Source: Leisingera daeponensis DSM 23529
GTDB lineage: Bacteria > Pseudomonadota > Alphaproteobacteria > Rhodobacterales > Rhodobacteraceae
Assembly (NCBI RefSeq): GCF_000473145.1
Contig: NZ_KI421500.1
Coordinates: 3,435,725-3,499,724 of the forward strand
Direction of reading: 5' to 3'
DNA: 64,000 bases
The number at the start of each line of letters is the position of its first letter. Position 1 is the first letter of the stretch. The notes beneath the pieces were generated by a model. That model ran no database searches, was not told where the DNA came from, and was given only the letters and a program-made list of their open reading frames with translations. The position numbers and the translations under genes are program-made. Below, in pieces: positions 1-64,000 of this stretch.

Positions 1-882
1 GGCCAGCGCGCGGCGCAGACGCTCAGGTATCTGGGCCGCGATCATGCGGTGCTGGACAAGGGCGACTACCTGCCGCCGCGCGGGGCGGAGGTGGCGCAGA
101 TCCTGGCGCAAGACCCCGCGATCACCCATGTGGTGGCGGTCCATTGCGAGACGTCTTCGGGCATTTTGAACCCGGTGGAGGAGATTTCGCAAGCCACCTA
201 TGCGGCGGGGCGCAAGCTGCTGATAGACTCGATGTCGGCCTTTGGCGCGATCGGGCTGGAGCCTGCGCAGATCCGGTATGAGGCGATGGTGTCCTCGGCC
301 AACAAGTGCATCGAAGGGGTGCCGGGCTTCGGCTTTATCCTTGCCCGCAAGGCGGAAATCGAGGCCGCCGAGGGTAACAGCCATTCGCTGTCCCTGGATG
401 TGCATGCGCAATGGGCCGCGCTGGAGGCGACCGGCCAGTGGCGGTTCACGCCGCCGACACATGTTGCGGCCTCCTTTCTGGAGGCGCTGCGCGCGCATGA
501 AGCGGAGGGCGGGGTGGCCGCGCGCGGCGCGCGCTATGCCAGGAACCGCGACGTGATGGTGGCGGGGATGCGGCAGCTGGGGTTCGAGACCCTGCTGGAC
601 AGCCGCTGGCTGAGCCCCATCATCGTCACATTCTTTTGCCCTGCGGACCGTAATTTCGAGTTCAGCCGCTTTTACGATCTGATGAAGGCGAAGGGCTTTA
701 TCCTCTACCCGGGCAAGCTGACGGTGGTGGACAGCTTCCGCATCGGCTGCATCGGGCAGATGGACGAACATGTGATACGGCGGGTTGTGGCCGCCGCCAA
801 GGAAACCCTGGCCGAAATGGGGGTCGCCAGCGCGGCGCCCCCCGCTGCGGCCCTGAAAGAACGCGCCAAACTGGCCGCCTGA
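1..882 (+). CDS. phnW: 2-aminoethylphosphonate--pyruvate transaminase, 5' end cut by window
   Basis: The reading frame is open from base 1 and ends at a TGA at 880-882, so the start lies outside the window; 293 residues are visible and the family usually has about 365, so roughly 75 N-terminal residues are missing. It is a PLP fold-type I aminotransferase: LLIDSMSAFG carries the PLP-ring aspartate and SSANKCIEGVPGFGF contains the Schiff-base lysine (visible residue 102). The reaction is 2-aminoethylphosphonate plus pyruvate to phosphonoacetaldehyde plus alanine. The gene is followed 20 bases later by phosphonoacetate hydrolase and then the aldehyde dehydrogenase, which fixes its role. The GTG at 49 is not the true start. 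Confidence 0.93.
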   Translation, partial: GQRAAQTLRYLGRDHAVLDKGDYLPPRGAEVAQILAQDPAITHVVAVHCETSSGILNPVEEISQATYAAGRKLLIDSMSAFGAIGLEPAQIRYEAMVSSANKCIEGVPGFGFILARKAEIEAAEGNSHSLSLDVHAQWAALEATGQWRFTPPTHVAASFLEALRAHEAEGGVAARGARYARNRDVMVAGMRQLGFETLLDSRWLSPIIVTFFCPADRNFEFSRFYDLMKAKGFILYPGKLTVVDSFRIGCIGQMDEHVIRRVVAAAKETLAEMGVASAAPPAAALKERAKLAA

Positions 883-902
883 GACACAAAGGACTTCAAG
901 AC

Positions 903-2162
903 ATGACCACTGGAACCCCCTTCACCGGGCCTGTCAACGCCAACGGGCGCAGCTATCCGGCGCCCAAGGTTCCGGCGATTGCGATCTGCCTGGACGGCTG
1001 CGAGCCGGACTACCTGGAGGCGGCCATCGCCCAGGGGCTGATGCCAACGCTGAAGCGGATCCGCGAGACTGGCACGGACCGGCTGGCGCATTCGGTGATC
1101 CCGTCCTTCACCAATCCCAACAACCTCAGCATCGCGACGGGCCGGCCGCCTGCGGTGCACGGGATCTGCGGCAACTACCTTATCGACCCGGACACAGGCG
1201 AAGAAGTGATGATGAACGACGTGCGGTTTTTGCGCGCGCCCACCATCTTCTCGCAATTCTACGAGGCGGGCTGCCGGGTTGCCGTGGTCACCGCCAAGGA
1301 CAAGCTGCGGGCGCTTTTGGGGGCGGGCCTCAGGTTCGACGAAAACCGGGCGGTCGCGTTCTCCTCGGAGCGGTCGGGGGAGACCACCAAGGCGGAGCAC
1401 GGCATTGACAACGCCAGCGCGTGGCTCGGCATGGAGGTGCCGGAGGTCTATTCGGCGGAGCTGAGCGAGTTCGTCTTTGCCGCCGGGGTAAAGCTGTTGC
1501 AGGAGTTCCGCCCGGACGTGATGTACCTGTCGACCACCGACTACATCCAGCACAAGTTCGCCCCGGACGAGCAGGGCGCGCTGGACTTCTATGCGATGTT
1601 CGACAGGTATCTGGCGCAACTGGATGAAACGGGCGCGGCCATCGTGGTGACTGCCGATCACGGCATGAAACCCAAGCACCATGCCGACGGGTCGCCCAAT
1701 GTGGTCTACCTTCAGGATTATCTGGATGAAAGCCTGGGCGCGGGAAAGGCCCGGGTGATCCTGCCGATCACCGATCCTTATGTCGTCCACCACGGCGCGC
1801 TGGGGTCTTTTGCAACTGTGTACCTGCCCGATGGCGTGATAATGAGCGAGATCATTCCGCAGATTGAGGCCCTGGACGGGATTACCCATGTCTTTGACCA
1901 GGACGAGGCCGTGCGCCGTTTTGAGCTGCCCAAGGACCGGATCGGCCATCTGGTGGTGATCTCCGGCGAGAACGTCACGATTGGCACCTCGGCCCACCGT
2001 CACGACCTGGCCGCGCTGAAGGAGCCTTTGCGCAGCCACGGCGGGCTGACGGAACAGGAGGTGCCCTTTATCGTGAACCGGGTTCTGGATCTGCCGGAGC
2101 AGCCTGAGGCTTTGCGCAACTTTGACGCTTTCTTCTACGCCTGCACCGCGGCAGCGCTGTGA
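903..2162 (+). CDS. phnA: phosphonoacetate hydrolase
   Basis: This 419-residue protein belongs to the alkaline phosphatase superfamily. The metal and nucleophile pattern is visible: LDGCEPD (Asp31), the nucleophilic Thr70 in SFTNPNNLS, and the C-terminal-half metal ligands in [10 protein letters not shown]. It hydrolyses the C-P bond of phosphonoacetate to acetate and phosphate, a zinc-dependent cytosolic reaction. It lies between phnW and phnY with 20-base and 16-base gaps, so the three are almost certainly one transcript. Length and motifs are normal for the family. The order W-A-Y is the arrangement known from organisms that oxidise phosphonoacetaldehyde instead of using phosphonatase (PhnX). 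Confidence 0.93.
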
Positions 2163-2178
2163 ACCAAGGGGGGACGCT

Positions 2179-3627
2179 ATGACCAGTATCGAAATCCGCA
2201 ACGAGGGCATGCGCATCGGCGGCGAGGCCGTTTTCACCGAAGCAACCGTGCCGGTCCGCTACCCCTATACCGGCGAGGTGGTCGGCACCGTGCCGGCGGG
2301 GCAGGCGGAACACGCCCGCATGGCGTTTGAGATTGCGGCAAACTACAGGCCCAAGCTCACCCGCTATGAGCGCAGCCGAATTCTGCAGCGGGCTGGCGAG
2401 CTGATCGGCGAGAAGCGCGGCTGGCTGGCCGAATGGCTGGTGCTGGAGCTGGGCATCAGCCGCCAGCATGCGATCTATGAGACCAAGCGGGCGCAGGACG
2501 TCTTCCAGTTTGCGGCGGCAGAGGCGCTGAAGGATGATGGCGAGATCTTCTCCTGCGACCTGACCCACAACGGCAAGGCGCGTAAGATCTTCACCAAGCG
2601 CGAGCCGGTCCGGGCGATCTCGGCCATTACCCCTTTCAACCACCCTCTGAACATGGTCAGCCACAAGGTCGCGCCCGCGATTGCCACCAACAACTGCATG
2701 GTCTGCAAGCCGACGGAGCTGACGCCGCTGACCTGCATCGCGCTGGCCGATATCCTCTATGAAGCGGGGCTGCCGCCGGAGATGTTCCAGGTGGTGACCG
2801 GCTGGCCGCAGGACATCGGTGATGAGATGATCACCAACGGCAATATCGACATCATCACCTTCACCGGCGGCGTGCCGGTGGGCAAGATGATCGCCGAAAA
2901 GGGCGTCTACAAGCGGCAGGCGCTGGAGCTGGGGGGCAACGACCCGCTGATCGTGCTGAATGACCTCAGCGATGGCGACCTGGACAAGGCTGCGGCGATT
3001 GCCGTGGCCGGCGCCACCGGCAATTCCGGCCAGCGCTGCACCGCCATCAAGCGCATCTTGGTGCAGGAAAGCGTTGCGGACCGCTTCGTGCCCATGGTGC
3101 TGGAGAAGGCGCGTAAGATCAGGTTCGGCGATCCGCAGGACCCTGAAACGGAACTGGGCTGCGTGATCCATGAACAGGCGGCCGAACTGTTCGAGAACCG
3201 GGTGTTGCAGGCGGAACGGGAGGGTGCCGAAATCCTCTATCACCCCGGCCGCCAGGGGGCGCTGCTGCCGCCGATCGTCGTGGACAAGGTGCCGCACGGC
3301 AGCGAACTGGTGATGGAGGAGACCTTTGGCCCGATCATCCCGATCGTGCGGGTGCCGGATGACGACGCAGAGGTGATGCGGATCTCAAACTCCACCCAGT
3401 TCGGCCTGTCTTCGGGCGTCTGCACCAACGATCTGAACCGGGCGATTGCCTTTATCAACGGGCTGGACGTCGGCACCTGCAACATCTGGGAGCAGCCCGG
3501 CTACCGCATCGAAATGTCCCCGTTCGGCGGCATCAAGGACAGCGGCAACGGCGTCAAGGAAGGGGTGATCGAGGCGATGAAGTTCTTCACCAATGTGAAG
3601 ACCTATTCGCTGCCCTGGCCGGACTGA
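2179..3627 (+). CDS. phnY: phosphonoacetaldehyde dehydrogenase
   Basis: A 482-residue NAD-dependent aldehyde dehydrogenase. The active-site motifs are present: [10 protein letters not shown] with the general-base glutamate and [12 protein letters not shown] with the catalytic cysteine. It oxidises phosphonoacetaldehyde to phosphonoacetate, the PhnA substrate. I chose the ATG at 2179 because it follows the phnA stop by 16 bases and a purine-rich AAGGGGGGA stretch; an in-frame ATG at 2122 would overlap phnA and add 19 residues that do not look like the family. Its assignment to phosphonoacetaldehyde rather than another aldehyde rests mainly on the operon. Confidence 0.9.
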
Positions 3628-3665
3628 CCCCCGCCCTAGGCCGGGCCCGCGCCCCGCACCGCCGC

Positions 3666-5213
3666 TCAAAGCCGGTCCAGCACCTTCTGCGCGCTGTCCA
3701 GGTATTCCTGCTGCCGCGACCCGGACATCCTGTCCCAGGTGCTGTAGGCCCGCTTCAGGCGGGGATTGTTGCGCAGCCTGTCCCGGTTGCGCACCAGAAA
3801 ATCCCAGTAAAGCGGGTTGAACGGGCAGGCGTCCTCGCCGGTTTTCTTCGACACGCTGTAGCGGCAGCCCGCGCAATGGTCGGACATCTTGTTGATGTAA
3901 TTGCCGCTGGCGGCATAGGGTTTCGACCCCAGCAGGCCGCCGTCGGCATACTGGCTCATGCCGATCACATTGGGGGCCTCCACCCATTCATAGGCGTCAG
4001 CGTAAACCGCCAGATACCATTCGTGCACCTGATGCGGGTCGACGCCTGCCAGCATGGCGAAGTTTCCCGTCACCATCAGCCGCTGGATGTGATGCGCATA
4101 GGCCTCGTCGCGGGTTTGACTGACCGCGGCCGCCACGCAGGCCATGTCCGTCTCAGCCGTCCAGTAGAAGCCGGGCAGGGGGCGGGTGGCCTTCAGAAAG
4201 TTCTGTTCGGTATAGCCCGGCATGTTGCGCCAGTAGATCCCGCGCACATATTCGCGCCAGCCGATGATCTGGCGGATGAACCCCTCGGCCGCATTGAGGG
4301 GGGCATCGCCCTCGTAATAGGCCCGCTCCACCCGGCGGCAGACCTCCAGCGGCTCCAGCAGACCCGCGTTGATGTACTGCGACAGGACGGAGTGGTAGAG
4401 AAACTTCTCCCCCTCCAGCATCGCATCCTGATAGTCGCCGAAATCCGGCAGCGCCTCCCCGGCGAAGCGCTCCAGTGCCGCCAGCGCATCCTCGCGGGTC
4501 ACCGCAAACCAGAACGGGCGCAGGGTGCCGAAGTGATCGCCGAACTGCTCCTCCACCAGATCCAGAACCTCCTCCGTGATCTCATCCGGGGTGGTTTGCG
4601 GCGGCCTTGGCAGCGTCAGGCCGACTTCGGCGGGCTTGCGGTTTTCGTGGTCGAAGTTCCATTGGCCGCCCTCCGGCTCATCGCCGTCCATCAGCAGCCC
4701 GGTTTCGCGGCGCATCTCGCGGTAGAAATACTCCATCCGCAGCTGTTTGCGCCCCTCGGCCCATTCGCCAAACCGATCGTGGGAGCACAGGAACCGGCTG
4801 TCCTGCAGCATATTCAGGGGAATTTCCGCCGCCTCCGCCCAGTCCTGAAGGGCAGTTTTCAGCCGGTATTCGCCGGGCTCGGTCACAACCGCGCGGGCAA
4901 CCGCATGCGCCGCGCGCAGCCGGTCGATCTCGCCAGTCAGGCTGCCGGTGTTTTCCGGGTCGTCCAGCCGCACGTAATGCACCTGCCAGCCGTCCTCCAT
5001 TAGTGCCTTGGCAAAGTGGCGCATTGCCGAAAACAGGAACGCGATCTTCTTCTTGTGGTGCTGGACATAGCCGGCTTCCTCCGCAACTTCCGCCATCAGG
5101 ACGATGTCGCGGTCAGGGTCTGCGTCCTTGAGCGCGGCGATGTTGCGGTTGAGCTGATCGCCCAGAATGAGGATGAGGCTGCGGCCGCCGGACTGATCGT
5201 CAGAGGAGGTCAT
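3666..5213 (-). CDS. FeS cryptochrome/photolyase (PhrB/CryB type)
   Basis: A 515-residue protein of the prokaryotic FeS-BCP/CryPro class of photolyases. It starts with the Rossmann-like antenna domain (LILILGDQLN at residues 13-22) and has the late cysteine set expected to hold a [4Fe-4S] cluster: one in DMACVAA near residue 357 and three in HCAGC and EDACPF near residues 440-457. Members bind FAD and repair (6-4) photoproducts or act as light sensors; which applies here cannot be read. It is the last gene of the leftward operon that begins at 9935, 18 bases after the DUF3833 gene, and is therefore probably under the same sigma-E promoter, in line with a photooxidative-stress role. Confidence 0.88.
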   Translation of the reverse strand: MTSSDDQSGGRSLILILGDQLNRNIAALKDADPDRDIVLMAEVAEEAGYVQHHKKKIAFLFSAMRHFAKALMEDGWQVHYVRLDDPENTGSLTGEIDRLRAAHAVARAVVTEPGEYRLKTALQDWAEAAEIPLNMLQDSRFLCSHDRFGEWAEGRKQLRMEYFYREMRRETGLLMDGDEPEGGQWNFDHENRKPAEVGLTLPRPPQTTPDEITEEVLDLVEEQFGDHFGTLRPFWFAVTREDALAALERFAGEALPDFGDYQDAMLEGEKFLYHSVLSQYINAGLLEPLEVCRRVERAYYEGDAPLNAAEGFIRQIIGWREYVRGIYWRNMPGYTEQNFLKATRPLPGFYWTAETDMACVAAAVSQTRDEAYAHHIQRLMVTGNFAMLAGVDPHQVHEWYLAVYADAYEWVEAPNVIGMSQYADGGLLGSKPYAASGNYINKMSDHCAGCRYSVSKKTGEDACPFNPLYWDFLVRNRDRLRNNPRLKRAYSTWDRMSGSRQQEYLDSAQKVLDRL

Positions 5214-5231
5214 CGGGTGTCACCGCAGGGC

Positions 5232-5780
5232 TTAGCTGGCAGGCCGCATGGTGGCGACCAGCTCCGCAACCTTGAGGCCGAATTTGCGCATCTCGGACTT
5301 GTTCATGATCACCCCGTCCGCGGTGAGATACAGCCAGTCGGTGGCTTTAAGGGTGTGCCCGCCAGCGCTTTCGGGCAGGATGATCTCGTAGGTCAGCTGC
5401 ACGGTGGCGCCGGACACGATGCCCTGCGCCTCTCCAGCCAGGTCATCGGCGGTGGCGGTGAAGGTATTGCCGGGCCCAAGGGTGAGGAACCATTTGCGGC
5501 TTTGGGTGACGCCGTTGGAATAGGTGAACTCTTCGCTCAGCGTGCCGGTATCGCCGTCCCATTCGCCCACCATTTTGGCGGTGAAGCTGTTGGCCATCTT
5601 GCCGGTGGGGCCGAAAATCACCCCTTCCGACAGGATCTCGCCGGACAGGTGCTTGGTCAGGATGAACTGCGGGCCGGTGTCCGCGTAATCCTGCGGCGAC
5701 TGGAAGCGGAAGCTGAACAGGTAGGTTTTCGCGATCATCACAAGCACGATGAGGGCGAGGGCGAGGGTCAGGAGTTTCAT
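5232..5780 (-). CDS. DUF3833 family membrane-anchored protein
   Basis: A 182-residue protein with a single N-terminal hydrophobic helix (residues 3-18) and a predicted beta-rich periplasmic domain beginning around FQSPQDY. The sequence resembles the DUF3833 family, lipocalin-like proteins of unknown activity often found beside cyclopropane-synthase-like genes in proteobacteria. The start codon overlaps the stop of the MFS gene (ATGA at 5777-5780), so translation is probably coupled. Its presence in the lipid-modification operon suggests lipid or fatty-acyl binding; that is inference from context and fold. Confidence 0.75.
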   Translation of the reverse strand: MKLLTLALALIVLVMIAKTYLFSFRFQSPQDYADTGPQFILTKHLSGEILSEGVIFGPTGKMANSFTAKMVGEWDGDTGTLSEEFTYSNGVTQSRKWFLTLGPGNTFTATADDLAGEAQGIVSGATVQLTYEIILPESAGGHTLKATDWLYLTADGVIMNKSEMRKFGLKVAELVATMRPAS

Positions 5781-7006
5781 GCGGTTGCTCTTTCTGATGG
5801 CAGCGTCAGGGCAAAGGCGAAGGCGGCGGTTTTCAAAACGCAGGGCAGGACGGCATAGGCCAGGGCCAGGGCGCTCAGCGCCTGCGGGCTGTTGTCTGCC
5901 CCGGGCTGGAAGCCCTGCTGCTCCAGCAGCGGCAGCGCCAGGGCGGCGGCCAGCGCCAGCGCCAGCTTGCCGGCAAAGGACCAGATCCCGAAGGCAGCGG
6001 AGGCGTTGAGGCCCGCGCGGGTCAGCGCGATGCTGAACATGGCGGGAAGCAGCACCATGTCAGCGCCCAGGGTGGCGCCCGATACCGCGCAGATCACCGC
6101 AAAGCCCAGCAGACTGCCCGGCCCCATAAAGGCTGCGCCGGCAAAGCTGGCAATGGCCAGCGGCATGGCGATCAGCAAGGTTTGTTTCGCGCCGATCCGC
6201 TGGCTGAGGCGCGCCCACAGCGGCACGCTGAGCCCGGCGCAGAGAAAAAACAGCACCAGCAGCGGCCCTGCGTAGGCGGGCAGGTTCAGCCGGTCCTCGA
6301 CAAAGAACAGGAACAGGGTGGAGGTCAGCGCCACCGGCAGGCTGTTGAGCACTGCCAGCGCCAGCAGGCGCACCGCGCCGGCCTGGGTCAGCGCCATCGC
6401 CGACAGCGGCTGCCCGGTGACGGCCGGTCGCCTCCACATGGGCCGGGTGGCCGCAGCGGTCAGCAGGGCAAAGCCGCCGAGGGTCAGGCCAAAGGCGGCA
6501 TAGCCCTGTCCCGCGGCTCCGAGCGCCACAAGAACCGCTGGCGCGATGGCGGCAAAGATCACGCCGCTGAGCATCCCCGCCTCGCGGAAGGCGGCCAGCG
6601 TCATCAGCTCGCGCGGGGTGGATTGTTTGGCCAGCGTGGCACTGCGGCCATAAAGCAGGATCATGCCAAGGCTGTAGGCCGAGAACAGCAAGAGCAGGAT
6701 CAAGACCAGCTTAGGCACCACCAGCGGGCCTGCTGTCAGGCCAAACAGCAGCGGAAAGCCGACGGCCAGACCGCCTGCCGCCGCCAGCGCAAACCAAAGC
6801 TGCGCCTGCGGCCAGCGGTCGATGGCCCAGCCGATCAGCGGGTCCTGAACCAGATCGAACAGGCGGATCAACAGCAGGATGCCGCCAAGCGCCCCCAGGC
6901 CGATCCCCAAATTCACCGAGGCAAATTGCGGCAGGTGAATATAAAGCGGGATCCCCGCCGAGGCGAGCATCATCGCATAGAGGCTGACGCGGGGATACAG
7001 CATCAT
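5777..7006 (-). CDS. MFS transporter (GPH/MFS_2-like)
   Basis: A 409-residue, very hydrophobic protein with about twelve membrane segments. The early segment LFDLVQDPLIGWAIDRW matches the loop 2-3 signature of the glycoside-pentoside-hexuronide/MFS_2 group (D-P-hydrophobic-G-x-x-x-D). The substrate is unknown. The start ATG shares one base with the stop of the CHI-like gene (7006-7008), and the end overlaps the DUF3833 gene, so it is firmly inside the sigma-E-linked operon. Some MFS_2 members move lipids or lysophospholipids; a lipid-related substrate would fit the neighbours but is a guess. Confidence 0.8.
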   Translation of the reverse strand: MMLYPRVSLYAMMLASAGIPLYIHLPQFASVNLGIGLGALGGILLLIRLFDLVQDPLIGWAIDRWPQAQLWFALAAAGGLAVGFPLLFGLTAGPLVVPKLVLILLLLFSAYSLGMILLYGRSATLAKQSTPRELMTLAAFREAGMLSGVIFAAIAPAVLVALGAAGQGYAAFGLTLGGFALLTAAATRPMWRRPAVTGQPLSAMALTQAGAVRLLALAVLNSLPVALTSTLFLFFVEDRLNLPAYAGPLLVLFFLCAGLSVPLWARLSQRIGAKQTLLIAMPLAIASFAGAAFMGPGSLLGFAVICAVSGATLGADMVLLPAMFSIALTRAGLNASAAFGIWSFAGKLALALAAALALPLLEQQGFQPGADNSPQALSALALAYAVLPCVLKTAAFAFALTLPSERATA

Positions 7007-7497
7007 CAGCCCAGCAGCGCGCGGGTGAACCGGGCGGAGCGGGTGTTTGCGCCGACAAAGATCGACATGAAACCGCGCTTGATGCCGGGCTGGCTCAGGG
7101 TGCAGGCGGTGCGCCCGTTACGCAGGAATTTCACCCGGTCCGGCCCCTGGCTGACGGCGAGATACCGGTCGCCGGGGGAGACGGCCTGGAAACAGGCCTC
7201 AAACCGGGCGCGGGCCGGGGCGGGCTGCCCCAGGCGCCGCATTTCGCGCAGGGTGGCTTCGACCAGATCGTCCTGGCTCAGCCTGCGCTGATAGGTGAGC
7301 TCAATTCCGAAATCCTGCGACCAGTCCAGCGGAGCCGCGCCAGGCGTGAACAGCCGCGCCTGATAGACCGGCAGGCCCAGCAGCCGGAAGGTGGCAACGC
7401 CGCGCTGTTCGGCCCCCGGCAGCAGCGACTGTACAGAGGAGGCAAAGCCGACGGCCGGGACCGCAAGAAAACAGAGGGTCAGCAACAGCTTACGCAT
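7006..7497 (-). CDS. chalcone-isomerase-like secreted protein
   Basis: A 163-residue protein with a clear signal peptide (MRKLLLTL... to about GFASS, residues 1-20) and a domain resembling the CHI-like family: RGVATFRLLGLPVYQARLF, then an IELTYQRRLS segment and a C-terminal IKRGFMSIFVG. Bacterial CHI-like proteins lack known catalytic activity, and eukaryotic relatives bind fatty acids. I place the start at the ATG ending at 7497, which overlaps the end of the methyltransferase gene by 8 bases; the longer open frame upstream does not look like protein. Its location in a lipid-modifying operon fits fatty-acid binding in the periplasm. Confidence 0.75.
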   Translation of the reverse strand: MRKLLLTLCFLAVPAVGFASSVQSLLPGAEQRGVATFRLLGLPVYQARLFTPGAAPLDWSQDFGIELTYQRRLSQDDLVEATLREMRRLGQPAPARARFEACFQAVSPGDRYLAVSQGPDRVKFLRNGRTACTLSQPGIKRGFMSIFVGANTRSARFTRALLG

Positions 7498-8647
7498 GGG
7501 CCAGCTCCACCTGCACCACGTTGGTGTGGCCGATGGCAAAGGAGGCGGCGCAGATCTCCAGATAGTACTGCCAGTTGCGGAAGAACGCCTCGCCGTGTCC
7601 CAGTTCCGCGATCCGGCGCTTCTGCGCGGCCAGTCGCTCTGCCCAGATCCGGCAGGTGCGGGCGTAATCCTGGCCAAAGGCGAAACTGTCCGCGACCTGC
7701 AGCCCGGCGGATCTTGCCTGCTGCGCGATCATCTGGTCGGACAGCAGCATGCCGCCGGGAAAGACATACTGGCGGATATAGTCGGAGGAGGTGCGGTAGG
7801 TCGGGAAGAAGTCATCGCGCACCGTGATCGCCTGCAGCAGCACCCGGCCGCCTTCGGCCAGGCTGCTTTTGAGCTTGGCGAAGTAGCTGGGCCAATACCG
7901 CTCTCCCACGGCCTCGATCATCTCGATGGAGACGATGCTGGAGAACTTGCCCTCGATATCGCGGTAATCGCGCAGCTGGATGTCGGCGCGCCCGTCCAGG
8001 CGGCTTTCGGCATAGCTGTGCTGGTTGCGGGAGATGGTGACGCCGGTCACATTGCGGCCTTCGGCACTGGCCTGTTCGGCAAAGCCGCCCCAGCCGCAGC
8101 CGATCTCCAGCACCTGTTCGCCCTCGCCCAGCCGTGACAGGATGCGGGCGTTCTTGCGGGTCTGCGCCTGCGCCAGGTCGTCGCCCTCCGCCCCGAACAG
8201 GCCGGAGGAATAGGTCATGCCGTCGTCCAGCCACAGCTGGTAGAACTCATTGCCAACATCGTAATGGGCGCGGATGTTCTTGCGCGCGCCGCGTTTGGAA
8301 TTGGCCCGCAGCAGGGTGTCGACGATACGGAACTTGGCGCGGTTCAGCGGGCTGGCCTGATCGTAGCTGCCCAGGTGATCCCGGTTGCGCATCGCCAGCT
8401 GCATCAGGGCATCGACCGACGGGGTGTCCCACAAGCCCTGCACATAGGTCTCGCCCAGACCGACCTGGCCGTGCGCCGCCATCGCGGAAACCGCGGCCCA
8501 GTCGTTGATCTGCATTTCAGCCTCGGGGCCGCTGTCGCCGAATTCATACCGTGCGCCATCCGGGGTGCGCAGCGTCAGCCGGCCCTCACGCAGTCTCGCG
8601 CAGGTGTCCAGGAATTCCGACTGAAGGGCTTTGTCCGTGAATGCCAT
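7490..8647 (-). CDS. cyclopropane-fatty-acyl-phospholipid synthase family methyltransferase
   Basis: A 385-residue SAM-dependent methyltransferase of the CFA synthase family. It has the AdoMet motif VLEIGCGWGGFAE, the family-typical GMTYSSGLF segment and the EMIEAVGERYW loop. It would transfer a methyl or methylene group to unsaturated phospholipid acyl chains at the inner membrane. An AAAGGAA ribosome site lies 7 bases before the ATG at 8647. The gene overlaps the upstream FAD gene by 62 bases. In Rhodobacter sphaeroides related RpoE-controlled enzymes include CfaA and UfaM (methylation of vaccenoyl chains toward furan fatty acids); which one this matches cannot be decided by eye, so no symbol is given. 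Confidence 0.88.
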   Translation of the reverse strand: MAFTDKALQSEFLDTCARLREGRLTLRTPDGARYEFGDSGPEAEMQINDWAAVSAMAAHGQVGLGETYVQGLWDTPSVDALMQLAMRNRDHLGSYDQASPLNRAKFRIVDTLLRANSKRGARKNIRAHYDVGNEFYQLWLDDGMTYSSGLFGAEGDDLAQAQTRKNARILSRLGEGEQVLEIGCGWGGFAEQASAEGRNVTGVTISRNQHSYAESRLDGRADIQLRDYRDIEGKFSSIVSIEMIEAVGERYWPSYFAKLKSSLAEGGRVLLQAITVRDDFFPTYRTSSDYIRQYVFPGGMLLSDQMIAQQARSAGLQVADSFAFGQDYARTCRIWAERLAAQKRRIAELGHGEAFFRNWQYYLEICAASFAIGHTNVVQVELAHA

Positions 8648-9935
8648 GATCTGTTCCTTTGACCGGAGAGGAGGTGAGAGAGTTCATCATGCGGACAATC
8701 CGCATGGCGCTGGCGATGCCGTCTTCGTGAAAGCCGTGGCGGTTGTAGGCACCGGCGAACCAGGTCCGGTTCTGCCCCTGCATCGCCCGGATCTGGTGCT
8801 GCGCACGCAGCGCCGCCTTGTCGAAGACCGGGTGCGAGAATTCCACCGTGTCATAGACCCTCTCCGCGGGAATGGGACGGGTCGGGTTCAGGGTCACGAA
8901 CAGCGGGTCGCTTTCGGGGATGTTTTGCAGGCGGTTCATCCAGTAGGTGACGCCGACGCCGCCGTCCTGGCTGCGGTAGGCCCAGCTGGACCAGCAGCTG
9001 CGCCGCTTGGGCATCTGGCCTTCGTCGCAATGCAGAACCGCCGTGTTCGGCTGATAGCGGATCGCCCCCAGCGCTGCGGCCTCGGCCGGTGTGGCATCTG
9101 CCCCCAGAATGGCCAGCGCCTGATCGGAATGGCAGGCAAGGATGATGTCATCGAACAGGCGCGGGTCTGCGCCCTCTGCCTGCACCAAAACGCCGCCCGC
9201 CTGCCGGGTGACCTGCCGGATCGGGCTGCCGGTGCGGATCTCGCAGCCGCGCGCAACCAGCGCCGCCTCCAGCCGGCGGACGTATTCGATGCTGCCGCCC
9301 TTGACCGTCCACCACTGGTGCTTGCCGGTGCCCGCCAGCAGCGCGTGGTTGCGGAAGAAACGGACCAGCGACTTGGCCGGAAAGGCATCGACGTCGGTGA
9401 CCGGGGTCGACCAGATCGCGCCGCACATCGGCATTAGGTAATGGTCGCGGAACCAGCTGCCCAGGCCCAGTTCCTCCACCAGTTCGCCAATGGTCTTGTC
9501 GTCATCGGTGGCGGCGGCCTCGGCCCGTTTTCCGAAACGCACGATGTCCGCGACCATCTTGTGAAACTGCGGGCGCACCAGATTGCGCTTCTGCGCCGCC
9601 AGCATCCGCAGGCTGTTCAGCCCGTATTCCAGGCGGCCGTTGTCGATGCTGGCGCAAAAGCTCATCTCGCTTTTGATCACCGGCACGTCGAGCTCGCGGA
9701 ACAGCCGGGTGAGGTAAGGGTAGGTGACATAGTTGAACACGATGAAGCCGGTATCGACCGGCTGATCGCCGTTCTTGCCCGCCAGAACCGTGCGGGCATG
9801 GCCGCCCAGCCGGGGCGCGGCCTCAAACAAGGTGACGTCATGGCTGCCAGCCAGATAATACGCCGCGGACAGTCCGGAAATGCCGCCTCCCGCGATGGCG
9901 ATCTTGCGGCGTGGCCCCTGAGTTTGATCCAGCAT
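8586..9935 (-). CDS. FAD-dependent oxidoreductase (amine-oxidase/phytoene-desaturase type)
   Basis: A 449-residue flavoprotein. The N-terminal dinucleotide-binding motif IAIAGGGISGLSAAYYL is followed by a conserved acidic residue in LFEAAPRLGGHA, and the family signature DTGFIVFN follows. Such proteins sit next to cyclopropane-synthase-like genes across proteobacteria and may desaturate methylated acyl chains; UfaD of the furan fatty acid pathway is a possible counterpart. I chose the ATG at 9935 because the 16 residues upstream cross the promoter element at 9966-9995. It heads a six-gene leftward operon down to the photolyase gene. The catalytic role is inferred, not shown. Confidence 0.82.
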   Translation of the reverse strand: MLDQTQGPRRKIAIAGGGISGLSAAYYLAGSHDVTLFEAAPRLGGHARTVLAGKNGDQPVDTGFIVFNYVTYPYLTRLFRELDVPVIKSEMSFCASIDNGRLEYGLNSLRMLAAQKRNLVRPQFHKMVADIVRFGKRAEAAATDDDKTIGELVEELGLGSWFRDHYLMPMCGAIWSTPVTDVDAFPAKSLVRFFRNHALLAGTGKHQWWTVKGGSIEYVRRLEAALVARGCEIRTGSPIRQVTRQAGGVLVQAEGADPRLFDDIILACHSDQALAILGADATPAEAAALGAIRYQPNTAVLHCDEGQMPKRRSCWSSWAYRSQDGGVGVTYWMNRLQNIPESDPLFVTLNPTRPIPAERVYDTVEFSHPVFDKAALRAQHQIRAMQGQNRTWFAGAYNRHGFHEDGIASAMRIVRMMNSLTSSPVKGTDHGIHGQSPSVGIPGHLRETA

Positions 9936-9965
9936 GCGTCGGTTTTCCCTTGCTGTTGTTTGGAC

Positions 9966-9995
9966 CGGATACGCCGCAGGCAAGAAAGCGGATCA
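9966..9995 (-). promoter_or_regulatory. putative RpoE (sigma-E) promoter for the leftward lipid/photolyase operon
   Basis: On the minus strand TGATCC (9995-9990) is followed after exactly 18 bases by TATCCG (9971-9966). The other three elements in this island have the same -35, the same spacer and TAACCG or TAACCT at -10. It would start transcription about 25-30 bases before the FAD gene at 9935. It resembles the RpoE consensus known from Rhodobacter. Confidence 0.7.
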
Positions 9996-10025
9996 CCGCA
10001 TTCGCGATAAAACTGTGCGTGCGGG

Positions 10026-10055
10026 TGATCCGGGGCGGCGGCGGCTGCGTAACCT
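10026..10055 (+). promoter_or_regulatory. putative RpoE promoter for the DUF1365-SDR operon
   Basis: TGATCC at 10026-10031, 18-base spacer, TAACCT at 10050-10055. The -10 ends only 4 bases before the ATG at 10060, so the transcript is expected to be leaderless or nearly so. It lies 30 bases from the divergent element at 9966-9995. Confidence 0.72.
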
Positions 10056-10059
10056 GTGC

Positions 10060-10830
10060 ATGATTGAGCATGTTTCAGCACAGACGTTTCATGCCCGCCG
10101 GGGGCGGCTGAAGAACGCCTTCCGCTATGGGGTGGATTATATTCTGACCGACATGACCCGCGGCGCGCCGCCGCTGCTGTCGCGCAACCGCTTCAACCTG
10201 TTTTCGATCCACGACCGGCGTCACGGCGGCCCGCGCGGCCGCGGCCGCGGCCTCCTGTGGTTCCGGGAGGAGCTGGAGCGGCGCGGCTTTCCCTTGGAGG
10301 GCGCCCATCTGATGCTGCTGACCCAGCCGAGCTTCCTGTGGTTCCATTTCAATCCGGTGAGTTTCTGGATTGCGGTCAGGGACGGCAGTCCGCGCGCCTT
10401 CATTGCGGAGGTGAACAACACCTTCGGCCACCGCCACTGCTATTTCGCGGCGCATCCGGATTTCCGCCCGATCCTGCACAGCGATGTGATCGAGGCGGAG
10501 AAGCTGATGCATGTCTCGCCGTTTCAGCAGGTCGCGGGGCGCTACCGGTTCAACTTCGGGATGACGGAACAGGCGTTCAATATCCGGATTTCCTATACCA
10601 ACGGGGCCGAGGGTGTGCTTGCCACGCTGGAGGGGGCGCGCCGCCCGGTGACATCCGGCGGCCTGCTGCGCGCCGCGCTGCGCAGGCCCTTCGGGGCGGC
10701 CCGCGTGGTGGCGCTGATTTACTGGCAGGCGCTCAGGCTTTGGATCAAGCGGGCGCCGTTCCTGCGCAAGCCGCCACCGCCAAAGCCGCTGATTTCCGAC
10801 AGTTCGACATTTTCCGGAGGCGGAGCATGA
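10060..10830 (+). CDS. DUF1365 family protein
   Basis: A 256-residue protein with the DUF1365 pattern: HARRGRLKNAFRYGVDY at the N terminus, NLFSIHDRRHGG, FNPVSFWIA, NNTFGHRHCY and the later HVSPFQ motif. The biochemical activity of DUF1365 is not known; the gene almost always accompanies an FAD oxidoreductase and a CFA-synthase-like gene, as here, which implies a role in acyl-chain modification. The start is the ATG at 10060: it gives the family N terminus and lies just downstream of the sigma-E-like -10. No ribosome binding site is visible, consistent with leaderless translation. It ends in an ATGA overlap with the following SDR gene. Confidence 0.82.
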   Translation: MIEHVSAQTFHARRGRLKNAFRYGVDYILTDMTRGAPPLLSRNRFNLFSIHDRRHGGPRGRGRGLLWFREELERRGFPLEGAHLMLLTQPSFLWFHFNPVSFWIAVRDGSPRAFIAEVNNTFGHRHCYFAAHPDFRPILHSDVIEAEKLMHVSPFQQVAGRYRFNFGMTEQAFNIRISYTNGAEGVLATLEGARRPVTSGGLLRAALRRPFGAARVVALIYWQALRLWIKRAPFLRKPPPPKPLISDSSTFSGGGA

Positions 10831-11552
10831 CAGATTTTGCAGGCAAGACCATCTGGCTGGTCGGGGCCAGTCACGGGCTGGGGCGCGCGGTGGCGCAGAA
10901 GCTGGACCAGGAGGGGGCCCGGCTGATTTTGTCGGCGCGGTCCGAAGACGCGCTGGAGGAGCTGGCAGGCGAGCTGACACAGGCGCAGGCGGTGCCGCTG
11001 GATGTGACCGATGCGGAGTCGGTCGCAGAGGCTTACCGCCGGGCCGGGCCGGTGGATGCGCTGGTCTACAACGCCGGCGCCTACGAGCCGATGCGGACCC
11101 AGAATTGGGATGCGGACGCGGTGCTGGGGATGAGCGATGTGAACTTCACCGGGGCGCTGCGGGTGCTGGGGCAGATCGTGCCGGAGTTCGTGAAGGCCGG
11201 GCGCGGCGATATCACCCTGGTCGGGTCCTTGGCGGGCTACCGGGGGCTGCCGGCCTCCATCGGCTATGGCGCCAGCAAGGCGGCGCTGATCAGCCTGGCG
11301 GAAACGATGCGCCTTGACCTGAGGGACAGCGGCGTCACCGTCCGCGTGGTCAATCCGGGCTTCATCAAAACCCGTCTGACGGACAAGAACAGCTTTAAGA
11401 TGCCGCAGCTGATGGAGCCTGAGGAGGCCGCCGGGCACGTGGTGTCCGCGATGCGCTCGCGCCGGTTCCGGACGGATTTCCCGCGCCCGTTTTCCTATGC
11501 GATCCGGGCGTTTGAGCTGCTGCCCGACTGGCTGGTCTACCGCGGCAAATAA
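10827..11552 (+). CDS. short-chain dehydrogenase/reductase
   Basis: A 241-residue classical SDR. The cofactor motif is present as LVGASHGLGRAVA, the NAG motif as YNAGAYEP, the catalytic serine in LVGSLAGY and the Tyr-Lys pair in YGASKAALIS; the carboxy-terminal NPGFIKTRL is usual. The substrate is unknown. It overlaps the DUF1365 gene by four bases and shares its promoter, so it should be induced with the lipid genes. It ends convergently toward chrR, with a strong hairpin between them. Confidence 0.85.
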   Translation: MTDFAGKTIWLVGASHGLGRAVAQKLDQEGARLILSARSEDALEELAGELTQAQAVPLDVTDAESVAEAYRRAGPVDALVYNAGAYEPMRTQNWDADAVLGMSDVNFTGALRVLGQIVPEFVKAGRGDITLVGSLAGYRGLPASIGYGASKAALISLAETMRLDLRDSGVTVRVVNPGFIKTRLTDKNSFKMPQLMEPEEAAGHVVSAMRSRRFRTDFPRPFSYAIRAFELLPDWLVYRGK

Positions 11553-11582
11553 GCCGGGCCGCCGCACGGGCGGCGTCCCGGC
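11553..11582. terminator. GC-rich hairpin between convergent SDR and chrR genes
   Basis: GCCGGG (11553-11558) pairs with CCCGGC (11577-11582), with a second inner GCCGCC/GGCGGC stem. No T-tract follows on the plus strand. Position between two converging genes supports a bidirectional terminator. Confidence 0.5.
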
Positions 11583-11591
11583 GTGCGGGCC

Positions 11592-12227
11592 TCAGATCCG
11601 GAACAGCGGCTGCAGCAGGCGCGGCATCAGCGCCTTGAACCGCAGCGGCGCGTCGGTGGCCGCCAGGCAGATGCAGGGATCGCCGGGATCTGCAACCGGC
11701 GTGTGATCCAGGTCTTCGTCGCCGATTTCGACATCGCCCACACCAAACCGCCCGGTCTCGTCGCTGAAGCTGCCCTGCAGCACCAGCGTCAGCTCCAGCC
11801 CGTTGTGGCTGTGATCCGGCACCGCCTGCCCCGCAGGGATATACAGCAGCCGGGCGGATCCCGCCGCATCTTCGAACAGGATGTCCTGTTTCACCCCCAT
11901 GCCCAGTGTCTTCCAGCGCAGCGGCCGCCCTTTCAGCGACTGCATCACCGGCCCGGGGTAGATTCCGGCAGCGTCATACACCGGCTCCGGCGCTGCGGGG
12001 GCGTCCAGCCGCGCCATCAGTTTCGGCTTTGCGTCCTGCGCCAAGGCCGCGCAAGCGGACGTTTCCAGCAGCGCGCCCCCAACCGCCTGATGCGCGCCAA
12101 GCGCCGCCTGGCAGTCGCGGCAATAGGACAGGTGGCTGGCGACAACCATGGAATAGGCGTGCGGCAGGCTGCCGGACGCATAGGCCGCGATCATCGGATC
12201 GGGGATGTGATGTGTGATTGCAGGCAT
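11592..12227 (-). CDS. chrR: anti-sigma-E factor ChrR
   Basis: A 211-residue two-domain zinc protein. The N-terminal anti-sigma domain carries the expected ligands His7, His32, Cys36 and Cys39 (HLSYCRDC), matching the H-H-C-C set of Rhodobacter ChrR shifted by one residue. The C-terminal half is a cupin with DHSHNGLE as its metal-ligand stretch. ChrR holds RpoE inactive and releases it when singlet oxygen or certain organic hydroperoxides are present. The start ATG directly abuts the rpoE stop codon (12228-12230), so the two proteins are made from one transcript. Confidence 0.93.
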   Translation of the reverse strand: MPAITHHIPDPMIAAYASGSLPHAYSMVVASHLSYCRDCQAALGAHQAVGGALLETSACAALAQDAKPKLMARLDAPAAPEPVYDAAGIYPGPVMQSLKGRPLRWKTLGMGVKQDILFEDAAGSARLLYIPAGQAVPDHSHNGLELTLVLQGSFSDETGRFGVGDVEIGDEDLDHTPVADPGDPCICLAATDAPLRFKALMPRLLQPLFRI

Positions 12228-12782
12228 TCAACGCAATCCTTTTAGTTCCTTGCGCAGCCGCCCAAGGCCAAGGCGGATACGCGACTTTACTGTTCCCAAG
12301 GGCAAGCCCGTCTGGGTGCTGATCTCCTGATGGGTCAAATCCCCGATATAGGCCTTTTCGATCATCTCCTTCTGATCGGGGTGAAGCTGCTGGATCGCTT
12401 GCTTCAGGTGCAGGGCCTCTTGCTCCAAAGCAAGGATCTGGCTGGCGTCGGGCTCGGTTCCGGGATCCTCGCCCAGTTCATCGGGCACCGGCCGGCTTTC
12501 CTTGCGGACGATATCTATATGGCGGTTGCGGGCGATCTGGTAGATCCACGCCGACGCCTGCGCCTTGTGCGGGTCAAACATCGCCGCCTTGCGCCAGATC
12601 GTCAGCATGACGTCCTGAACAATCTCCTCGGCCAGGGCAGGCCGCGCGCCGCAGCGGATGATGAACCCTTTGAGGCGCGGGGCCAGGAAATCGAACATGT
12701 CGCCGAACGCCGCGCGGTCCCGATGGTCGCGCACAGCCAGAAGCCAGACGGTCAGCTGCGAATAGGTTTTGTCTTTTGACAC
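12228..12782 (-). CDS. rpoE: ECF sigma factor RpoE (singlet-oxygen response)
   Basis: A 184-residue ECF sigma factor: region 2 around FLAPRLKGFI...AEEIVQDVMLTIW and ASAWIYQIARNRHID, region 4 around HQEISTQTGLPLGTVKSRI. I prefer the GTG at 12782, not the in-frame ATG at 12857, because the autoregulatory promoter -10 ends five bases before that ATG, which would put it at or before the transcription start, and because GAGGG lies ten bases before the GTG. It drives genes for tolerance of singlet oxygen, here including the neighbouring lipid and photolyase genes. It is paired with ChrR downstream. Confidence 0.92.
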   Translation of the reverse strand: MSKDKTYSQLTVWLLAVRDHRDRAAFGDMFDFLAPRLKGFIIRCGARPALAEEIVQDVMLTIWRKAAMFDPHKAQASAWIYQIARNRHIDIVRKESRPVPDELGEDPGTEPDASQILALEQEALHLKQAIQQLHPDQKEMIEKAYIGDLTHQEISTQTGLPLGTVKSRIRLGLGRLRKELKGLR

Positions 12783-12861
12783 TACTGCTTTGCCCTCAGG
12801 GGATGCCCGAAGCACAGCGGTATTCCCGGGCGGCCTATCCAAGTTTAGTGTCAGCATAGTC

Positions 12862-12891
12862 CGGTTACGGAGCGCTGGGAAAGTTGGATCA
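12862..12891 (-). promoter_or_regulatory. putative autoregulatory RpoE promoter of rpoE-chrR
   Basis: Minus strand TGATCC (12891-12886), 18-base spacer, TAACCG (12867-12862). It predicts a leader of about 70 bases to the GTG at 12782. Positive autoregulation of rpoE-chrR is established in Rhodobacter. Confidence 0.8.
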
Positions 12892-12941
12892 CGGGCTGCT
12901 GCAATTTTTACGCGGGGCAGATGCCGTCCGCCCAGGCAAAC

Positions 12942-12971
12942 TGATCCGCCTGCGGCAGCGGCGCGTAACCG
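12942..12971 (+). promoter_or_regulatory. putative RpoE promoter of the divergent SDR gene
   Basis: TGATCC at 12942-12947, 18-base spacer, TAACCG at 12966-12971, identical in both boxes and spacing to the rpoE element on the other strand. The gene starts at 13003, giving a leader of about 25 bases. Confidence 0.8.
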
Positions 12972-13002
12972 CTGCAAACGGTTTTCAGGAAAGTGACTGC
13001 TT

Positions 13003-13719
13003 ATGCGCAATATTGTTGTCAGCGGCGGGTCCGGGGCGATCGGGTCAGCCTTTGTCGGCGAACTGGCCCGCAAATACCCGCACGCCCGCATCCACAGCCT
13101 GTCGCGCAACCCGGATGCCCCCGTCCCGGAGGGCGTGCATAGGCTGCAGGTGGATTATCTGGACGAGGAAAGCCTGAAAGCCGCGGCAGAACAGGTCGCC
13201 AAGGCGGGCGCGGTTGATCTGATGATCGTGGCGGGGGGAATCCTGCATCAGGGGGATATGATGCCGGAAAAGTCGCTGCGGGAGCTGAGCGCCGAAAAAC
13301 TCCTGGCGCTGTTCACCGCCAACACGGTCGCCCCGGCCCTGACCGCCAAGCATTTCCTGCCGCTGCTGCCGCGGGACCGGCGGGGGGTCTTCGCCGCCCT
13401 GTCCGCCCGGGTCGGCAGTATCTCAGACAACCATCTGGGCGGCTGGTACTCCTACCGGGCGTCCAAGGCCGCCCTGAACATGATCATCCGCAATGCCGCG
13501 ATCGAAATCCGCCGCCGCAACCCGCAGGCCATTGCCGCCGGGCTGCATCCCGGCACGGTGGAAAGCGGCCTGTCTCAGCCCTTCCTGCGCAACGTCGCCC
13601 CGGAGAAACGCTTCTCGCCGCAGTATGCGGTGTCCCGGATGCTGGATGTGATCACCACCCTGACACCTGAGCACAGCGGCCAGTGTTTCGCCTGGGACGG
13701 CAGCCTTATCGACCCCTGA
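13003..13719 (+). CDS. SDR family oxidoreductase (CsgA-like)
   Basis: A 238-residue SDR with a short-form cofactor loop VVSGGSGAIGSAF, an active-site serine in ALSARVGSISD and YRASKAALNM as the Tyr-Lys pair. The C terminus ends HSGQCFAWDGSLIDP, a pattern common in the C-factor/CsgA-like subgroup of the Rossmann SDRs. The substrate is unknown. A sigma-E-like promoter lies immediately upstream and the gene is divergent from rpoE, so it is probably a direct member of the singlet-oxygen regulon. Confidence 0.85.
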   Translation: MRNIVVSGGSGAIGSAFVGELARKYPHARIHSLSRNPDAPVPEGVHRLQVDYLDEESLKAAAEQVAKAGAVDLMIVAGGILHQGDMMPEKSLRELSAEKLLALFTANTVAPALTAKHFLPLLPRDRRGVFAALSARVGSISDNHLGGWYSYRASKAALNMIIRNAAIEIRRRNPQAIAAGLHPGTVESGLSQPFLRNVAPEKRFSPQYAVSRMLDVITTLTPEHSGQCFAWDGSLIDP

Positions 13720-14099
13720 CCGGCCGCCAGCGCCAGATCTGCCCCGAAGGCCTGTCCCGGGGGCTTATGGCGGGGGCGTGGTCGAGGGCTGGCACCCCCG
13801 TCGCGGAAGCGGAGCTCAAATTTCTGGCACAAGGCCGCCGTCTGCCTGGCCGTATGCGGCAGGCATCGCCGCAAATGCGCACTCTGGGTAAAAAACATTT
13901 CCGGAAAATAAAAAATGTCTTTGTGATGCGCCTTCTTCCTCGCATCATTCTCTTGAGACCAGATGAGTCCGCACATCGGCCCTGATCTGGTGCGCTGAAC
14001 ACCGGCCCGCCCCGCCTGTCGCGGCTGCGCACGCCGGGAGACAAAAAGCCGAGGCAACACACTCGGCAAAAATGGCAATGAACCGGGAGGAAAATTCAA
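13720..14099. other. 380-base intergenic region with no gene
   Basis: No convincing coding frame on either strand. It contains a possible sigma-54 site (13790-13804), an A-rich patch near 13890-13920, and a GGGAGGAAAA ribosome site just before the ATG at 14100. A regulated promoter for the Amt-like gene is the likeliest content. Confidence 0.5.
13790..13804 (+). promoter_or_regulatory. possible sigma-54 (-24/-12) promoter for the Amt-like gene
   Basis: TGGCAC, five bases, TCGC keeps the invariant GG and GC dinucleotides at sigma-54 spacing, with one mismatch to TGGCAC-N5-TTGC. It lies about 300 bases before the gene. Nitrogen-regulated amt genes commonly use sigma-54, but the distance is long and such matches arise by chance. 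Confidence 0.3.
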
Positions 14100-15473
14100 A
14101 TGTCATTGGACGTGAGCACAATATTTGCTCAGCAAGTCACTCTGAACTCGCTGGTGCAGAACATTCTGTACGCATCGGGGATCGTCGGGGCAATCCTGGT
14201 GGTTGTCGGGCTTCTGCTGATCGACGCGGGCACCGCGCGCCGCAGGAACCTGTTCAACTCGACCATCGAAAAGACGCTGGGCTTCTTCCTCGGCTTTGCC
14301 ACCTACTACATCATCGGGTTCGGCCTGTGGGCCGGGCAGTATTACATCATGGAAGGCGCGACCATGATGGATTCCATCAATGACTGGTGGCTGGGCGGCG
14401 CGATGACAAACGCCCTGGCGCACCATACCGATCCGGGGACCTTTCCGGGGCTGAACACCTTCCAGATCTTCATCTTCTTCCTGGCGGTGTTTGCCGGGAT
14501 CATCAACATCCTGCTGCACTTCGCGGTGTCCGAGCGGATGAAGGCCCCGGCCTATTTCATCACCTGCATCGTGGCGACCGTTGTGTCCTCGGCGCTCAGC
14601 TGGGCAACCTGGGGGTCGGTCGGGCCGCTGACCAATGCGGGCTTCCATGACTTCTTCGGCGTTGGCTTTGTGTATCTGTTCCCTGCGGGCATGGCGCTGG
14701 TGTTCACGCCGAAACTGGGCGCGCGCCCCGGCATGATGGCACCGCACCCGCGGATCTCGGCCTATCTGGCGCCCAGCATCGGCCTGTGCGCGCCGGGCCT
14801 TTTGCTGATCTTTGCGGGCCTGCCGATGGTGATCCTGTCCTGCCTGTTCTTCTTTGATCCCGAAGCACTGGCGGTCAGCGTCACCATGGCCGACACCAGC
14901 GTCGGCATCGCAATCAACAACTATGCGATGGTCTGGGCCGGCGGCGCGATCACCGGCCTGCTGATTGCCTATTCGACCGGCAAATACGCCTATACCCTGC
15001 TTGGCCCTCTGGCGGGCTATGTCGCCGGGGCGTCGGGTTTCGATGTCTACCTGCCCTGGCAGGCTTTCATCGTTGGCCTTGCGGCGCCGTTTGTGGCCTA
15101 CGCGGTGTATGAGTTCACGCTGAAGCGCGGCATTGACGAGCATAAGCTGTTCCCGCTGTTCCTGGGCGCCGGCGTCTTCGGAATGATCGTGCTGGGGATT
15201 TTCAAGGCTGGCACTCCGCGCGGCGGCTACTTCGGCATCGAGGAGGGCGCCTATGCGTTCCAGCACGGGGAAATCTCGCTGGTGATGCAACTGGCGGGCA
15301 CGGCTGCCTGCATCGGCACCGGCGTGGTCACGGCGCTGATCCTGTCCTTCATCCTGGAGCGCACCGTGGGCCTGCGGGTGCATGAGGACGACCAGATCGA
15401 GGGCCTGGACGGCAAGATATGGGATCTGGAGCCTGACGTGCTCACCCATGCGGACAGCGCGCAGAACGCCTGA
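14100..15473 (+). CDS. divergent Amt/Mep/Rh-family membrane protein lacking the twin histidines
   Basis: A 457-residue protein with about eleven membrane helices. Family hallmarks: HDFFGVGFVYL at residues 183-193 aligns with the Amt segment D-F-A-G-G-T-V-V-H, and the C-terminal tail RVHEDDQIEGLD (426-437) matches the conserved GlnK-contacting tail. In these alignments the first pore histidine corresponds to Tyr192 and the second (E. coli AmtB His318) to Phe354 inside LFPLFLGAG, with identical spacing to the following G-I-F. True ammonium transporters need these residues, so transport may be altered, or the protein may sense or carry something else. No glnK gene is adjacent. The gene ends in a clear terminator. 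Confidence 0.75.
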   Translation: MSLDVSTIFAQQVTLNSLVQNILYASGIVGAILVVVGLLLIDAGTARRRNLFNSTIEKTLGFFLGFATYYIIGFGLWAGQYYIMEGATMMDSINDWWLGGAMTNALAHHTDPGTFPGLNTFQIFIFFLAVFAGIINILLHFAVSERMKAPAYFITCIVATVVSSALSWATWGSVGPLTNAGFHDFFGVGFVYLFPAGMALVFTPKLGARPGMMAPHPRISAYLAPSIGLCAPGLLLIFAGLPMVILSCLFFFDPEALAVSVTMADTSVGIAINNYAMVWAGGAITGLLIAYSTGKYAYTLLGPLAGYVAGASGFDVYLPWQAFIVGLAAPFVAYAVYEFTLKRGIDEHKLFPLFLGAGVFGMIVLGIFKAGTPRGGYFGIEEGAYAFQHGEISLVMQLAGTAACIGTGVVTALILSFILERTVGLRVHEDDQIEGLDGKIWDLEPDVLTHADSAQNA

Positions 15474-15492
15474 TCCCGCCCGCACCCGCAAA

Positions 15493-15520
15493 GGCTCCGG
15501 CATCTGCCGGAGCCTTTTTT
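15493..15520 (+). terminator. rho-independent terminator after the Amt-like gene
   Basis: GGCTCCGGC and GCCGGAGCC form a perfect 9-bp stem with a four-base loop, followed by TTTTTT. It lies 20 bases after the stop codon. Confidence 0.92.
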
Positions 15521-15548
15521 CATGACCGGGCCGGCTCCCGCCCGGGCA

Positions 15549-16253
15549 TCAAAGATGCGTGGTCAGCTTGTAGCCCGGCGCAAAGTACAGTTTGGCCAGC
15601 GTCACCGGGCTGCCGCGCAGCCAGGTGATCCGTTCCGCGGTGAACACAGGATCCCCGAGAGGCGCATCCAGAAACTCCGCCACCGATTGATCCGCCTTGG
15701 TGGCCATGAAGCTCAGCTCCAGATTGGTGAACGGCACTTTCTGCACCAGCCAGTCATTCGGGCCTGACTGCGAAAAATCCGCCTCCAGGATCTCCGGCAC
15801 GCTGTCCGGGATCACCCAGCGGACCTCGTACTGAAAGGGCGCATTGTCCGCATAATGCATGCACCTGACATGCAGCACCTCCTGGCCCTGCGGCAGATCA
15901 AGCCGCGCCGACAGCCAGGCCGGGGCGGCGGCCACGCTGCGCTCCACCAGCGCATAGCGGTACTCCGCGCCGGTTCCGGCAATCTCATCCCGCACCAGCG
16001 GGATCGAGAACTGCGCCTTGCGCACCGGCGAATTCAGCACCCTTGTGCCCGCCTTGCGCTTGCGTTCCAGGAAGCCTTCCTCCGCCAGCTCCCGCAGCGC
16101 CCGGTTGACGGTGGTGCGGGTGCTGGAAAACTCCTCTGCCAGCTCGGTCTCGCTCGGCAGCAGGCTGTCGGGTGCCCAGATCCGGTTCTGGATCCGGTCA
16201 AGAACGACCTGCTTGATATCCCGGTAGCTCATGTTCTGGCGCGGTGCTGCCAT
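15549..16253 (-). CDS. GntR-family regulator with UTRA domain (HutC-like)
   Basis: A 234-residue regulator. The winged helix appears as [40 protein letters not shown] split over residues 32-72, followed by a UTRA ligand domain ([27 protein letters not shown], and the terminal [16 protein letters not shown]). HutC-type members sense small metabolites such as urocanate. I chose the ATG at 16253 because GAGAGG stands 5 bases upstream; two earlier in-frame ATGs lack this. No catabolic operon adjoins, so the target is unknown; an AT-rich dyad upstream may be its own operator. Confidence 0.85.
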
Positions 16254-16279
16254 GGTGCCTCTCAGGGTCATAAAGAAAT

Positions 16280-16292
16280 TTATCACCTATAA
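16280..16292. promoter_or_regulatory. possible operator of the GntR/UTRA gene
   Basis: TTAT-N5-ATAA dyad in an AT-rich stretch 27 bases before the gntR start. GntR/HutC regulators bind short AT-rich dyads near their own promoters; the assignment is by position only. Confidence 0.3.
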
Positions 16293-16380
16293 GAATACAC
16301 ATAATCCCCGGGCAGGGAAGCGGCATCCGTCCCTGCGGCCTGGGCGCGCGGGCAGGGGGGGCTTGCCGGGCGTCAGCCGC

Positions 16381-17250
16381 TCAGAACCACTGACCGGGTT
16401 CCATCAGCCCCAGATCCAGCAACTGGCGCGAGTGCCACTCGAACGGCGCGGAATTGTGCCAGCGGAAGGTTGCGATATCAAAGGTGGAGCCGGGATTGCG
16501 CTTCAGCGCCTTGGCGGTGCGGAAGGAGCAGACGGCAGCGGTCAGGTTGTGATGCCAGGGGCAGGCATAGGTGTTGTATTCCTGATCGTTGAAAATATGG
16601 CCCTGCTGCAGCTTCAGCCCCGGTTTGGCCCGGAACAGCGAAATCCGGTCGATCTTGCGGCTGGCCGGGGGGATGTGCTCCTCGAACCGCCAGCGCACGC
16701 CGCCGAAAAAGTCCAGCTGCCGCTCGTACGGGTGGCCGGTTGCGGGGTCGACGCGCGACTGCGCGTAATAGCCGGACTTGTCCAGATGGGCATTTTCCAG
16801 CGACACCGCACCGGGGCAGCTGTCCAGATCGCCCGCGTAAAGATCAATCACATAGCTGAGCATCGCATCGCGCCGCTCCTCGGTGTGAAAGGTCAGCATC
16901 TCGCCGATGCTGCGGGTTTCGCAGAACGGATAGAACAGGTATTCCGCATTGTAGCAGTAATAGAGCCAGCAGCCCGGCTGCGCCGCCGCAATCACCGCGT
17001 TGACAGCCTCGGTGACCGCGCCCTCCGGCCCGCAGTCAAACGGCACCCGGTGCACCTTGGCGCGCACGTCCTGCGGCAGGTCGAAGGCATCCGGCATCAG
17101 CGCGGCCACCGTTGTGAAGCCGCATTGCAGGTGGTGGCGCAGGGTGGTTGCAATCTCCACCTCATCCTCGATGAACACCAGCGCCACCGGGCCTTTGGCC
17201 AAGAGCACCTTGCCCTGCTTCAGGAAATCCTCCAGCGAAGAATGCATCAT
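16381..17250 (-). CDS. glycosyltransferase-family-2-like protein, function unclear
   Basis: A 289-residue cytosolic-looking protein. The N-terminal part ([21 protein letters not shown], read in two halves) resembles the family-2-like group in which an N/E-E-x motif is followed by a helix with H-H and a beta strand. The C-terminal half is rich in Trp, His and Tyr ([23 protein letters not shown]). The catalytic DxD motif is not obvious to me. It is divergent from miaB with 126 bases between them, an arrangement I believe is common in Rhodobacterales. The start at 17250 (ATGATG) fits the homologue-like N terminus. Confidence 0.5.
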
Positions 17251-17376
17251 GCCCGTCTGCCCCTGCCTTTCTGGCCTTTGCGGCCAAAATCGGGTAATTC
17301 CGGCATCATTGCAAGCACCGGCATTTGCCTGTATGGCAGGCCGCTGACCCCGGATCAGGCTAAAAGGCTGAGACTC

Positions 17377-18699
17377 ATGAGCGCCCCGAAAAAGCTTTTT
17401 ATCAAGACTTATGGCTGTCAGATGAATGTCTATGACAGCGAACGCATGGCCGAAGCGCTGGGCGGCGAGGGCTATGTCGAGACCAAATCCGCCGACGACG
17501 CCGACATGATCCTGCTGAACACCTGCCACATCCGGGAAAAGGCGGCGGAAAAGGTCTATTCCGAACTGGGCCGCTTCAAGGGGCTGAAAGCGCAGAAGCC
17601 GGACCTGAAAATCGGTGTCGCGGGCTGCGTCGCCCAGGCCGAGGGCGAGGAGATCATGCGCCGCCAGCCGCTGGTCGATCTGGTGGTCGGCCCGCAAAGC
17701 TATCACCGGCTGCCGGAGATGGAAGCGAAGACCCGCGCGGGGCAGAAGGTGCTGGACACCGATTTCCCCGAGGAAGACAAGTTCGAGAAGCTGAAGAACC
17801 GCCCCAAGGCCAAGCGCGGCCCGACCGCGTTTCTGACCGTGCAGGAAGGCTGCGACAAGTTCTGCGCCTTCTGCGTGGTGCCCTATACCCGCGGCGCCGA
17901 AGTGTCGCGCCCGGCGGACCGCATCCTGCGCGAAGCCCAGGACCTGGTGGAGCGCGGCGTGCGCGAGATCACTCTTTTGGGGCAGAATGTGAACGCCTAC
18001 CACGGCGCCGGCCCCAACGGCGACCTGACCCTGGCGCAGCTGATCTGGGAGCTGGACAAGATCGACGGGCTGGAGCGCATCCGCTTCACCACTTCCCACC
18101 CCAATGACATGCAGGACGACCTGATCGAGGCGCATGGCACCTGCGCCAAGCTGATGCCCTATCTGCACCTGCCGGTGCAGGCGGGCTCCGACAAGATCCT
18201 CAAGCGGATGAACCGCTCGCACACCGCCGAAAGCTACATCCGGCTGATCGAGCGCATCCGCGCGGCGCGTCCTGACATCCTGATCTCCGGCGATTTCATC
18301 GTCGGCTTCCCGGAAGAAACCGAAGAGGACTTCCAGGCCACCATGGACCTGGTGGAAGAGGTGAAATACGGCACCGCCTATTCCTTCAAGTACTCGACCC
18401 GTCCCGGCACCCCGGCGGCGGAGCGCGCGCAGGTCGACCCCGCTGCGGCAGACGAACGGCTTCAGCGCCTGCAAGCCCTGCTCACCCGGCAGCAGCGCGA
18501 AGTGCAGGACAGTATGGTCGGCCGCGAGGTTGGCGTGCTGTTTGAGAAGCCCGGCCGCCTGCCGGGCCAGATGGTGGGCAAATCCGATTACCTCCACGCC
18601 GTCCACGTCGCCGATTGCAACCGGGACGCCGGAGAGCTGGCGCGGGTCCGGATCGTCTCCTCGGGCGCAAACTCCCTGGCGGGCGAACTGATCGGCTAA
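17377..18699 (+). CDS. miaB: tRNA-2-methylthio-N6-dimethylallyladenosine synthase MiaB
   Basis: A 440-residue radical SAM methylthiotransferase. The N-terminal UPF0004 domain carries its three cluster cysteines in [15 protein letters not shown] and VAGCVAQ; the radical SAM cluster motif is CDKFCAFC; a TRAM domain closes the protein. It adds the methylthio group to i6A37 of tRNAs reading UNN codons. The ATG at 17377 gives the expected start [13 protein letters not shown]. Length and order of domains are standard. Confidence 0.96.
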
Positions 18700-18704
18700 G
18701 CCTG

Positions 18705-18756
18705 CCGCCGCAACAGTGAATCTCTTGCGGCGGGCCGGTTTCTGCAGGCCCGCCGC
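18705..18756 (+). other. two overlapping, mutually exclusive GC-rich hairpins after miaB
   Basis: CCGCCGCAA (18705-18713) can pair with TTGCGGCGG (18725-18733); alternatively GCGGCGGGCC (18727-18736) pairs perfectly with GGCCCGCCGC (18747-18756). The central strand is shared, so only one can form. No T-tract follows. The rest of the gap to 18978 shows no gene. Confidence 0.45.
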
Positions 18757-18978
18757 GGCCCTTCGGGCGCGGGCCGGGCGTATTCTTTCCGCACTTCCTT
18801 CTGCAACAATCCGCTCCGCGTGCGCCCGGTATCCGTGGCGCACAATCAACGCACGCGGAAAAAAAGAGAAATTTAACAGGTATACCGTATCAAGTTCAGA
18901 TAGTTCTGCTGCCAAGCCTGAGCGGTGGGCACCAACGCGGCTCACACCCTAAGGAACTGAGGTGAAGGAAATCTGGTT

Positions 18979-19557
18979 GTGTCGATAATCAAATTGAACA
19001 AGGTGATTGCGCTGGCTGCCGCTGCCACGGCCGCGCTCAGCATCGCCGCCGCGCCCGTCGGCGCGCAGTCGCAGCAGCGGACAATCAAGGGCGAACGCTA
19101 CGTGCCCACCATCTGGGTCGACCCGGACGGCTGCGAGCATTGGGTGATGGACGATGGCGCCGAGGGCTTCATGACGCCGCATGTCACCCCCGACGGCAAG
19201 CCGGTCTGCCGCCGCGGCAGCATCTGCGGCGTGATGCCGTCCGACCAGTTCTTTGCCACCAACAAGCACCAGATCAATGCCGCTGGCCGCAAGCGCCTGA
19301 CCGAATTCTTCCAGAAGGCCCAGTCGAACGGCGCCCGCTCCTTTGTGATTGCCGGGCACACCGACAGCCGCGCCTCGGACGAATACAACATCGGCCTGTC
19401 GCAGCGCCGCGCCAATGCGGTGGCACAGGTGGCCCGTTCGGCGGGCGCACATGTCAACGACATCCGCGCCTACGGCGAGCGTGAGCCGCAGGTGCCCAAC
19501 ACCAGCGCCGCCAACATGGCAAAGAACCGCCGTGTCGAAATCTATTGCCTGCGCTGA
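18979..19557 (+). CDS. OmpA-family secreted protein
   Basis: A 192-residue protein with a signal peptide (residues 1-29, ending VGAQS). It then has a short domain containing IWVDPDGCEHWVMDDG and KPVC, and a C-terminal OmpA-like peptidoglycan-binding domain: FFATNKHQINAAG, IAGHTDSRASDEYN, LSQRRANAV and the terminal KNRRVEI. It probably binds peptidoglycan in the periplasm or outer membrane. The start is a GTG at 18979 preceded by GAAGGAA. It is followed 13 bases later by a lipoprotein gene that repeats the first domain. Confidence 0.85.
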   Translation: MSIIKLNKVIALAAAATAALSIAAAPVGAQSQQRTIKGERYVPTIWVDPDGCEHWVMDDGAEGFMTPHVTPDGKPVCRRGSICGVMPSDQFFATNKHQINAAGRKRLTEFFQKAQSNGARSFVIAGHTDSRASDEYNIGLSQRRANAVAQVARSAGAHVNDIRAYGEREPQVPNTSAANMAKNRRVEIYCLR

Positions 19558-19570
19558 GGGGAGAGTGACG

Positions 19571-19876
19571 ATGACAGCAATGAAAACCGCCATCCTCCTT
19601 GCCGCCGCCGCCGCAGTTTCGGCCTGTGCCACGGGCTCCGACAAAGGCCGCGACGGGCATTTCGGCGATGGCAGCTCCTCGACCCTGTCGAACATGACCG
19701 CAGGCATCTGGGTCGACCCCAATGGCTGCGAGCATTGGATCATTGATGACGGCCTGGAAGGCTATGCCGACCTGCGCCGCACGCCCGATGGCAAGCCGGT
19801 CTGCAACAGCAACCTGCCGCGCAATGTGGCAACCGGCGCGTTCAAAAACGGCTCGACCCTCTGGGATCCGATCTGA
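19571..19876 (+). CDS. small lipoprotein sharing the IWVDPxGCEHW domain with its neighbour
   Basis: A 101-residue protein with a lipoprotein signal ending AAVSAC, so the cysteine at about residue 19 should be lipidated. The mature part is short and contains IWVDPNGCEHWIIDDGLEG and DGKPVC, nearly the same as the module in the OmpA protein just upstream, including both cysteines. This looks like a duplicated domain used in a lipoprotein and in an OmpA protein. The function of the module is unknown; the two conserved cysteines could form a disulfide. An alternative start is the ATG at 19580. Confidence 0.75.
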   Translation: MTAMKTAILLAAAAAVSACATGSDKGRDGHFGDGSSSTLSNMTAGIWVDPNGCEHWIIDDGLEGYADLRRTPDGKPVCNSNLPRNVATGAFKNGSTLWDPI

Positions 19877-20019
19877 CCGCGGCAGACATGCGCCGCCCGC
19901 AGCCGTCCCTCTCGGGGCGGCTGTTTTGTTTCAATTGAGTGAATTTCCGCTGCTCATGCTTGCGCAAACGGAACGGGGGCGGCAAACTGAAAGGGCAACC
20001 TTGGAATGAGGAGATCAGC

Positions 20020-21030
20020 TTGGCCATCGGTGCCCTGAATGACGCGCAAAACCAGACCGCAACCCATGAAGTGCTTCTGGAATTTCCCGACAACCGCTTG
20101 CTGATCGACCTGTGCGGCGAATACGACCGCAACTTGGCTGACATCGAACAGAAACTAGGCGTGCAGATCGTCCGCCGCGGCAACCAGCTCTCTGTGATGG
20201 GCGAGGATTCGGCACGCGAACAGGCGGCCGGCGTGCTGACCGCCCTCTATGACCGGCTGGAGACCGGCCGCAGCGTCGAAAGCGGCGACATCGACCGCGA
20301 ATTGCGCATGGGCCAGGAGGCTGACGAGGCCGAACCAGACGGCCAGCTGCAGATGTTCCGCGGCGGCCGGGTGGAGATCAAGACCCGCAAGAAGCTGGTG
20401 GAGCCGCGCACCGAGGCGCAGAAGGCCTATGTGCATTCGCTGTTTGAAAACGAGCTGGCCTTCGGCATCGGCCCGGCCGGCACCGGCAAGACCTATCTGG
20501 CCGTGGCGGTGGGGGTCTCCATGTTCATCACCGGCCATGTCGACCGCATCATCCTGTCCCGCCCGGCGGTGGAGGCGGGCGAGAAGCTCGGCTATCTGCC
20601 CGGCGACATGAAGGACAAGGTCGATCCCTACATGCAGCCGCTTTACGACGCGCTGAACGACTTTTTGCCGGGCAAGCAGCTCGCCAAGCTGATCGAGGAA
20701 AAGCGCATCGAGATTGCGCCGCTCGCCTTCATGCGCGGCCGCACGCTCTCCAACGCCTTTGTGGTGCTGGACGAGGCGCAGAACGCCACCACCATGCAGA
20801 TGAAGATGTTCCTGACCCGCCTGGGCGAAGGCTCGCGCATGGTGATCACCGGCGACCGCAGCCAGATCGACCTGCCGCGCGGGGTGCAGTCGGGGCTGGC
20901 TGATGCCGAACGGCTGCTGAAATCCATCCCCAAGATCAGCTTCAACTACTTCACCGCCCGCGACGTGGTGCGCCACCCCCTTGTGGCGGCCATCATCGAG
21001 GCCTATGACGCAGACGCCATGCCGGCCTGA
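20020..21030 (+). CDS. PhoH-like ATPase (YbeZ)
   Basis: A 336-residue PhoH-family P-loop ATPase: Walker A GPAGTGKTYLA, Walker B VVLDEAQN, and an N-terminal KH-like region. I place the start at the TTG at 20020, six bases after AGGAG; the open frame upstream to 19939 has no ribosome site and reads as non-family sequence. YbeZ partners with YbeY in RNA metabolism, and ybeY follows 68 bases later. The block phoH-ybeY-corC-lnt is widely conserved in alphaproteobacteria. Confidence 0.92.
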   Translation: MAIGALNDAQNQTATHEVLLEFPDNRLLIDLCGEYDRNLADIEQKLGVQIVRRGNQLSVMGEDSAREQAAGVLTALYDRLETGRSVESGDIDRELRMGQEADEAEPDGQLQMFRGGRVEIKTRKKLVEPRTEAQKAYVHSLFENELAFGIGPAGTGKTYLAVAVGVSMFITGHVDRIILSRPAVEAGEKLGYLPGDMKDKVDPYMQPLYDALNDFLPGKQLAKLIEEKRIEIAPLAFMRGRTLSNAFVVLDEAQNATTMQMKMFLTRLGEGSRMVITGDRSQIDLPRGVQSGLADAERLLKSIPKISFNYFTARDVVRHPLVAAIIEAYDADAMPA

Positions 21031-21098
21031 TCCCGCATTCCTCTTTCCCGAAATGCCGCGGGGGTGCGGGGGGCGGCCCCCGTTTCCGGAAGATATCC

Positions 21099-21611
21099 AT
21101 GACGCTCGACATCACCATCGAAGACGCCCGCTGGCAGCAGGCCGGACTCGAGCCGCTGGCAGAGGAGGCCGTTGCTGCCGTCCTGGCCCATTTCGGGCTG
21201 GATGCGGAGATGTGCGAAATTTCGCTGCTGGGCTGCGATGATGCCGAAATCGCCGGGCTGAACGCGGAGTTCCGCGAAAAACCCGTGCCGACCAATGTGC
21301 TGAGCTGGCCCGCTGAGGAGCGCGCAGCGGACACGGACGGCGGCACGCCGGTGCCGCCGGAGCCTGATTTTACTGGCGAAATCCCGCTGGGGGACATCGC
21401 CATCTCCTATGGCACCTGCGCCCGCGAGGCATCGGAGGCAGGCAGGACGCTGGCCGACCATGCCCGCCATCTGATTGTTCACGGAACGTTGCATCTTCTG
21501 GGCTATGATCACATCCGTGACCGCGATGCCGCATTAATGGAAGGGATTGAGGTGCTGATACTTGGCAAAATGGGTATCGCAAACCCATATATAATTGAGG
21601 ACGCCCCCTAG
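21099..21611 (+). CDS. ybeY: endoribonuclease YbeY
   Basis: A 170-residue metal-dependent RNase needed for 16S rRNA 3'-end maturation and ribosome quality control. The zinc-binding H-x3-H-x5-H motif is seen as HGTLHLLGYDH, and EFREKPVPTNVLSWP is the other conserved block. It carries a somewhat long acidic insert after the latter (AEERAADTDGGTPVPPEPD). It lies between the PhoH ATPase and the CorC-like gene. Confidence 0.95.
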   Translation: MTLDITIEDARWQQAGLEPLAEEAVAAVLAHFGLDAEMCEISLLGCDDAEIAGLNAEFREKPVPTNVLSWPAEERAADTDGGTPVPPEPDFTGEIPLGDIAISYGTCAREASEAGRTLADHARHLIVHGTLHLLGYDHIRDRDAALMEGIEVLILGKMGIANPYIIEDAP

Positions 21612-21633
21612 GCGGGGTTTTTGGATAGGACCG

Positions 21634-22533
21634 ATGGGCGACATAGAAGGAAGTTCTAACGCGGCGCAGGGCGCGCTGCAGAACATGAACGGCACGGCGC
21701 CAGAAGCGCCGGCCACTGAGAAAACAGGTTTCTGGGCACGGCTTTTCAGCGTGTTCAGCTCAGAACCGCAGGCCGCAGACGAACCCGGCACCGGCCAGCC
21801 GGCCGCCGGCTCCGGGGCGCATGGCATGATCAATCTGCGCAGGCTGCGGGTGGAAGACGTGGCCATCCCCTCCGCCGAGATTGCCGCTGTGCCGGTCACC
21901 ATCGACAAGGACGACCTGGTCGGCATCTTCCGGCAAAGCGGCTTTACCCGGATCCCCGTGTACGAGGGCACGCTGGACACGCCGCTCGGCTTTGTCCACC
22001 TCAAGGATTTCTCGCTCACCCATGGCTTCAATGGCGGCAGCACCGAGTTCGACCTGCAGCGGATGCTGCGGCCCTTGCTGTTTGTGCCGCCGTCGATGCC
22101 GATCGGGGTGCTGCTGACCAAGATGCAGGCCGAGCGCCGCCACATGGCGCTGGTGATCGACGAATACGGCGGTGTCGACGGTCTGGTGACCATCGAGGAT
22201 CTGATCGAACAGGTGGTCGGCGAGATCGAGGATGAGCACGACGCCGACGAGCTGCAAACCTGGTACCAGGAGAAGCCGGGCAGCTACATTGCCCTGGCCC
22301 GCACCCCGCTGCCGGAATTCGAGAGCGAGATCGGCCAGTCTTTGACCAGCCATGACGCGGTCGATGAGGAAGAAATCGACACCCTGGGCGGTCTGGTCTT
22401 CATGCTGTCGGGCCGGGTGCCCGCCCGCGGCGAGGTCATTGAACACCCCGAAGGGGCCGAGTTTGAGGTGATCGACGCCGACCCGCGCCGCATCAAGCGG
22501 CTGCGTGTCCGGCTGCCGGACGCTGCCGCATGA
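21634..22533 (+). CDS. CorC/HlyC family protein with two CBS domains
   Basis: A 299-residue cytosolic protein. A low-complexity N terminus of about 50 residues precedes two CBS domains (DDLVGIFRQSGFTRIPVYEG and LLTKMQAERRHMALVIDEYG regions) and a C-terminal CorC/HlyC domain ending RRIKRLRVRLP. No DUF21 membrane domain is present, as in E. coli CorC (YbeX). The role is linked to magnesium/cobalt handling and, with YbeY/YbeZ, ribosome function. I chose the ATG at 21634. It overlaps lnt by four bases. Confidence 0.88.
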   Translation: MGDIEGSSNAAQGALQNMNGTAPEAPATEKTGFWARLFSVFSSEPQAADEPGTGQPAAGSGAHGMINLRRLRVEDVAIPSAEIAAVPVTIDKDDLVGIFRQSGFTRIPVYEGTLDTPLGFVHLKDFSLTHGFNGGSTEFDLQRMLRPLLFVPPSMPIGVLLTKMQAERRHMALVIDEYGGVDGLVTIEDLIEQVVGEIEDEHDADELQTWYQEKPGSYIALARTPLPEFESEIGQSLTSHDAVDEEEIDTLGGLVFMLSGRVPARGEVIEHPEGAEFEVIDADPRRIKRLRVRLPDAAA

Positions 22534-24029
22534 TGTCACTCGGGCTGCGCCGGGCGGCCCGCGGGCTCCGGCTGGCGCCAGCCGCGCTGGCGGTTGGCGG
22601 CGGCGCGCTGCTGTCGCTGGCGCTTGCCCCCTGGCATCTCCTGTTCGGGCTGCCGGTGGCGCTGGCTGCGGCCGGCTGGCTGATCCTGCAGGCCGCATCG
22701 GCCCGCACGGCGGCGCTGGCGGGCTGGCTGTTCGGGCTGGGGTATTTCGCCTTTGGCCTGTCGTGGATCATCGAACCCTTTCAAATCGACCCGGAGCGCC
22801 ACGCCTGGATGGCGCCGTTTGCGCTGGTGTTCCTGGCTGCGGGCCTTGCCCTGTTCTGGGGTGCGGCCTTTGGCCTGACCGCCCGCTTCAGCCGCGGCGC
22901 CTGGCGGGTGCCGGTGCTGGCGGCGGTGTGGACGCTGGCGGAATTTGCCCGCGCTTATCTGCTGACGGGGTTTCCCTGGGCGGGCTTCGGGCAGTTCTGG
23001 ATTGATACGCCAGCCGCGAACCTGCTGCCTTGGATCGGGCCGCAGGGGCTGGGGCTGCTGACGCTGGCGGCCTTCCTGCCGCTGGCCCTGATCCGGCAGA
23101 CGCCGCTTGCCGCCGCCGCGCCATTGGTCCTGTCCGCGGCTGCGGCTGCCGCCGTGCCGGCCCCGCAGCGGGCAGAGCCGACCGGCAAGACGGTGCGAAT
23201 CGTTCAGCCCAACGCGCCGCAGAACCTGAAATGGCACCCGGACCACCGCTGGGAATTCGTCCGCCGCTCGGTTGCGTTTTCGGCAGGGGCGCCGCGCCCC
23301 GACCTGATCGTCTGGCCGGAAACCGCGGTGCCGCAGCTGCTGAACTATGCCGGGGACACGCTGCAGGTGATCTCGGATAGCGCGGGCGGCGTGCCGGTCC
23401 TGCTGGGCATCCAGCGGGAAGAGGCGGGCGCCTACTACAACTCCGCGGTGCTGCTGGACGCCGATGGCATGGCCGCCGCCACCTATGACAAGGCGCATCT
23501 GGTGCCGTTCGGGGAATATGTGCCGTTCGGCGATCTTATGGCGCGCTTCGGCATCTACGGCTTTGCCTCTCAGGCGGGCGCGGGCTATGCCGCCGGGCCC
23601 GGCGCGCAGGTGATGGAGCTGCCGGTCGGCAGCGCCCTGCCGCTGATCTGCTATGAGGCTGTTTTCCCTCAGGATGTGAACGCTGCCGAAACCCGGCCGC
23701 AGATGCTGGTGCAGATCACTAACGATGCCTGGTTCGGCACCCGGTCCGGCCCCTACCAGCATCTGGTGCAGGCCCGGATGCGGGCGCTGGAACAGGGGCT
23801 GCCGATGATCCGCGCCGCCAATACCGGCGTCTCCGCCATGATCGCGCCGGACGGGGCGCTGCTGGACAGCCTGCCGCTGGGCGAGGCCGGATACATCGAC
23901 GCCGCGCTGCCGGAGGCGCTACCGCCGACGCTTTACAGCCGCACCGGCGACTGGCCGGTGCTGCTGCTGTGTCTTTTGAGCGCAGGTGCCGCAATCTTGC
24001 GCCACAGGCCCCTTGCGCTGCGGTCATAG
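22530..24029 (+). CDS. lnt: apolipoprotein N-acyltransferase
   Basis: A 499-residue inner membrane enzyme. About six or more hydrophobic segments fill the first 200 residues, then a nitrilase-like periplasmic domain carries the catalytic triad: Glu in VWPETAVPQ, Lys in YDKAHLVPFGEYVP and Cys in LICYEAVFP. A final transmembrane helix ends the protein. It transfers an acyl chain to the amino group of diacylglyceryl-cysteine of lipoproteins. The start overlaps the CorC-like stop (ATGA). Confidence 0.95.
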   Translation: MMSLGLRRAARGLRLAPAALAVGGGALLSLALAPWHLLFGLPVALAAAGWLILQAASARTAALAGWLFGLGYFAFGLSWIIEPFQIDPERHAWMAPFALVFLAAGLALFWGAAFGLTARFSRGAWRVPVLAAVWTLAEFARAYLLTGFPWAGFGQFWIDTPAANLLPWIGPQGLGLLTLAAFLPLALIRQTPLAAAAPLVLSAAAAAAVPAPQRAEPTGKTVRIVQPNAPQNLKWHPDHRWEFVRRSVAFSAGAPRPDLIVWPETAVPQLLNYAGDTLQVISDSAGGVPVLLGIQREEAGAYYNSAVLLDADGMAAATYDKAHLVPFGEYVPFGDLMARFGIYGFASQAGAGYAAGPGAQVMELPVGSALPLICYEAVFPQDVNAAETRPQMLVQITNDAWFGTRSGPYQHLVQARMRALEQGLPMIRAANTGVSAMIAPDGALLDSLPLGEAGYIDAALPEALPPTLYSRTGDWPVLLLCLLSAGAAILRHRPLALRS

Positions 24030-24094
24030 CTGATTAACTCTGTCCGAATATAGATTGACCCGCGCGGTCTTGCCGCGTAATGCGGCCCGATACC

Positions 24095-24141
24095 TGCCAC
24101 AACGGCTTCCTGGCGTGGCGGGCTGAACCTCAATGGAGCAC
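24095..24141 (+). ncRNA. SAM/SAH riboswitch upstream of metK
   Basis: GCCAC (24096-24100) and GTGGC (24115-24119) close a hairpin whose loop side reads AACGGCTTCCTGGC, and the 3' strand ends in AATGGAGCA (24132-24140). This is the pattern I recall for the SAM/SAH class of Rhodobacterales: a small H-type pseudoknot in which the 3' strand contains the Shine-Dalgarno sequence. GGAG at 24135-24138 is then the ribosome site of metK, hidden when ligand is bound. Control would be translational: high SAM or SAH lowers MetK synthesis. Confidence 0.88.
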
Positions 24142-24147
24142 TCTTTC

Positions 24148-25329
24148 ATGACCCGTATGAACTACACCTTCACTTCGGAATCGGTTTCCGAAGGCCACCC
24201 GGACAAGGTCTGCGACCGCATTTCCGATGCGGTGCTGGACGCTTTTCTGGCGGAAGAGCCCGAAGCACGTGTGGCAGCTGAAACTTTCGCCACCACGAAC
24301 CGTGTCGTCATCGGGGGCGAAGTCGGCCTGTCCGATCAGGACAAGCTGCACGACTACATGGGCAAGATCGACGAGATCGCCCGCGCCTGTATCAAGGACA
24401 TCGGCTACGAGCAGGAGAAATTCCACCACGAGACGGTGGAAGTGACCAACCTGCTGCACGAGCAGTCCGCCCATATCGCGCAGGGCGTCGATGCATCCGC
24501 CGGCAAGGACGAAGGCGCCGGCGACCAGGGCATCATGTTCGGGTTTGCCACCAACGAAACCAGCGCGCTGATGCCGGCCCCGATCCAGTATTCGCACGCC
24601 ATCCTGCGCCGTCTGGCCGAGGTGCGCAAAAACGGCACCGAGCCTGCGCTGGGCCCGGACGCGAAATCGCAGCTGTCGGTCATCTATGAAGGCGGCAAGC
24701 CGGTCGGCATCAGCTCGCTGGTGCTGTCGACCCAGCACCTGGACGACTCGCTGACCTCAAGCGACATCCGCGCCATCGTCGAACCCTACATCCGCGAAAC
24801 CCTGCCCGAGGGCTGGCTGACCGATAACACCGTCTGGCACGTGAACCCGACCGGCAAGTTCGTGATCGGCGGCCCGGATGGCGACGCGGGCCTGACCGGC
24901 CGCAAGATCATCGTCGACACCTACGGCGGCGCGGCCCCGCACGGCGGCGGCGCGTTCTCCGGCAAGGATCCGACCAAGGTGGACCGCTCGGCCGCCTATG
25001 CCGCGCGCTACCTGGCCAAAAACGTGGTGGCCGCGGGGATGGCGGATAAATGCACCATCCAGCTGTCCTATGCGATCGGCGTGTCCAAGCCGCTGTCGAT
25101 CTATGCCGACACCCACGGCACCGGCGAAGTTGAGCCCGCTGCCATCGAAAAGGCGATCGATCAGGTGATGGACCTGACCCCGCGCGGCATCCGCCAGCAC
25201 CTGGGGCTGAACAGGCCGATCTACCAGCGCACCGCGGCCTATGGCCACTTCGGCCGCGAGCCGGAGGCCGACGGCGGCTTCAGCTGGGAACGCACCGATC
25301 TGGCCGAGGCGCTGAAAAAAGCGGTCTGA
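24148..25329 (+). CDS. metK: S-adenosylmethionine synthetase
   Basis: A 393-residue enzyme making SAM from methionine and ATP. Family signatures are intact: [14 protein letters not shown] at the N terminus, [10 protein letters not shown] and [16 protein letters not shown]. The correct start is the ATG at 24148: the earlier ATG at 24133 lies inside the riboswitch 3' strand and supplies part of the GGAG ribosome site, so it cannot be the main start. The gene is monocistronic, followed by a hairpin with a T-run. Confidence 0.97.
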
Positions 25330-25348
25330 GGCCATTGGCACAAATGGG

Positions 25349-25374
25349 GAGCGGGCCGCAGGGTCCGCTCTTTT
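25349..25374 (+). terminator. terminator after metK
   Basis: GAGCGGGCC pairs with GGTCCGCTC (one G-U pair) and is followed by TTTT at 25371-25374, about 20 bases after the metK stop. Confidence 0.8.
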
Positions 25375-25509
25375 CAGGTCCGGGGAGCTTTCGCCCGGAC
25401 CGGCACATTCAGGCACCGCGCCGGCAGCCTTCCTGACGTGTTCAGGCTGGAACCGGCCGCCCGGCTGCGCCATAGTATCGGGTGGAATTCTTCAGCTTCC
25501 GGGGCTGCG

Positions 25510-26175
25510 ATGCTGCGATTGACAACTGCCGTTCTTTGCCTGGCGCTGCCGCTGTCCGCGGCGGCCAAGGAAACGCTGCCGCAGAAATTCAGCCTGCAAG
25601 GCCAGACGCTTGTCTATGACACCGAAACGGATGTTGAGGGCGAGCAGGCGGAGATCACCGACGAGGATGCCGAAAAGCTGAAGGAGATCCTGGCCCAGAC
25701 GCCGGGGATCACCGAACTGCAGCTCAACAGCATCGGTGGCAGCGTCTTTGCGGGCGAGCAGATTGCCGCGCTGGTGCTGGAATACGGGCTGGACACCCTG
25801 ATCGACGGCGAATGCATCAGCGCCTGCGTTGATGTCTTTCTGGCCGGCAACCGGCGGCGGATGACGCTTGGCTCCCGGATCGGGTTCCACCAGCGCAGCT
25901 GGCCCGCGCAGGCGGTGCATGAATACTACCGCAGCGAACGCAAGGCGCAGCGCTGGTCGACCCCGTTTGAGTTCGGCTCGTGGATCTATGAAGACACCCA
26001 GCGCGAGATCTACGACCATCTCAGTTATCTGGTGGCGCGCGGCGTCGATCCTGCCTTTGCCATCGAGACGCTGCGCACGGATCCGGACGGGGAGTGGTAT
26101 CCCAGCCGCCTGCGCCTGATCGCCGCCGGCGTTCTGCGCGAGGTTCTGCCCGGGCTGCAGCGCCAGCCGCGCTGA
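25510..26175 (+). CDS. secreted ClpP/crotonase-fold protein, function unknown
   Basis: A 221-residue protein with a signal peptide (MLRLTTAVLCLALPLSAAA). The core looks like the ClpP/crotonase fold: LNSIGGSVFAGEQIAALV with the oxyanion-type glycines, then a DGECISACVDVFLAGNRRRM stretch at the position where ClpP has its nucleophile helix, and SRIGFHQRSW. It resembles a group of uncharacterised periplasmic proteins (COG3904-like). Whether SACVD holds an active serine is unclear. The frame opens earlier, but the ATG at 25510 gives the signal peptide. trmB follows 81 bases later. Confidence 0.7.
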   Translation: MLRLTTAVLCLALPLSAAAKETLPQKFSLQGQTLVYDTETDVEGEQAEITDEDAEKLKEILAQTPGITELQLNSIGGSVFAGEQIAALVLEYGLDTLIDGECISACVDVFLAGNRRRMTLGSRIGFHQRSWPAQAVHEYYRSERKAQRWSTPFEFGSWIYEDTQREIYDHLSYLVARGVDPAFAIETLRTDPDGEWYPSRLRLIAAGVLREVLPGLQRQPR

Positions 26176-26256
26176 CGCCGGCTTGACCCCAAGGCCTGCT
26201 TGCGGCACAGGAGCGCCCAGCCTTTCAAATACCGCCTCGAACAGGAGCCCAGACGC

Positions 26257-27033
26257 ATGTCCGGCGACCAGAAGCCCCGCGACGACCAGTCCAAGGATGC
26301 CCAGCCCGCCGCCGCGAATGCGGCAGAGAAACACGCCAGCGGCGCGCCCTGGCGCAATTTTTACGGCCGCTTCAAGGGCAAGACGCTGAAGGACAGCCAG
26401 AAGCGCTATCTGGATGAGGATCTGGCCAAGCTCAGCCCCGGCGCCGTCGGCTGGGAGGAGAATCCGGAGCGCAGGCCGCTGGACCTGGAGGCGCTGTTTG
26501 GCGGCAGGGATGTGTGGCTGGAAGTCGGTTTTGGCGGCGGCGAGCATCTGGTGCATCAGGCCGTCAGCAATCCGGACGCGGGCATCATCGGCGCGGAACC
26601 CTTTATCAACGGGGTGGCGATGCTGCTGGGCAAGATCCGCAACGCAGGCGCGGACAATATCGCCATCCACCCGGGCGATGCCCGCGACCTGATGGATGTG
26701 CTGCCCGCGGGTTCGGTCTCGCGCGCCTTCCTGCTGTACCCGGACCCCTGGCCGAAAAAGCGCCACCACCGCCGCCGCTTTGTGACGCAGGAGCATCTGG
26801 AGCCGCTGGCCCGCTGCCTGAAGCCGGGCGCGATCTTCCGGGTTGCGACCGATATCCCCGATTACGTGCGCCAGACGCTGGAGGAGGTGCCGAAGGCCGG
26901 GTTCGAATGGCTGGCCGAAGGCCCCGAAGACTGGCGCCAGCCCTGGCAGGACTGGATTTCCACACGCTATGAGCAGAAAGCCCTGCGTGAGGGCCGCACG
27001 CCGCATTACCTGACCTTCCGCCGCTTGGGGTGA
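26257..27033 (+). CDS. trmB: tRNA (guanine-N7-)-methyltransferase
   Basis: A 258-residue SAM-dependent methyltransferase forming m7G46 in tRNA. Motifs: LEVGFGGGEHL for AdoMet, GAEPFINGVA, and LLYPDPWPKKRHHRRRF, the diagnostic TrmB block, plus the C-terminal STRYEQKALREGR. The N terminus is about 40 residues longer than in E. coli and charged. I used the ATG at 26257, which yields MSGDQKPRDD; the upstream frame has no ribosome site. Confidence 0.95.
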   Translation: MSGDQKPRDDQSKDAQPAAANAAEKHASGAPWRNFYGRFKGKTLKDSQKRYLDEDLAKLSPGAVGWEENPERRPLDLEALFGGRDVWLEVGFGGGEHLVHQAVSNPDAGIIGAEPFINGVAMLLGKIRNAGADNIAIHPGDARDLMDVLPAGSVSRAFLLYPDPWPKKRHHRRRFVTQEHLEPLARCLKPGAIFRVATDIPDYVRQTLEEVPKAGFEWLAEGPEDWRQPWQDWISTRYEQKALREGRTPHYLTFRRLG

Positions 27034-27119
27034 GGCCAATTACGCTGGACCGGCCAGACCCAATCCGTTACCGATAGCGCAAACGAACAGACGAACGACC
27101 GACAGACGAAGGAAGCCCC

Positions 27120-28466
27120 ATGTCCGGACACGGCACGCCCATCCCGATGACCTCGCACCGCTCCGGCCCGCTCAAGGGCGTGGCGGAGGTGCCCGGCGAC
27201 AAGTCGATCTCGCACCGGTCGCTGATCCTGGGCGCGCTGTCGGTGGGGGAAACCAAGATTTCCGGCCTGCTGGAAGGCGAGGACGTGCTGGACACCGCCA
27301 AGGCGATGCAAGCTTTTGGCGCCGAGGTGGTGAACCACGGCGGCGGCAACTGGTCGGTGTTCGGCGTTGGCGTCGGCGGCTTTGCGGAGCCGGACAATGT
27401 GATCGACTGCGGCAACTCCGGCACCGGCGTGCGGCTGATCATGGGTGTTATGGCGACCTCTCCGATCACCGCGACCTTCACCGGCGATGCCTCGCTGAAC
27501 AAGCGCCCGATGGCGCGCGTCACCGACCCGCTGGCGCTGTTCGGCACCCAGTCCGTAGGCCGCTCTGGCGGGCGGCTGCCGATGACCATCATCGGCGCCG
27601 CTGACCCGGTTCCGGTCCGCTATGAGGTGCCGGTGCCGTCGGCGCAGGTGAAATCCGCAGTGCTGTTTGCGGGCCTCAACGCGCCTGGCAAGACCGTGGT
27701 GATCGAGAAGGAAGCCACCCGCGACCATACCGAACGGATGCTGGCCGGTTTCGGCGCCGAGATCACCACCGAGGACACCGATGAGGGCCGCGTCATCACC
27801 CTGACCGGCCGCCCGGAGCTGAAGCCGCAGGTGATCGCTGTGCCGCGCGACCCGTCCTCCGCTGCCTTCCCGGTCTGTGCGGCGCTGATCACACCCGGTT
27901 CCGACGTGCTGGTGCCGAACATCGGCCTGAACCCGACCCGCGCGGGCCTTTACTACACCCTGCAGGACATGGGCGCCGATCTGACGTTTGAGAACATGCG
28001 CGAAGAGGGCGGCGAGCCGGTGGCCGACCTGCGCGCCAAATTCTCGCCCGATATGAAAGGCATCGAAGTGCCGCCGGAGCGCGCCGCCTCGATGATCGAC
28101 GAATACCCGGTGCTGTCGGTGGTGGCCTCTTTCGCCGAGGGCAAGACCATGATGGCGGGTGTAAAGGAACTGCGCGTCAAGGAAAGCGACCGGATCGACG
28201 CGATGGCCAGGGGCCTGCGCGCCAATGGCGTCACTGTCGAGGAAGGCGAGGACTGGTGGGAGGTCACCGGCCTTGGCATTGACGGCGTGCCGGGCGGCGG
28301 CACCTGCGAAAGCTTCCTGGACCACCGTATCGCCATGTCTTTCATGGTGATGGGCATGGGCGCGCAGAACGCTGTCTCGGTCGATGACGGCAGCCCGATC
28401 GCAACCTCCTTCCCGATCTTTGAAACCCTGATGGGCAACCTCGGGGCCAGGCTGGAGCGCACATGA
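27120..28466 (+). CDS. aroA: 3-phosphoshikimate 1-carboxyvinyltransferase (EPSP synthase)
   Basis: A 448-residue shikimate pathway enzyme. It shows [18 protein letters not shown] at the N terminus, the [10 protein letters not shown] motif, and [12 protein letters not shown] with [10 protein letters not shown] at the C terminus. The phosphoenolpyruvate-site segment reads NSGTGVR, and Lys/Asp/Arg active residues are in place. The sequence has features of the class II enzymes (ALSVGET, longer length), which include glyphosate-tolerant forms. It overlaps cmk by four bases, a common alphaproteobacterial pairing. Confidence 0.96.
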
Positions 28467-29086
28467 CCAAGAGCTTTACCATAGCGGTCGACGGACCGGC
28501 CGCCGCAGGCAAGGGAACCATCTCCAAGGCGGTGGCGGCCCATTACGGCTTCGGCCACCTGGATACCGGGCTGCTGTACCGGGCGGTCGGCGCGAAGATG
28601 CTGGAAGGCGTGGCGCCGGTCACGGCGGCCCAGACCCTGACACCGCAGGATCTGGCGCGCGAGGATTTGCGCGGGCCGGAGGTGGCGCAGGCGGCCTCCA
28701 AGGTGGCGGTGATTTCCGAAGTGCGGGCAGCGCTGGTGGACTTCCAGCGCGCCTTTGCCCGCCGGGCGGGCGGTGCGGTGCTGGACGGGCGCGATATCGG
28801 CACGGTGATCTGCCCTTATGCGCAGGTGAAGCTGTTTGTCACCGCCAGCGCCGAGGTGCGCGCGCGGCGGCGGTTCCTGGAACTGGCCGCGGCCGGCAAG
28901 GTGACCACCCTGGCCGAAGTTCTGGCCGACGTGAAGGCACGCGACGACCGCGACATGAACCGCGCCGAGGCGCCGCTGAAACCGGCCGATGATGCCGTGC
29001 TGATCGACACCAGCGACCTGAGCATCGAGGAAGCGCTGGCCCGGGCTTTGGCCGTGATCGAAAGCCGGATGCAGCCCGCGGACTGA
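28463..29086 (+). CDS. cmk: cytidylate kinase
   Basis: A 207-residue nucleoside monophosphate kinase that phosphorylates CMP and dCMP. The P-loop is [28 protein letters not shown] and [12 protein letters not shown] are family signatures. Start overlaps the aroA stop (ATGA), so the two are translated together. In many relatives rpsA follows, but here a convergent YHS gene follows instead. Confidence 0.95.
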
Positions 29087-29095
29087 CGCGGATAC

Positions 29096-29123
29096 GCCCG
29101 CAACTGAGACATCAGCTGCGGGC
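29096..29123. terminator. hairpin between convergent cmk and YHS genes
   Basis: GCCCGCA (29096-29102) pairs with TGCGGGC (29117-29123), with an inner CTGA/TCAG stem. No T-tract on the plus strand. Position between converging genes suggests a shared terminator. Confidence 0.5.
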
Positions 29124-29172
29124 AAAGGGGCAGGTGGGAAAGCCTGCCCGGCGGGACACGGCCTGCGCGGGA

Positions 29173-29652
29173 TCAGAGCGCGCCGACCGCCACGTGCTTG
29201 ATTTCGCCCCACTGGCTGTCCGCGGTTTTGGCGGTGCCGGCCACGTCCTCCAGGAAGGCGGCGCGGGTGGCGGCGTTCAGGAACAGGAACAGCTTGCCGT
29301 CATGCACCAGATACTGGTCCGGGTCGCCGTCGAACTTCTTGCCGACTGACACCCCGTAAGAGCAGAAGCCGCCATGCTGCGGCAGGTATTTCGCCGGGTT
29401 GGCCTCGAACGCGGTCTTGTTCTCCTCCGAGACAAAATAATACGAAGCGCCGTCGACGGTGGCGGAGTAGGTGGCCGTGCCCTCCACCGGGTTGCGGCTG
29501 TCCAGCAGCGCCACCAGGTCGACACCATGCGCGCCCAGCGGCGCGCCGCCGGCGGAGATGCCGTTGGAGACGTTGACCTCGTCCGCGGCAAAGGCGGGCG
29601 CGGCCAGCACGGCTGAGATGGAAATCAGGGCGGTTGTCAGAAGCGTTTTCAT
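29173..29652 (-). CDS. secreted YHS-domain protein
   Basis: A 159-residue protein with a signal peptide (MKTLLTTALISISAVLAAPAFA). The mature part shows a YHS-type core: GYDLVALL-like HGVDLVALLDSRNPVEGTATY, YYFVSEENKTAFEANPAKYLPQHGGFCSYGVS. YHS domains are often metal-linked and occur with heavy-metal or copper proteins; no such partner lies here. The start at 29652 has GAGGA six bases upstream; a second ATG at 29664 is possible. It is monocistronic. Confidence 0.82.
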   Translation of the reverse strand: MKTLLTTALISISAVLAAPAFAADEVNVSNGISAGGAPLGAHGVDLVALLDSRNPVEGTATYSATVDGASYYFVSEENKTAFEANPAKYLPQHGGFCSYGVSVGKKFDGDPDQYLVHDGKLFLFLNAATRAAFLEDVAGTAKTADSQWGEIKHVAVGAL

Positions 29653-29889
29653 GTTGGTCCTCATCGGATCTATCTGCGGTTTCAAGATGTCCCGGGCGGC
29701 TGTGCGGCCCGGTGATCCGAAACTAAGTCCGCAGCGCTGTACGTTTAATCTCCACCCGTTCCGGTGATCTTGCAGATCGTCCTGAAATCCCTGGCTGCTC
29801 ACCTGCCGGCGCCTCACCCAACTGTGCATAGAGCCGCGGGCGGCAGCACATTAGCCTGAAAGGCAGCGTCAATAAGGGGAGGTGCCGTC

Positions 29890-30423
29890 ATGGCCTGGCT
29901 GTGGAGAATTGTGATTGCTTGCATAGTGGCTGTGCCCGCGCTGGCGCAGGACACGGGTGCAGAGCCGGAGCCGCCGATGACCTATGAACGGCTGGGCCGC
30001 ATCCTCTTTGCCCTGGACGGCACGGCGCAGCCGGTGGGGCCGGGCTTTCAGCTGACCATCGCCGGGGTGCCGGTGCTGGTGGTCACCGATCCGGCTGCGG
30101 ACCGGATGCGGGCGATGGTGCCGCTGCGCCCGTCCGAGGGGCTGACGGCGGAAGAGCTGATGCGGATGATGCAGGCCAATTTCGACACCGCGCTGGATGC
30201 GCGCTATGCGGTGGCGCGCGGCCAGCTGTGGGCGGTGTTCATCCACCCGCTGTCAGCGCTGCAAAAGGATCAGCTGATCTCGGGCCTGGGGCAGACGGTG
30301 AATATCGCCCGCACCTATGGCACGCTCTACACCGGGGGAGCCTTGCAATTCGGAGGCGGCGACAGCCCCGGGATCCAGCGGCAGCTGATCGAGGAGCTGC
30401 TGGAAAAAGGCGAGGAAATCTAG
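29890..30423 (+). CDS. small secreted protein, YbjN-like fold suspected
   Basis: A 177-residue protein with a signal peptide (MAWLWRIVIACIVAVPALAQ). The mature part alternates hydrophobic strands and a helix (TAEELMRMMQANFDTALDARYAV, then GQLWAVFIHPLSALQKDQL) in a way that recalls the YbjN/type III chaperone-like fold. I do not recognise a specific family. It stands alone between the YHS gene and the M20 operon. GGGAGG lies just upstream of the ATG. Confidence 0.6.
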   Translation: MAWLWRIVIACIVAVPALAQDTGAEPEPPMTYERLGRILFALDGTAQPVGPGFQLTIAGVPVLVVTDPAADRMRAMVPLRPSEGLTAEELMRMMQANFDTALDARYAVARGQLWAVFIHPLSALQKDQLISGLGQTVNIARTYGTLYTGGALQFGGGDSPGIQRQLIEELLEKGEEI

Positions 30424-30591
30424 CGGTCATGACCATGCGCCGAAGGCCGTTGGAGAAGCCCCGGGCCTGAGTACGAAATTCAGCCCGATTTCCCGGAGGC
30501 ATGATCAATTTCGTCACCCCCGGGCCGGAATAATATGCGTCAAGCCGGATGCGGCGGCCTAAAGTCGCCTCAAACAGCTTGGAGAGCGCCT

Positions 30592-31737
30592 ATGACCAGC
30601 TTTCAGGACCGCCTGACAGCGCTGCGCCGGGACTTTCACCGGCATCCGGAGCTTGGCTTCCGGGAGGACCGCACCAAGGCCAGGGTGGCGGCGCATCTGC
30701 GTGCCCTGGGGCTGGAGGTGCATGAGGGCGCGGGCGTGGTCGGGCTGCTGCGGGCCGGAACCGGCAACCGCGCCATCGGGCTGCGCGCCGATATGGATGC
30801 GCTGCCGATCAGCGAAACCTCTGCCCATGACTACGTTTCCGAAACGCCGGGCATCATGCACGCCTGCGGCCATGACGGCCACATGACGATGCTCTTGGGG
30901 GCCGCCGAGCGGCTGGCGCGGGAGCAGGGGTTTGACGGCACCGTGGTGTTCCTGTTCCAGCCGAACGAGGAACACGGCCTGGGCGCGCAGGCGATGATTG
31001 CCGAGGGCGTGCTGGAACGGTTCCCGATCGAGGAGGTCTATGCCATCCATAATCTGCCGGGCGCGCCGGTGGGGCAGGTCTCGACCCGGACGGGGCAGAT
31101 CTGCAGCAGCGAGAGCCTGTTTGAAATCGCAATCAAGGGTCAGGGCGGTCATGCCTCAATGCCGCAGGCGGGTGTGGATGCGATCACCGTCGGCGCCGAA
31201 ATGGTGCTGGCGCTGCAAACCATCGTGTCGCGCAAGCTGGCGCCGGGGGCGGGCGCGGTTGTTTCTGTGACCGAGTTTCTGACCGACGGCCAGCGCAACG
31301 TGCTGCCGGGCCATGCGGTGCTGAAGGGCGACGTGCGCGCCCGGGTGCCGGAGGACCGCGCCGCGGTGGAACGCTTCATGCGCCAGATCGCCGCCGGTGT
31401 GGCCGCCACCCACGGGGTGAAAGCGGAGGTGAGCTATCACACTGAATTCGTGGAAACCATCAACGCCGCAGGCCCGGCGGAGGCCGCCTGCCGCGCGGGC
31501 GAGGCCGCGGGCTGCGCCGTGATCCGCAACCGCCCGCCGATGAGCTTCTCCGAGGATTTCGCCCATTTCGCCAACGCCGTGCCCGGCTGCTTTCTGCTCT
31601 TGGGCAATGGCGAGGAGGGGCCGCACGGCCAGCCGCTGCATGCGGCGGATTATGATTTCAACGACGCTCTGCTGCCCATCGGCGCGGAGCTCTGGGTGCA
31701 GCTGGTACGGGACCGGCTGCCAGCGGGAAAGGACTGA
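30592..31737 (+). CDS. M20D-family amidohydrolase (hippurate/N-acyl amino acid hydrolase type)
   Basis: A 381-residue metallohydrolase. The N-terminal metal site is in GLRADMDALPI and HACGHDGHMTMLLGAA; NEEHGLGAQAMI carries the catalytic glutamates, and the dimerisation segment GQGGHASMPQAGVD follows. It would cleave an N-acyl group from an amino acid. It is the first gene of an operon with diaminopropionate ammonia-lyase two bases downstream, which suggests an N-acylated diamino acid as substrate. In ectoine catabolism a related deacetylase (DoeB) plays the same part, but neither of the other ectoine-specific enzymes is obvious here. Confidence 0.85.
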   Translation: MTSFQDRLTALRRDFHRHPELGFREDRTKARVAAHLRALGLEVHEGAGVVGLLRAGTGNRAIGLRADMDALPISETSAHDYVSETPGIMHACGHDGHMTMLLGAAERLAREQGFDGTVVFLFQPNEEHGLGAQAMIAEGVLERFPIEEVYAIHNLPGAPVGQVSTRTGQICSSESLFEIAIKGQGGHASMPQAGVDAITVGAEMVLALQTIVSRKLAPGAGAVVSVTEFLTDGQRNVLPGHAVLKGDVRARVPEDRAAVERFMRQIAAGVAATHGVKAEVSYHTEFVETINAAGPAEAACRAGEAAGCAVIRNRPPMSFSEDFAHFANAVPGCFLLLGNGEEGPHGQPLHAADYDFNDALLPIGAELWVQLVRDRLPAGKD

Positions 31738-31739
31738 CG

Positions 31740-32930
31740 ATGCTTGAACAATTTGCTGTTGCCCTGCGCCACACGGCAGGCAGCCCGAAAGCCGGCGAAG
31801 CTGCCTATAGCGTGCTGTCGGAGAAGGACTTTGCCAACGCGCAAGCCGAAATCACCGCCTGGGAGGGCTACCAAGCCACGCCGCTGGTGTCCCTGTCCGG
31901 GCTGGCGTCCGGGATCGGTGTGGACCGGATCGACTACAAGCACGAAGGCCCGCGGTTCGGCCTGGGCAGCTTCAAGGCGCTGGGCGGGTCTTACGCGGCG
32001 CTGCGGGTGCTCCAGCGGGAGCTGAGCAAGCGGCTGGGCCAGGACGTCAGCCTGGAGGAGATCCGCGAGGGCGCCCACAAGGACGCCTGCGCCGGGATCA
32101 CCCTGGTCTCTGCCACCGACGGCAACCATGGCCGCTCGCTGGCCTGGGGCTGCCAGCGGTTCGGCGCGCCCTGCCGGATCTATATCCATGCCGAGGTCAG
32201 CGAGGGCCGCGCCGCGGCCATGCGCGAGCTGGGCGCCGAGGTGATCCGGATCGACGGCGACTATGATGCCTCTGTGCTGCTGGCCAAGAAGGAGGCGGAG
32301 GAAAACGGCTGGTTCGTGGTCTCCGACACCTCTTGGGACGGCTACACCGAGCCGCCGCGCGACGTGATGGCCGGCTATAGCGTGATGACCCGCGAGGCCT
32401 GCGAGGCGCTGGAGCAGCCCCCGACCCATGTGTTCCTGCAGGGCGGCGTCGGCGGGCTGGCGGCCTCGGTCGCGGCAGCGTTGCGGCAGTTTTACGGTGC
32501 AGAGTCTCCGCGCGTGGTGATTGTTGAGCCGGAACTGGCAGCCTGCCTGTTCGACAGCGCCAAGGCGGGCAAGGCGACCAATTTCGCCATCCAGGAAGAA
32601 ACCATCATGGCGGGCCTTTCCTGCGGTGAGCCATCGGAAATGGCCTGGGAGATCCTGGCCGAGGAAGCCACCGATTTCGTGACCATCCCCGACAGTATCG
32701 TGGCCCCCGCAGTGCGGCTGCTGGCCAATGGCGAAACCGGCGATCCGGTGGTGGAGGCCGGCGAAAGCGCGGTGGCGGGGCTGGCGGCTCTTATCGCCGC
32801 GTGCAAGGCGCCTGAGATGAAGAAAGCCCTGGGTCTGGACGAAAGCGCGCGCGTGCTGCTGATCGGCTCTGAGGGGGTTACGGACCCGGCGATCTATGCC
32901 GCGATCATGGAAGGCCGCGACCATGTCTGA
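31740..32930 (+). CDS. dpaL: diaminopropionate ammonia-lyase
   Basis: A 396-residue PLP fold-type II enzyme converting 2,3-diaminopropionate to pyruvate and two ammonia. GLGSFKALGGSYA contains the PLP lysine, TDGNHGRSLAWG the asparagine loop, and GGVGGLAASVAAAL the phosphate-binding glycines. Length and motifs match the family. The start is two bases after the M20 stop and the end overlaps the M24 gene by eight bases, so translation is coupled through three genes. Threonine dehydratase-like EutB of ectoine operons is a related alternative, but the motif set here favours DpaL. Confidence 0.87.
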   Translation: MLEQFAVALRHTAGSPKAGEAAYSVLSEKDFANAQAEITAWEGYQATPLVSLSGLASGIGVDRIDYKHEGPRFGLGSFKALGGSYAALRVLQRELSKRLGQDVSLEEIREGAHKDACAGITLVSATDGNHGRSLAWGCQRFGAPCRIYIHAEVSEGRAAAMRELGAEVIRIDGDYDASVLLAKKEAEENGWFVVSDTSWDGYTEPPRDVMAGYSVMTREACEALEQPPTHVFLQGGVGGLAASVAAALRQFYGAESPRVVIVEPELAACLFDSAKAGKATNFAIQEETIMAGLSCGEPSEMAWEILAEEATDFVTIPDSIVAPAVRLLANGETGDPVVEAGESAVAGLAALIAACKAPEMKKALGLDESARVLLIGSEGVTDPAIYAAIMEGRDHV

Positions 32931-34089
32931 GACGCCCGCCCGCGGCTTCCGGGAGGCGGAGTTCGCCTTCCGGACTGAGAAGGCCCAAGCGCTGATGGCG
33001 GCGCAGGGTCTGGACGGGCTCTTGCTGCTGACGGAGCCGGAGGTGCGCTATTTCAGCGGGTTCCACACCCTGTTCTGGCAAAGCCCGACCCGGCCCTGGT
33101 TCCTGTTTGTGCCGCCCGCGGGCAAGCCGGTTGCCATCATCCCGGAGATAGGCGCCGACCTGATGCGCCGCACCTGGATCCAGGACATCCGCACCTGGAG
33201 CGCGCCCGCGCCCGGGGACGACGGGCTCAGCCTGCTGACGGAGCTGCTGTCGCCGATTGCGTCGCGCGGCGGTTCCATCGGTCTGATGAAAGGGCATGAG
33301 ACCTCTCTGCGGATGCCGCTGGGCGATTATGAGCGGCTGATGGCGGGCTTGCCGGGACTGAAGGTGGCGGATGCCACGCCGCTGGTGCGCAGCCTGCGGA
33401 TGGTGAAATCCGCCGCCGAGATCGAAAAGCTGCGCCATATCTGCGCCATCGGCTCGCGCACCTTTGCGCAGGTGCCGCAGATTGCCTGTGAAGGCCAGCC
33501 GTTTGAGGATCTGTTCCGCGCCTTCCGGCGCGAGGCGCTGGCGCAGGGCGCAGACGATGTGCCCTATCTGGTCGGCGGCGCCGGTCAGGGCGGCTACAGC
33601 GACGTGATCTCGCCGCCGACCGGCCGGCCCTTGCAGGCGGGCGACATCGTGATGCTGGACACCGGCGCCACCTGGGACGGCTATTTCTGCGACTTCGACC
33701 GCAACTTTGCCATTGGCCGGGCCGATGACCTGTCGCGCCAAGCTTATGACGTGCTGTGGCGGGCGACCGAGGCCGGGATTGCCGCAGCCAAACCCGGTGC
33801 CACCTGCCGCGAGCTGTTCCAGGCAATGCAGTCCGTGATCGCCGCGATGGACGATCAGGGCGGCGACGTGGGGCGGCTGGGGCACGGGCTGGGGATGCAG
33901 CTGACGGAGTGGCCCTCGCACGCCGCGTTTGACGAAACGGTGATTGAGGAGAACATGGTGCTGACGCTGGAGCCCTCGCTGAGCTATGGCGATGGCCGTA
34001 TCATGGTGCATGAGGAAAACATCGTGGTGCGGGCGGAGGGTGCTGAGCTGCTGACAACCCGCGCTGCCCCCGAACTGCCGGTGATCTGA
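32923..34089 (+). CDS. M24-family metallopeptidase (Xaa-Pro/ectoine-hydrolase-like)
   Basis: A 388-residue pita-bread protein. An N-terminal creatinase-like domain (EPEVRYFSGFHTLFW) precedes the catalytic domain with the metal ligands in VMLDTGATWDGYFCDFDRN, GHGLGMQLTEWPSH, LEPSL and VHEENIV. Members include prolidases, creatinase and ectoine hydrolase DoeA; the catalytic block here is DoeA-like in order but I cannot settle the substrate. It sits between dpaL and the racemase-like gene and probably opens or trims the operon's substrate. Confidence 0.82.
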   Translation: MSETPARGFREAEFAFRTEKAQALMAAQGLDGLLLLTEPEVRYFSGFHTLFWQSPTRPWFLFVPPAGKPVAIIPEIGADLMRRTWIQDIRTWSAPAPGDDGLSLLTELLSPIASRGGSIGLMKGHETSLRMPLGDYERLMAGLPGLKVADATPLVRSLRMVKSAAEIEKLRHICAIGSRTFAQVPQIACEGQPFEDLFRAFRREALAQGADDVPYLVGGAGQGGYSDVISPPTGRPLQAGDIVMLDTGATWDGYFCDFDRNFAIGRADDLSRQAYDVLWRATEAGIAAAKPGATCRELFQAMQSVIAAMDDQGGDVGRLGHGLGMQLTEWPSHAAFDETVIEENMVLTLEPSLSYGDGRIMVHEENIVVRAEGAELLTTRAAPELPVI

Positions 34090-34104
34090 AGGAGGCCTTG
34101 GCCC

Positions 34105-34863
34105 ATGAAACTGCCCTATGACACGGACGCAGGCATCGGCACCCGCGCCACGCTGGGGGTGATCGTGCTGGAAACCGATGAAACGCTGGAGCCGGAGTTC
34201 GCCCGGATGATGGCGCAGGACGGCGTGGCGCTCTATCACAGCCGCATTCCGATGGTGCCCGAAGTCCGCCCGGAAACGCTGGCGCGGATGCAGGCGGACC
34301 TGCCGGCCTCTGCCCGGCTGTTCCCCTCCACGCCGGATTTCGATGTGATCGGCTATGGCTGCACCTCGGCCTCCACGGTGATCGGCTCGGCCAGGGTGGC
34401 AGCAGCGGTACAGACCGTGCTGCCCCGGGCCAAGGTCACCGACCCGCTGGCGGCGATCATTGCCGCGGGCCGGGCGCTGGGCGCGGCGCGGCTGGGGTTT
34501 GTCACCCCGTACCTGCCCGAAGTCTCGGCGCAGATGCGGCAGAAGCTGGAGGAGGCGGGGTTTGCCATCGCGGGCTTCGGCTCGTTCGAGGAAATGGACG
34601 ACCGGGTGGTGGCGCGGATTACCGAGGCGGCGATTGCCGCAGCGGCGCAGCAGGTGGCCAGTGCTGCGGACTGCGACGCGATCGTGATCTCCTGCACCAA
34701 CCTGCGCTGCCTGCGGGTGATCCCGCAGATCGAGGCGGCGACCGGGGTGCCGGTGGTCTCCAGCAATCAGGCGCTGGCCTGGCACATGCTGCGGCTGGCC
34801 GGGATCACCGAGCCTCAGCCGCAGTTCGGCAGGCTGTTCGCCCGGGGGCTGGCGGACGGATAG
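34105..34863 (+). CDS. maleate isomerase/Asp-Glu racemase-family protein (EutA-like)
   Basis: A 252-residue protein. It has the two active cysteines expected of the family: one in VIGYGCTSASTVIG and one in IVISCTNLRC, each at a strand end. The family includes maleate cis-trans isomerase, arylmalonate decarboxylase and the ectoine-cluster protein EutA. An AAGGAGG ribosome site lies 15 bases after the M24 stop. Its place at the end of the operon suggests an isomerisation or racemisation step for the amino acid substrate. Confidence 0.82.
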   Translation: MKLPYDTDAGIGTRATLGVIVLETDETLEPEFARMMAQDGVALYHSRIPMVPEVRPETLARMQADLPASARLFPSTPDFDVIGYGCTSASTVIGSARVAAAVQTVLPRAKVTDPLAAIIAAGRALGAARLGFVTPYLPEVSAQMRQKLEEAGFAIAGFGSFEEMDDRVVARITEAAIAAAAQQVASAADCDAIVISCTNLRCLRVIPQIEAATGVPVVSSNQALAWHMLRLAGITEPQPQFGRLFARGLADG

Positions 34864-35003
34864 GTAGAATTTTACGGGAATTGCCAGCTGACAATCCGCG
34901 GCAGGCGGTCCCGCCGGGCAGCGCAGTCCGCGCTTGAATTCCGCGCCCGGATCATCACAGTTTGACAGCCGAACCCTGACCTGTGCCGCGCAAGGACTCC
35001 CGG

Positions 35004-36575
35004 ATGCCTGCCACCCCTCCCCAGAACCGCCCCGCGACCCGCAACGTCCTGTTCATCATCATCGACCAGCTGAGGGCGGATTGCGTGTTCGGGGCCATGG
35101 CCAAGCATGTGGAGCTGCCCAGCCTCCGCGCCTTCATGCAGGAGGCGGTGTCTTTCCAGCGGCATTACTCGGTGACCAACCCCTGCGGGCCGTCGCGGGC
35201 GTCGATCCTGACCGGGCAGTATGCGATGAACCACCGCTCGGTGCGCAATGGCACGCCGCTGCGCCATGACACGCCGAACATCGCCACCGAGATGCGCAAG
35301 GCGGGCTATTTGCCGATGCTGTTCGGCTATACCGACACCGCGCAGGACCCGCGCGCCTTTGATGCCAACGACCCGGCCCTGCGCACCTATGAGTTTCCGA
35401 TGAACGGCTTCCACGAGATGACCGAGATGCGGCTGGAGATGTCTTATCCCTGGCAGTCGCATCTGATGAACCGGGGCTATGAATTCGAAAACTACTGGGA
35501 TGTCTACAAGCCGGTTTCGCCCGATGGCCGCGCGCCGCGGCTGAACGATCCGGCACTTTACGCGGCACAGGACAGTGATACCGCGTTTCTCACCGACTCC
35601 TTCCTGGGCAAGATGGCGGCCTATCACAAGGAGAGCTGGTTTGCGCATCTGACCTACATCCGCCCGCACCCGCCGCTGGTGGCCCCGGCCCCTTATAACA
35701 CCATGTACGACCCCGCCGCGCTGCCGCTGCCGCAGCGGCTGGACACGTCGGAGCAGGAAGGCGCGCTGCATCCGTTCTTTGATCCGGCGCTGCGCAGCAG
35801 CACGGCGGCGGGTTTTGTCGAAGGCTTCCCGGATCTGGAGCCGACGGATGACACCATCCGCACCCTGCGCGCGGTTTACCTGGGCCTTGCCACCGAGGTG
35901 GACCACCATGTCGGGCGCGTGATCCAATTCCTCAAGGACACGGGACAGTATGACAGCACCATGGTGGTGATCACCGCCGACCACGGCGAGATGCTGGGCG
36001 ACCGGCACGCCTGGGGCAAGATGACCGTCTACGACGCGGCCTATCACACGCCGCTGATCATCCGGATGCCGGGCAACGAGGAGAATGCCGGTGCCTGCCT
36101 CACTCAGATCACCGAGTCCGTCGACGTGACGCCGACCATTCTGGACTGGGTGGGTCAGGAGATCCCGAATGCCATGGACGGGCGGTCGCTGCTGCCGCTG
36201 CTGCGCGGGGAGGTGCCGCAGGACTGGCGGCAGTATTCCTTCTCGGAGCTGGATTTCTCCGAACCGTTGAAACCGACGCTGTGGCAGAAGGCGCTTGGCA
36301 CTTCGCCAAGCGACAGCAGCCTGGGGATCCTGCGGGACGGGCGCTTTACCCTGGTGGAGTTTGCCGCCGACCTGCCGCCGATGCTGTTTGATGCGGAAGG
36401 CCAGGGGGAGCTGGAGAATGTGGCCGGGCGCCCGGAGCATGCCGCGGAGCTGAGCCGGCTGACACGGCTGATGCTGCGGCACCGGATGAAGAACATGGAC
36501 CACACGCTGTCGCTGGTGTCGATCACGGCGGACGGGGCGCGGGCCATATCGCGGTTTCAGACGCCGCGGGATTGA
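35004..36575 (+). CDS. type I sulfatase / phosphonate monoester hydrolase-like enzyme
   Basis: A 523-residue alkaline phosphatase superfamily member. FIIIDQLRADC holds the metal-binding Asp, and CGPSRASILTG is the C-x-P-S-R signature that a formylglycine-generating enzyme modifies. The stretch YAMNHRSVRNGTPL resembles the phosphonate monoester hydrolase/arylsulfatase group of rhizobia. Later metal ligands are in TADHGEMLGDRH. Cytosolic: no signal peptide. I chose the ATG at 35004, eight bases after AAGGA, over a GTG at 34983. It may act on phosphonate or sulfate monoesters; a formylglycine-generating enzyme is not in the window. Confidence 0.85.
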   Translation: MPATPPQNRPATRNVLFIIIDQLRADCVFGAMAKHVELPSLRAFMQEAVSFQRHYSVTNPCGPSRASILTGQYAMNHRSVRNGTPLRHDTPNIATEMRKAGYLPMLFGYTDTAQDPRAFDANDPALRTYEFPMNGFHEMTEMRLEMSYPWQSHLMNRGYEFENYWDVYKPVSPDGRAPRLNDPALYAAQDSDTAFLTDSFLGKMAAYHKESWFAHLTYIRPHPPLVAPAPYNTMYDPAALPLPQRLDTSEQEGALHPFFDPALRSSTAAGFVEGFPDLEPTDDTIRTLRAVYLGLATEVDHHVGRVIQFLKDTGQYDSTMVVITADHGEMLGDRHAWGKMTVYDAAYHTPLIIRMPGNEENAGACLTQITESVDVTPTILDWVGQEIPNAMDGRSLLPLLRGEVPQDWRQYSFSELDFSEPLKPTLWQKALGTSPSDSSLGILRDGRFTLVEFAADLPPMLFDAEGQGELENVAGRPEHAAELSRLTRLMLRHRMKNMDHTLSLVSITADGARAISRFQTPRD

Positions 36576-36598
36576 GCGCAGGCCCGGCCGCCGGCGCG

Positions 36599-36637
36599 GC
36601 GCAAGGCCCGGTCCTGTCCGGAACCCGGGCCTTGCGC
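36599..36637. terminator. strong bidirectional hairpin between sulfatase and RTX genes
   Basis: A perfect 13-bp stem: GCGCAAGGCCCGG (36599-36611) with CCGGGCCTTGCGC (36625-36637). It lies between converging stops at 36575 and 36649. The T-tract is weak, but stem strength and position support termination. Confidence 0.75.
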
Positions 36638-36648
36638 GGTTCAACGGG

Positions 36649-39600
36649 TCAGATGAACCAGTCTTCGGTCAGCTGACTGCTGGAGCTGACCCCTTTCAGC
36701 CAGGCGATTTGCAGCGGATCGTTGCCGCCCTCGCCATCCGCGTCGTACTGCAGCCAGACCTCCTTGGTGCTGCTCAGGGACAGGCTGCCGCTGGACAGGG
36801 CGTCTTCCAGGTTTGTGTCCAGCTCCAGAAGCAGGCCGCCGATGTCGAGGGCATCGCCGTCGCCGAGCCTGAAGTCGCGCAGGATGTCGCCTGCATCTTC
36901 GGCAGAGGCGAAGACAAACACGTCCGCGTCTGCGCCGCCTTTCAGGGTATCGGCCCCGGCGCCGCCTTCCAGCCGGTCGCTGCCGGCGCTGCCGTCAAGC
37001 ATGTCATCGCCGCTGCCGCCGCGGATGGTGTCATTGCCGGCACCGCCATTGATCTTGTCCGCGCCGTCGCCGCCATCGGCGGTGTCATCACCATTGCCGG
37101 CGCTGATCTTGTCGTCTCCGTCGCCGCCATCCAGGCTGTCGCCGCCGTCGCCGCCGGTGACTTTGTCGGCGTCCGCGCCGGCCAGGATCGTATCGTTGCC
37201 GGCGCCGCCATTGACATTATCAGCGCCTGCGCCGGTTTCGATCAGATCGTCGCCATTGCCGCCCTGCACCTTATCGCTGCCGCTGCCGCTGGTGATCACG
37301 TCATTGCCGTCGCCGCCGTCCAGCTTGTTGTCGCCGCCGCCAGCCGAGAGGGTGTCCTCGCCAAGGCCGCCCTTGATCTTGTCCTTGCCGCTGCCGCTGG
37401 TGATCACGTCGTCGCCATCGTCGCCGGAAATCTGGTTGTCGCCATCGCCTGCCGCAATCGTGTCGTTTCCGAGGCCGCCCTTGATCTTGTCCCTGCCGCT
37501 GCCGCTGGTGATCGAGTCGTCGCCATCGTCGCCGGAAACCTGGTTGTCGCCATCGCCTGACGCAATCGTGTCGTTTCCGAGGCCGCCCTTGATCTTATCC
37601 TTGCCGCTGCCGCTGGTGATCGAGTCGTGGCCTTCGCCGCCATCGGCCTTGTTGTCGCCATCGCCGGCCGCAATTGTGTCGTCTCCGTCACCGCCGCTGA
37701 GCTGGTCCTTGCCGCTGCCGCCGCTGATCGAGTCATCGCCGAGGCCGCCATCGGCCTTGTTGTAGCCGTCGCCGGCGGCAATGGTGTCATTGCCGTCGCC
37801 GCCCTTGAACTGGTCTCTGCCGCTGCCGCCGCTGATCAGGTCATCGCCCAGGCCGCCATCGGCCTTGTTGTAGCCATCGCCCGCTGAAAGGGTGTCATTG
37901 CCGTCACCGCCGTACAGCAGGTCCCTGCCGCTGCCGGTGACAATGACGTCATTGCCCAGGCCGCCTTCCACCCGGTTGTTGCCGCCGCCGCCGTTGAGGC
38001 TGTCGTTTCCGGCGCCGCCGTCGATTCTGTCGCTGCTGTCGCCTGCCAGAACGGTGTCGTCGCCATCCTCCCCGTAGAGCTGATTCCGGCCGCCGCCGCC
38101 GTTGAGGCTGTCGTTTCCGGCGCCGCCGTAGATCTTGTCGCTTCCGTCTCCCGCCAGAACGGTGTCGTCGCCATCCTCTCCATAGAGCTGGTTCCGGCCG
38201 CCGCCGCCGTCGAGGCTGTCGTTTCCGGCGCCGCCGTCGATCTTGTCGGCTCCGTCGCCCGCCAGAACGGTGTCGTCACCGTCCTCCCCGTACAGCTCGT
38301 TCCTGCCGTCACCGCCGTCCAGGCTGTCGCTGCCCAGGCCGCCATACAGTTTGTCGCTGCCGTTGCCGCCGGTCAGGGTGTCGTCGCCGTCCAGGCCGAA
38401 CAGATGGTCGTTGCCGTCACGGCCTTCGATCAGGTTGGCGGCGCTGTTGCCGTAGCCCTTGTCAGACGCGCTGCCCAGGATCAGGTTTTCGATCTCCGAG
38501 CCTTCGCTGACCGTCAGCGTCTTGGAACCGATGGTGCCGGACACGCCGCTTTGCAGGGTGATCGAGGACGTATAGGTCACGGCGCTCAGATCCAGGGTGT
38601 CGGTGCCGCCATTGGTGTCGGTGACGGTGCCCAGCACGCTGGTCCAGTTCGGCACAAAGCTGTTGGTGAAGGTATAGATGTTGTCGATGACCTCCGGCGT
38701 GGGATCCGGGTCCGGGGTCGGTTCCGGGTCCGGTGTGGGCTCCGGGTCCGGTGTGGGCTCCGGATCGGGGGTCGGGGCGGAGGAGATGTTGATGATTTCT
38801 GCCAGATCGGCATTTGCATCGACACCGGCCAGGAACACCAGCAGCGTGCTGCTGCCGTTGTGGGAAACCTTCAGCCAGGAGCCGCCGCTGCCGGCCTGGA
38901 GCGAGACGACGCCGTCGGCCGCCGCGTCGGTGCCGGTATAGCCGATATCCTGCAGCAGGGCGCTAACATCGACGCGGTCTCCGGCGGCGAGGCTGAAGTC
39001 GGCGATGGAGTCGCCGGACTCGCCCAGCTTCCGGTAGACGAAACGGTCGGCGCCCGCGCCGCCGGTCAGGTAGTCGGCGCCGGTTCCGCCGATCAGCGTG
39101 TCGTTGCCGCCGCCTGCCGAGATCTGATCGTTGCCGGCGCCGCTGTCCAGAACATTGTCCGCGGCGTTGCCGGTGATGCTGTCTATGCCGCTGCCGGTGA
39201 TAGCGTTTTCGATCACGGTTCCGCTGGCGATGGAGAAGTTGCCGGTCTTGCCATTGAGGCTGGAGAAGGTGCCCGCATTCAGGTTCAAGGTCTGATTGTA
39301 GCTGCGGGAGCCAAGGTTGATCACGTCGGTGCCGCCGCTGTCGACAATCGCCACCGCCCAGCCGTCGTTCAGATCCATGCCGAAACGGCCGGTGGTCTGG
39401 CCGTCGCCATAGGTGGTGTCGCCGGTTTCCACGTTCACAGGCGTGCCGTACAGATGGTGGACCGCAGCGATATCGGCCAGCTGCGCCGTCGCCAGATAGG
39501 CAAAGGAGGCATCGACCGCTGTGTTTTCGGACTGGCTGAAGTAGGACATGATCGACATTTGCCAGCTGTCATTGGCAAAATGGGCGTCCGAGCCGTAGCT

Positions 39601-40101
39601 GGCGCTGCCGTTGTAGTTGCCGGTGTGGCCCAGGCCCAGGGCGTGGCCGATCTCGTGGATGAAGGTTTGCAGGTAGTAGTTGCCGTATGCGGACCAGCCG
39701 TCGTCCACATTGATATGCGAGCTGAGGATGGTGCCGTTGCTGACGGTGGAGCTGGCGTAGGCGCCGGAGTTGTTGTCGTCAAAGGTGATCTTTGCGCTGC
39801 CGGTGGTTTCGGCAAACTCGATCCCGGTCAGCGCGGTCCAGCTTTCCAGCGCCTTGCGGGCGGTCTCCTTGCCGGTTGCATTCAGCCCGCTGAGGTTGAC
39901 CGTCAGCTGCCCGCCGGTTTGCACATCAAAGGAGCGCTGGGTGCGGCCGGTATCCTCCCAGAAGCCCTTGTACAGATACTGGGCGATCTGGTCGACTGTG
40001 TACGTCGGCTTGCCGCCGGCATCTCCGGTGCTGGTGCCAGAGCCGTTGCTGCCGGTGGCTTCGGGAATCCTGTGATTGGCTTGACCGCAATATTCACACA
40101 T
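36649..40101 (-). CDS. serralysin-family metalloprotease with long RTX array
   Basis: An 1150-residue secreted protein. Residues 1-200 form an M10B zinc protease: HEIGHALGLGH (ligands His149, His153, His159; base Glu150) and the Met-turn SIMSYF (Met185, Tyr187). Residues about 220-440 match the usual serralysin beta-roll and C-terminal region with RTX nonapeptides. A proline-rich linker of PTPDPEP repeats (about 446-475) then joins a second part: a short strand domain and an RTX array of 36-residue units to about residue 1085. The C terminus ends LTEDWFI, an acidic residue before a hydrophobic tail as in type I secretion substrates. Usual serralysins have 450-500 residues, so this looks like a protease fused to an RTX adhesin-like half. 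No ABC/MFP secretion genes are adjacent. Confidence 0.88.
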   Translation of the reverse strand: MCEYCGQANHRIPEATGSNGSGTSTGDAGGKPTYTVDQIAQYLYKGFWEDTGRTQRSFDVQTGGQLTVNLSGLNATGKETARKALESWTALTGIEFAETTGSAKITFDDNNSGAYASSTVSNGTILSSHINVDDGWSAYGNYYLQTFIHEIGHALGLGHTGNYNGSASYGSDAHFANDSWQMSIMSYFSQSENTAVDASFAYLATAQLADIAAVHHLYGTPVNVETGDTTYGDGQTTGRFGMDLNDGWAVAIVDSGGTDVINLGSRSYNQTLNLNAGTFSSLNGKTGNFSIASGTVIENAITGSGIDSITGNAADNVLDSGAGNDQISAGGGNDTLIGGTGADYLTGGAGADRFVYRKLGESGDSIADFSLAAGDRVDVSALLQDIGYTGTDAAADGVVSLQAGSGGSWLKVSHNGSSTLLVFLAGVDANADLAEIINISSAPTPDPEPTPDPEPTPDPEPTPDPDPTPEVIDNIYTFTNSFVPNWTSVLGTVTDTNGGTDTLDLSAVTYTSSITLQSGVSGTIGSKTLTVSEGSEIENLILGSASDKGYGNSAANLIEGRDGNDHLFGLDGDDTLTGGNGSDKLYGGLGSDSLDGGDGRNELYGEDGDDTVLAGDGADKIDGGAGNDSLDGGGGRNQLYGEDGDDTVLAGDGSDKIYGGAGNDSLNGGGGRNQLYGEDGDDTVLAGDSSDRIDGGAGNDSLNGGGGNNRVEGGLGNDVIVTGSGRDLLYGGDGNDTLSAGDGYNKADGGLGDDLISGGSGRDQFKGGDGNDTIAAGDGYNKADGGLGDDSISGGSGKDQLSGGDGDDTIAAGDGDNKADGGEGHDSITSGSGKDKIKGGLGNDTIASGDGDNQVSGDDGDDSITSGSGRDKIKGGLGNDTIAAGDGDNQISGDDGDDVITSGSGKDKIKGGLGEDTLSAGGGDNKLDGGDGNDVITSGSGSDKVQGGNGDDLIETGAGADNVNGGAGNDTILAGADADKVTGGDGGDSLDGGDGDDKISAGNGDDTADGGDGADKINGGAGNDTIRGGSGDDMLDGSAGSDRLEGGAGADTLKGGADADVFVFASAEDAGDILRDFRLGDGDALDIGGLLLELDTNLEDALSSGSLSLSSTKEVWLQYDADGEGGNDPLQIAWLKGVSSSSQLTEDWFI
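37309..38388 (-). repeat. about ten tandem 108-bp repeats encoding 36-residue RTX units
   Basis: Recognisable positions (for example the GCCTTGTTGT and GAGCTGATTCC-type segments) recur every 108 bases near 37309, 37417, 37525, 37633, 37741, 37849, 37957, 38065, 38173 and 38281. Each unit encodes four Ca2+-binding nonapeptides, e.g. GGAGNDSL. Two sub-families are visible: RNQLYGEDGDDTVLAGD-type units at the 5' end of the gene and NKADGGLGDD-type units further on. Confidence 0.85.
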
Positions 40102-40128
40102 GACCGTGCTCCAAACTAGCTCTTTGGT

Positions 40129-40533
40129 TTAAATGGGGAATTCGGTTTGCCCAACCAGGTGGCCGGCAAAGTCCGCAATGCTGTCCGCAGTCAGTTGGCC
40201 GTCCATGACCGACTGTTCGATGGCCGGGCCTTGGCCGGACCGGCCATCGCGGTGCTGCCACTCCAAGAATCCTGAAATCCAGTCCGCGGCCTGGGATTGC
40301 CCGACATAGCGCAGGGTCAGATCGGCGGGGCCGGTCTGACCGTCCGCAGCGGACACCGCCGCCCCGGGAAACCTTTGGCTCAACGCGTCGGCCAAGGCGT
40401 CGCACAGGGGCTGCTGCAAAGCTTTGGCGCAGTGCAGCTCAATGCTCTGCACCGGGCTGGCAAGCGCGGCGGAGCCGGTGACCAGCAGCCAGATGGCGGC
40501 AGAACAGCCGGAAAGGGTCCCAGGTGAGATCAT
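40129..40533 (-). CDS. small secreted protein upstream of the RTX protease, unknown family
   Basis: A 134-residue protein with a signal peptide (to about ALASP, residue 27). The mature part has two cysteines (ELHCAKALQQPLCDAL) and ends FAGHLVGQTEFPI. I do not recognise a family. It lies 27 bases before the RTX protease gene on the same strand and is probably co-transcribed. Periplasmic inhibitors of serralysins have about this size and location, but I see no AprI/Inh motif, so a protective or chaperone role is only a possibility. Confidence 0.6.
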   Translation of the reverse strand: MISPGTLSGCSAAIWLLVTGSAALASPVQSIELHCAKALQQPLCDALADALSQRFPGAAVSAADGQTGPADLTLRYVGQSQAADWISGFLEWQHRDGRSGQGPAIEQSVMDGQLTADSIADFAGHLVGQTEFPI

Positions 40534-40727
40534 GGAATTGCTCGCTCAGACGGTTGAAGGATCAGGTTCAGTCCCGCGCCGTTCTGGCTGCCCTGTCGGG
40601 TCTAGCGGCGGATTCGGGCGAAATGGGGGCCGGGATCCGGGCAATCTTTAGACGGCGTTAACCGGCGTTAACCCTATGCTAAGCGGACCTGTCCCAAGCG
40701 CGCTTCGCCCGGGGGCGGAATCTGTTT

Positions 40728-40773
40728 TTGCAAATCATTCTCAATTTCATTGACAGTTGCGAATGATTTGCAA
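40728..40773. promoter_or_regulatory. two Mur/Fur-family operator boxes before sitA
   Basis: Two 17-bp dyads: TTGCAAATCATTCTCAA (40728-40744) and TTGCGAATGATTTGCAA (40757-40773, 7 of 8 half-site bases symmetric). Their centres are 29 bases apart. Outer arms also form a perfect 13-bp inverted repeat. They lie 40-85 bases upstream of sitA, where a manganese-responsive Fur homologue (Mur) would repress. Confidence 0.75.
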
Positions 40774-40812
40774 TAACGATGCTGCAAAGACATCTTCAAA
40801 ACGGAGAATCGA

Positions 40813-41715
40813 ATGCTTTCGAACCTGCTCAAGACGGTTTCCGCCGCCGCGATTGCGGCCGCTGCCGCCAGCGTTGCCATGGCCGAGGAAAAGATGAAGG
40901 TGGTCACAACTTTCACCGTGCTGGCCGACATGGCGGCCAATGTGGCAGGCGATGCCGCAGAAGTCGTCTCGGTCACCAAGCCGGGGGCAGAGATTCATGG
41001 CTATGAACCGACCCCGCGCGATATCGTGCGGGCGTCCGATGCCGACCTGATCCTGTGGAACGGCATGAACCTGGAGCTGTGGTTTGAACAGTTCCTGTCG
41101 AACCTGAAGGACGTGCCCTCCGTGACCCTGACCGATGGCATCGACCCGATCCCGATCGCGGCCGGCTCTTACGAGGGAAAGCCCAACCCGCACGCCTGGA
41201 TGGGTCTGGATAACGCGCTGATCTATATCGACAACATCGTCGAAGCCTTTGCCGAGCACGACCCGGAAAACGCCGCGGTCTATGTCAAGAACGCGGGCGA
41301 ATACAAGGACAGGCTGCGTGCCACCATCGAGCCGCTGCGCCGCACCATCGCGGAGATCCCCGAGGACAAGCGCTGGCTGGTGACCTGCGAAGGCGCCTTC
41401 AGCTATCTGGCGCGCGATTTCGGTATGAAGGAGCTGTACCTGTGGCCGATGAACGCCGATCAGGTCGGCACCCCGCAGCAGGTGCGTTCGGTGATTGATG
41501 GCGTGCGCGCCAACGACATCCCGGTGGTGTTCTGCGAAAGCACCGTGAACACCGCCCCGGCAGAGCAGGTGGCGCGGGAAACCGGCGTGGCCTATGGCGG
41601 GGAGCTCTATGTCGACTCCCTCAGCGAGGCGGATGGCCCGGTGCCGACCTATCTGGACCTGCTGAAGGTCACCTCTCAGACCGTGGCCCGCGGTTTGACG
41701 GAAGTGACCAATTAA
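40813..41715 (+). CDS. sitA: manganese ABC transporter substrate-binding protein
   Basis: A 300-residue periplasmic protein with a signal peptide (to about AMAEE). It is a cluster A-I metal-binding protein. Aligning with PsaA/SitA, the ligands are His62 (EIHGYEP), His127 (NPHAWM), Glu193 (TCEGAF) and Asp268 (YVDSL). A glutamate as the third ligand, instead of histidine, and no histidine-rich loop favour Mn(II) over Zn(II). It begins a four-gene operon and is preceded by two Mur/Fur-like boxes. A hairpin after its stop may lower expression of the downstream membrane genes. Confidence 0.9.
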   Translation: MLSNLLKTVSAAAIAAAAASVAMAEEKMKVVTTFTVLADMAANVAGDAAEVVSVTKPGAEIHGYEPTPRDIVRASDADLILWNGMNLELWFEQFLSNLKDVPSVTLTDGIDPIPIAAGSYEGKPNPHAWMGLDNALIYIDNIVEAFAEHDPENAAVYVKNAGEYKDRLRATIEPLRRTIAEIPEDKRWLVTCEGAFSYLARDFGMKELYLWPMNADQVGTPQQVRSVIDGVRANDIPVVFCESTVNTAPAEQVARETGVAYGGELYVDSLSEADGPVPTYLDLLKVTSQTVARGLTEVTN

Positions 41716-41740
41716 GACCGCATTTTCGCATATCCACAGA

Positions 41741-41764
41741 GCCCCGCAGCACAAGTTGCGGGGC
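41741..41764 (+). terminator. attenuator-like hairpin between sitA and sitB
   Basis: GCCCCGCA (41741-41748) pairs with TGCGGGGC (41757-41764), followed by GTTTCATTT. A partial terminator here would give more binding protein than transporter, as is common in such operons. Confidence 0.6.
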
Positions 41765-41814
41765 GTTTCATTTCACAAAGCACAATTTCTGTGTGTAACT
41801 CTGCAGGACAGCCC

Positions 41815-42732
41815 ATGCTTGATGCCAGCGAGACCCACATCATGAACACCAGCGCCGCAGCCGCGGAGGGCGGGATTGCCGCCAAGAACGTCACGGTGAC
41901 CTACCGCAACGGCCATACAGCGCTGTGGAACGCCAGCTTTGACATTCCCCGCGGCACCGTTACCGCGCTGGTCGGGGTCAATGGCGCAGGCAAATCGACC
42001 CTGTTCAAGGCGATCATGGGGTTCGTCCCCGCCGCGCAGGGCGAAATCCGCATCCTCGGCATGTCCGTGAAAGACGCGCTGCGCAAGAACCTGGTTGCCT
42101 ATGTGCCCCAGTCGGAGGAGGTCGATTGGGCTTTTCCGGTGCTGGTCGAAGACGTGGTGATGATGGGCCGCTACGGCCACATGGGGTTTCTGCGCCGGCC
42201 CAAGGCAGCCGATCATGAGGCCGTCGATCAGGCACTGCGCCGGGTGAACATGCAGGACTTCCGCCACCGCCAGATCGGCGAGCTGTCCGGCGGCCAGCGC
42301 AAGCGGGTGTTCCTGGCCCGCGCCCTGGCGCAGGACGGGCAGGTGATCCTGCTGGACGAGCCCTTTACCGGCGTGGACGTGAAGACCGAGGAGCAGATCA
42401 TCGCCCTTCTGCGCGAGCTGCGCGACGAGGGCCGGGTGATGCTGGTTTCCACTCATAACCTGGGCAGCGTGCCGGAATTCTGCGACCGCACGGTGCTGGT
42501 CAAGGGCACGGTGCTGGGGTCCGGCCCGACCGAGACCACCTTTACCCGCGAGAACCTGGAGCACGCCTTTGGCGGCGTGCTGCGCCATTTCACCCTGGGC
42601 GGCCAGGCGCTGCATGACGACGGCGACACCCGCGAGGTCACTATCCTGACCGATGACGAGCGCCCCTTTGTCCAGTACGGCGAAAAGACCCAGACGAGCG
42701 ACAGCAAGCGCGAGGGCGGGAGCCAGGAATGA
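41815..42732 (+). CDS. sitB: manganese ABC transporter ATP-binding protein
   Basis: A 305-residue ABC ATPase: Walker [10 protein letters not shown], signature LSGGQRKR, Walker [11 protein letters not shown] and the switch histidine in VSTHNLG. A C-terminal extension of about 60 charged residues follows the core. I used the ATG at 41815 with AGGA six bases upstream; the ATG at 41842 is an alternative. It energises metal import by SitC and SitD. It overlaps sitC by four bases. Confidence 0.9.
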
Positions 42733-43610
42733 TGGAGTATCTGCTGGAGCCGTTCACCTACGGCTATATGACCAACGCGATGTGGGTGTCGGCGCTGGTC
42801 GGCGGCGTCTGCGCGTTCCTGTCGGCCTATCTGATGCTCAAGGGCTGGTCGCTGATCGGCGATGCGCTCTCGCATTCGGTGGTGCCCGGGGTGGCGGGGG
42901 CCTATATCCTGGGCCTGCCGTTCGCGCTGGGCGCCTTTATCGCCGGCGGGCTGGCGGCGGGGGCGATGCTGTTCCTGTCGGAACGGTCCGGATTGAAGGT
43001 CGATGTGATCATCGGCCTGATCTTCACCTCCTTCTTCGGGCTTGGCCTGTTCATCGTCTCGATCAGCCCGATGTCGGTGTCGGTGCAGACCATCACCATG
43101 GGCAATATCCTGGCGATCACGCCGGAGGACACGCTGCAGCTGGCCATCATCGGCTTTGTCTCGCTGGCGGTGCTGCTGGCCAAGTGGAAGGACCTGATGG
43201 TCACCTTCTTTGATGAAAACCATGCCCGCACCATCGGGCTGCGTCCCGGATTGCTGAAGGCGGTGTTCTTCGTGCTGCTGTCGGCCTCTGTCGTGGCGGC
43301 GATGCAGACCGTGGGGGCGTTTCTGGTGATTGCCATGGTGGTGACGCCGGGGGCGACCGCCTATCTGCTGTGCGACCGCTTTCCGCGGCTGATCATGGTT
43401 TCCGTATTTATCGGCGCGGCCACCAGTTTCTTCGGCGCCTATGCCAGCTACTTCCTGGATGGTGCCACCGGCGGCATCATCGTGACGCTGCAGACACTGA
43501 TCTTCCTGGTGGTGTTTGTCTTTGCCCCGAAACACGGGCTGCTGGCGGCCAAGCGCAAGGCGCGCGAGGCGCTGAAGCGCGGCCCCGCCGCACAACAGGA
43601 GGCCGTGTGA
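42729..43610 (+). CDS. sitC: manganese ABC transporter permease
   Basis: A 293-residue permease with about eight membrane segments of the ABC-3 (metal) family; [16 protein letters not shown] is the conserved family motif and [20 protein letters not shown] another. It is paired with the second permease SitD. Its start overlaps sitB and its stop shares one base with the sitD start (TGATG), so all membrane components are translationally coupled. Confidence 0.9.
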
Positions 43611-44470
43611 TGGATCTTGATACACTGCTGATGCCGTTTCAGTTCGCGTTCATGCAGAACGCCTTTCTGATTTCCCTGATCGTGTCGGTGCCCACCGCGC
43701 TGCTGTCGTGCTTTCTGGTGATGAAGGGCTGGGCGCTGATGGGCGATGCGGTCAGCCACGCCGTGCTGCCGGGGATCGTGCTGGCCTATGTGCTGGGCTT
43801 CCCGCTGATCATCGGCGCCTTTGCCGCCGGTATGCTGTGCGCGGTGGCAACCGGGTTTTTGTCCGGCAACAGCCGGGTCAAGCAGGACACGGTGATGGGG
43901 GTGGTGTTCTCCGGCATGTTCGGGCTTGGCATCGTGATGTACGTGGGGATTGAGACCAACGCCCACCTGGATCACATCCTGTTCGGCAATATGCTGGGGG
44001 TGGAGCCGGACGAGCTGTGGACGGCGGGGATCATCTCGCTGGCGGTGGGGGCTGTGCTGGTGCTGAAGTGGAAGGACCTGCTGCTGCACAGTTTCGACCC
44101 CGCGCAGGCGCAGGCCTGCGGCCTGCCGGTGGCGGTGCTGCATTACGGGCTGCTGGCGGCCTTGTCGCTGACCATCGTGGCGACGCTTTCGGCGGCGGGG
44201 CTGATCCTGGCGATCGGCCTGCTGATCGCGCCGGGAGCGATTGCCTTCCTGGTGGTGCGCAAGTTCAGCACCATGCTGTGGGTCTCGGTGCTGGTCTGCA
44301 TGTTCTCGATGCTGGCGGGCACCTATGCCAGCTTCTTCCTCGACAGCGCGCCGGCGCCGACCATCGTGCTGATCCTGACCATTCTGTTTGTGCTGGCCTT
44401 TGTGCGGCGGCTGTACCTGACCCGCAAGACATCAATGCAGCGGGCCGAGGAGACCACCGGGGCCGCGTGA
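43610..44470 (+). CDS. sitD: manganese ABC transporter permease
   Basis: A 286-residue paralogue of SitC with the same motif (GDAVSHAVLPGIVLAY) and the late AAGLILAIGLLIAPGAIAFL segment. It completes the heterodimeric channel. AACAGGAGG precedes the ATG at 43610. The operon ends here; the convergent LysR gene begins to be read two bases later on the other strand. Confidence 0.9.
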   Translation: MDLDTLLMPFQFAFMQNAFLISLIVSVPTALLSCFLVMKGWALMGDAVSHAVLPGIVLAYVLGFPLIIGAFAAGMLCAVATGFLSGNSRVKQDTVMGVVFSGMFGLGIVMYVGIETNAHLDHILFGNMLGVEPDELWTAGIISLAVGAVLVLKWKDLLLHSFDPAQAQACGLPVAVLHYGLLAALSLTIVATLSAAGLILAIGLLIAPGAIAFLVVRKFSTMLWVSVLVCMFSMLAGTYASFFLDSAPAPTIVLILTILFVLAFVRRLYLTRKTSMQRAEETTGAA

Positions 44471-44471
44471 A

Positions 44472-45386
44472 TTACGCGGGCCCGGGCTTTGCCATCTCCA
44501 GCAGCCACTGCCGTACCAGTTCGGCGTTCGGGACCAGATCCTGGGTCTTGGACCAGACCAGATAGAACCCCGCCCCGGTGGTCCAGGACCATTCCTTGCG
44601 GGCAGCCAGCAGCCCCTGTTTGATCAGCGGCTCGGTCACATGCTGCCAGCCGAAGGCAAAGCCCTCGCCCGCAATTGCGGCCTGCAAAACCAGCGCATAG
44701 TCGTTGAGGCGCATACCCGCGGCGGGCGGGCGGCCGGTGACGCCGAAATGTTCAAACCATTGCTGCCATCTGGGGCGCTCGCGGACCGGTTCCTCCAGAT
44801 GGATCAGCCGTTCGTGCAGCAGGTTCGGCACCGTCGCCAGGTTGACCGCGGCGGCCATCACCCGCGGACTGGCCACCGGAAAGATTACCTCCGGCGCGAT
44901 CAGGGCGGAATGGCAGTCCGGCCAGGTGCCGTTGCCGCGCCGCACTGCCAGTGAGATGCCTTCGGTATTGATGTCCGGCTCCCGGTCGGAGCTTTGCAGC
45001 CGCAGGTCGATATCCGGGTGCGCCTCATGCAGCTGGGCCAGTCTTGGCATCACCCAGTAGTATGCAAAAGCGGAGGAGCAGTTGAGCGTCACATGGTCAT
45101 TGCGCCCGAACTGCCGCACGGCCTTGGCGGAGGACAAGATGTCCCCGAGGGCTTTGGAGACATCGGTATAAAGCCGCATGCCTGCCCCGGTCAGCTCCAC
45201 CTTGCGGTGGCCGCGGCGGAATAAAATAACGCCCAGAGACGTTTCCAACTGCTTGATCGCGGCGCTGACCGCGGGCTGCTGCACGTTCAGTTCTTCAGCC
45301 GCGCGGGTGAAGGAAGCGTGCCGTGCAGCGGCTTCGAACACGATCAGATGGCGGGGGCTGGTGAGGAGTTTCCACAGTTCCTGCAT
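44472..45386 (-). CDS. LysR-family transcriptional regulator
   Basis: A 304-residue regulator. The N-terminal helix-turn-helix is LIVFEAAARHASFTRAAEELNVQQPAVSAAIKQLE, read over residues 14-48, followed by the periplasmic-binding-like effector domain. The gene is divergent from the MttB homologue with 94 bases between, the usual geometry for a LysR activator of its neighbour. The effector is probably a quaternary amine or its demethylation product, by context only. Confidence 0.88.
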   Translation of the reverse strand: MQELWKLLTSPRHLIVFEAAARHASFTRAAEELNVQQPAVSAAIKQLETSLGVILFRRGHRKVELTGAGMRLYTDVSKALGDILSSAKAVRQFGRNDHVTLNCSSAFAYYWVMPRLAQLHEAHPDIDLRLQSSDREPDINTEGISLAVRRGNGTWPDCHSALIAPEVIFPVASPRVMAAAVNLATVPNLLHERLIHLEEPVRERPRWQQWFEHFGVTGRPPAAGMRLNDYALVLQAAIAGEGFAFGWQHVTEPLIKQGLLAARKEWSWTTGAGFYLVWSKTQDLVPNAELVRQWLLEMAKPGPA

Positions 45387-45480
45387 AACTGTGAATTATC
45401 CAAATCATCAGATTTTTCAACCGTCACAATGCAGGCGGCGGACCGTATCGTTGCGTATCTTTTGACGACTGGAGAGCCCC

Positions 45481-47001
45481 ATGGCCCGACGCGCCCGCGC
45501 ATCCCGCGACAGAAACACCGCCCCCGCGGGCGCTCCGGCGTCGCCCTTTATCCGGCGGAGCCTGCCGTTCTTTGACGTGCTGGACGAGGAGAAGCTGGTC
45601 AAGCTGGAGGCGCAGGTCGACTGGATCTTTGAGGAGGTTGGTATCGCCTTCCGCGACGACCCTGAAGCGCTCAGGATCTGGAGGGAAGCGGGCGCCAGGA
45701 TCGACGGCGACACGATCCGCGCGGATGCGCACTGGATCCGTTCTCTGTGTGCAAAGGCGCCGCGGGAGTTCACGCAGCTGGCCCGCAATCCGGCGCGGTC
45801 TGTCACCATTGGCGGCACCAATCAGGTCTTTGCCCCGATCTATGGCGCGCCCTTTGTGCGCGATCTGGAAGGCGGTCGCCGGTACGGAGACATGGAAAGT
45901 TTCGAAAAGCTGGTGAAGCTCACCTACATGCATCCGAACCTGCATCACGGCGGGTTCGTGATCTGCGAACCCTGCGACGTGCCGGTCTCCAAGCGCCATT
46001 TCGACATGCTGCTTGCCCATATGACGCTGAGCGACAAACCGCATCTGGGCGCCATCACCGAGATGAGCCGGGCGCAGGACAGCGTCGATATGGCGGAGAT
46101 CGTCTTTGGCAAGGACGTCATGGACGAAAACTGCGTGATCATGGGCAATGTGAACACCAATTCGCCGCTCTTGGTGGACAAGGTGGTGACCGAGGCGATC
46201 CGCGCCTACTGCGCGCGCGGGCAGGGCATTATCGTTGTGCCGTTTATCCTTACGGGCGCGATGGGGCCGGTCTCCACCGCCGCATCCGTCGCGCAGGCGA
46301 TGGCGGAGGCGATGATGGTCTGCGCCTTTGCCCAGATCGTGCGCCCCGGTGCGCCATTTGTGCTGGGCAACTTCCTCAGCTCCATGTCGCTGAAATCCGG
46401 CGCGCCGACCTTCGGGATGCCGGAGCCGGTGATCTCCAACTATGCCATCGGCCAGCTGGCGCGCCGGGCCGGGCTGCCGTTGCGCTGCGGCGGGTCGCTG
46501 ACAGCCTCCAAGATCGAGGATGCGCAGGCGGCTTATGAAAGCGCCGACTCGATGCATTCCACCATGCTGGCCGGGGCCAACTATGTGCTGCATTCGGCGG
46601 GCTGGCTGGAGGGCGGTCTTTGCACCGGGTTCGAGAAGCTGATCATGGATGCAGACCGGCTGGGGTCCTACCAGAAGGTGCTGAGCCAAGGGCTGGATAC
46701 CAGTGACGAGGCCTTTGCCCGCGATGCCTACGCTGAAGTGGAGCCGGGCGGGCATTTCCTCGGCTCCGGGCACACCATGCGCAATTACCAGACCGCGTTT
46801 TATGAGCCGAAGCTGAGCGACAGCGAGAATGTCGAAAGCTGGGAGGAGGGCGGCTGCAAGGACATGCGCCAGCGCGCCTATGAGCGCTGGAACCGGATGC
46901 TGGACGAGTATCAGGCGCCGCCGATGGACGAGGCGGTGAAAGAGGAACTGGCCGCCTATGTCGCCCGCCGCAAGGAGGAGATCCCGGATGCCTGGTACTG
47001 A
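45481..47001 (+). CDS. non-pyrrolysine MttB-family methyltransferase
   Basis: A 506-residue protein of the trimethylamine methyltransferase (MttB) superfamily with no in-frame amber codon, so it is a non-pyrrolysine member. Recognisable blocks are HPNLHHGGFVICEP, ITEMSRAQDSVDM, MGNVNTNSPL and the C-terminal RAYERWNRMLDEYQAPP. Characterised non-Pyl members demethylate glycine betaine, proline betaine or carnitine with a corrinoid protein. None is encoded nearby. The next gene is a dimethylglycine/sarcosine dehydrogenase-like flavoprotein, which suggests a methylated amine substrate and onward oxidation. Confidence 0.88.
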   Translation: MARRARASRDRNTAPAGAPASPFIRRSLPFFDVLDEEKLVKLEAQVDWIFEEVGIAFRDDPEALRIWREAGARIDGDTIRADAHWIRSLCAKAPREFTQLARNPARSVTIGGTNQVFAPIYGAPFVRDLEGGRRYGDMESFEKLVKLTYMHPNLHHGGFVICEPCDVPVSKRHFDMLLAHMTLSDKPHLGAITEMSRAQDSVDMAEIVFGKDVMDENCVIMGNVNTNSPLLVDKVVTEAIRAYCARGQGIIVVPFILTGAMGPVSTAASVAQAMAEAMMVCAFAQIVRPGAPFVLGNFLSSMSLKSGAPTFGMPEPVISNYAIGQLARRAGLPLRCGGSLTASKIEDAQAAYESADSMHSTMLAGANYVLHSAGWLEGGLCTGFEKLIMDADRLGSYQKVLSQGLDTSDEAFARDAYAEVEPGGHFLGSGHTMRNYQTAFYEPKLSDSENVESWEEGGCKDMRQRAYERWNRMLDEYQAPPMDEAVKEELAAYVARRKEEIPDAWY

Positions 47002-47153
47002 GGCAAGGAATTCATCACCCATTTCTCCGGCTTATGCAGGATGGGCCGGATTGCGCCAGCACCCCCTGCGCGCCTCCCGTACACCCCCTGTGCACCCGCT
47101 TGGTGCGGTTTGCCGCAAATCCCGCGCTTTGCCCCGAATCTGAGGACAAATCC

Positions 47154-49628
47154 ATGTCAGACAATTTTGCCCAATCGACGCTCAACATCCACAAGGAGGA
47201 GAGCACCGGCGACAAAAAGCTGCCGAGCCACGCCAAGGCGGTGATCATTGGCGGCGGTGTGGTTGGCTGCTCGATCCTATTCCACCTGGCCAAGTTCGGC
47301 TGGAAGGACGTGGTGCTGCTGGAGCGCGACGAGCTGACCTCCGGCTCCTCCTGGCATGCGGCGGGGCAGATCCATACCATCAGCTCGGACCCGAACATCT
47401 CGCGGCTGCAATCCTACACCATTGATCTGTATAAGGAGATTGAGGAGACTTCGGGCCACTCTGTGGGCCTGCACATCACCGGCGGGTTTTATCTGGCGTC
47501 GAACAAGACCTGGTATGACTACCTGAAGCGGGAACGCTCCAAGGCGCGCTATATGGGGCTGCATCAGGAATTCATCAGCCCCAAGGAAGTGGCCGAGCGG
47601 CATCCGCTGATTGATCCCAAGCATTACCATGCCGCGCTATGGGATGATCAAGACGGCGATCTGGACCCGTCGGGCGCGACCTATGCCTTCGCCAAATCCG
47701 CCCGCGTGCATGGCGCGCAGTATTTCACCCACACGCCGGTGACCGCGACAACCCAGCGTGCCGATGGAAGCTGGGATGTGACCACCCAGCGCGGGGTGAT
47801 CAACGCGGAGCATATCGTGAACTGCGGCGGGTTGTGGGCGCGTGAGGTCGGGCACATGCAGGGCATCAACCTGCCGGTGCAGCCGATGGAGCACCATTAC
47901 CTGATCACCGACAAGATCGACGCGGTGGCCAACCACCCGACCCGCCTGCCGGCCGGGATCGATTATGAGGCGAACATCTACTTCCGGCAGGAACGGCAGG
48001 GGATGCTGCTGGGCACCTATGAGCCGAAGGGCACGCCCTGGAAAGTGGGCGGCACGCCCTGGGATTTCGGCCATGAGCTGTTGCAGCCGGATCTGGACCG
48101 GATTGCCGACCGTCTCGAGATGTCGTTTGAGCGCATTCCGGCCATCGGCGAGGCGGGGATCAAGGATATGATCAACGGGCCCTTCACATTTGGCCCCGAT
48201 GGCAACCCGATGATCGGCCCGGTGCCGGGGATGCGGAACTACTGGTGCGCGGTGGGCGTCATGGCGGGCTTCTGCCAGGGCGGCGGCGTGGGGCTGACCA
48301 TGGCCGAATGGATGATCGACGGCGAGCCGTCCATCGACGTCTGGGCGATGGATGTGGCGCGGTTTGGCGAGTTTGCGACCCCCGACTGGGGCACGGTGAA
48401 ATCGACCGAGAACTACGAGCGCCGCTTCGTGATGACATTCCCGAATGAAACCCTGCCCAAGGGGCGGATGCAGAAGACCACGGCCCTTTATGACCGCTTG
48501 GTCGCCAAGGGCGCGCGGATGGGGCAGGGGTTTGGCCTGGAGAACGCGCTGTGGTTTGCCGACGGGCCGGAGGACGCACATGAAGAGCCGACGTTTGAGC
48601 GCAACCGCAGCCACGATTATGTGGCGCGCGAGGTCAAGGCGGTGCGCGAGGCGGTGGGCGGCATCGAGATCGCCAACTTTGCCAAGCATGAGTTTAAAGG
48701 CGCGGGCGCGCGGGCTTATCTGGACCGCGTTCTGGCGGGGTATGTGCCGAAGCCGGGCCGCCTGACGCTGACGCCGATGCTGACGCCGAAGGGCAAGCTT
48801 TATGGCGATCTGACTGTGGCCTGTCTGGCTGAGGATCACTTCATGCTGTTCGGCTCCGGCGCGATGCAGGAGGCGCACCGCCGCTGGTTTGAGAAGGACC
48901 TGCCGGAAGATGTGAGGTATCAGAACGTCTCGGATGACTGGCACGGCATCGCGCTGTCGGGGCCGAAATCGCGGGAGCTGCTGGCCCGTATTACCCGCGA
49001 GGATGTCTCTGCCGAGGCGTTCAAGTTCCGTGACCTGCGCCAGACGTTCGTGGGCGGCGTGCCGGTGATCCTGAACCGGATCAGCTTCTCTGGCGAGCTG
49101 GGCTATGAGATCTATTGCAAGCCGCAGTACCTGCTGCGCCTGGCGGAAGCGGTCGAGGAGGCAGGCAGCGATCTGGGCTACCGCTGGTACGGGGCGCGGG
49201 CGCTGATGTCGATGCGGCTGGAGAAGGGCTGGGGTGTGTGGACGCTGGACTTCCGCCCGGATTTCGACGCGGCGGAAAGCGGCATGGAGGCCTTCATCAA
49301 CTGGAAGAAGGATTTCGTAGGCAAGGCCGCTGCGCTGAAGGCCCGCCAAGCCGGGGCAAGCCGAAAGCTGGTCACCATGACCATCGGTGTGGATGGCATC
49401 GATGTGTCGGGCGACGAGGCGATCCTGAAGGACGGCGCGGCGGTCGGCTACATCTCCTCAGGCGGGTATGCGCATCATGCGCAGGCTTCTATGGCGATGG
49501 GCTATGTCTCAGCTCAGCACGCGGTGGCCGGCACCAGGCTGCAGGTGGAGATCCTGGGCGAGATGTATGACGCCGAAGTGCTGGGCGCGCCGGTCTATGA
49601 CGCGGACGGCGCCAGAATGCGCGCCTGA
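47154..49628 (+). CDS. dimethylglycine/sarcosine dehydrogenase-family flavoprotein with GcvT domain
   Basis: An 824-residue two-part enzyme. The N-terminal DAO-type FAD domain starts with VIIGGGVVGCSILFHL, followed by the HAAGQIHTISSDPN loop, where a histidine covalently binds FAD in dimethylglycine dehydrogenase. The C-terminal half is a GcvT-like folate domain (LSGPKSRELLARI, FSGELGYEIYC, GARALMSMRLEKGWG). It oxidatively demethylates an N-methyl amine and hands the one-carbon unit to tetrahydrofolate. It lies 152 bases after the MttB homologue; that gap holds no gene. The precise substrate is not readable. Confidence 0.87.
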   Translation: MSDNFAQSTLNIHKEESTGDKKLPSHAKAVIIGGGVVGCSILFHLAKFGWKDVVLLERDELTSGSSWHAAGQIHTISSDPNISRLQSYTIDLYKEIEETSGHSVGLHITGGFYLASNKTWYDYLKRERSKARYMGLHQEFISPKEVAERHPLIDPKHYHAALWDDQDGDLDPSGATYAFAKSARVHGAQYFTHTPVTATTQRADGSWDVTTQRGVINAEHIVNCGGLWAREVGHMQGINLPVQPMEHHYLITDKIDAVANHPTRLPAGIDYEANIYFRQERQGMLLGTYEPKGTPWKVGGTPWDFGHELLQPDLDRIADRLEMSFERIPAIGEAGIKDMINGPFTFGPDGNPMIGPVPGMRNYWCAVGVMAGFCQGGGVGLTMAEWMIDGEPSIDVWAMDVARFGEFATPDWGTVKSTENYERRFVMTFPNETLPKGRMQKTTALYDRLVAKGARMGQGFGLENALWFADGPEDAHEEPTFERNRSHDYVAREVKAVREAVGGIEIANFAKHEFKGAGARAYLDRVLAGYVPKPGRLTLTPMLTPKGKLYGDLTVACLAEDHFMLFGSGAMQEAHRRWFEKDLPEDVRYQNVSDDWHGIALSGPKSRELLARITREDVSAEAFKFRDLRQTFVGGVPVILNRISFSGELGYEIYCKPQYLLRLAEAVEEAGSDLGYRWYGARALMSMRLEKGWGVWTLDFRPDFDAAESGMEAFINWKKDFVGKAAALKARQAGASRKLVTMTIGVDGIDVSGDEAILKDGAAVGYISSGGYAHHAQASMAMGYVSAQHAVAGTRLQVEILGEMYDAEVLGAPVYDADGARMRA

Positions 49629-49790
49629 GCCGGGCCGGGGGCGGAGACCCTGAGCCGCCCCTGGCGGACCCTCGGCGCCGCGCTGGCGCCGGGGTTTGAC
49701 AGCCAGACCTCCTTCGCCGGGGTCTATCGCCGCGATTCCGGCAGGCCGCCGCATCAGGAGCGGCCGTTCCAGGCTGATCCGTGACAGGGG

Positions 49791-49813
49791 GCCGGGCTGG
49801 AGACCAGCCCGGC
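49791..49813. terminator. perfect hairpin between convergent flavoprotein and DUF1348 genes
   Basis: GCCGGGCTGG (49791-49800) and CCAGCCCGGC (49804-49813) form a perfect 10-bp stem with a three-base loop. No T-tract. It lies between converging stops. The stretch 49629-49790 holds no gene. Confidence 0.6.
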
Positions 49814-49833
49814 AGCGAGGACACACGGGGCTG

Positions 49834-50307
49834 TTATAGACCGAGGCTGCTGAGGCCGGGGTGGTCTGCCGGGCGCGGGCCCTGCGGCCAGTGGAACAGG
49901 CGCTCGTCCGCGGTGATCTTCAGGTCGTTGATCGAAGCGAAGCGGTGCGCCATGCGGCCGTCCACGGAAAACTCCCAGTTTTCGTTGCCATAGGAGCGGT
50001 ACCACTGGCCGGTGGCATCGTGCCACTCATAGGCGAAGCGAACGGCGATGCGGTTCCCGGTGAAGGCCCACAGTTCCTTGATCAGCCGGTACTCATGCTC
50101 GCGCTCCCATTTGGCAGCGAGGAAGGCCTGCACCGCCGCGCGCCCTTGCGGGAAGTCGGCGCGGTTGCGCCAGTTGGTGTCCAGGGTGTAGGCCAGCGAA
50201 ACGGTCTCGGGGTTGCGGCTGTTCCAGGCATCTTCGGCGGCGCGGACCTTGGCGATGGCGGTGTCGCGGGTGAAGGGCGGCAGCGGGGGGCGGGGAGCTT
50301 CTGTCAT
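49834..50307 (-). CDS. DUF1348 / NTF2-like (SnoaL-type) protein
   Basis: A 157-residue protein of the DUF1348 family, a cone-shaped alpha+beta NTF2-like fold. Conserved features: [44 protein letters not shown] and [13 protein letters not shown]. Activity is unknown; some members are induced by stress and linked to detoxification. It is divergent from a TetR regulator, and operator-like repeats sit in the shared promoter, so TetR probably represses it. Confidence 0.85.
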
Positions 50308-50313
50308 GTTTAT

Positions 50314-50360
50314 TTACCGATCTGTTAAGTTATGACAGGCAAAGTGAACAGATCGGTTAA
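50314..50360. promoter_or_regulatory. paired TetR operator-like sites near the DUF1348 start
   Basis: ACCGATCTGTTAA (50316-50328) and AACAGATCGGTTAA (50347-50360) are inverted copies; the core AACNGATCNGTT is itself a near-palindrome. The first lies only 9 bases upstream of the DUF1348 start codon, where a bound repressor would block the promoter. Confidence 0.65.
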
Positions 50361-50475
50361 GGTATTCAAGGGTTAGGTCCGGGTTCTGTCCACACAGATG
50401 CGTGAGTTGTCCCGGTTTCTCAGGAAACGTATTTTATTCTCGCTGGTTAGCTTGACGTTTGCTTCAATAAAAATG

Positions 50476-50495
50476 TTAACTGATCGGTGCATTAA
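50476..50495. promoter_or_regulatory. third TetR operator-like site before the tetR gene
   Basis: TTAACTGATCGGTGCATTAA repeats the AACNGATCGGT core of the two sites near 50314-50360, flanked by TTAA on both sides. It lies 19 bases before the tetR start at 50515, suggesting autorepression. Confidence 0.6.
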
Positions 50496-50514
50496 CTGCC
50501 CCGCTGGAGGCGCA

Positions 50515-51078
50515 ATGAGGCCGAACAAACGTGGCGAACTGATCCGAAAGGCGCTGGATCTGTTTTATGGGAACGGATTTCACGCCACTGGGATGGATCT
50601 GGTGGCGGCGGAGACCGGGGTGTCGAAAACCTCGATCTACAAACACTTCCGTTCCAAGGAGGAGCTGATCCTGGCGGTGCTGAAACTGCGGGACGAGGAT
50701 TTCCGCACCTGGCTGTACGGGCGGATGGAGGCGCGGGCGGATACCCCGCGCGGCCAGCTGGAGGCGTTGTTCGACGTTCTGCAGGAGTGGTTCGAACAGC
50801 CCGGGTTTCAGGGCTGCATGTTCATCAAGGCCAGCGCCGAGTATCAGTCGCCGGACGATCCGATCAACCTGCAGTCGGCAGAGCACAAGCAGGTGCTGCA
50901 GGCGCATTTCGCGCATCTGGCGGCCGGGGCCGGGGCAAGGGATCCGGACGCGCTGGCGCGGCAGCTGATGGTGCTGAAGGAGGGCGCGATCGTGCTGGCT
51001 GCCCTGACCCATAGCAGCGCCCCGGCCCGGGATGCCCGCACGGCGGCCGCGGCGCTGATTGACCAGGCAATCAGCTAG
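50515..51078 (+). CDS. TetR/AcrR-family regulator
   Basis: A 187-residue repressor. The helix-turn-helix is in FHATGMDLVAAETGVSKTSIYKHF (read in two parts, residues 19-42), followed by the all-helical ligand domain with a C-terminal segment QPGFQGCMFIKA, a block often seen in the subgroup that responds to electrophiles or quinones. I use the ATG at 50515 with TGGAGG upstream; the longer frame crosses the operator. It probably controls itself and the divergent DUF1348 gene. Confidence 0.87.
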   Translation: MRPNKRGELIRKALDLFYGNGFHATGMDLVAAETGVSKTSIYKHFRSKEELILAVLKLRDEDFRTWLYGRMEARADTPRGQLEALFDVLQEWFEQPGFQGCMFIKASAEYQSPDDPINLQSAEHKQVLQAHFAHLAAGAGARDPDALARQLMVLKEGAIVLAALTHSSAPARDARTAAAALIDQAIS

Positions 51079-51209
51079 CGTTCAGGCGCTTTGCCGGCCT
51101 GCGCGCAACACTTGCCCTGCCTGCGCGTCAGCGCGTGCTGCCCGGGATGGCGGCTGCTGCGGCAATCCTGTACCATCGCGGTCAGAAACGCCAACGGAGT
51201 ACGGGCCGA

Positions 51210-52163
51210 ATGACCCCATTTTCCATCGCGGGCATCCAAATGCATGTGGACGCGCTGCATTCGAATGTCGACGCAATGCTTCACCGGATCGACGTGCTGA
51301 TGGCGCGCTTCCCCTGGACACAGATGGCTGTGTTCAGCGAACTGGCGCCCTACGGGCCGCTGACCAAATTCGCGCAGCCGCTGCACAACGAAGCGATTGA
51401 GCGGTTCTGCGCCGCGGCGGTGAAACACGGGATCTGGGTGGTGCCCGGCTCGATGTTCGAGGTCGCGGACTCCGGCAAGATCTACAACACCTCCTCGGTC
51501 ATCAATCCGCAGGGCGAGGTGGTCGCGGTCTACCGCAAGATGTTCCCGTTCCGCCCGTATGAGCAGGGCGTGGAGGCCGGCACGGAGTTCTGCGTGTTCG
51601 ACATTCCTGAGGTTGGCCGGTTCGGCCTGTCGATCTGCTATGACATCTGGTTCCCGGAAACCACCCGCCAGCTGACCAGCCAGGGGGTCGAGGTGCTGCT
51701 GCATCCGGTGCTGACCGGGACGGCGGACCGGGATGCCGAACTGTCCATCGCCCGCGCCACCGCGGCGCAGTTCCAGTGCTTCGTGGTTGATGTGAACGGG
51801 CTGGGCGCTGGGGGCGTGGGGCAGTCCTGTATCATCGATCCGTCGGCCACGGTGCTGCACCAGTCGGGCCGCCATGAGGACATGTTCCCGCTGGAGCTGG
51901 ACCTTGACCAGGTGCGCCGCCAGCGCGAGGTCGGCCTGAAGGGGCTGGGCCAGGTGCTGAAAAGCTTCCGCGACCGGGAGGCTGATTTCCCGGTATACGA
52001 CCGCGCCAGCGGGGCGGATGCTTACCTGCACACGCTGGGGCCACTGGAGATCCCGGTGCAGGGCTCGCAGGCGGGCCTGAATGCCCGCGCGCCGGGCGAC
52101 GGCGCAATCGGATTTGCCGAATTGCATCCAATACACTACGCTGAAAGAAAAGCAGGCGGTTGA
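51210..52163 (+). CDS. nitrilase-superfamily carbon-nitrogen hydrolase
   Basis: A 317-residue cytosolic hydrolase. The Glu-Lys-Cys triad is complete: Glu44 in FSELAPYG, Lys110 in YRKMFPFRP and Cys143 in SICYDIWFPE. Family members cleave or form amide bonds (amidases, carbamoylputrescine hydrolase, glutaminase subunits). It is the first of four co-directional genes; the next, a basic amino acid decarboxylase-like gene, starts 66 bases later. A polyamine-related amide would fit both, but the substrate is unknown. Confidence 0.85.
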   Translation: MTPFSIAGIQMHVDALHSNVDAMLHRIDVLMARFPWTQMAVFSELAPYGPLTKFAQPLHNEAIERFCAAAVKHGIWVVPGSMFEVADSGKIYNTSSVINPQGEVVAVYRKMFPFRPYEQGVEAGTEFCVFDIPEVGRFGLSICYDIWFPETTRQLTSQGVEVLLHPVLTGTADRDAELSIARATAAQFQCFVVDVNGLGAGGVGQSCIIDPSATVLHQSGRHEDMFPLELDLDQVRRQREVGLKGLGQVLKSFRDREADFPVYDRASGADAYLHTLGPLEIPVQGSQAGLNARAPGDGAIGFAELHPIHYAERKAGG

Positions 52164-52229
52164 TCAGTCTCATTTCTTAGTAGCCAGAGCCTTTTGATCT
52201 CCCGCCGATAACCAGGATGGGAGGTGCAT

Positions 52230-54992
52230 ATGCAAGTAATGGGCGACTATTACTCGGCGATCCAGCTGCGTCACGACCAGTGGACAACGCTGAGAGAGGT
52301 AACCGAAGCCCTGGCCAGTGCCCGAAAACCGAAACGTGAAGCAGCGCTCGAGACGAATGTCCGGGCGCTGTTTGATTTACTGGGTCCGATTGAGACCTAT
52401 TGGGCCTTTCCCGGTGTGCAGGCCTTTGAGCAGATCCGGCGCCAGTTCGAGCACGGGAATTACGCCGATGTGGCGTTTTCCGTCCAGCGCATCTGCCGGG
52501 CCTTGTCCACCGGTGCCTACCGGCGGCGGCATGTTCCGCTGGACCGCGACTCGGCGGATGCGGACGAGCACGAGGATGAGGTCATCCAGCCGCCCGAGGC
52601 GCGGGCGCTGGCCAAGCCCTATTTCGAGGTGCTGGTGGTCGACAAAGTCAACGAACACCAGGAGCGCTGGCTGCACAGCAACTTCAAGAAGATGCGGCGC
52701 CCGGAAGATCCGTTTCACTATGAAACCGTGGTGGTGCCCAGTCTGCAGGACGCGCTGATCGGGATCCTGTTCAACTACAACATTCAAGCCATCGTGGTGC
52801 GGCCGGGCCTCAAGTTCGACTCGAAGATGGAGATGTCGCTGCTGACCCGCTACCTGGACTGGGCCGGCGGCACCGAGGGCATTGAGGCGGTCCGTTCGCT
52901 CGACCACGGCCCGGCGCTGTGCCGGCTGGTGGCGAATGTCCGGCCGGAACTGGACGCCTATCTGGTCACCGACCGCTCGGTCGAGGAGATCGCAGGCCAT
53001 GACCTGGGGATCTGCCGCCGCGTCTTTTACAATCAGGAAGATTTCATGGAACTGCACCTCAATATCCTGAGGGGGGTGCAGGCGCGCTACAAGACGCCGT
53101 TCTTCACGGCGCTGGTCGAGTATTCCAAACAGCCGACCGGCGTCTTCCACGCGATGCCGATCAGCCGCGGCAAGTCGGTCTCGCGCAGCCATTGGATTCA
53201 GGACATGGGGGCGTTTTACGGCTCCAACATTTTCCTGGCCGAGACCTCTGCCACCTCCGGCGGGCTGGATAGCCTGCTGGAGCCGCACGGGCCCATCAAG
53301 CAAGCGCAGGAACAGGCCAGCCGTGCCTTCGGGTCAAAGCAGACTTTCTTTGCCACCAACGGCACCTCCACCTGCAACAAGATCGTGGTGCAGGCGCTGG
53401 TGCGGCCCGGCGATATCGTGCTGGTGGACCGCGACTGCCACAAGTCGCACCATTACGGGCTGGTGCTGGCGGGGGCGCAGGTGGTCTATCTCGACAGCTA
53501 CCCGCTGAATGAATACTCGATGTACGGGGCGGTGCCGCTGCGGGAGATCAAGCATATGCTGCTGCACCTCAAGGCGCAGGGCAAGCTGGACCGGGTGCGG
53601 ATGCTATTGCTGACCAACTGCACCTTTGACGGCATCGTCTACAACGTCGAGCGGGTGATGGAGGAATGCCTGGCGATCAAGCCGGACCTGATCTTCCTGT
53701 GGGACGAGGCCTGGTTCGCCTTTGCCCGGTTCAGCCCGCTGTACCGGCAGCGCACCGCCATGAACGCCGCCAATGTGCTGCGCGGGCGGCTGCGCAGCGA
53801 TGCCCACGCCAAGGCCTGGGAGGAGCAGCAGAAGCAGCTGAAGGATGCCAGCGAGGAGGAGTGGCTGAGCGCCAGGCTGCTGCCGCCGCCGGACGCGCGG
53901 GTGCGGGTCTATGCCACCCAGTCCACGCACAAGACGCTGACGTCGCTGCGGCAGGGGTCGATGATCCATGTGAACGATCAGGACTTCAAAGGCGAGGTGG
54001 AGGTGAGCTTCCACGAGGCCTACATGACCCACACCTCGACCTCGCCGAACTACCAGATCATCGCCTCGCTGGATGTGGGGCGGCGGCAGGTGGAGCTGGA
54101 GGGCTTCGAATTTGTCCACCGGCAGGTGGAGGCGGCGATGGCGATGCGGCGGGCGATCATGACGCATCCGCGGCTGAGCAAATATTTCAGGATCCTGACT
54201 GCCGCCGACATGATCCCGAGCGAGCACCGTCAAAGCGGGCTGGAAAGTTATTACGATCCCCAGCGCGGCTGGTCGGATGTCTGGGACAGCCTGGTGCATG
54301 ACGAATTTGTGCTCGACCCGACCCGGGTGACGCTGGCGGTGGGCGGTACCGGCTGGGACGGCGACACGTTCAAGACGCAGATCCTGATGGATAAATACGG
54401 GATCCAGATCAACAAGACCTCGCGCAACACGGTGCTGTTCATGACCAACATCGGCACCACGCGGTCCTCGGTCGCCTATCTGATCGAGGTTCTGGTGGAA
54501 ATCGCCACCGGTCTGGACGAATTGCTTGATGACGCTTCGATGATGGAAAAGCGCGGCTTCGAGAAGCGGGTTTCGAACCTCATGCACGACCTGCCGCCGC
54601 TGCCGGACTTCAGCCGCTTCCACGACGCCTTCCGCTCTGCTCCGGAAACGCCCGAGGGGGACATCCGCTCGGCGTTTTTCCTGAGCTATGAGGAAAACAA
54701 CTGCGACTATCTGGAGCTGGACGGGTCGATCAAGGCGGCAATGGAAAGCGGTCAGGAGGTGGTGTCAGCCTCTTTCATCATCCCGTATCCGCCGGGATTT
54801 CCGATCCTGGTTCCGGGGCAGGTCGTAAGCCAGGAGATTCTGGCCTTCATGCGGGCCTTGGACGTCAGCGAAATCCACGGCTACCGGGCCGACCTGGGGC
54901 TGCGCGTGTTCACCGAGGAGGCCCTGAAACAGCAGGCCAAGGCCAATCAGGCGCGGCTGAAGCTGAACGCGGCCCGGCACAAGATTTTCTGA
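52230..54992 (+). CDS. large Orn/Lys/Arg decarboxylase-family PLP enzyme
   Basis: A 920-residue PLP fold-type I enzyme of the basic amino acid decarboxylase family. The Schiff-base lysine is in TQSTHKTLTSLRQG (about residue 568), the substrate/PLP segment is TNGTSTCNKIV, and LWDEAWFAFARFSP carries the PLP-ring Asp. It is longer than biodegradative decarboxylases (700-760 residues), with an N-terminal extension of about 100 helical residues before the receiver-like wing and a polar insert around ERQ-rich KAWEEQQKQLKDASEE. ATG at 52230 has GGGAGG five bases upstream. Product would be an amine such as putrescine, cadaverine or agmatine; substrate unknown. It is followed after 15 bases by an ATP-grasp gene. 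Confidence 0.85.
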   Translation: MQVMGDYYSAIQLRHDQWTTLREVTEALASARKPKREAALETNVRALFDLLGPIETYWAFPGVQAFEQIRRQFEHGNYADVAFSVQRICRALSTGAYRRRHVPLDRDSADADEHEDEVIQPPEARALAKPYFEVLVVDKVNEHQERWLHSNFKKMRRPEDPFHYETVVVPSLQDALIGILFNYNIQAIVVRPGLKFDSKMEMSLLTRYLDWAGGTEGIEAVRSLDHGPALCRLVANVRPELDAYLVTDRSVEEIAGHDLGICRRVFYNQEDFMELHLNILRGVQARYKTPFFTALVEYSKQPTGVFHAMPISRGKSVSRSHWIQDMGAFYGSNIFLAETSATSGGLDSLLEPHGPIKQAQEQASRAFGSKQTFFATNGTSTCNKIVVQALVRPGDIVLVDRDCHKSHHYGLVLAGAQVVYLDSYPLNEYSMYGAVPLREIKHMLLHLKAQGKLDRVRMLLLTNCTFDGIVYNVERVMEECLAIKPDLIFLWDEAWFAFARFSPLYRQRTAMNAANVLRGRLRSDAHAKAWEEQQKQLKDASEEEWLSARLLPPPDARVRVYATQSTHKTLTSLRQGSMIHVNDQDFKGEVEVSFHEAYMTHTSTSPNYQIIASLDVGRRQVELEGFEFVHRQVEAAMAMRRAIMTHPRLSKYFRILTAADMIPSEHRQSGLESYYDPQRGWSDVWDSLVHDEFVLDPTRVTLAVGGTGWDGDTFKTQILMDKYGIQINKTSRNTVLFMTNIGTTRSSVAYLIEVLVEIATGLDELLDDASMMEKRGFEKRVSNLMHDLPPLPDFSRFHDAFRSAPETPEGDIRSAFFLSYEENNCDYLELDGSIKAAMESGQEVVSASFIIPYPPGFPILVPGQVVSQEILAFMRALDVSEIHGYRADLGLRVFTEEALKQQAKANQARLKLNAARHKIF

Positions 54993-55007
54993 AGGGAGAA
55001 ATAAGGT

Positions 55008-56468
55008 ATGCCATCTGGAGCACTGAACAATATCTCTGAAATACGCCGGCACTTCCACCGCAACGAGGATCCTGTGTATTTTGTCTCGGCAACCAATTTC
55101 AATCTGCTGGGCCTGGACGAGTGGTGCAAGAATTTCAAATACATATGCTACATTGACTGCTACGGCGGCAAGCACCCCAACGTGTTCTGCCCGTCCGAGC
55201 AGCCGCACGCGGAGTTCCAGTCGATCGAGGACATCAACAACTACCTCCTGCAGCACAAGGAGGTGGTCGAATGGATCAAGCGGCGCGGCGGCAAGCCCAA
55301 GTTCGTGTTCTTGATGTTCGACGAGGAGACCGAGCGGCTGGCCAAGGAGCTGGGCGGCGAGGTCTGGTTCCCCAGCGCCAAGCTGCGTCAAAGCATGGAC
55401 AACAAGATCGAAACGGTCCGGATCGGCAACAAGGCTGGTGTGCCTTCGGTGCCGAACGTGCTGGCGGAGGTCAAGGATTACGAGGATCTGAAGAAGACCT
55501 GCGAAAAGGCGGGCATCGGCCATGACGTGGTGCTGCAGTCCGCCTTTGGCGACAGCGGCCACACCACCTTCTTCATCAATTCCGAAGCCGATTTCCGCCG
55601 CCATGAGCATGAGATCGTCGGCGAGGGCGAGATCAAGATCATGAAGCGGATCGACTGCCGCGGCTCCGCGATCGAGGCCTGCGCCACCAAGGAGGGCACC
55701 ATTGTCGGGCCGCTGATGACGGAGCTGGTCGGCTTCAAGGAGCTGACCCCCTACCGCGGCGGCTGGTGCGGCAACGAGATCTTCTCAACCGCGTTTCCGC
55801 CCAAGACCCGCGAGCGGGCGCGCGAGCTGACCTTCAAGTTCGGCGAGCAGCTGCGCAAGGAAGGCTACCGCGGCTATTTCGAGCTGGATTTCCTGATCGA
55901 CAAGAAGACCGGGGACATCTGGCTGGGGGAATTGAACCCGCGCATCACCGGCGCATCCTCGATGACCAACCATGCGGCCTTTGCCCATGCGGACGCGCCG
56001 CTGTTCCTGTTCCATCTGCTGGAGTTCTCGAAGAAGAAGTTCAAGCTGGACGTGGCAGAACTGAACGACCGCTGGGCCGATCCCAAGATGATCGACAGCT
56101 GGTCGCAGATGGTGATCAAGCATACGGACGATTCAGTCGATATCGCCACGGAGGTGCCGGAGACCGGCATCTACCGCATGGCCGAGGACGGCAGCGTGCA
56201 GTTCGACCGTTTCGATTATCACCGACGTGCGGTCGAAAGCGAGCAGGAAGCGTTTTTCCTGCGTATCCTGCAGCCGGGCGATTACCGCTATGAGGGGGCC
56301 GATATCGGCATCCTGGTGACCCGCGGCCGGTCGATGACGCCGGGGTTCCAGCTGAATGACCGCGGCAAGCGCTGGATCGACGCCATCAAGAGCAACGTCA
56401 AAGCACGGCCGCTGCCGATGCAGGAGGCAGGGCCGGTGGTGTCCGATCCTGCCTTCAAGATCATGTAG
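55008..56468 (+). CDS. ATP-grasp ligase-like protein
   Basis: A 486-residue protein with the ATP-grasp layout: SMDNKIETVRIGNKAGVPSVPN marks the hinge before the ATP lid, a KIMKRIDCRGSAIEA strand follows, and the metal-binding end reads YFELDFLIDKKTG and WLGELNPRITGASS, with Glu and Asn ligands. It is related to biotin carboxylase and to amino acid ligases, but lacks a biotin carboxyl carrier partner. It probably activates a carboxylate as acyl-phosphate and joins it to an amine. It sits 15 bases after the decarboxylase and 13 before the C45 hydrolase. Confidence 0.82.
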   Translation: MPSGALNNISEIRRHFHRNEDPVYFVSATNFNLLGLDEWCKNFKYICYIDCYGGKHPNVFCPSEQPHAEFQSIEDINNYLLQHKEVVEWIKRRGGKPKFVFLMFDEETERLAKELGGEVWFPSAKLRQSMDNKIETVRIGNKAGVPSVPNVLAEVKDYEDLKKTCEKAGIGHDVVLQSAFGDSGHTTFFINSEADFRRHEHEIVGEGEIKIMKRIDCRGSAIEACATKEGTIVGPLMTELVGFKELTPYRGGWCGNEIFSTAFPPKTRERARELTFKFGEQLRKEGYRGYFELDFLIDKKTGDIWLGELNPRITGASSMTNHAAFAHADAPLFLFHLLEFSKKKFKLDVAELNDRWADPKMIDSWSQMVIKHTDDSVDIATEVPETGIYRMAEDGSVQFDRFDYHRRAVESEQEAFFLRILQPGDYRYEGADIGILVTRGRSMTPGFQLNDRGKRWIDAIKSNVKARPLPMQEAGPVVSDPAFKIM

Positions 56469-56481
56469 ACCCTGTGAGGGC

Positions 56482-57456
56482 ATGATCATCCGCTGGCGCG
56501 CCATCGACGAACCCCAGCCCGGTCCCAAGTGGGCCGGGCTGTTCCAGGAGTTCTGGCCGGACTACCACCAGTGGTGGATCCGCGAAGGCCCGGAAGCGCG
56601 CCCCGGTTACCTGGACAGCGTCAACGCGCTGAAGACGCATATGCCGGAGCTGCTGCCGCTCTATGAGGAGCTGTGCGATCTGGCGGGCGGGGCGGATCAC
56701 GCGGCGCGGTTTCTGAGCTTCTACTGCCCGCCGCCCTATCTGTCGGCCTGTTCCCAGGCGCTGTGGCCCGGGCCGGAGCCGGTTCTGGTGCGCAACTACG
56801 ACTACAGCGCTCATGCCTTTGACGGGGTGGTGATGCGCACCGAATGGCTGGGCCGCACGGTGCTGGGCACCAGCGACAGCCTGTGGGGCCTGGTGGACGG
56901 GATCAACGATGCCGGGCTGGCGGTGTCGCTGACATTCGGCGGCCGCCGGGTGGTCGGTGAAGGCTTCGGCGTGCCGCTGATCCTGCGCTATGTGCTGCAG
57001 ACTTGCGAAACCGCGGAAGAGGCCGGCGCGGCGCTGTCCCGTCTGCCGACGCATATGAGCTATAACGTCACCGTGGTCGACCGGGACCGCAAGTTCCTGA
57101 CCGCGTTCATGGCGCCCGACCGCAAGGCGGTGCTGAAACATGTGTCAGTCGCCACCAACCACCAGGAGAAAGTGGAGTGGGACAGCCATGCGCGGTTCAC
57201 GGCGACCGTGGAGCGGGAGCGGTTTCTGCTGCAGCGGCTGACGTTGCATGTGGAATCGGAAGAGAAGTTCATCGGCGCGTTTCTGAAGCCGCCGCTGTAT
57301 TCCTCGGCTTTCAGCGAGGGTTTCGGCACGCTTTACACGGCGGTCTACCGGCCCCGCAAGCTTGAGATGGAGCTCCGCTGGCCCGGCAGTGTCTGGCACA
57401 TGCCGCTGATGGCATTCGACGAGCGCACTCTGGCCGTGCAGGTGCCGGGGTTCTAG
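56482..57456 (+). CDS. C45-family Ntn-hydrolase/acyltransferase
   Basis: A 324-residue protein resembling the autoproteolytic C45 (acyl-CoA:6-aminopenicillanate acyltransferase-like) family. The likely nucleophile after self-cleavage is Cys90 in LSACSQALW, followed by VLVRNYDYS, the family-typical R-N-Y-D/W-D block; LWGLVDGINDAGLAVS and SYNVTVVDRD are further conserved blocks. Such enzymes hydrolyse or exchange amide bonds. It ends the four-gene operon. Whether it matures the operon product or cleaves it cannot be told. Confidence 0.78.
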   Translation: MIIRWRAIDEPQPGPKWAGLFQEFWPDYHQWWIREGPEARPGYLDSVNALKTHMPELLPLYEELCDLAGGADHAARFLSFYCPPPYLSACSQALWPGPEPVLVRNYDYSAHAFDGVVMRTEWLGRTVLGTSDSLWGLVDGINDAGLAVSLTFGGRRVVGEGFGVPLILRYVLQTCETAEEAGAALSRLPTHMSYNVTVVDRDRKFLTAFMAPDRKAVLKHVSVATNHQEKVEWDSHARFTATVERERFLLQRLTLHVESEEKFIGAFLKPPLYSSAFSEGFGTLYTAVYRPRKLEMELRWPGSVWHMPLMAFDERTLAVQVPGF

Positions 57457-57581
57457 CCGCCGGTCCGGTCCGGTCTGGCCGGCGGCGGATCACTCCCTGT
57501 CTGAAAGATTGCTGAGCTGCCCGGCCGCCGGCGGCCCCCCGCCTATCCCCGCATCAAAAGTCTGCACGTTCCGGGAAAATT

Positions 57582-57607
57582 GGAACTGACCGGGTGTGCT
57601 GTGAGTT
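57582..57607 (+). promoter_or_regulatory. possible EcfG-type general-stress promoter
   Basis: GGAAC (57582-57586), 17 bases, AGTT (57604-57607), close to the alphaproteobacterial GGAAC-N16/17-CGTT pattern. It lies about 40 bases before a 22-codon gene that starts a stress-like block. One of the four -10 bases differs, and I cannot see whether the genome encodes EcfG. Confidence 0.3.
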
Positions 57608-57649
57608 GTCCATGTATCGAACCGACCGATACAGCCCGGGGAGGAAGCC

Positions 57650-57718
57650 ATGCACAGTATCTTTTACATCATTGGCGTCGTTGTCGTCGTTCTCGCCTTG
57701 CTCAACTTTATCGCCTGA
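57650..57718 (+). CDS. 22-residue single-helix membrane peptide
   Basis: The short frame starts at an ATG preceded by a strong GGGGAGGAAG site (7 bases away) and encodes 22 residues, nearly all hydrophobic: MHSIFYIIG, five valines, then LALLNFIA. It would form one transmembrane helix. Strong ribosome site, clear stop and location 17 bases before the next gene support a real gene. It leads the operon of membrane and stress proteins. Function unknown. Confidence 0.72.
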   Translation: MHSIFYIIGVVVVVLALLNFIA

Positions 57719-57735
57719 TCAGAGGGAGTATTCAG

Positions 57736-58242
57736 ATGTCCGGAACAGACAAAATGAAAGCCGCCGCAAAAAACGTTGCCGAAGAGGCGAAGTCCGCTGC
57801 GGCAACCGCTGCCGAAACCGCCAAGAAGGAGGCGCAGCTGCGCGCCGAAGCCGCCAAGGAAAGCGTCGCAGACGAGGTGAAATCCGTAGCCTCGGCCCTG
57901 CGCACAGCCTCCAACGAGATGCGCAGCGGCTCGCCGCATGAACGCGCGATCGGCCAGGTGGCCGGCGCCCTGGCCGATGTGTCAGACTCGATCCGCAACC
58001 AGGACCTTGGCGACATGGTCCATTCGGTTTCGGATTTCGCCCGCAAGAACCCGGTCATGTTCCTGAGCAGCGCTGCGCTGCTCGGCTTTGCCGCCGCGCG
58101 CTTTGCCAAGGCGTCGGATAGCGGCCATCAGGACACCCCGCAGCTCCCTGCAGCGCAACCGCGTGCGGCTGCTCCTGCGGTCAGCCCCGCGCATCCGGCG
58201 GGCGCCTATCCGGTCACGCAGAACGTGGGGGATCCGAAATGA
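57736..58242 (+). CDS. DUF883-like membrane-anchored helical protein
   Basis: A 168-residue protein. The first 110 residues are an Ala/Lys/Glu-rich amphipathic coil (KAAAKNVAEEAKSAAAT), then FARKNPVMFLSSAALLGFAAARF gives one membrane helix, and the tail is Pro/Ala-rich. This matches the DUF883/ElaB-like plan of membrane-attached stress proteins. It overlaps the holin-family gene by four bases. Confidence 0.75.
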   Translation: MSGTDKMKAAAKNVAEEAKSAAATAAETAKKEAQLRAEAAKESVADEVKSVASALRTASNEMRSGSPHERAIGQVAGALADVSDSIRNQDLGDMVHSVSDFARKNPVMFLSSAALLGFAAARFAKASDSGHQDTPQLPAAQPRAAAPAVSPAHPAGAYPVTQNVGDPK

Positions 58243-58652
58243 CACAGACGAACCCCGGACCCGGCGGATCGCCGAATGCTGCCAGCATCGTGTCCGAAGC
58301 GCTGAACAACATCAGCTCGCTGATCCGCAACGAGCTGGCGCTTGCGCGGGCTGAGGTCAGCGAAAACCTCAACCGCGCCGCCGTGGCGCTGGGCCTGATC
58401 GTCGGCGGTGTCGTGGTGGCGCTGACGGCGCTGAATGTCCTGGCCGCGGCGCTGTCCGCCGGCCTGACCGAAGCCGGAATGGACCCGGGCTGGGCAGCCC
58501 TTCTGGTGGGCTTGGGCTTTGCCGCCGTGGCCTTTGGCATGATCGCCAAGGGAACCAACGACCTCAAGCTGTCGAGCCTGGCCCCGACCCGCACCGCTGA
58601 AAATGTGAAGCGCGACGCGCAATCCATTAAGGAGACGTACAATGACAAATGA
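58239..58652 (+). CDS. phage-holin-superfamily (DUF1469) membrane protein
   Basis: A 137-residue protein with an amphipathic N-terminal helix (SSLIRNELALARAEVSENL) and two membrane segments (VALGLIVGGVVVALTAL and WAALLVGLGFAAVAFGM). This is the common DUF1469/holin-3 layout. Despite the family name no phage gene is near; it forms part of a chromosomal envelope operon with DUF883-like and DUF3618 proteins. It overlaps the next gene by 11 bases. Confidence 0.8.
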   Translation: MTQTNPGPGGSPNAASIVSEALNNISSLIRNELALARAEVSENLNRAAVALGLIVGGVVVALTALNVLAAALSAGLTEAGMDPGWAALLVGLGFAAVAFGMIAKGTNDLKLSSLAPTRTAENVKRDAQSIKETYNDK

Positions 58653-59787
58653 CAGCCGTTCTGTGCATGAGATTGAGCGCGAGATTGAACGGGATCGCGC
58701 GCAGCTGACCAGCAACCTCGAACACCTGCAGAACAAGTTCTCCGTCGACGGTATCGTTCAGCAGCTGGGCGATCAGCTGCGTGAGCACGGCGGCGAGATC
58801 GGCAATGCCATCACCCGCACTGTCAAGGAAAACCCGGCGGCGGTGGTGCTGACCGGCGTCGGGCTGGCATGGATGATTTTCGGCCAGGGCCGTTCCGGCG
58901 CTAGCCGCGGCGATACCGGCCGTGACAGCAGCTGGGAAGACCGCCGGGCAGGCGGCAGCTATGGCGGGCACGCTTCCAGCGCGACGCTGGTCACGCGCCC
59001 CGATCCGCGCATGAAGGGCGGCACCGAAGGGGTTCCCGCCTGGGCGCACGACGATGATGACGATGGCAGCAGCCTGGCTGACCGCGCCGCCGGCGCCGCC
59101 GCATCGGCGCAGTCCAAGGCGTCCGCAGCAGGATCGGCGCTGCACGGCAAGGCAGCCGCGGCGGGCTCTGCCGTCAAGGATGCCGGTGCCGCCGCGATGG
59201 ACAAGGCAGCCGCTGCCGGACAGTCGGTCCGTGACGGCGCCTCCTCGGCGGCAGAAACCGCCCGGCTCCGGGCTGCGCGCCTGCGTGCCCGTCTGGCGGA
59301 AGGTACCGAGAACCTGTCCGAAGAGGCCAAGGCCCGCGTGATCGCGGCGCGCGAGGCCGCGATTGATGCCCGCCGCAAGGCCGCAGAGGCCCTGGCTTCC
59401 GGGTCGCGCCAATCGGCGGACTTCTATAACCGGCAGCCGCTGGTCGCGGGCGCGCTGGCGCTGGCGCTGGGCGCAGCGATCGGTGGCGCGCTGCCGCGCA
59501 CCCGCACCGAAGATGACATGCTGGGCGCCTACAGCGACAAGATGATGGAGCGCGCCGAAGCGATCCTCCGCGAGGAGCAGGAGAAGGCCGTCGCGGTGAT
59601 GCAGGCCGCCCGCCAGGAAGCTGAGACCATCGTCAGCGAGAAGCGTGAGGCCATGGACAGCGCGGCGCCGGAAGGCAAGACCGCAGCCCAGGCTGCTGCC
59701 GACGAGGTGAAGTCGGCGGGCAAGCGCATCGCCGGAGCGGCTGCCGACAAGGCCAAGGAAAAGGACCTCGGCAAGCCTACATCGTAA
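58642..59787 (+). CDS. DUF3618-domain envelope protein with long Ala-rich coil
   Basis: A 381-residue protein. The N-terminal DUF3618 region (HEIEREIERDRAQLTSNLE) is followed by a membrane segment (PAAVVLTGVGLAWMIFG), an Asp-rich linker (DDDDDGSS), a long Ala/Lys coil with apolipoprotein-like repeats (residues about 150-265), a second hydrophobic stretch and another charged coil (MERAEAILREEQEKA). It may scaffold the inner membrane. Function unknown. A perfect hairpin follows the stop. Confidence 0.8.
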   Translation: MTNDSRSVHEIEREIERDRAQLTSNLEHLQNKFSVDGIVQQLGDQLREHGGEIGNAITRTVKENPAAVVLTGVGLAWMIFGQGRSGASRGDTGRDSSWEDRRAGGSYGGHASSATLVTRPDPRMKGGTEGVPAWAHDDDDDGSSLADRAAGAAASAQSKASAAGSALHGKAAAAGSAVKDAGAAAMDKAAAAGQSVRDGASSAAETARLRAARLRARLAEGTENLSEEAKARVIAAREAAIDARRKAAEALASGSRQSADFYNRQPLVAGALALALGAAIGGALPRTRTEDDMLGAYSDKMMERAEAILREEQEKAVAVMQAARQEAETIVSEKREAMDSAAPEGKTAAQAAADEVKSAGKRIAGAAADKAKEKDLGKPTS

Positions 59788-59794
59788 GACAGAC

Positions 59795-59820
59795 CCGGAG
59801 GCTGCCTCGGCAGCCTCCGG
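59795..59820 (+). terminator. perfect hairpin between the DUF3618 and YihY genes
   Basis: CCGGAGGCTGC and GCAGCCTCCGG form an 11-bp stem with loop CTCG, but no T-run follows. It could end or only attenuate the upstream transcript, or stabilise its 3' end. Confidence 0.5.
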
Positions 59821-59851
59821 CCTTGCATGAAACGGCCGGGGAGGACGTGCC

Positions 59852-60799
59852 ATGGCACGCGGCAGGCAGGCAGATGCACCGCACAAGATCCCGCCCAAGG
59901 GCTGGAAGGATATCGCCCTGCGGGTCAAGGACGAGATTGCCGCGGACCACGTGGGGCTGATCGCTGCCGGCGTTGCCTTTTACGGGCTGATGGCGCTGTT
60001 TCCGGCGATCACCGCGCTTCTGGCGATTGGCGGCCTGATGGTCGAGCCCGCCCAGATCGTCGATCAGATTTCGCAGCTTGAAGGGGTTGTGCCGGACGAG
60101 GTGATGGAGATCATCATCGGCCAGGCGACCCAGGTTGCAGGGTCTCGGGAAGGCGGGCTGGGACTGGCCGCGGTGGCAGGTATCCTGATCGCGCTCTATT
60201 CGGCCTCCAAGGGCATGAACAGCCTGATCGAAGGCATGAACGTGGCCTATGACGAGGAGGAGAAGCGCGGCTTCTTCATGAAGACCTTTGTCACCCTTGT
60301 TCTGACGCTGTTTCTGATTGCCGGCCTGCTGATGGGTTTGCTGGCGGCGCTGGCGGTCCCTTCGGTCATCGCGCTGGTTGACGCCGGCCCCGTAATCGAA
60401 GCGCTGGGCACGCTGCTGGCCTGGGGCGTGCTGCTGGTGATGACCATGGCCGGGCTTGCGGTGCTCTACCGCTATGGCCCCTCGCGCGACAAGCCTGAGC
60501 TGCTGTGGACGTCGCCCGGCGCGGCCGCCGCCTGTGTGCTGTGGCTCGCAGGCTCCGCCGGGTTTGCGTTTTATGTCGGCAACTTCGGATCCTACAACGA
60601 GAGCTTCGGCGCGCTGGCCGGGGTCGTGGTCTTGCTGATGTGGCTGTGGATTTCCGCCTTCATCGTGCTGCTGGGGGCGGAGATCAACGCCGAAGTCGAG
60701 GCGCAGACCACCTATGACACGACCGTCGGCCCGGATGAGCCGATGGGCGAGCGCGGCGCGGTGAAAGCCGACAAGCTGGGCGCGCAGCAGGGCAGCTGA
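59852..60799 (+). CDS. YihY/BrkB-family inner membrane protein
   Basis: A 315-residue protein with about six membrane helices. Typical features: DHVGLIAAGVAFYGLMALFPAITALLAI near the N terminus, the YSASKGMNSLIEGMNVAYDEEEKR loop and WISAFIVLLGAEINAEVE near the end. The family was once thought to be RNase BN, which it is not; its role is unknown. GGGGAGG precedes the ATG. It continues the envelope/stress block. Confidence 0.9.
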   Translation: MARGRQADAPHKIPPKGWKDIALRVKDEIAADHVGLIAAGVAFYGLMALFPAITALLAIGGLMVEPAQIVDQISQLEGVVPDEVMEIIIGQATQVAGSREGGLGLAAVAGILIALYSASKGMNSLIEGMNVAYDEEEKRGFFMKTFVTLVLTLFLIAGLLMGLLAALAVPSVIALVDAGPVIEALGTLLAWGVLLVMTMAGLAVLYRYGPSRDKPELLWTSPGAAAACVLWLAGSAGFAFYVGNFGSYNESFGALAGVVVLLMWLWISAFIVLLGAEINAEVEAQTTYDTTVGPDEPMGERGAVKADKLGAQQGS

Positions 60800-60922
60800 G
60801 GCGGCTGGAGCCGCCCTGCGCCTCGCAGAGACGCAGCGGGGGGAAGCGGCCGCAACCGGCAGCCAGTGAAACTGCCGCCGCAGATACAAGTTTTTTCCCT
60901 GGTGATTGAAGAGAGGTCCGGA

Positions 60923-62464
60923 ATGACACGCTCCAACGAAACCAAAGACACCCCGCCGACCACCACAGATGCAGGCCAGCGCGTTCACAGCGACGAGCAC
61001 TCGCTGACCGTGGGGCCGGACGGGCCGATTGTGCTCAACGATCATTACCTGATCGAACAGATGGCAAACTTCAACCGGGAGCGCATCCCGGAGCGCCAGC
61101 CCCACGCGAAGGGCGGCGGCGCATTCGGCTATTTCGAGACCACGCAGGACGTGTCGAAGTACACCAAGGCCAAGATCTTTCAGCTCGGCGCGAAATGCGA
61201 TGCCGTTGTCCGCTTCTCGACGGTGGCCGGCGAGCGGGGCAGCCCCGACACCTGGCGCGATCCGCGCGGCTTTTCGGTGAAAATGTACACCGAGGACGGC
61301 AACTTCGACATGGTCGGCAACAACACGCCCGTCTTTTTCATCCGCGATCCGATGAAATTCCAGCATTTCATCCGCAGCCAGAAACGCCGGGCCGACAACG
61401 ACCTGCGCGACCATGACATGCAGTGGGACTTCTGGACCCTGTCGCCCGAAAGCGCGCATCAGGTGGCCTATCTGATGGGCGACCGGGGCATCCCCAAGAC
61501 CTGGCGCGAGATGAACGGCTATTCCAGCCACACCTATTCGCTGGTGAATGCCGAAGGGGAGAAGTTCTGGGTCAAGTTCCACTTCCACACCGATCAGGGC
61601 GATGGCAACGCGTACCTCAGCCAGGAGGAGGCTGACAAGCTGGCCGGCAGCGACGGCGACTATCACCGGCGCGATCTGTTCAACGCGATCCGCGACGGCA
61701 ACCCGCCCAGCTGGACGCTGAAATGGCAGATCATGCCCTATGAGGAGGCCAAGACCTACCGCCTCAACCCCTTTGACCTGACCAAGGTGTGGCCGCATGC
61801 GGATTATCCGCTGATCGAGGTCGGCAAACTGGTGCTGGACCGGAACCCCACCGATTTCCACACGGAAATCGAACAGGCGGCGTTTGAGCCGAACAATATG
61901 GTGCCCGGGGTTGGCCTGTCGCCGGACAAGATGCTGCTGGCGCGGGGCTTTTCCTACGCGGACGCGCACCGGGCGCGGCTGGGCGTGAACTACAAGGAAA
62001 TCCCGGTGAACAAGGCGCAATGCCCGGTCCACAGCTATTCCAAGGACGGGGCGGGACGCACACAGAAGGTCGCGGATCCGGTCTATGCGCCCAATTCCTA
62101 TGGCGGTCCGGCAGCACAGCCCCCCTCTGGCCCCGAGGCGGGCCTGTGGCATACGGACGGCGGCATGGTCCGCCAAGCCTATACGCTGCGGGAAGACGAC
62201 GATGACTGGAGCCAGGCCGGCAAGCTGGTCCGCGAGGTGATGGACGATGCCGCCCGTGACCGGCTGGTGTCGAATGTGGTCGGGCATCTGAGCGACGGTG
62301 TCAGCGAGAAGGTGCTGCAGCGCGCGTTCGATTACTGGCGCAACATCGACGGCGAGACTGGCGACAGGATCGAAGCCGGTGTGCGGGATAAGCTGGGCGG
62401 CGTGTCGGAAGCGCCGGGTCTGGCCTCCGCCGAAAGCATCAGCGGCAGCGGGGCCGGCGGATAG
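60923..62464 (+). CDS. monofunctional haem catalase
   Basis: A 513-residue small-subunit catalase. [19 protein letters not shown] holds the catalytic histidine, [19 protein letters not shown] surrounds the distal site, [14 protein letters not shown] has the catalytic asparagine, and [14 protein letters not shown] carries the haem-ligating tyrosine. It converts hydrogen peroxide to water and oxygen. The C terminus is slightly longer than usual, ending in a Ser/Gly-rich tail. I used the ATG at 60923, ten bases after GAGAGG. It follows the envelope block with a 123-base gap. Confidence 0.95.
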
Positions 62465-62489
62465 AAACCGCATCGCCACTGGCAGGCAG

Positions 62490-62513
62490 CGGGCCCTCTC
62501 CGGGGCCCGTTTG
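62490..62513 (+). terminator. terminator after the catalase gene
   Basis: CGGGCCC (62490-62496) pairs with GGGCCCG (62503-62509), followed by TTTGC. It lies 26 bases after the catalase stop. The stretch on to the tRNA (62514-62661) holds no gene. Confidence 0.7.
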
Positions 62514-62661
62514 CGCATTGGCAGAAGCATCCGCGAGTGCGCCGGGACGTCAGGCGGGTGCCAGCCTGCTTCAGCATATGGCCGGACCAGCTGCGCAGAT
62601 CGCAAAAGCAGGGTTCAGGCCTTGCGGGCCGTTACTTATTTTTCCGGATTTCAGGGAAGGG

Positions 62662-62738
62662 TGGTAGCGGAGGAGGGACTTGAACCCCCGACACGCGGAT
62701 TATGATTCCGCTGCTCTAACCAACTGAGCTACTCCGCC
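62662..62738 (-). tRNA. tRNA-Met (anticodon CAT)
   Basis: On the minus strand a 77-base cloverleaf begins GGCGGAGTAGCTCAG and ends in an encoded CCA. The anticodon stem is GCGGA/TCCGC around loop ATCATAA, so the anticodon is CAT. The T arm has GGTTCAAGTCC. G1 opposite T72 in the acceptor stem and the overall sequence fit an elongator tRNA-Met; a lysidine-modified tRNA-Ile2 is the other CAT possibility. Confidence 0.95.
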
Positions 62739-62929
62739 GCTCGCCGTGTGGACGCGATTTAAGGAATGCCGCCGGTGGGGTCAAGCAGAAAAGACGGGGA
62801 AATGCAGATTCTTCCTGATTTTTTCTGGAGAGCGCAAAAAGGTTTTCAAATACATTGGCTTACGACTGGCTTGGCGGGCCGTGGCGGGGCCGTGCTGCGG
62901 TCCGGTTGAGTTCTTGCGCGGCCGGGTGG

Positions 62930-63730
62930 TCAGTCGGATTGGGTGTCCAGGGCGGACAGCTCCGGCCGCGGCAGGCGGTCGAGCAGCTGGAACACCAAGG
63001 CGCGGCAGGTTTCCCCGGTCCAGTCCTCGGGGTGGAAGCTGGGCGGCAGGTCCGGGTGGCGCAGCACCACGCGGCGCCAGCGGTGCACGATCAGCGTGCG
63101 CAGGGTTCCGGTCTGCGCCGGCGTCAGGCCCGCGGGGGGCGCAGCGATCTGCTGCAGGTCGCGCTGAAGCGTGGCGCAGGCGTCCTGCAGATGCTCAGGA
63201 AACAGCCGGGCCTTGAGCCAGCAGGGCACGCGCATGCTGTTGACGCCGGCCGCCAGCAGGTCGTCCAGGTTGCGCGGCATCGGCCCGTGGCCAAGCGCGG
63301 TGGTGCGGTTCACGGCGACGTAATTGGACAGCAGCAGAACATCGTCCAGGGTTGCCTGCCCGGTGCCGTCTTCGGCGATCAGCAGGTGCCAGTCGCCGGG
63401 GGCGGCGGCGCGGCGCTCGTAAATCCGGGGGGTGACGGCTGCGGACTGGTTGCGGCCGTATTCGGTCAGGTAGTGGACCGAGGCGCGGCCTGCGCGGGCG
63501 CTTTCGATCCAGCCGTCCTTGCGCAGCCGGTGCAGCGCCACCCGGATCGCCTCGGGCTTGATTCCCATCGGGGTGATGATGCGGGTCAGGGCGCTGCCGC
63601 TGATGCGGGCGCCCTTGTCCTGCGCGAGATCGCCGAACAGCGATACGATCACCGACCAGACCCGCTGGTTCTGCGGGTCGTTCAGCTGCTGGACGGTGGT
63701 GTCGAACCAAGGGTTATGCTGTTCGTTCAT
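62930..63730 (-). CDS. paaX: PaaX-family transcriptional regulator
   Basis: A 266-residue regulator. The N-terminal winged helix (residues about 20-85) includes LTRIITPMGIKPEAIRVALHRLRKDGW, characteristic of PaaX, and the middle and C-terminal domains follow, with WHLLIAEDG and the FHPEDWTGETCRALV end. PaaX represses phenylacetate degradation and responds to phenylacetyl-CoA. The next gene on the same strand upstream is paaZ. The ATG at 63730 gives the expected start MNEQHNPWFD; the frame upstream lacks a ribosome site. Confidence 0.87.
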   Translation of the reverse strand: MNEQHNPWFDTTVQQLNDPQNQRVWSVIVSLFGDLAQDKGARISGSALTRIITPMGIKPEAIRVALHRLRKDGWIESARAGRASVHYLTEYGRNQSAAVTPRIYERRAAAPGDWHLLIAEDGTGQATLDDVLLLSNYVAVNRTTALGHGPMPRNLDDLLAAGVNSMRVPCWLKARLFPEHLQDACATLQRDLQQIAAPPAGLTPAQTGTLRTLIVHRWRRVVLRHPDLPPSFHPEDWTGETCRALVFQLLDRLPRPELSALDTQSD

Positions 63731-63813
63731 AGGGATAAATATAGTTCGCCCGGACCGGTTAGGCCAGTCCGGGCGCATGGCAGCGTTACCGCTGCCTGCC
63801 ACTTTTGCACCGC

Positions 63814-64000
63814 TTAGTAGGCGTTCATCGTCAGCAGCTCATACTCTGCCGCGATCTCATCGTCCTGGTTGGTGAGGGTCACATGCCAGCGCACCTCGCC
63901 GTATTCCTCGTTGCGCGGGGTCTTCTTCTTGACCGTGAGGCGCACCTTGATGCTGTCACCCGCCGAAACCGGCTTCATGAAGCGCAAGGAGTCGAGGCCG
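63814..64000 (-). CDS. paaZ: PaaZ C-terminal (MaoC-like hydratase) end, cut by window
   Basis: The minus strand frame is open from the window edge to a TAA at 63814-63816 and encodes about 62 residues: GLDSLRFMKPVSAGD, IKVRLTVKKKTPR, GEVRWHVTLTNQD and the end LLTMNAY. This is the C terminus of the hot-dog hydratase domain of PaaZ (oxepin-CoA hydrolase/semialdehyde dehydrogenase), which reads GLE-N-LRF, AGD, KRKTPRE and TNQ-DG in relatives. A stand-alone MaoC hydratase is possible, but the paaX neighbour supports PaaZ. Confidence 0.8.
   Translation of the reverse strand, partial: GLDSLRFMKPVSAGDSIKVRLTVKKKTPRNEEYGEVRWHVTLTNQDDEIAAEYELLTMNAY

What the first reader, a model, noticed from the sequence alone, without database searches (positions are those of the whole stretch)
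51210..57456. Four-gene operon: nitrilase, large PLP decarboxylase, ATP-grasp ligase and C45 Ntn-hydrolase
Seen: four co-directional genes with gaps of 66, 15 and 13 bases, each with intact catalytic residues (Glu44-Lys110-Cys143; PLP lysine near 568; ATP-grasp metal ligands; Cys90 nucleophile). Known: the families decarboxylate basic amino acids, form amide bonds by acyl-phosphate, and hydrolyse or exchange amides. Inference: the set could make an amine, couple it to a carboxylate and trim or transfer the acyl part, giving an amide such as a polyamine conjugate. I know of no described pathway with this combination. The decarboxylase is about 180 residues longer than standard ones.
Basis: partly seen in the sequence, partly recalled or inferred. 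Interest (0 to 1): 0.78.

Follow-up and report, generated by a model that had tools for sequence, protein, structure and literature searches.

The report
Uncharacterised four-gene amino-acid breakdown operon
A bacterial gene set that travels together across many species probably breaks down a basic amino acid by capping and later uncapping one of its nitrogens, but the compound it handles has not been identified.

Summary
Nitrilase (NIT), large OKR-type PLP decarboxylase (DEC), ATP-grasp protein (ATPG) and C45 Ntn-hydrolase form a tight operon at 51210-57456. Of 198 genomes of the family, 32 hold all four; none has DEC without the other three. In the nearest 80 loci 74 are contiguous in that order.

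NIT, ATPG and C45 are the core in this family: four genomes keep them without DEC. In 4 of 9 DEC-less loci read, another way of shortening a basic amino acid stands there: a 2-monooxygenase-type gene, or an arginine-to-GABA set. Frequent neighbours are GABA transaminase, importers and PuuR-like regulators.

That points to catabolism toward GABA or 5-aminovalerate rather than to a polyamine conjugate. Best reading: ATPG caps an amino group, DEC or a substitute shortens the chain, an amide is hydrolysed, C45 removes the cap, as in the Puu pathway. Capping, substrate and acyl group are inferred. DEC's nearest solved relative, M. tuberculosis Rv2531c, has no known activity. Ten searches of an open-access library listed no paper on the set.

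The parts
51210..52163 (+). NIT: nitrilase-superfamily amidase, Glu44-Lys110-Cys143
   Evidence: part of the core trio
52230..54992 (+). DEC: 920-aa fold-type I OKR-family PLP decarboxylase (long form, Rv2531c-like); PLP lysine 568
53931..53933 (+). codon of PLP lysine 568 in DEC
54411..54413 (+). codon of Asn728 in DEC, aligned with LdcC Glu526 (Thr in AdiA, Glu in SpeF)
55008..56468 (+). ATPG: ATP-grasp enzyme of NCBIfam PRK06524 ('biotin carboxylase' by name), read here as a carboxylate-amine ligase
56482..57456 (+). C45: Ntn-hydrolase of the AAT/C45 family, nucleophile Cys90 (codon 56749-56751)
50398..51078 (+). TetR-family regulator upstream; candidate local regulator only
   Evidence: also upstream in L009 (Leisingera aquaemixtae); no match over 80 bits in the other 79 of the 80 loci

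Best explanation
A catabolic operon that turns a basic amino acid (arginine family most likely; ornithine or lysine possible) into an omega-amino acid of the GABA / 5-aminovalerate type. ATPG uses ATP to put an acyl cap on an amino group. DEC removes the alpha-carboxyl from the amino acid or its capped form. An amide intermediate is opened by NIT (in some lineages an amidase-signature enzyme stands there). C45 removes the cap, and GABA transaminase and semialdehyde dehydrogenase finish the job. Shown: the operon, its family memberships, its conservation, the genes found where DEC is missing and the GABA-type neighbours. Inferred: direction, substrate, the capping role, the order of steps. My odds: catabolic and linked to GABA-type acids 0.7; ATPG/C45 as cap-on/cap-off pair 0.4; arginine family rather than lysine 0.55.
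For: (1) Core trio: in 198 genomes ATPG is in 36, and all 36 have NIT and C45; DEC is in 32, all inside those 36.
(2) Of 9 loci read with the trio but no DEC in the stretch, 4 hold another set that shortens a basic amino acid. L132 has C45-NIT followed by a gene whose best solved match is L-amino acid oxidase/monooxygenase 3we0, E 1.2e-287; its lysine activity is recalled. L003, L004 and L106 hold ATPG-C45 inside a set with AruI, ALDH, D-amino-acid dehydrogenase, racemase and a ureohydrolase, with NIT divergent. Scored in L003: AruI 737 bits (cut-off 500), racemase nearest Orr but under its cut-off (393 of 480), ureohydrolase nearest guanidinobutyrase 3nio at 1.1e-152, 511 bits against 206 for the best agmatinase.
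(3) Four neighbouring class-III aminotransferases (L040, L116, L123, L133) were scored and all 4 pass the GABA-transaminase cut-off TIGR00700; L125 has SSADH over its cut-off next to DEC.
(4) In the nearest 80 loci a gabT match occurs in 46, TRAP permease in 43, TAXI binding protein in 40, PuuR-like in 19.
(5) The NIT function seems replaceable: 6 of 6 rhizobial loci with DEC-ATPG-C45 have no NIT match in the stretch, and in the 4 read with annotation an ABC importer and an amidase follow. L125 has an amidase-signature gene and no NIT.
Against: No capped intermediate is known. In 5 of the 9 DEC-less loci (L005, L133-L136) I identified no enzyme that stands in for DEC, though not every gene there was named. 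For L003, L004, L005 and L106 only the plasmid stretch was read, and Roseateles XES5 has a DEC elsewhere on the same plasmid. A GABA aminotransferase does not oxidise a diamine, and no putrescine oxidase or aminoaldehyde dehydrogenase was seen among the frequent neighbours scanned. In the Shinella-type locus the guanidino group already protects the nitrogen, so a cap seems superfluous; NCBIfam names its ureohydrolase agmatinase (212 bits, cut-off 174). L133 has a CoA-transferase nearest succinate-glutarate CoA-transferase (533 bits, under the 750 cut-off; its homologue in L134 is 83% alike), which points to lysine; three other CaiB-type neighbours matched no NCBIfam model at 1e-50. L102 and L126 have DEC-ATPG-C45 beside proteins that look secreted by eye, without NIT or gabT in the stretch. 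ATPG's fold ranks biotin carboxylase first. In the window no amino-acid-type importer or gabT was found among the flanking genes scanned.
Confidence: 0.38

Rival explanations
1. Biosynthesis: DEC makes an amine, ATPG couples it to a carboxylate, C45 and NIT trim or exchange the acyl part, and the amide is kept or exported.
For: Chemistry of the families fits; L102 and L126 keep DEC-ATPG-C45 beside secreted-looking proteins without gabT in the stretch; R. leguminosarum copies lie next to nifHDK in 2 of the 4 annotated plasmids read, a place for symbiosis-specific products.
Against: Importers, GabT and GABA-type regulators are frequent; no exporter of small molecules was recognised among the 10 most frequent flanking clusters scanned, though three are lipid-transport-type PqiA/MlaD/ABC_trans_aux parts; DEC is dispensable.
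Confidence: 0.2
2. DEC acts on glutamine or a gamma-glutamyl amide: ATPG makes the gamma-glutamyl amide of an amine, DEC turns it into a GABA amide, NIT or C45 releases GABA.
For: Asn instead of Glu/Thr at the LdcC Glu526 position in 20 of 20 DEC rows and in Rv2531c; DEC relatives of about 50% stand beside AspT-type antiporters in L107-L109; product would be GABA, as the neighbours suggest; glutamate synthase-like or glutamate dehydrogenase genes nearby.
Against: Does not explain the monooxygenase-type and 2-ketoarginine sets found where DEC is missing; a DEC copy in Roseateles XES5 lies among arginine genes.
Confidence: 0.15
3. Ordinary arginine decarboxylase pathway: DEC makes agmatine, a deiminase makes N-carbamoylputrescine, NIT is AguB.
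For: Best NCBIfam model for NIT is AguB (69 bits).
Against: 69 bits against a cut-off of 410; no agmatine deiminase (PF04371) in the window's genome; ATPG and C45 unexplained.
Confidence: 0.05
4. ATPG is a genuine carboxylase (carboxyphosphate chemistry) as its name says.
For: NCBIfam name; fold ranks biotin carboxylase first, with PurK close.
Against: QVEH segment replaced (its role is recalled); no biotin carrier or carboxyltransferase among the four genes.
Confidence: 0.07

Closest known systems
Puu pathway (PuuABCD, gamma-glutamylputrescine route to GABA; recalled)
   Same: ATP-dependent capping of an amine, chain oxidation, Cys hydrolase uncapping, GABA transaminase, HTH-cupin regulator of PuuR type
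   Different: PuuA is a glutamine-synthetase relative and PuuD a class-I amidotransferase fold (recalled); here ATP-grasp and C45; no PuuB/PuuC in the operon; DEC and NIT added
Lysine DavBA-DavTD route / arginine 2-monooxygenase route (recalled)
   Same: nitrilase-family amidase next to a basic-amino-acid 2-monooxygenase-type gene in L132; class-III transaminase and semialdehyde dehydrogenase near the set in other loci
   Different: no ATP-grasp or C45 enzyme; in the window DEC stands in place of the monooxygenase
Arginine transaminase/dehydrogenase route (AruI, KauB, GbuA)
   Same: occurs as one set with ATPG-C45 in Shinella-type loci
   Different: complete on paper without ATPG, C45 or NIT
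M. tuberculosis Rv2531c (PDB 9n0n, 9n0o, 9n0p)
   Same: near full-length match to DEC, 834 bits over residues 14-915 of a 922-aa reading
   Different: activity unknown; its gene neighbours were not examined here
Glutathionylspermidine synthetase/amidase (recalled)
   Same: ATP-grasp amide synthase paired with a cysteine amidase on a polyamine
   Different: one fused protein, other hydrolase fold, no decarboxylase

Membership tests
Nitrilase superfamily (PF00795) | Pfam match over cut-off and Glu-Lys-Cys | tested here: met
   113.4 bits, cut-off 23.2; residues invariant in 17 of 17
AguB, N-carbamoylputrescine amidase | score over TIGR03381 cut-off | tested here: not met
   69.2 bits against 410.25
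OKR decarboxylase (PF01276) | Pfam match over cut-off, PLP lysine in place | tested here: met
   260 bits, cut-off 27; Lys568 in STHK
Lys/Arg/Orn decarboxylases of the LdcC, AdiA, SpeF type | score over the NCBIfam models | tested here: not met
   best 216 bits against 968; Asn at LdcC Glu526
Lys/Arg/Orn decarboxylases of the LdcC, AdiA, SpeF type | decarboxylates Lys, Arg or Orn | not testable with these tools
   needs enzyme assay
PRK06524 / NF005096 | score over cut-off | tested here: met
   753.6 bits, cut-off 684
Biotin carboxylase (functional) | bicarbonate segment QVEH (role recalled) and a biotin carrier partner | tested here: not met
   segment reads TGAS; no carrier or carboxyltransferase among the four genes; a carrier elsewhere in the genome was not looked for
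ATP-grasp amide ligases (PylC, BesA type) | fold | tested here: inconclusive
ATP-grasp amide ligases (PylC, BesA type) | forms an amide | not testable with these tools
   needs enzyme assay
C45 / AAT Ntn-hydrolases | score over NF040521 and PF03417 cut-offs, Cys nucleophile | tested here: met
   175 bits, cut-off 85; 105.3 bits, cut-off 23.2; Cys90 invariant in 24 of 24
C45 / AAT Ntn-hydrolases | autoproteolysis at Cys90 | not tested
   needs protein
Puu pathway | PuuA- and PuuD-family enzymes in the set | tested here: not met
   none among the four genes
Agmatine deiminase pathway | agmatine deiminase (PF04371) in the genome | tested here: not met
   0 of 1 genome; 5 of 14 controls ring

The most novel reading that the evidence does not exclude
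DEC is not a plain decarboxylase but a PLP-dependent, O2-using decarboxylating oxygenase that turns the amino acid straight into the shortened amide. It would be an unrelated replacement for the FAD lysine/arginine 2-monooxygenase, whose relative stands next to NIT in L132 where DEC is missing; NIT then hydrolyses that amide. ATPG and C45 supply a new ATP-grasp/Ntn capping cycle.
Probability: 0.12. Interest if true: 0.85.

Novelty: new variant of a known kind. Interest (0 to 1): 0.6.

Why it matters
A nearly all-or-none gene set with two orphan enzymes (ATPG, C45) and a decarboxylase branch with solved structures but no known reaction would gain a testable pathway. It would link amino-acid nitrogen use in marine roseobacters and in nitrogen-fixing Rhizobium plasmids, and suggest a function for the long-form decarboxylases to which Rv2531c belongs. 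If the capping cycle is right, ATP-grasp plus C45 is an independently evolved answer to the problem that the Puu pathway solves.

Tried and rejected
Rejected: the AguB reading; a true carboxylase. The PGE-to-PGQ change near the C-terminus of DEC was first taken for the distal-amino-binding Glu; the alignment showed it is another position, and Glu526 aligns with Asn728.

Led nowhere: ten paper searches. Searches returned no paper; (PDB codes) listed one relevant paper of 4; one search listed 15 of 29; no paper listed was about this gene set by title or abstract. The library is open-access only. Of papers I read passages of PMC12910592, PMC4569260 and PMC8305402 (an ATP-grasp gene of P. phymatum, not shown to be this family). 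The Rv2531c structure paper is not held. C45 had no solved relative by sequence at E 0.001. A ureohydrolase (45% to the Shinella one) lies upstream of NIT in L119 but with another gene between, so it was not counted. The class-III aminotransferase of L100 was not counted as GABA transaminase, and the SSADH-like gene of L100 is under its cut-off (595 of 646).

Rows dropped: the short or duplicate loci L001, L089-L097, L114-L115, L128-L131, the E. coli loci L138-L140 and the own-genome stretches L141-L144 were left out of the table. Of 9 hits, neighbourhoods of 7 were fetched (own genome and G045 left out). Of 8, 6 were fetched; of 8 (the rest were the window or already fetched). The 80 loci are the best 80 of 548, all 85% or more alike in ATPG, so their neighbours are not independent. 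L137 (NIT and C45 at a contig end, ATPG not visible) was left out of the 9 DEC-less loci.

Full report
What is there. By family they are a nitrilase-superfamily amidase (NIT), a long OKR-type PLP decarboxylase (DEC), an ATP-grasp protein of NCBIfam PRK06524 (ATPG) and a C45 Ntn-hydrolase. Residues that the families need are intact and invariant in the relatives aligned: NIT Glu44, Lys110, Cys143 in 17 of 17, C45 Cys90 in 24 of 24, ATPG D294, E308, N310 in 21 of 21. DEC has Lys568 in the STHK motif. The nearest named ATPG proteins are from Leisingera.

Conservation. In 198 genomes drawn from the family, one per genus, ATPG is in 36, NIT in 37, C45 in 38 and DEC in 32. All 32 DEC genomes have the other three, and 4 genomes (G854, G858, G917, G995) have the trio without DEC. 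Two genomes, G848 and G882, have a NIT and C45 match or a C45 match without ATPG. Reading the coordinates, 29 of the 32 have all four on one contig and strand (G953 with a 2.4-kb gap before C45), and in 3 (G895, G904, G936) the set is split over contigs. Among the nearest 80 loci of the named genome collection (best 80 of 548), 74 have NIT-DEC-ATPG-C45 in that order on one strand, with alignment-to-alignment gaps of at most 389, 95 and 100 bases. Five of the other 6 are cut by contig ends and one, L051, lacks a NIT match.

Further out ATPG is rare: 9 of 299 genomes in the phylum sample, 8 of 289 in the class, 8 of 274 in the class of G086. Of the 19 neighbourhoods fetched from these three searches, 11 show all four genes (L098-L101, L103, L104, L118-L120, L122, L123), sometimes in another order or orientation. 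Three are cut before NIT or DEC could be seen (L116, L117, L127). Four show no NIT match in the stretch (L102, L124, L125, L126; L126 has only 0.7 kb upstream, and L125 has an amidase-signature gene). One is a remnant (L121). The order thus changes while the set mostly stays.

What the neighbours say. In the 80 loci, tblastn matches within the fetched flanks are gabT 46, TRAP permease 43, TAXI binding protein 40, Usp 29, glutamate-synthase-like 27, PuuR-like 19, CaiB-type 12, oligopeptide-type binding protein 9 (Pfam names). These loci are close relatives, so the counts are not independent, and a gabT match can be another class-III aminotransferase. In more distant loci the theme returns: gabT near the set in L116 and L123, SSADH beside DEC in L125, gabT with a PuuR-like gene in L133 and L134, and a GntR-aminotransferase (GabR-like) regulator in L005 with a homologue in L008. 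Four of 4 gabT genes scored pass the TIGR00700 cut-off; the aminotransferase of L100, scored, does not show that family among the 25 listed. This is a GABA-type catabolic setting.

What stands where DEC is missing. Nine loci hold the trio with no DEC match in the stretch: L003, L004, L005, L106 and L132-L136. In L003, L004 and L106 (Shinella, Sinorhizobium RAC02, Roseateles XES5 plasmids) ATPG-C45 sit inside a set with ureohydrolase, AruI, ALDH, D-amino-acid dehydrogenase and racemase, with NIT divergent: on paper a complete arginine-to-GABA route. Scores were taken in L003: AruI and the dehydrogenase pass their cut-offs, the racemase is nearest Orr but under its cut-off, and the ureohydrolase is far nearer guanidinobutyrase than agmatinase among solved structures although NCBIfam names it agmatinase. 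In L132 C45 and NIT are followed on the same strand by a gene whose best solved match is an L-amino acid oxidase/monooxygenase (3we0, E 1.2e-287); such enzymes make amides that nitrilase-family amidases open (recalled). L133 and L134 have the trio with TRAP importers, gabT and a CoA-transferase (in L133 nearest succinate-glutarate CoA-transferase but under its cut-off), which leans to lysine. In L005 and L133-L136 I identified no stand-in for DEC, though not every gene was named. For the plasmid loci a DEC elsewhere is possible; XES5 has one on the same plasmid, apart from the trio and among arginine genes. DEC also occurs apart from the trio beside AspT-type antiporters in L107-L109. A NIT-like frame of 42% stands next to an amine-type ABC importer in L145, with AruI about 5 kb away.

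DEC's substrate. DEC matches the M. tuberculosis protein Rv2531c over nearly its full length (834 bits). That protein has cryo-EM structures but no known reaction (PMC12910592, passages), and its knockout did not impair growth on arginine as described in passages of PMC4569260. At the position of LdcC Glu526, Thr in AdiA and Glu in SpeF, 20 of 20 DEC-family rows have Asn, as has Rv2531c. That Glu526 binds the distal amino group is recalled. This argues against a plain lysine or ornithine decarboxylase and leaves arginine, a capped amino acid or glutamine-like substrates open. The genome has no agmatine deiminase match but four ureohydrolases, one 61% identical to the Shinella ureohydrolase and one 56% to the arginase of XES5.

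Rhizobium. On four annotated R. leguminosarum plasmids, DEC-ATPG-C45 is followed by an oligopeptide-type ABC importer, an amidase and an RpiR regulator. In two of the four (OyaliB, Vaf10) the set lies beside nifHDK, and in the other two near a glutamate-type dehydrogenase. No NIT match was found in these or in L006 and L007. Some copies may be decaying: DEC is annotated in two pieces in Vaf10 and in the second OyaliB region L007, which also holds transposases and only part of C45, and the DEC beside nif in OyaliB is 788 aa.

Evidence against my reading is listed with it: no capped compound is known, a GABA aminotransferase does not supply the oxidation that a diamine would need, five of nine DEC-less loci show no stand-in, the lysine-type CoA-transferase conflicts with arginine, and the L102/L126 group does not look catabolic. 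The window's own operon has no amino-acid-type importer or gabT among the flanking genes scanned.

Novelty. Ten searches of an open-access library listed no paper on this gene set; subscription papers are outside it. The parts belong to known families, so I call it a new variant of a known kind.

Noticed in passing
L121 (G476:C1:4197000-4216900), 9017-10746: Remnant of the operon: the start of a TAXI-type protein runs in frame into the last ~190 residues of ATPG, followed by an open C45 frame; looks like a deletion of TRAP, NIT, DEC and half of ATPG (or an assembly error).
   Followed up: no
L145, 4863-5705: Ensifer plasmid: a NIT-like frame on + lies under a 'hypothetical protein' annotated on the - strand, next to an amine-type ABC importer; the annotation may be on the wrong strand.
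   Followed up: no
L113, L153: R. leguminosarum DEC-ATPG-C45-importer-amidase set directly beside nifHDK; in L151 and L152 near a glutamate-type dehydrogenase.
   Followed up: partly
L107, L108, L109: DEC relatives of about 50% without the trio stand beside AspT-type antiporters (with an aspartate decarboxylase gene in two of three), as in an acid-stress decarboxylase/antiporter pair.
   Followed up: partly
L144, 9386-10519: A second C45 homologue (42%) in the window's genome outside the operon; in Sulfitobacter (L110) its relative follows a PHB-depolymerase-family esterase gene.
   Followed up: no
L102, L126, L127: DEC-ATPG-C45 (L127: ATPG-C45 at a contig end) next to secreted-looking proteins, no NIT or gabT match in the stretch: possibly a different use of the same enzymes.
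   Followed up: partly
window 36649-40101, -: 1150-aa serralysin-type (M10) metallopeptidase-like protein with 24 RTX repeat matches.
   Followed up: no
window 57580-62464, +: Run of genes after the operon: unnamed 220-aa protein, holin-X family, DUF3618, BrkB family, catalase.
   Followed up: no
window 45481-49628, +: MttB-family methyltransferase followed by a DAO/GcvT-type oxidoreductase, a methylated-amine-type pair.
   Followed up: no
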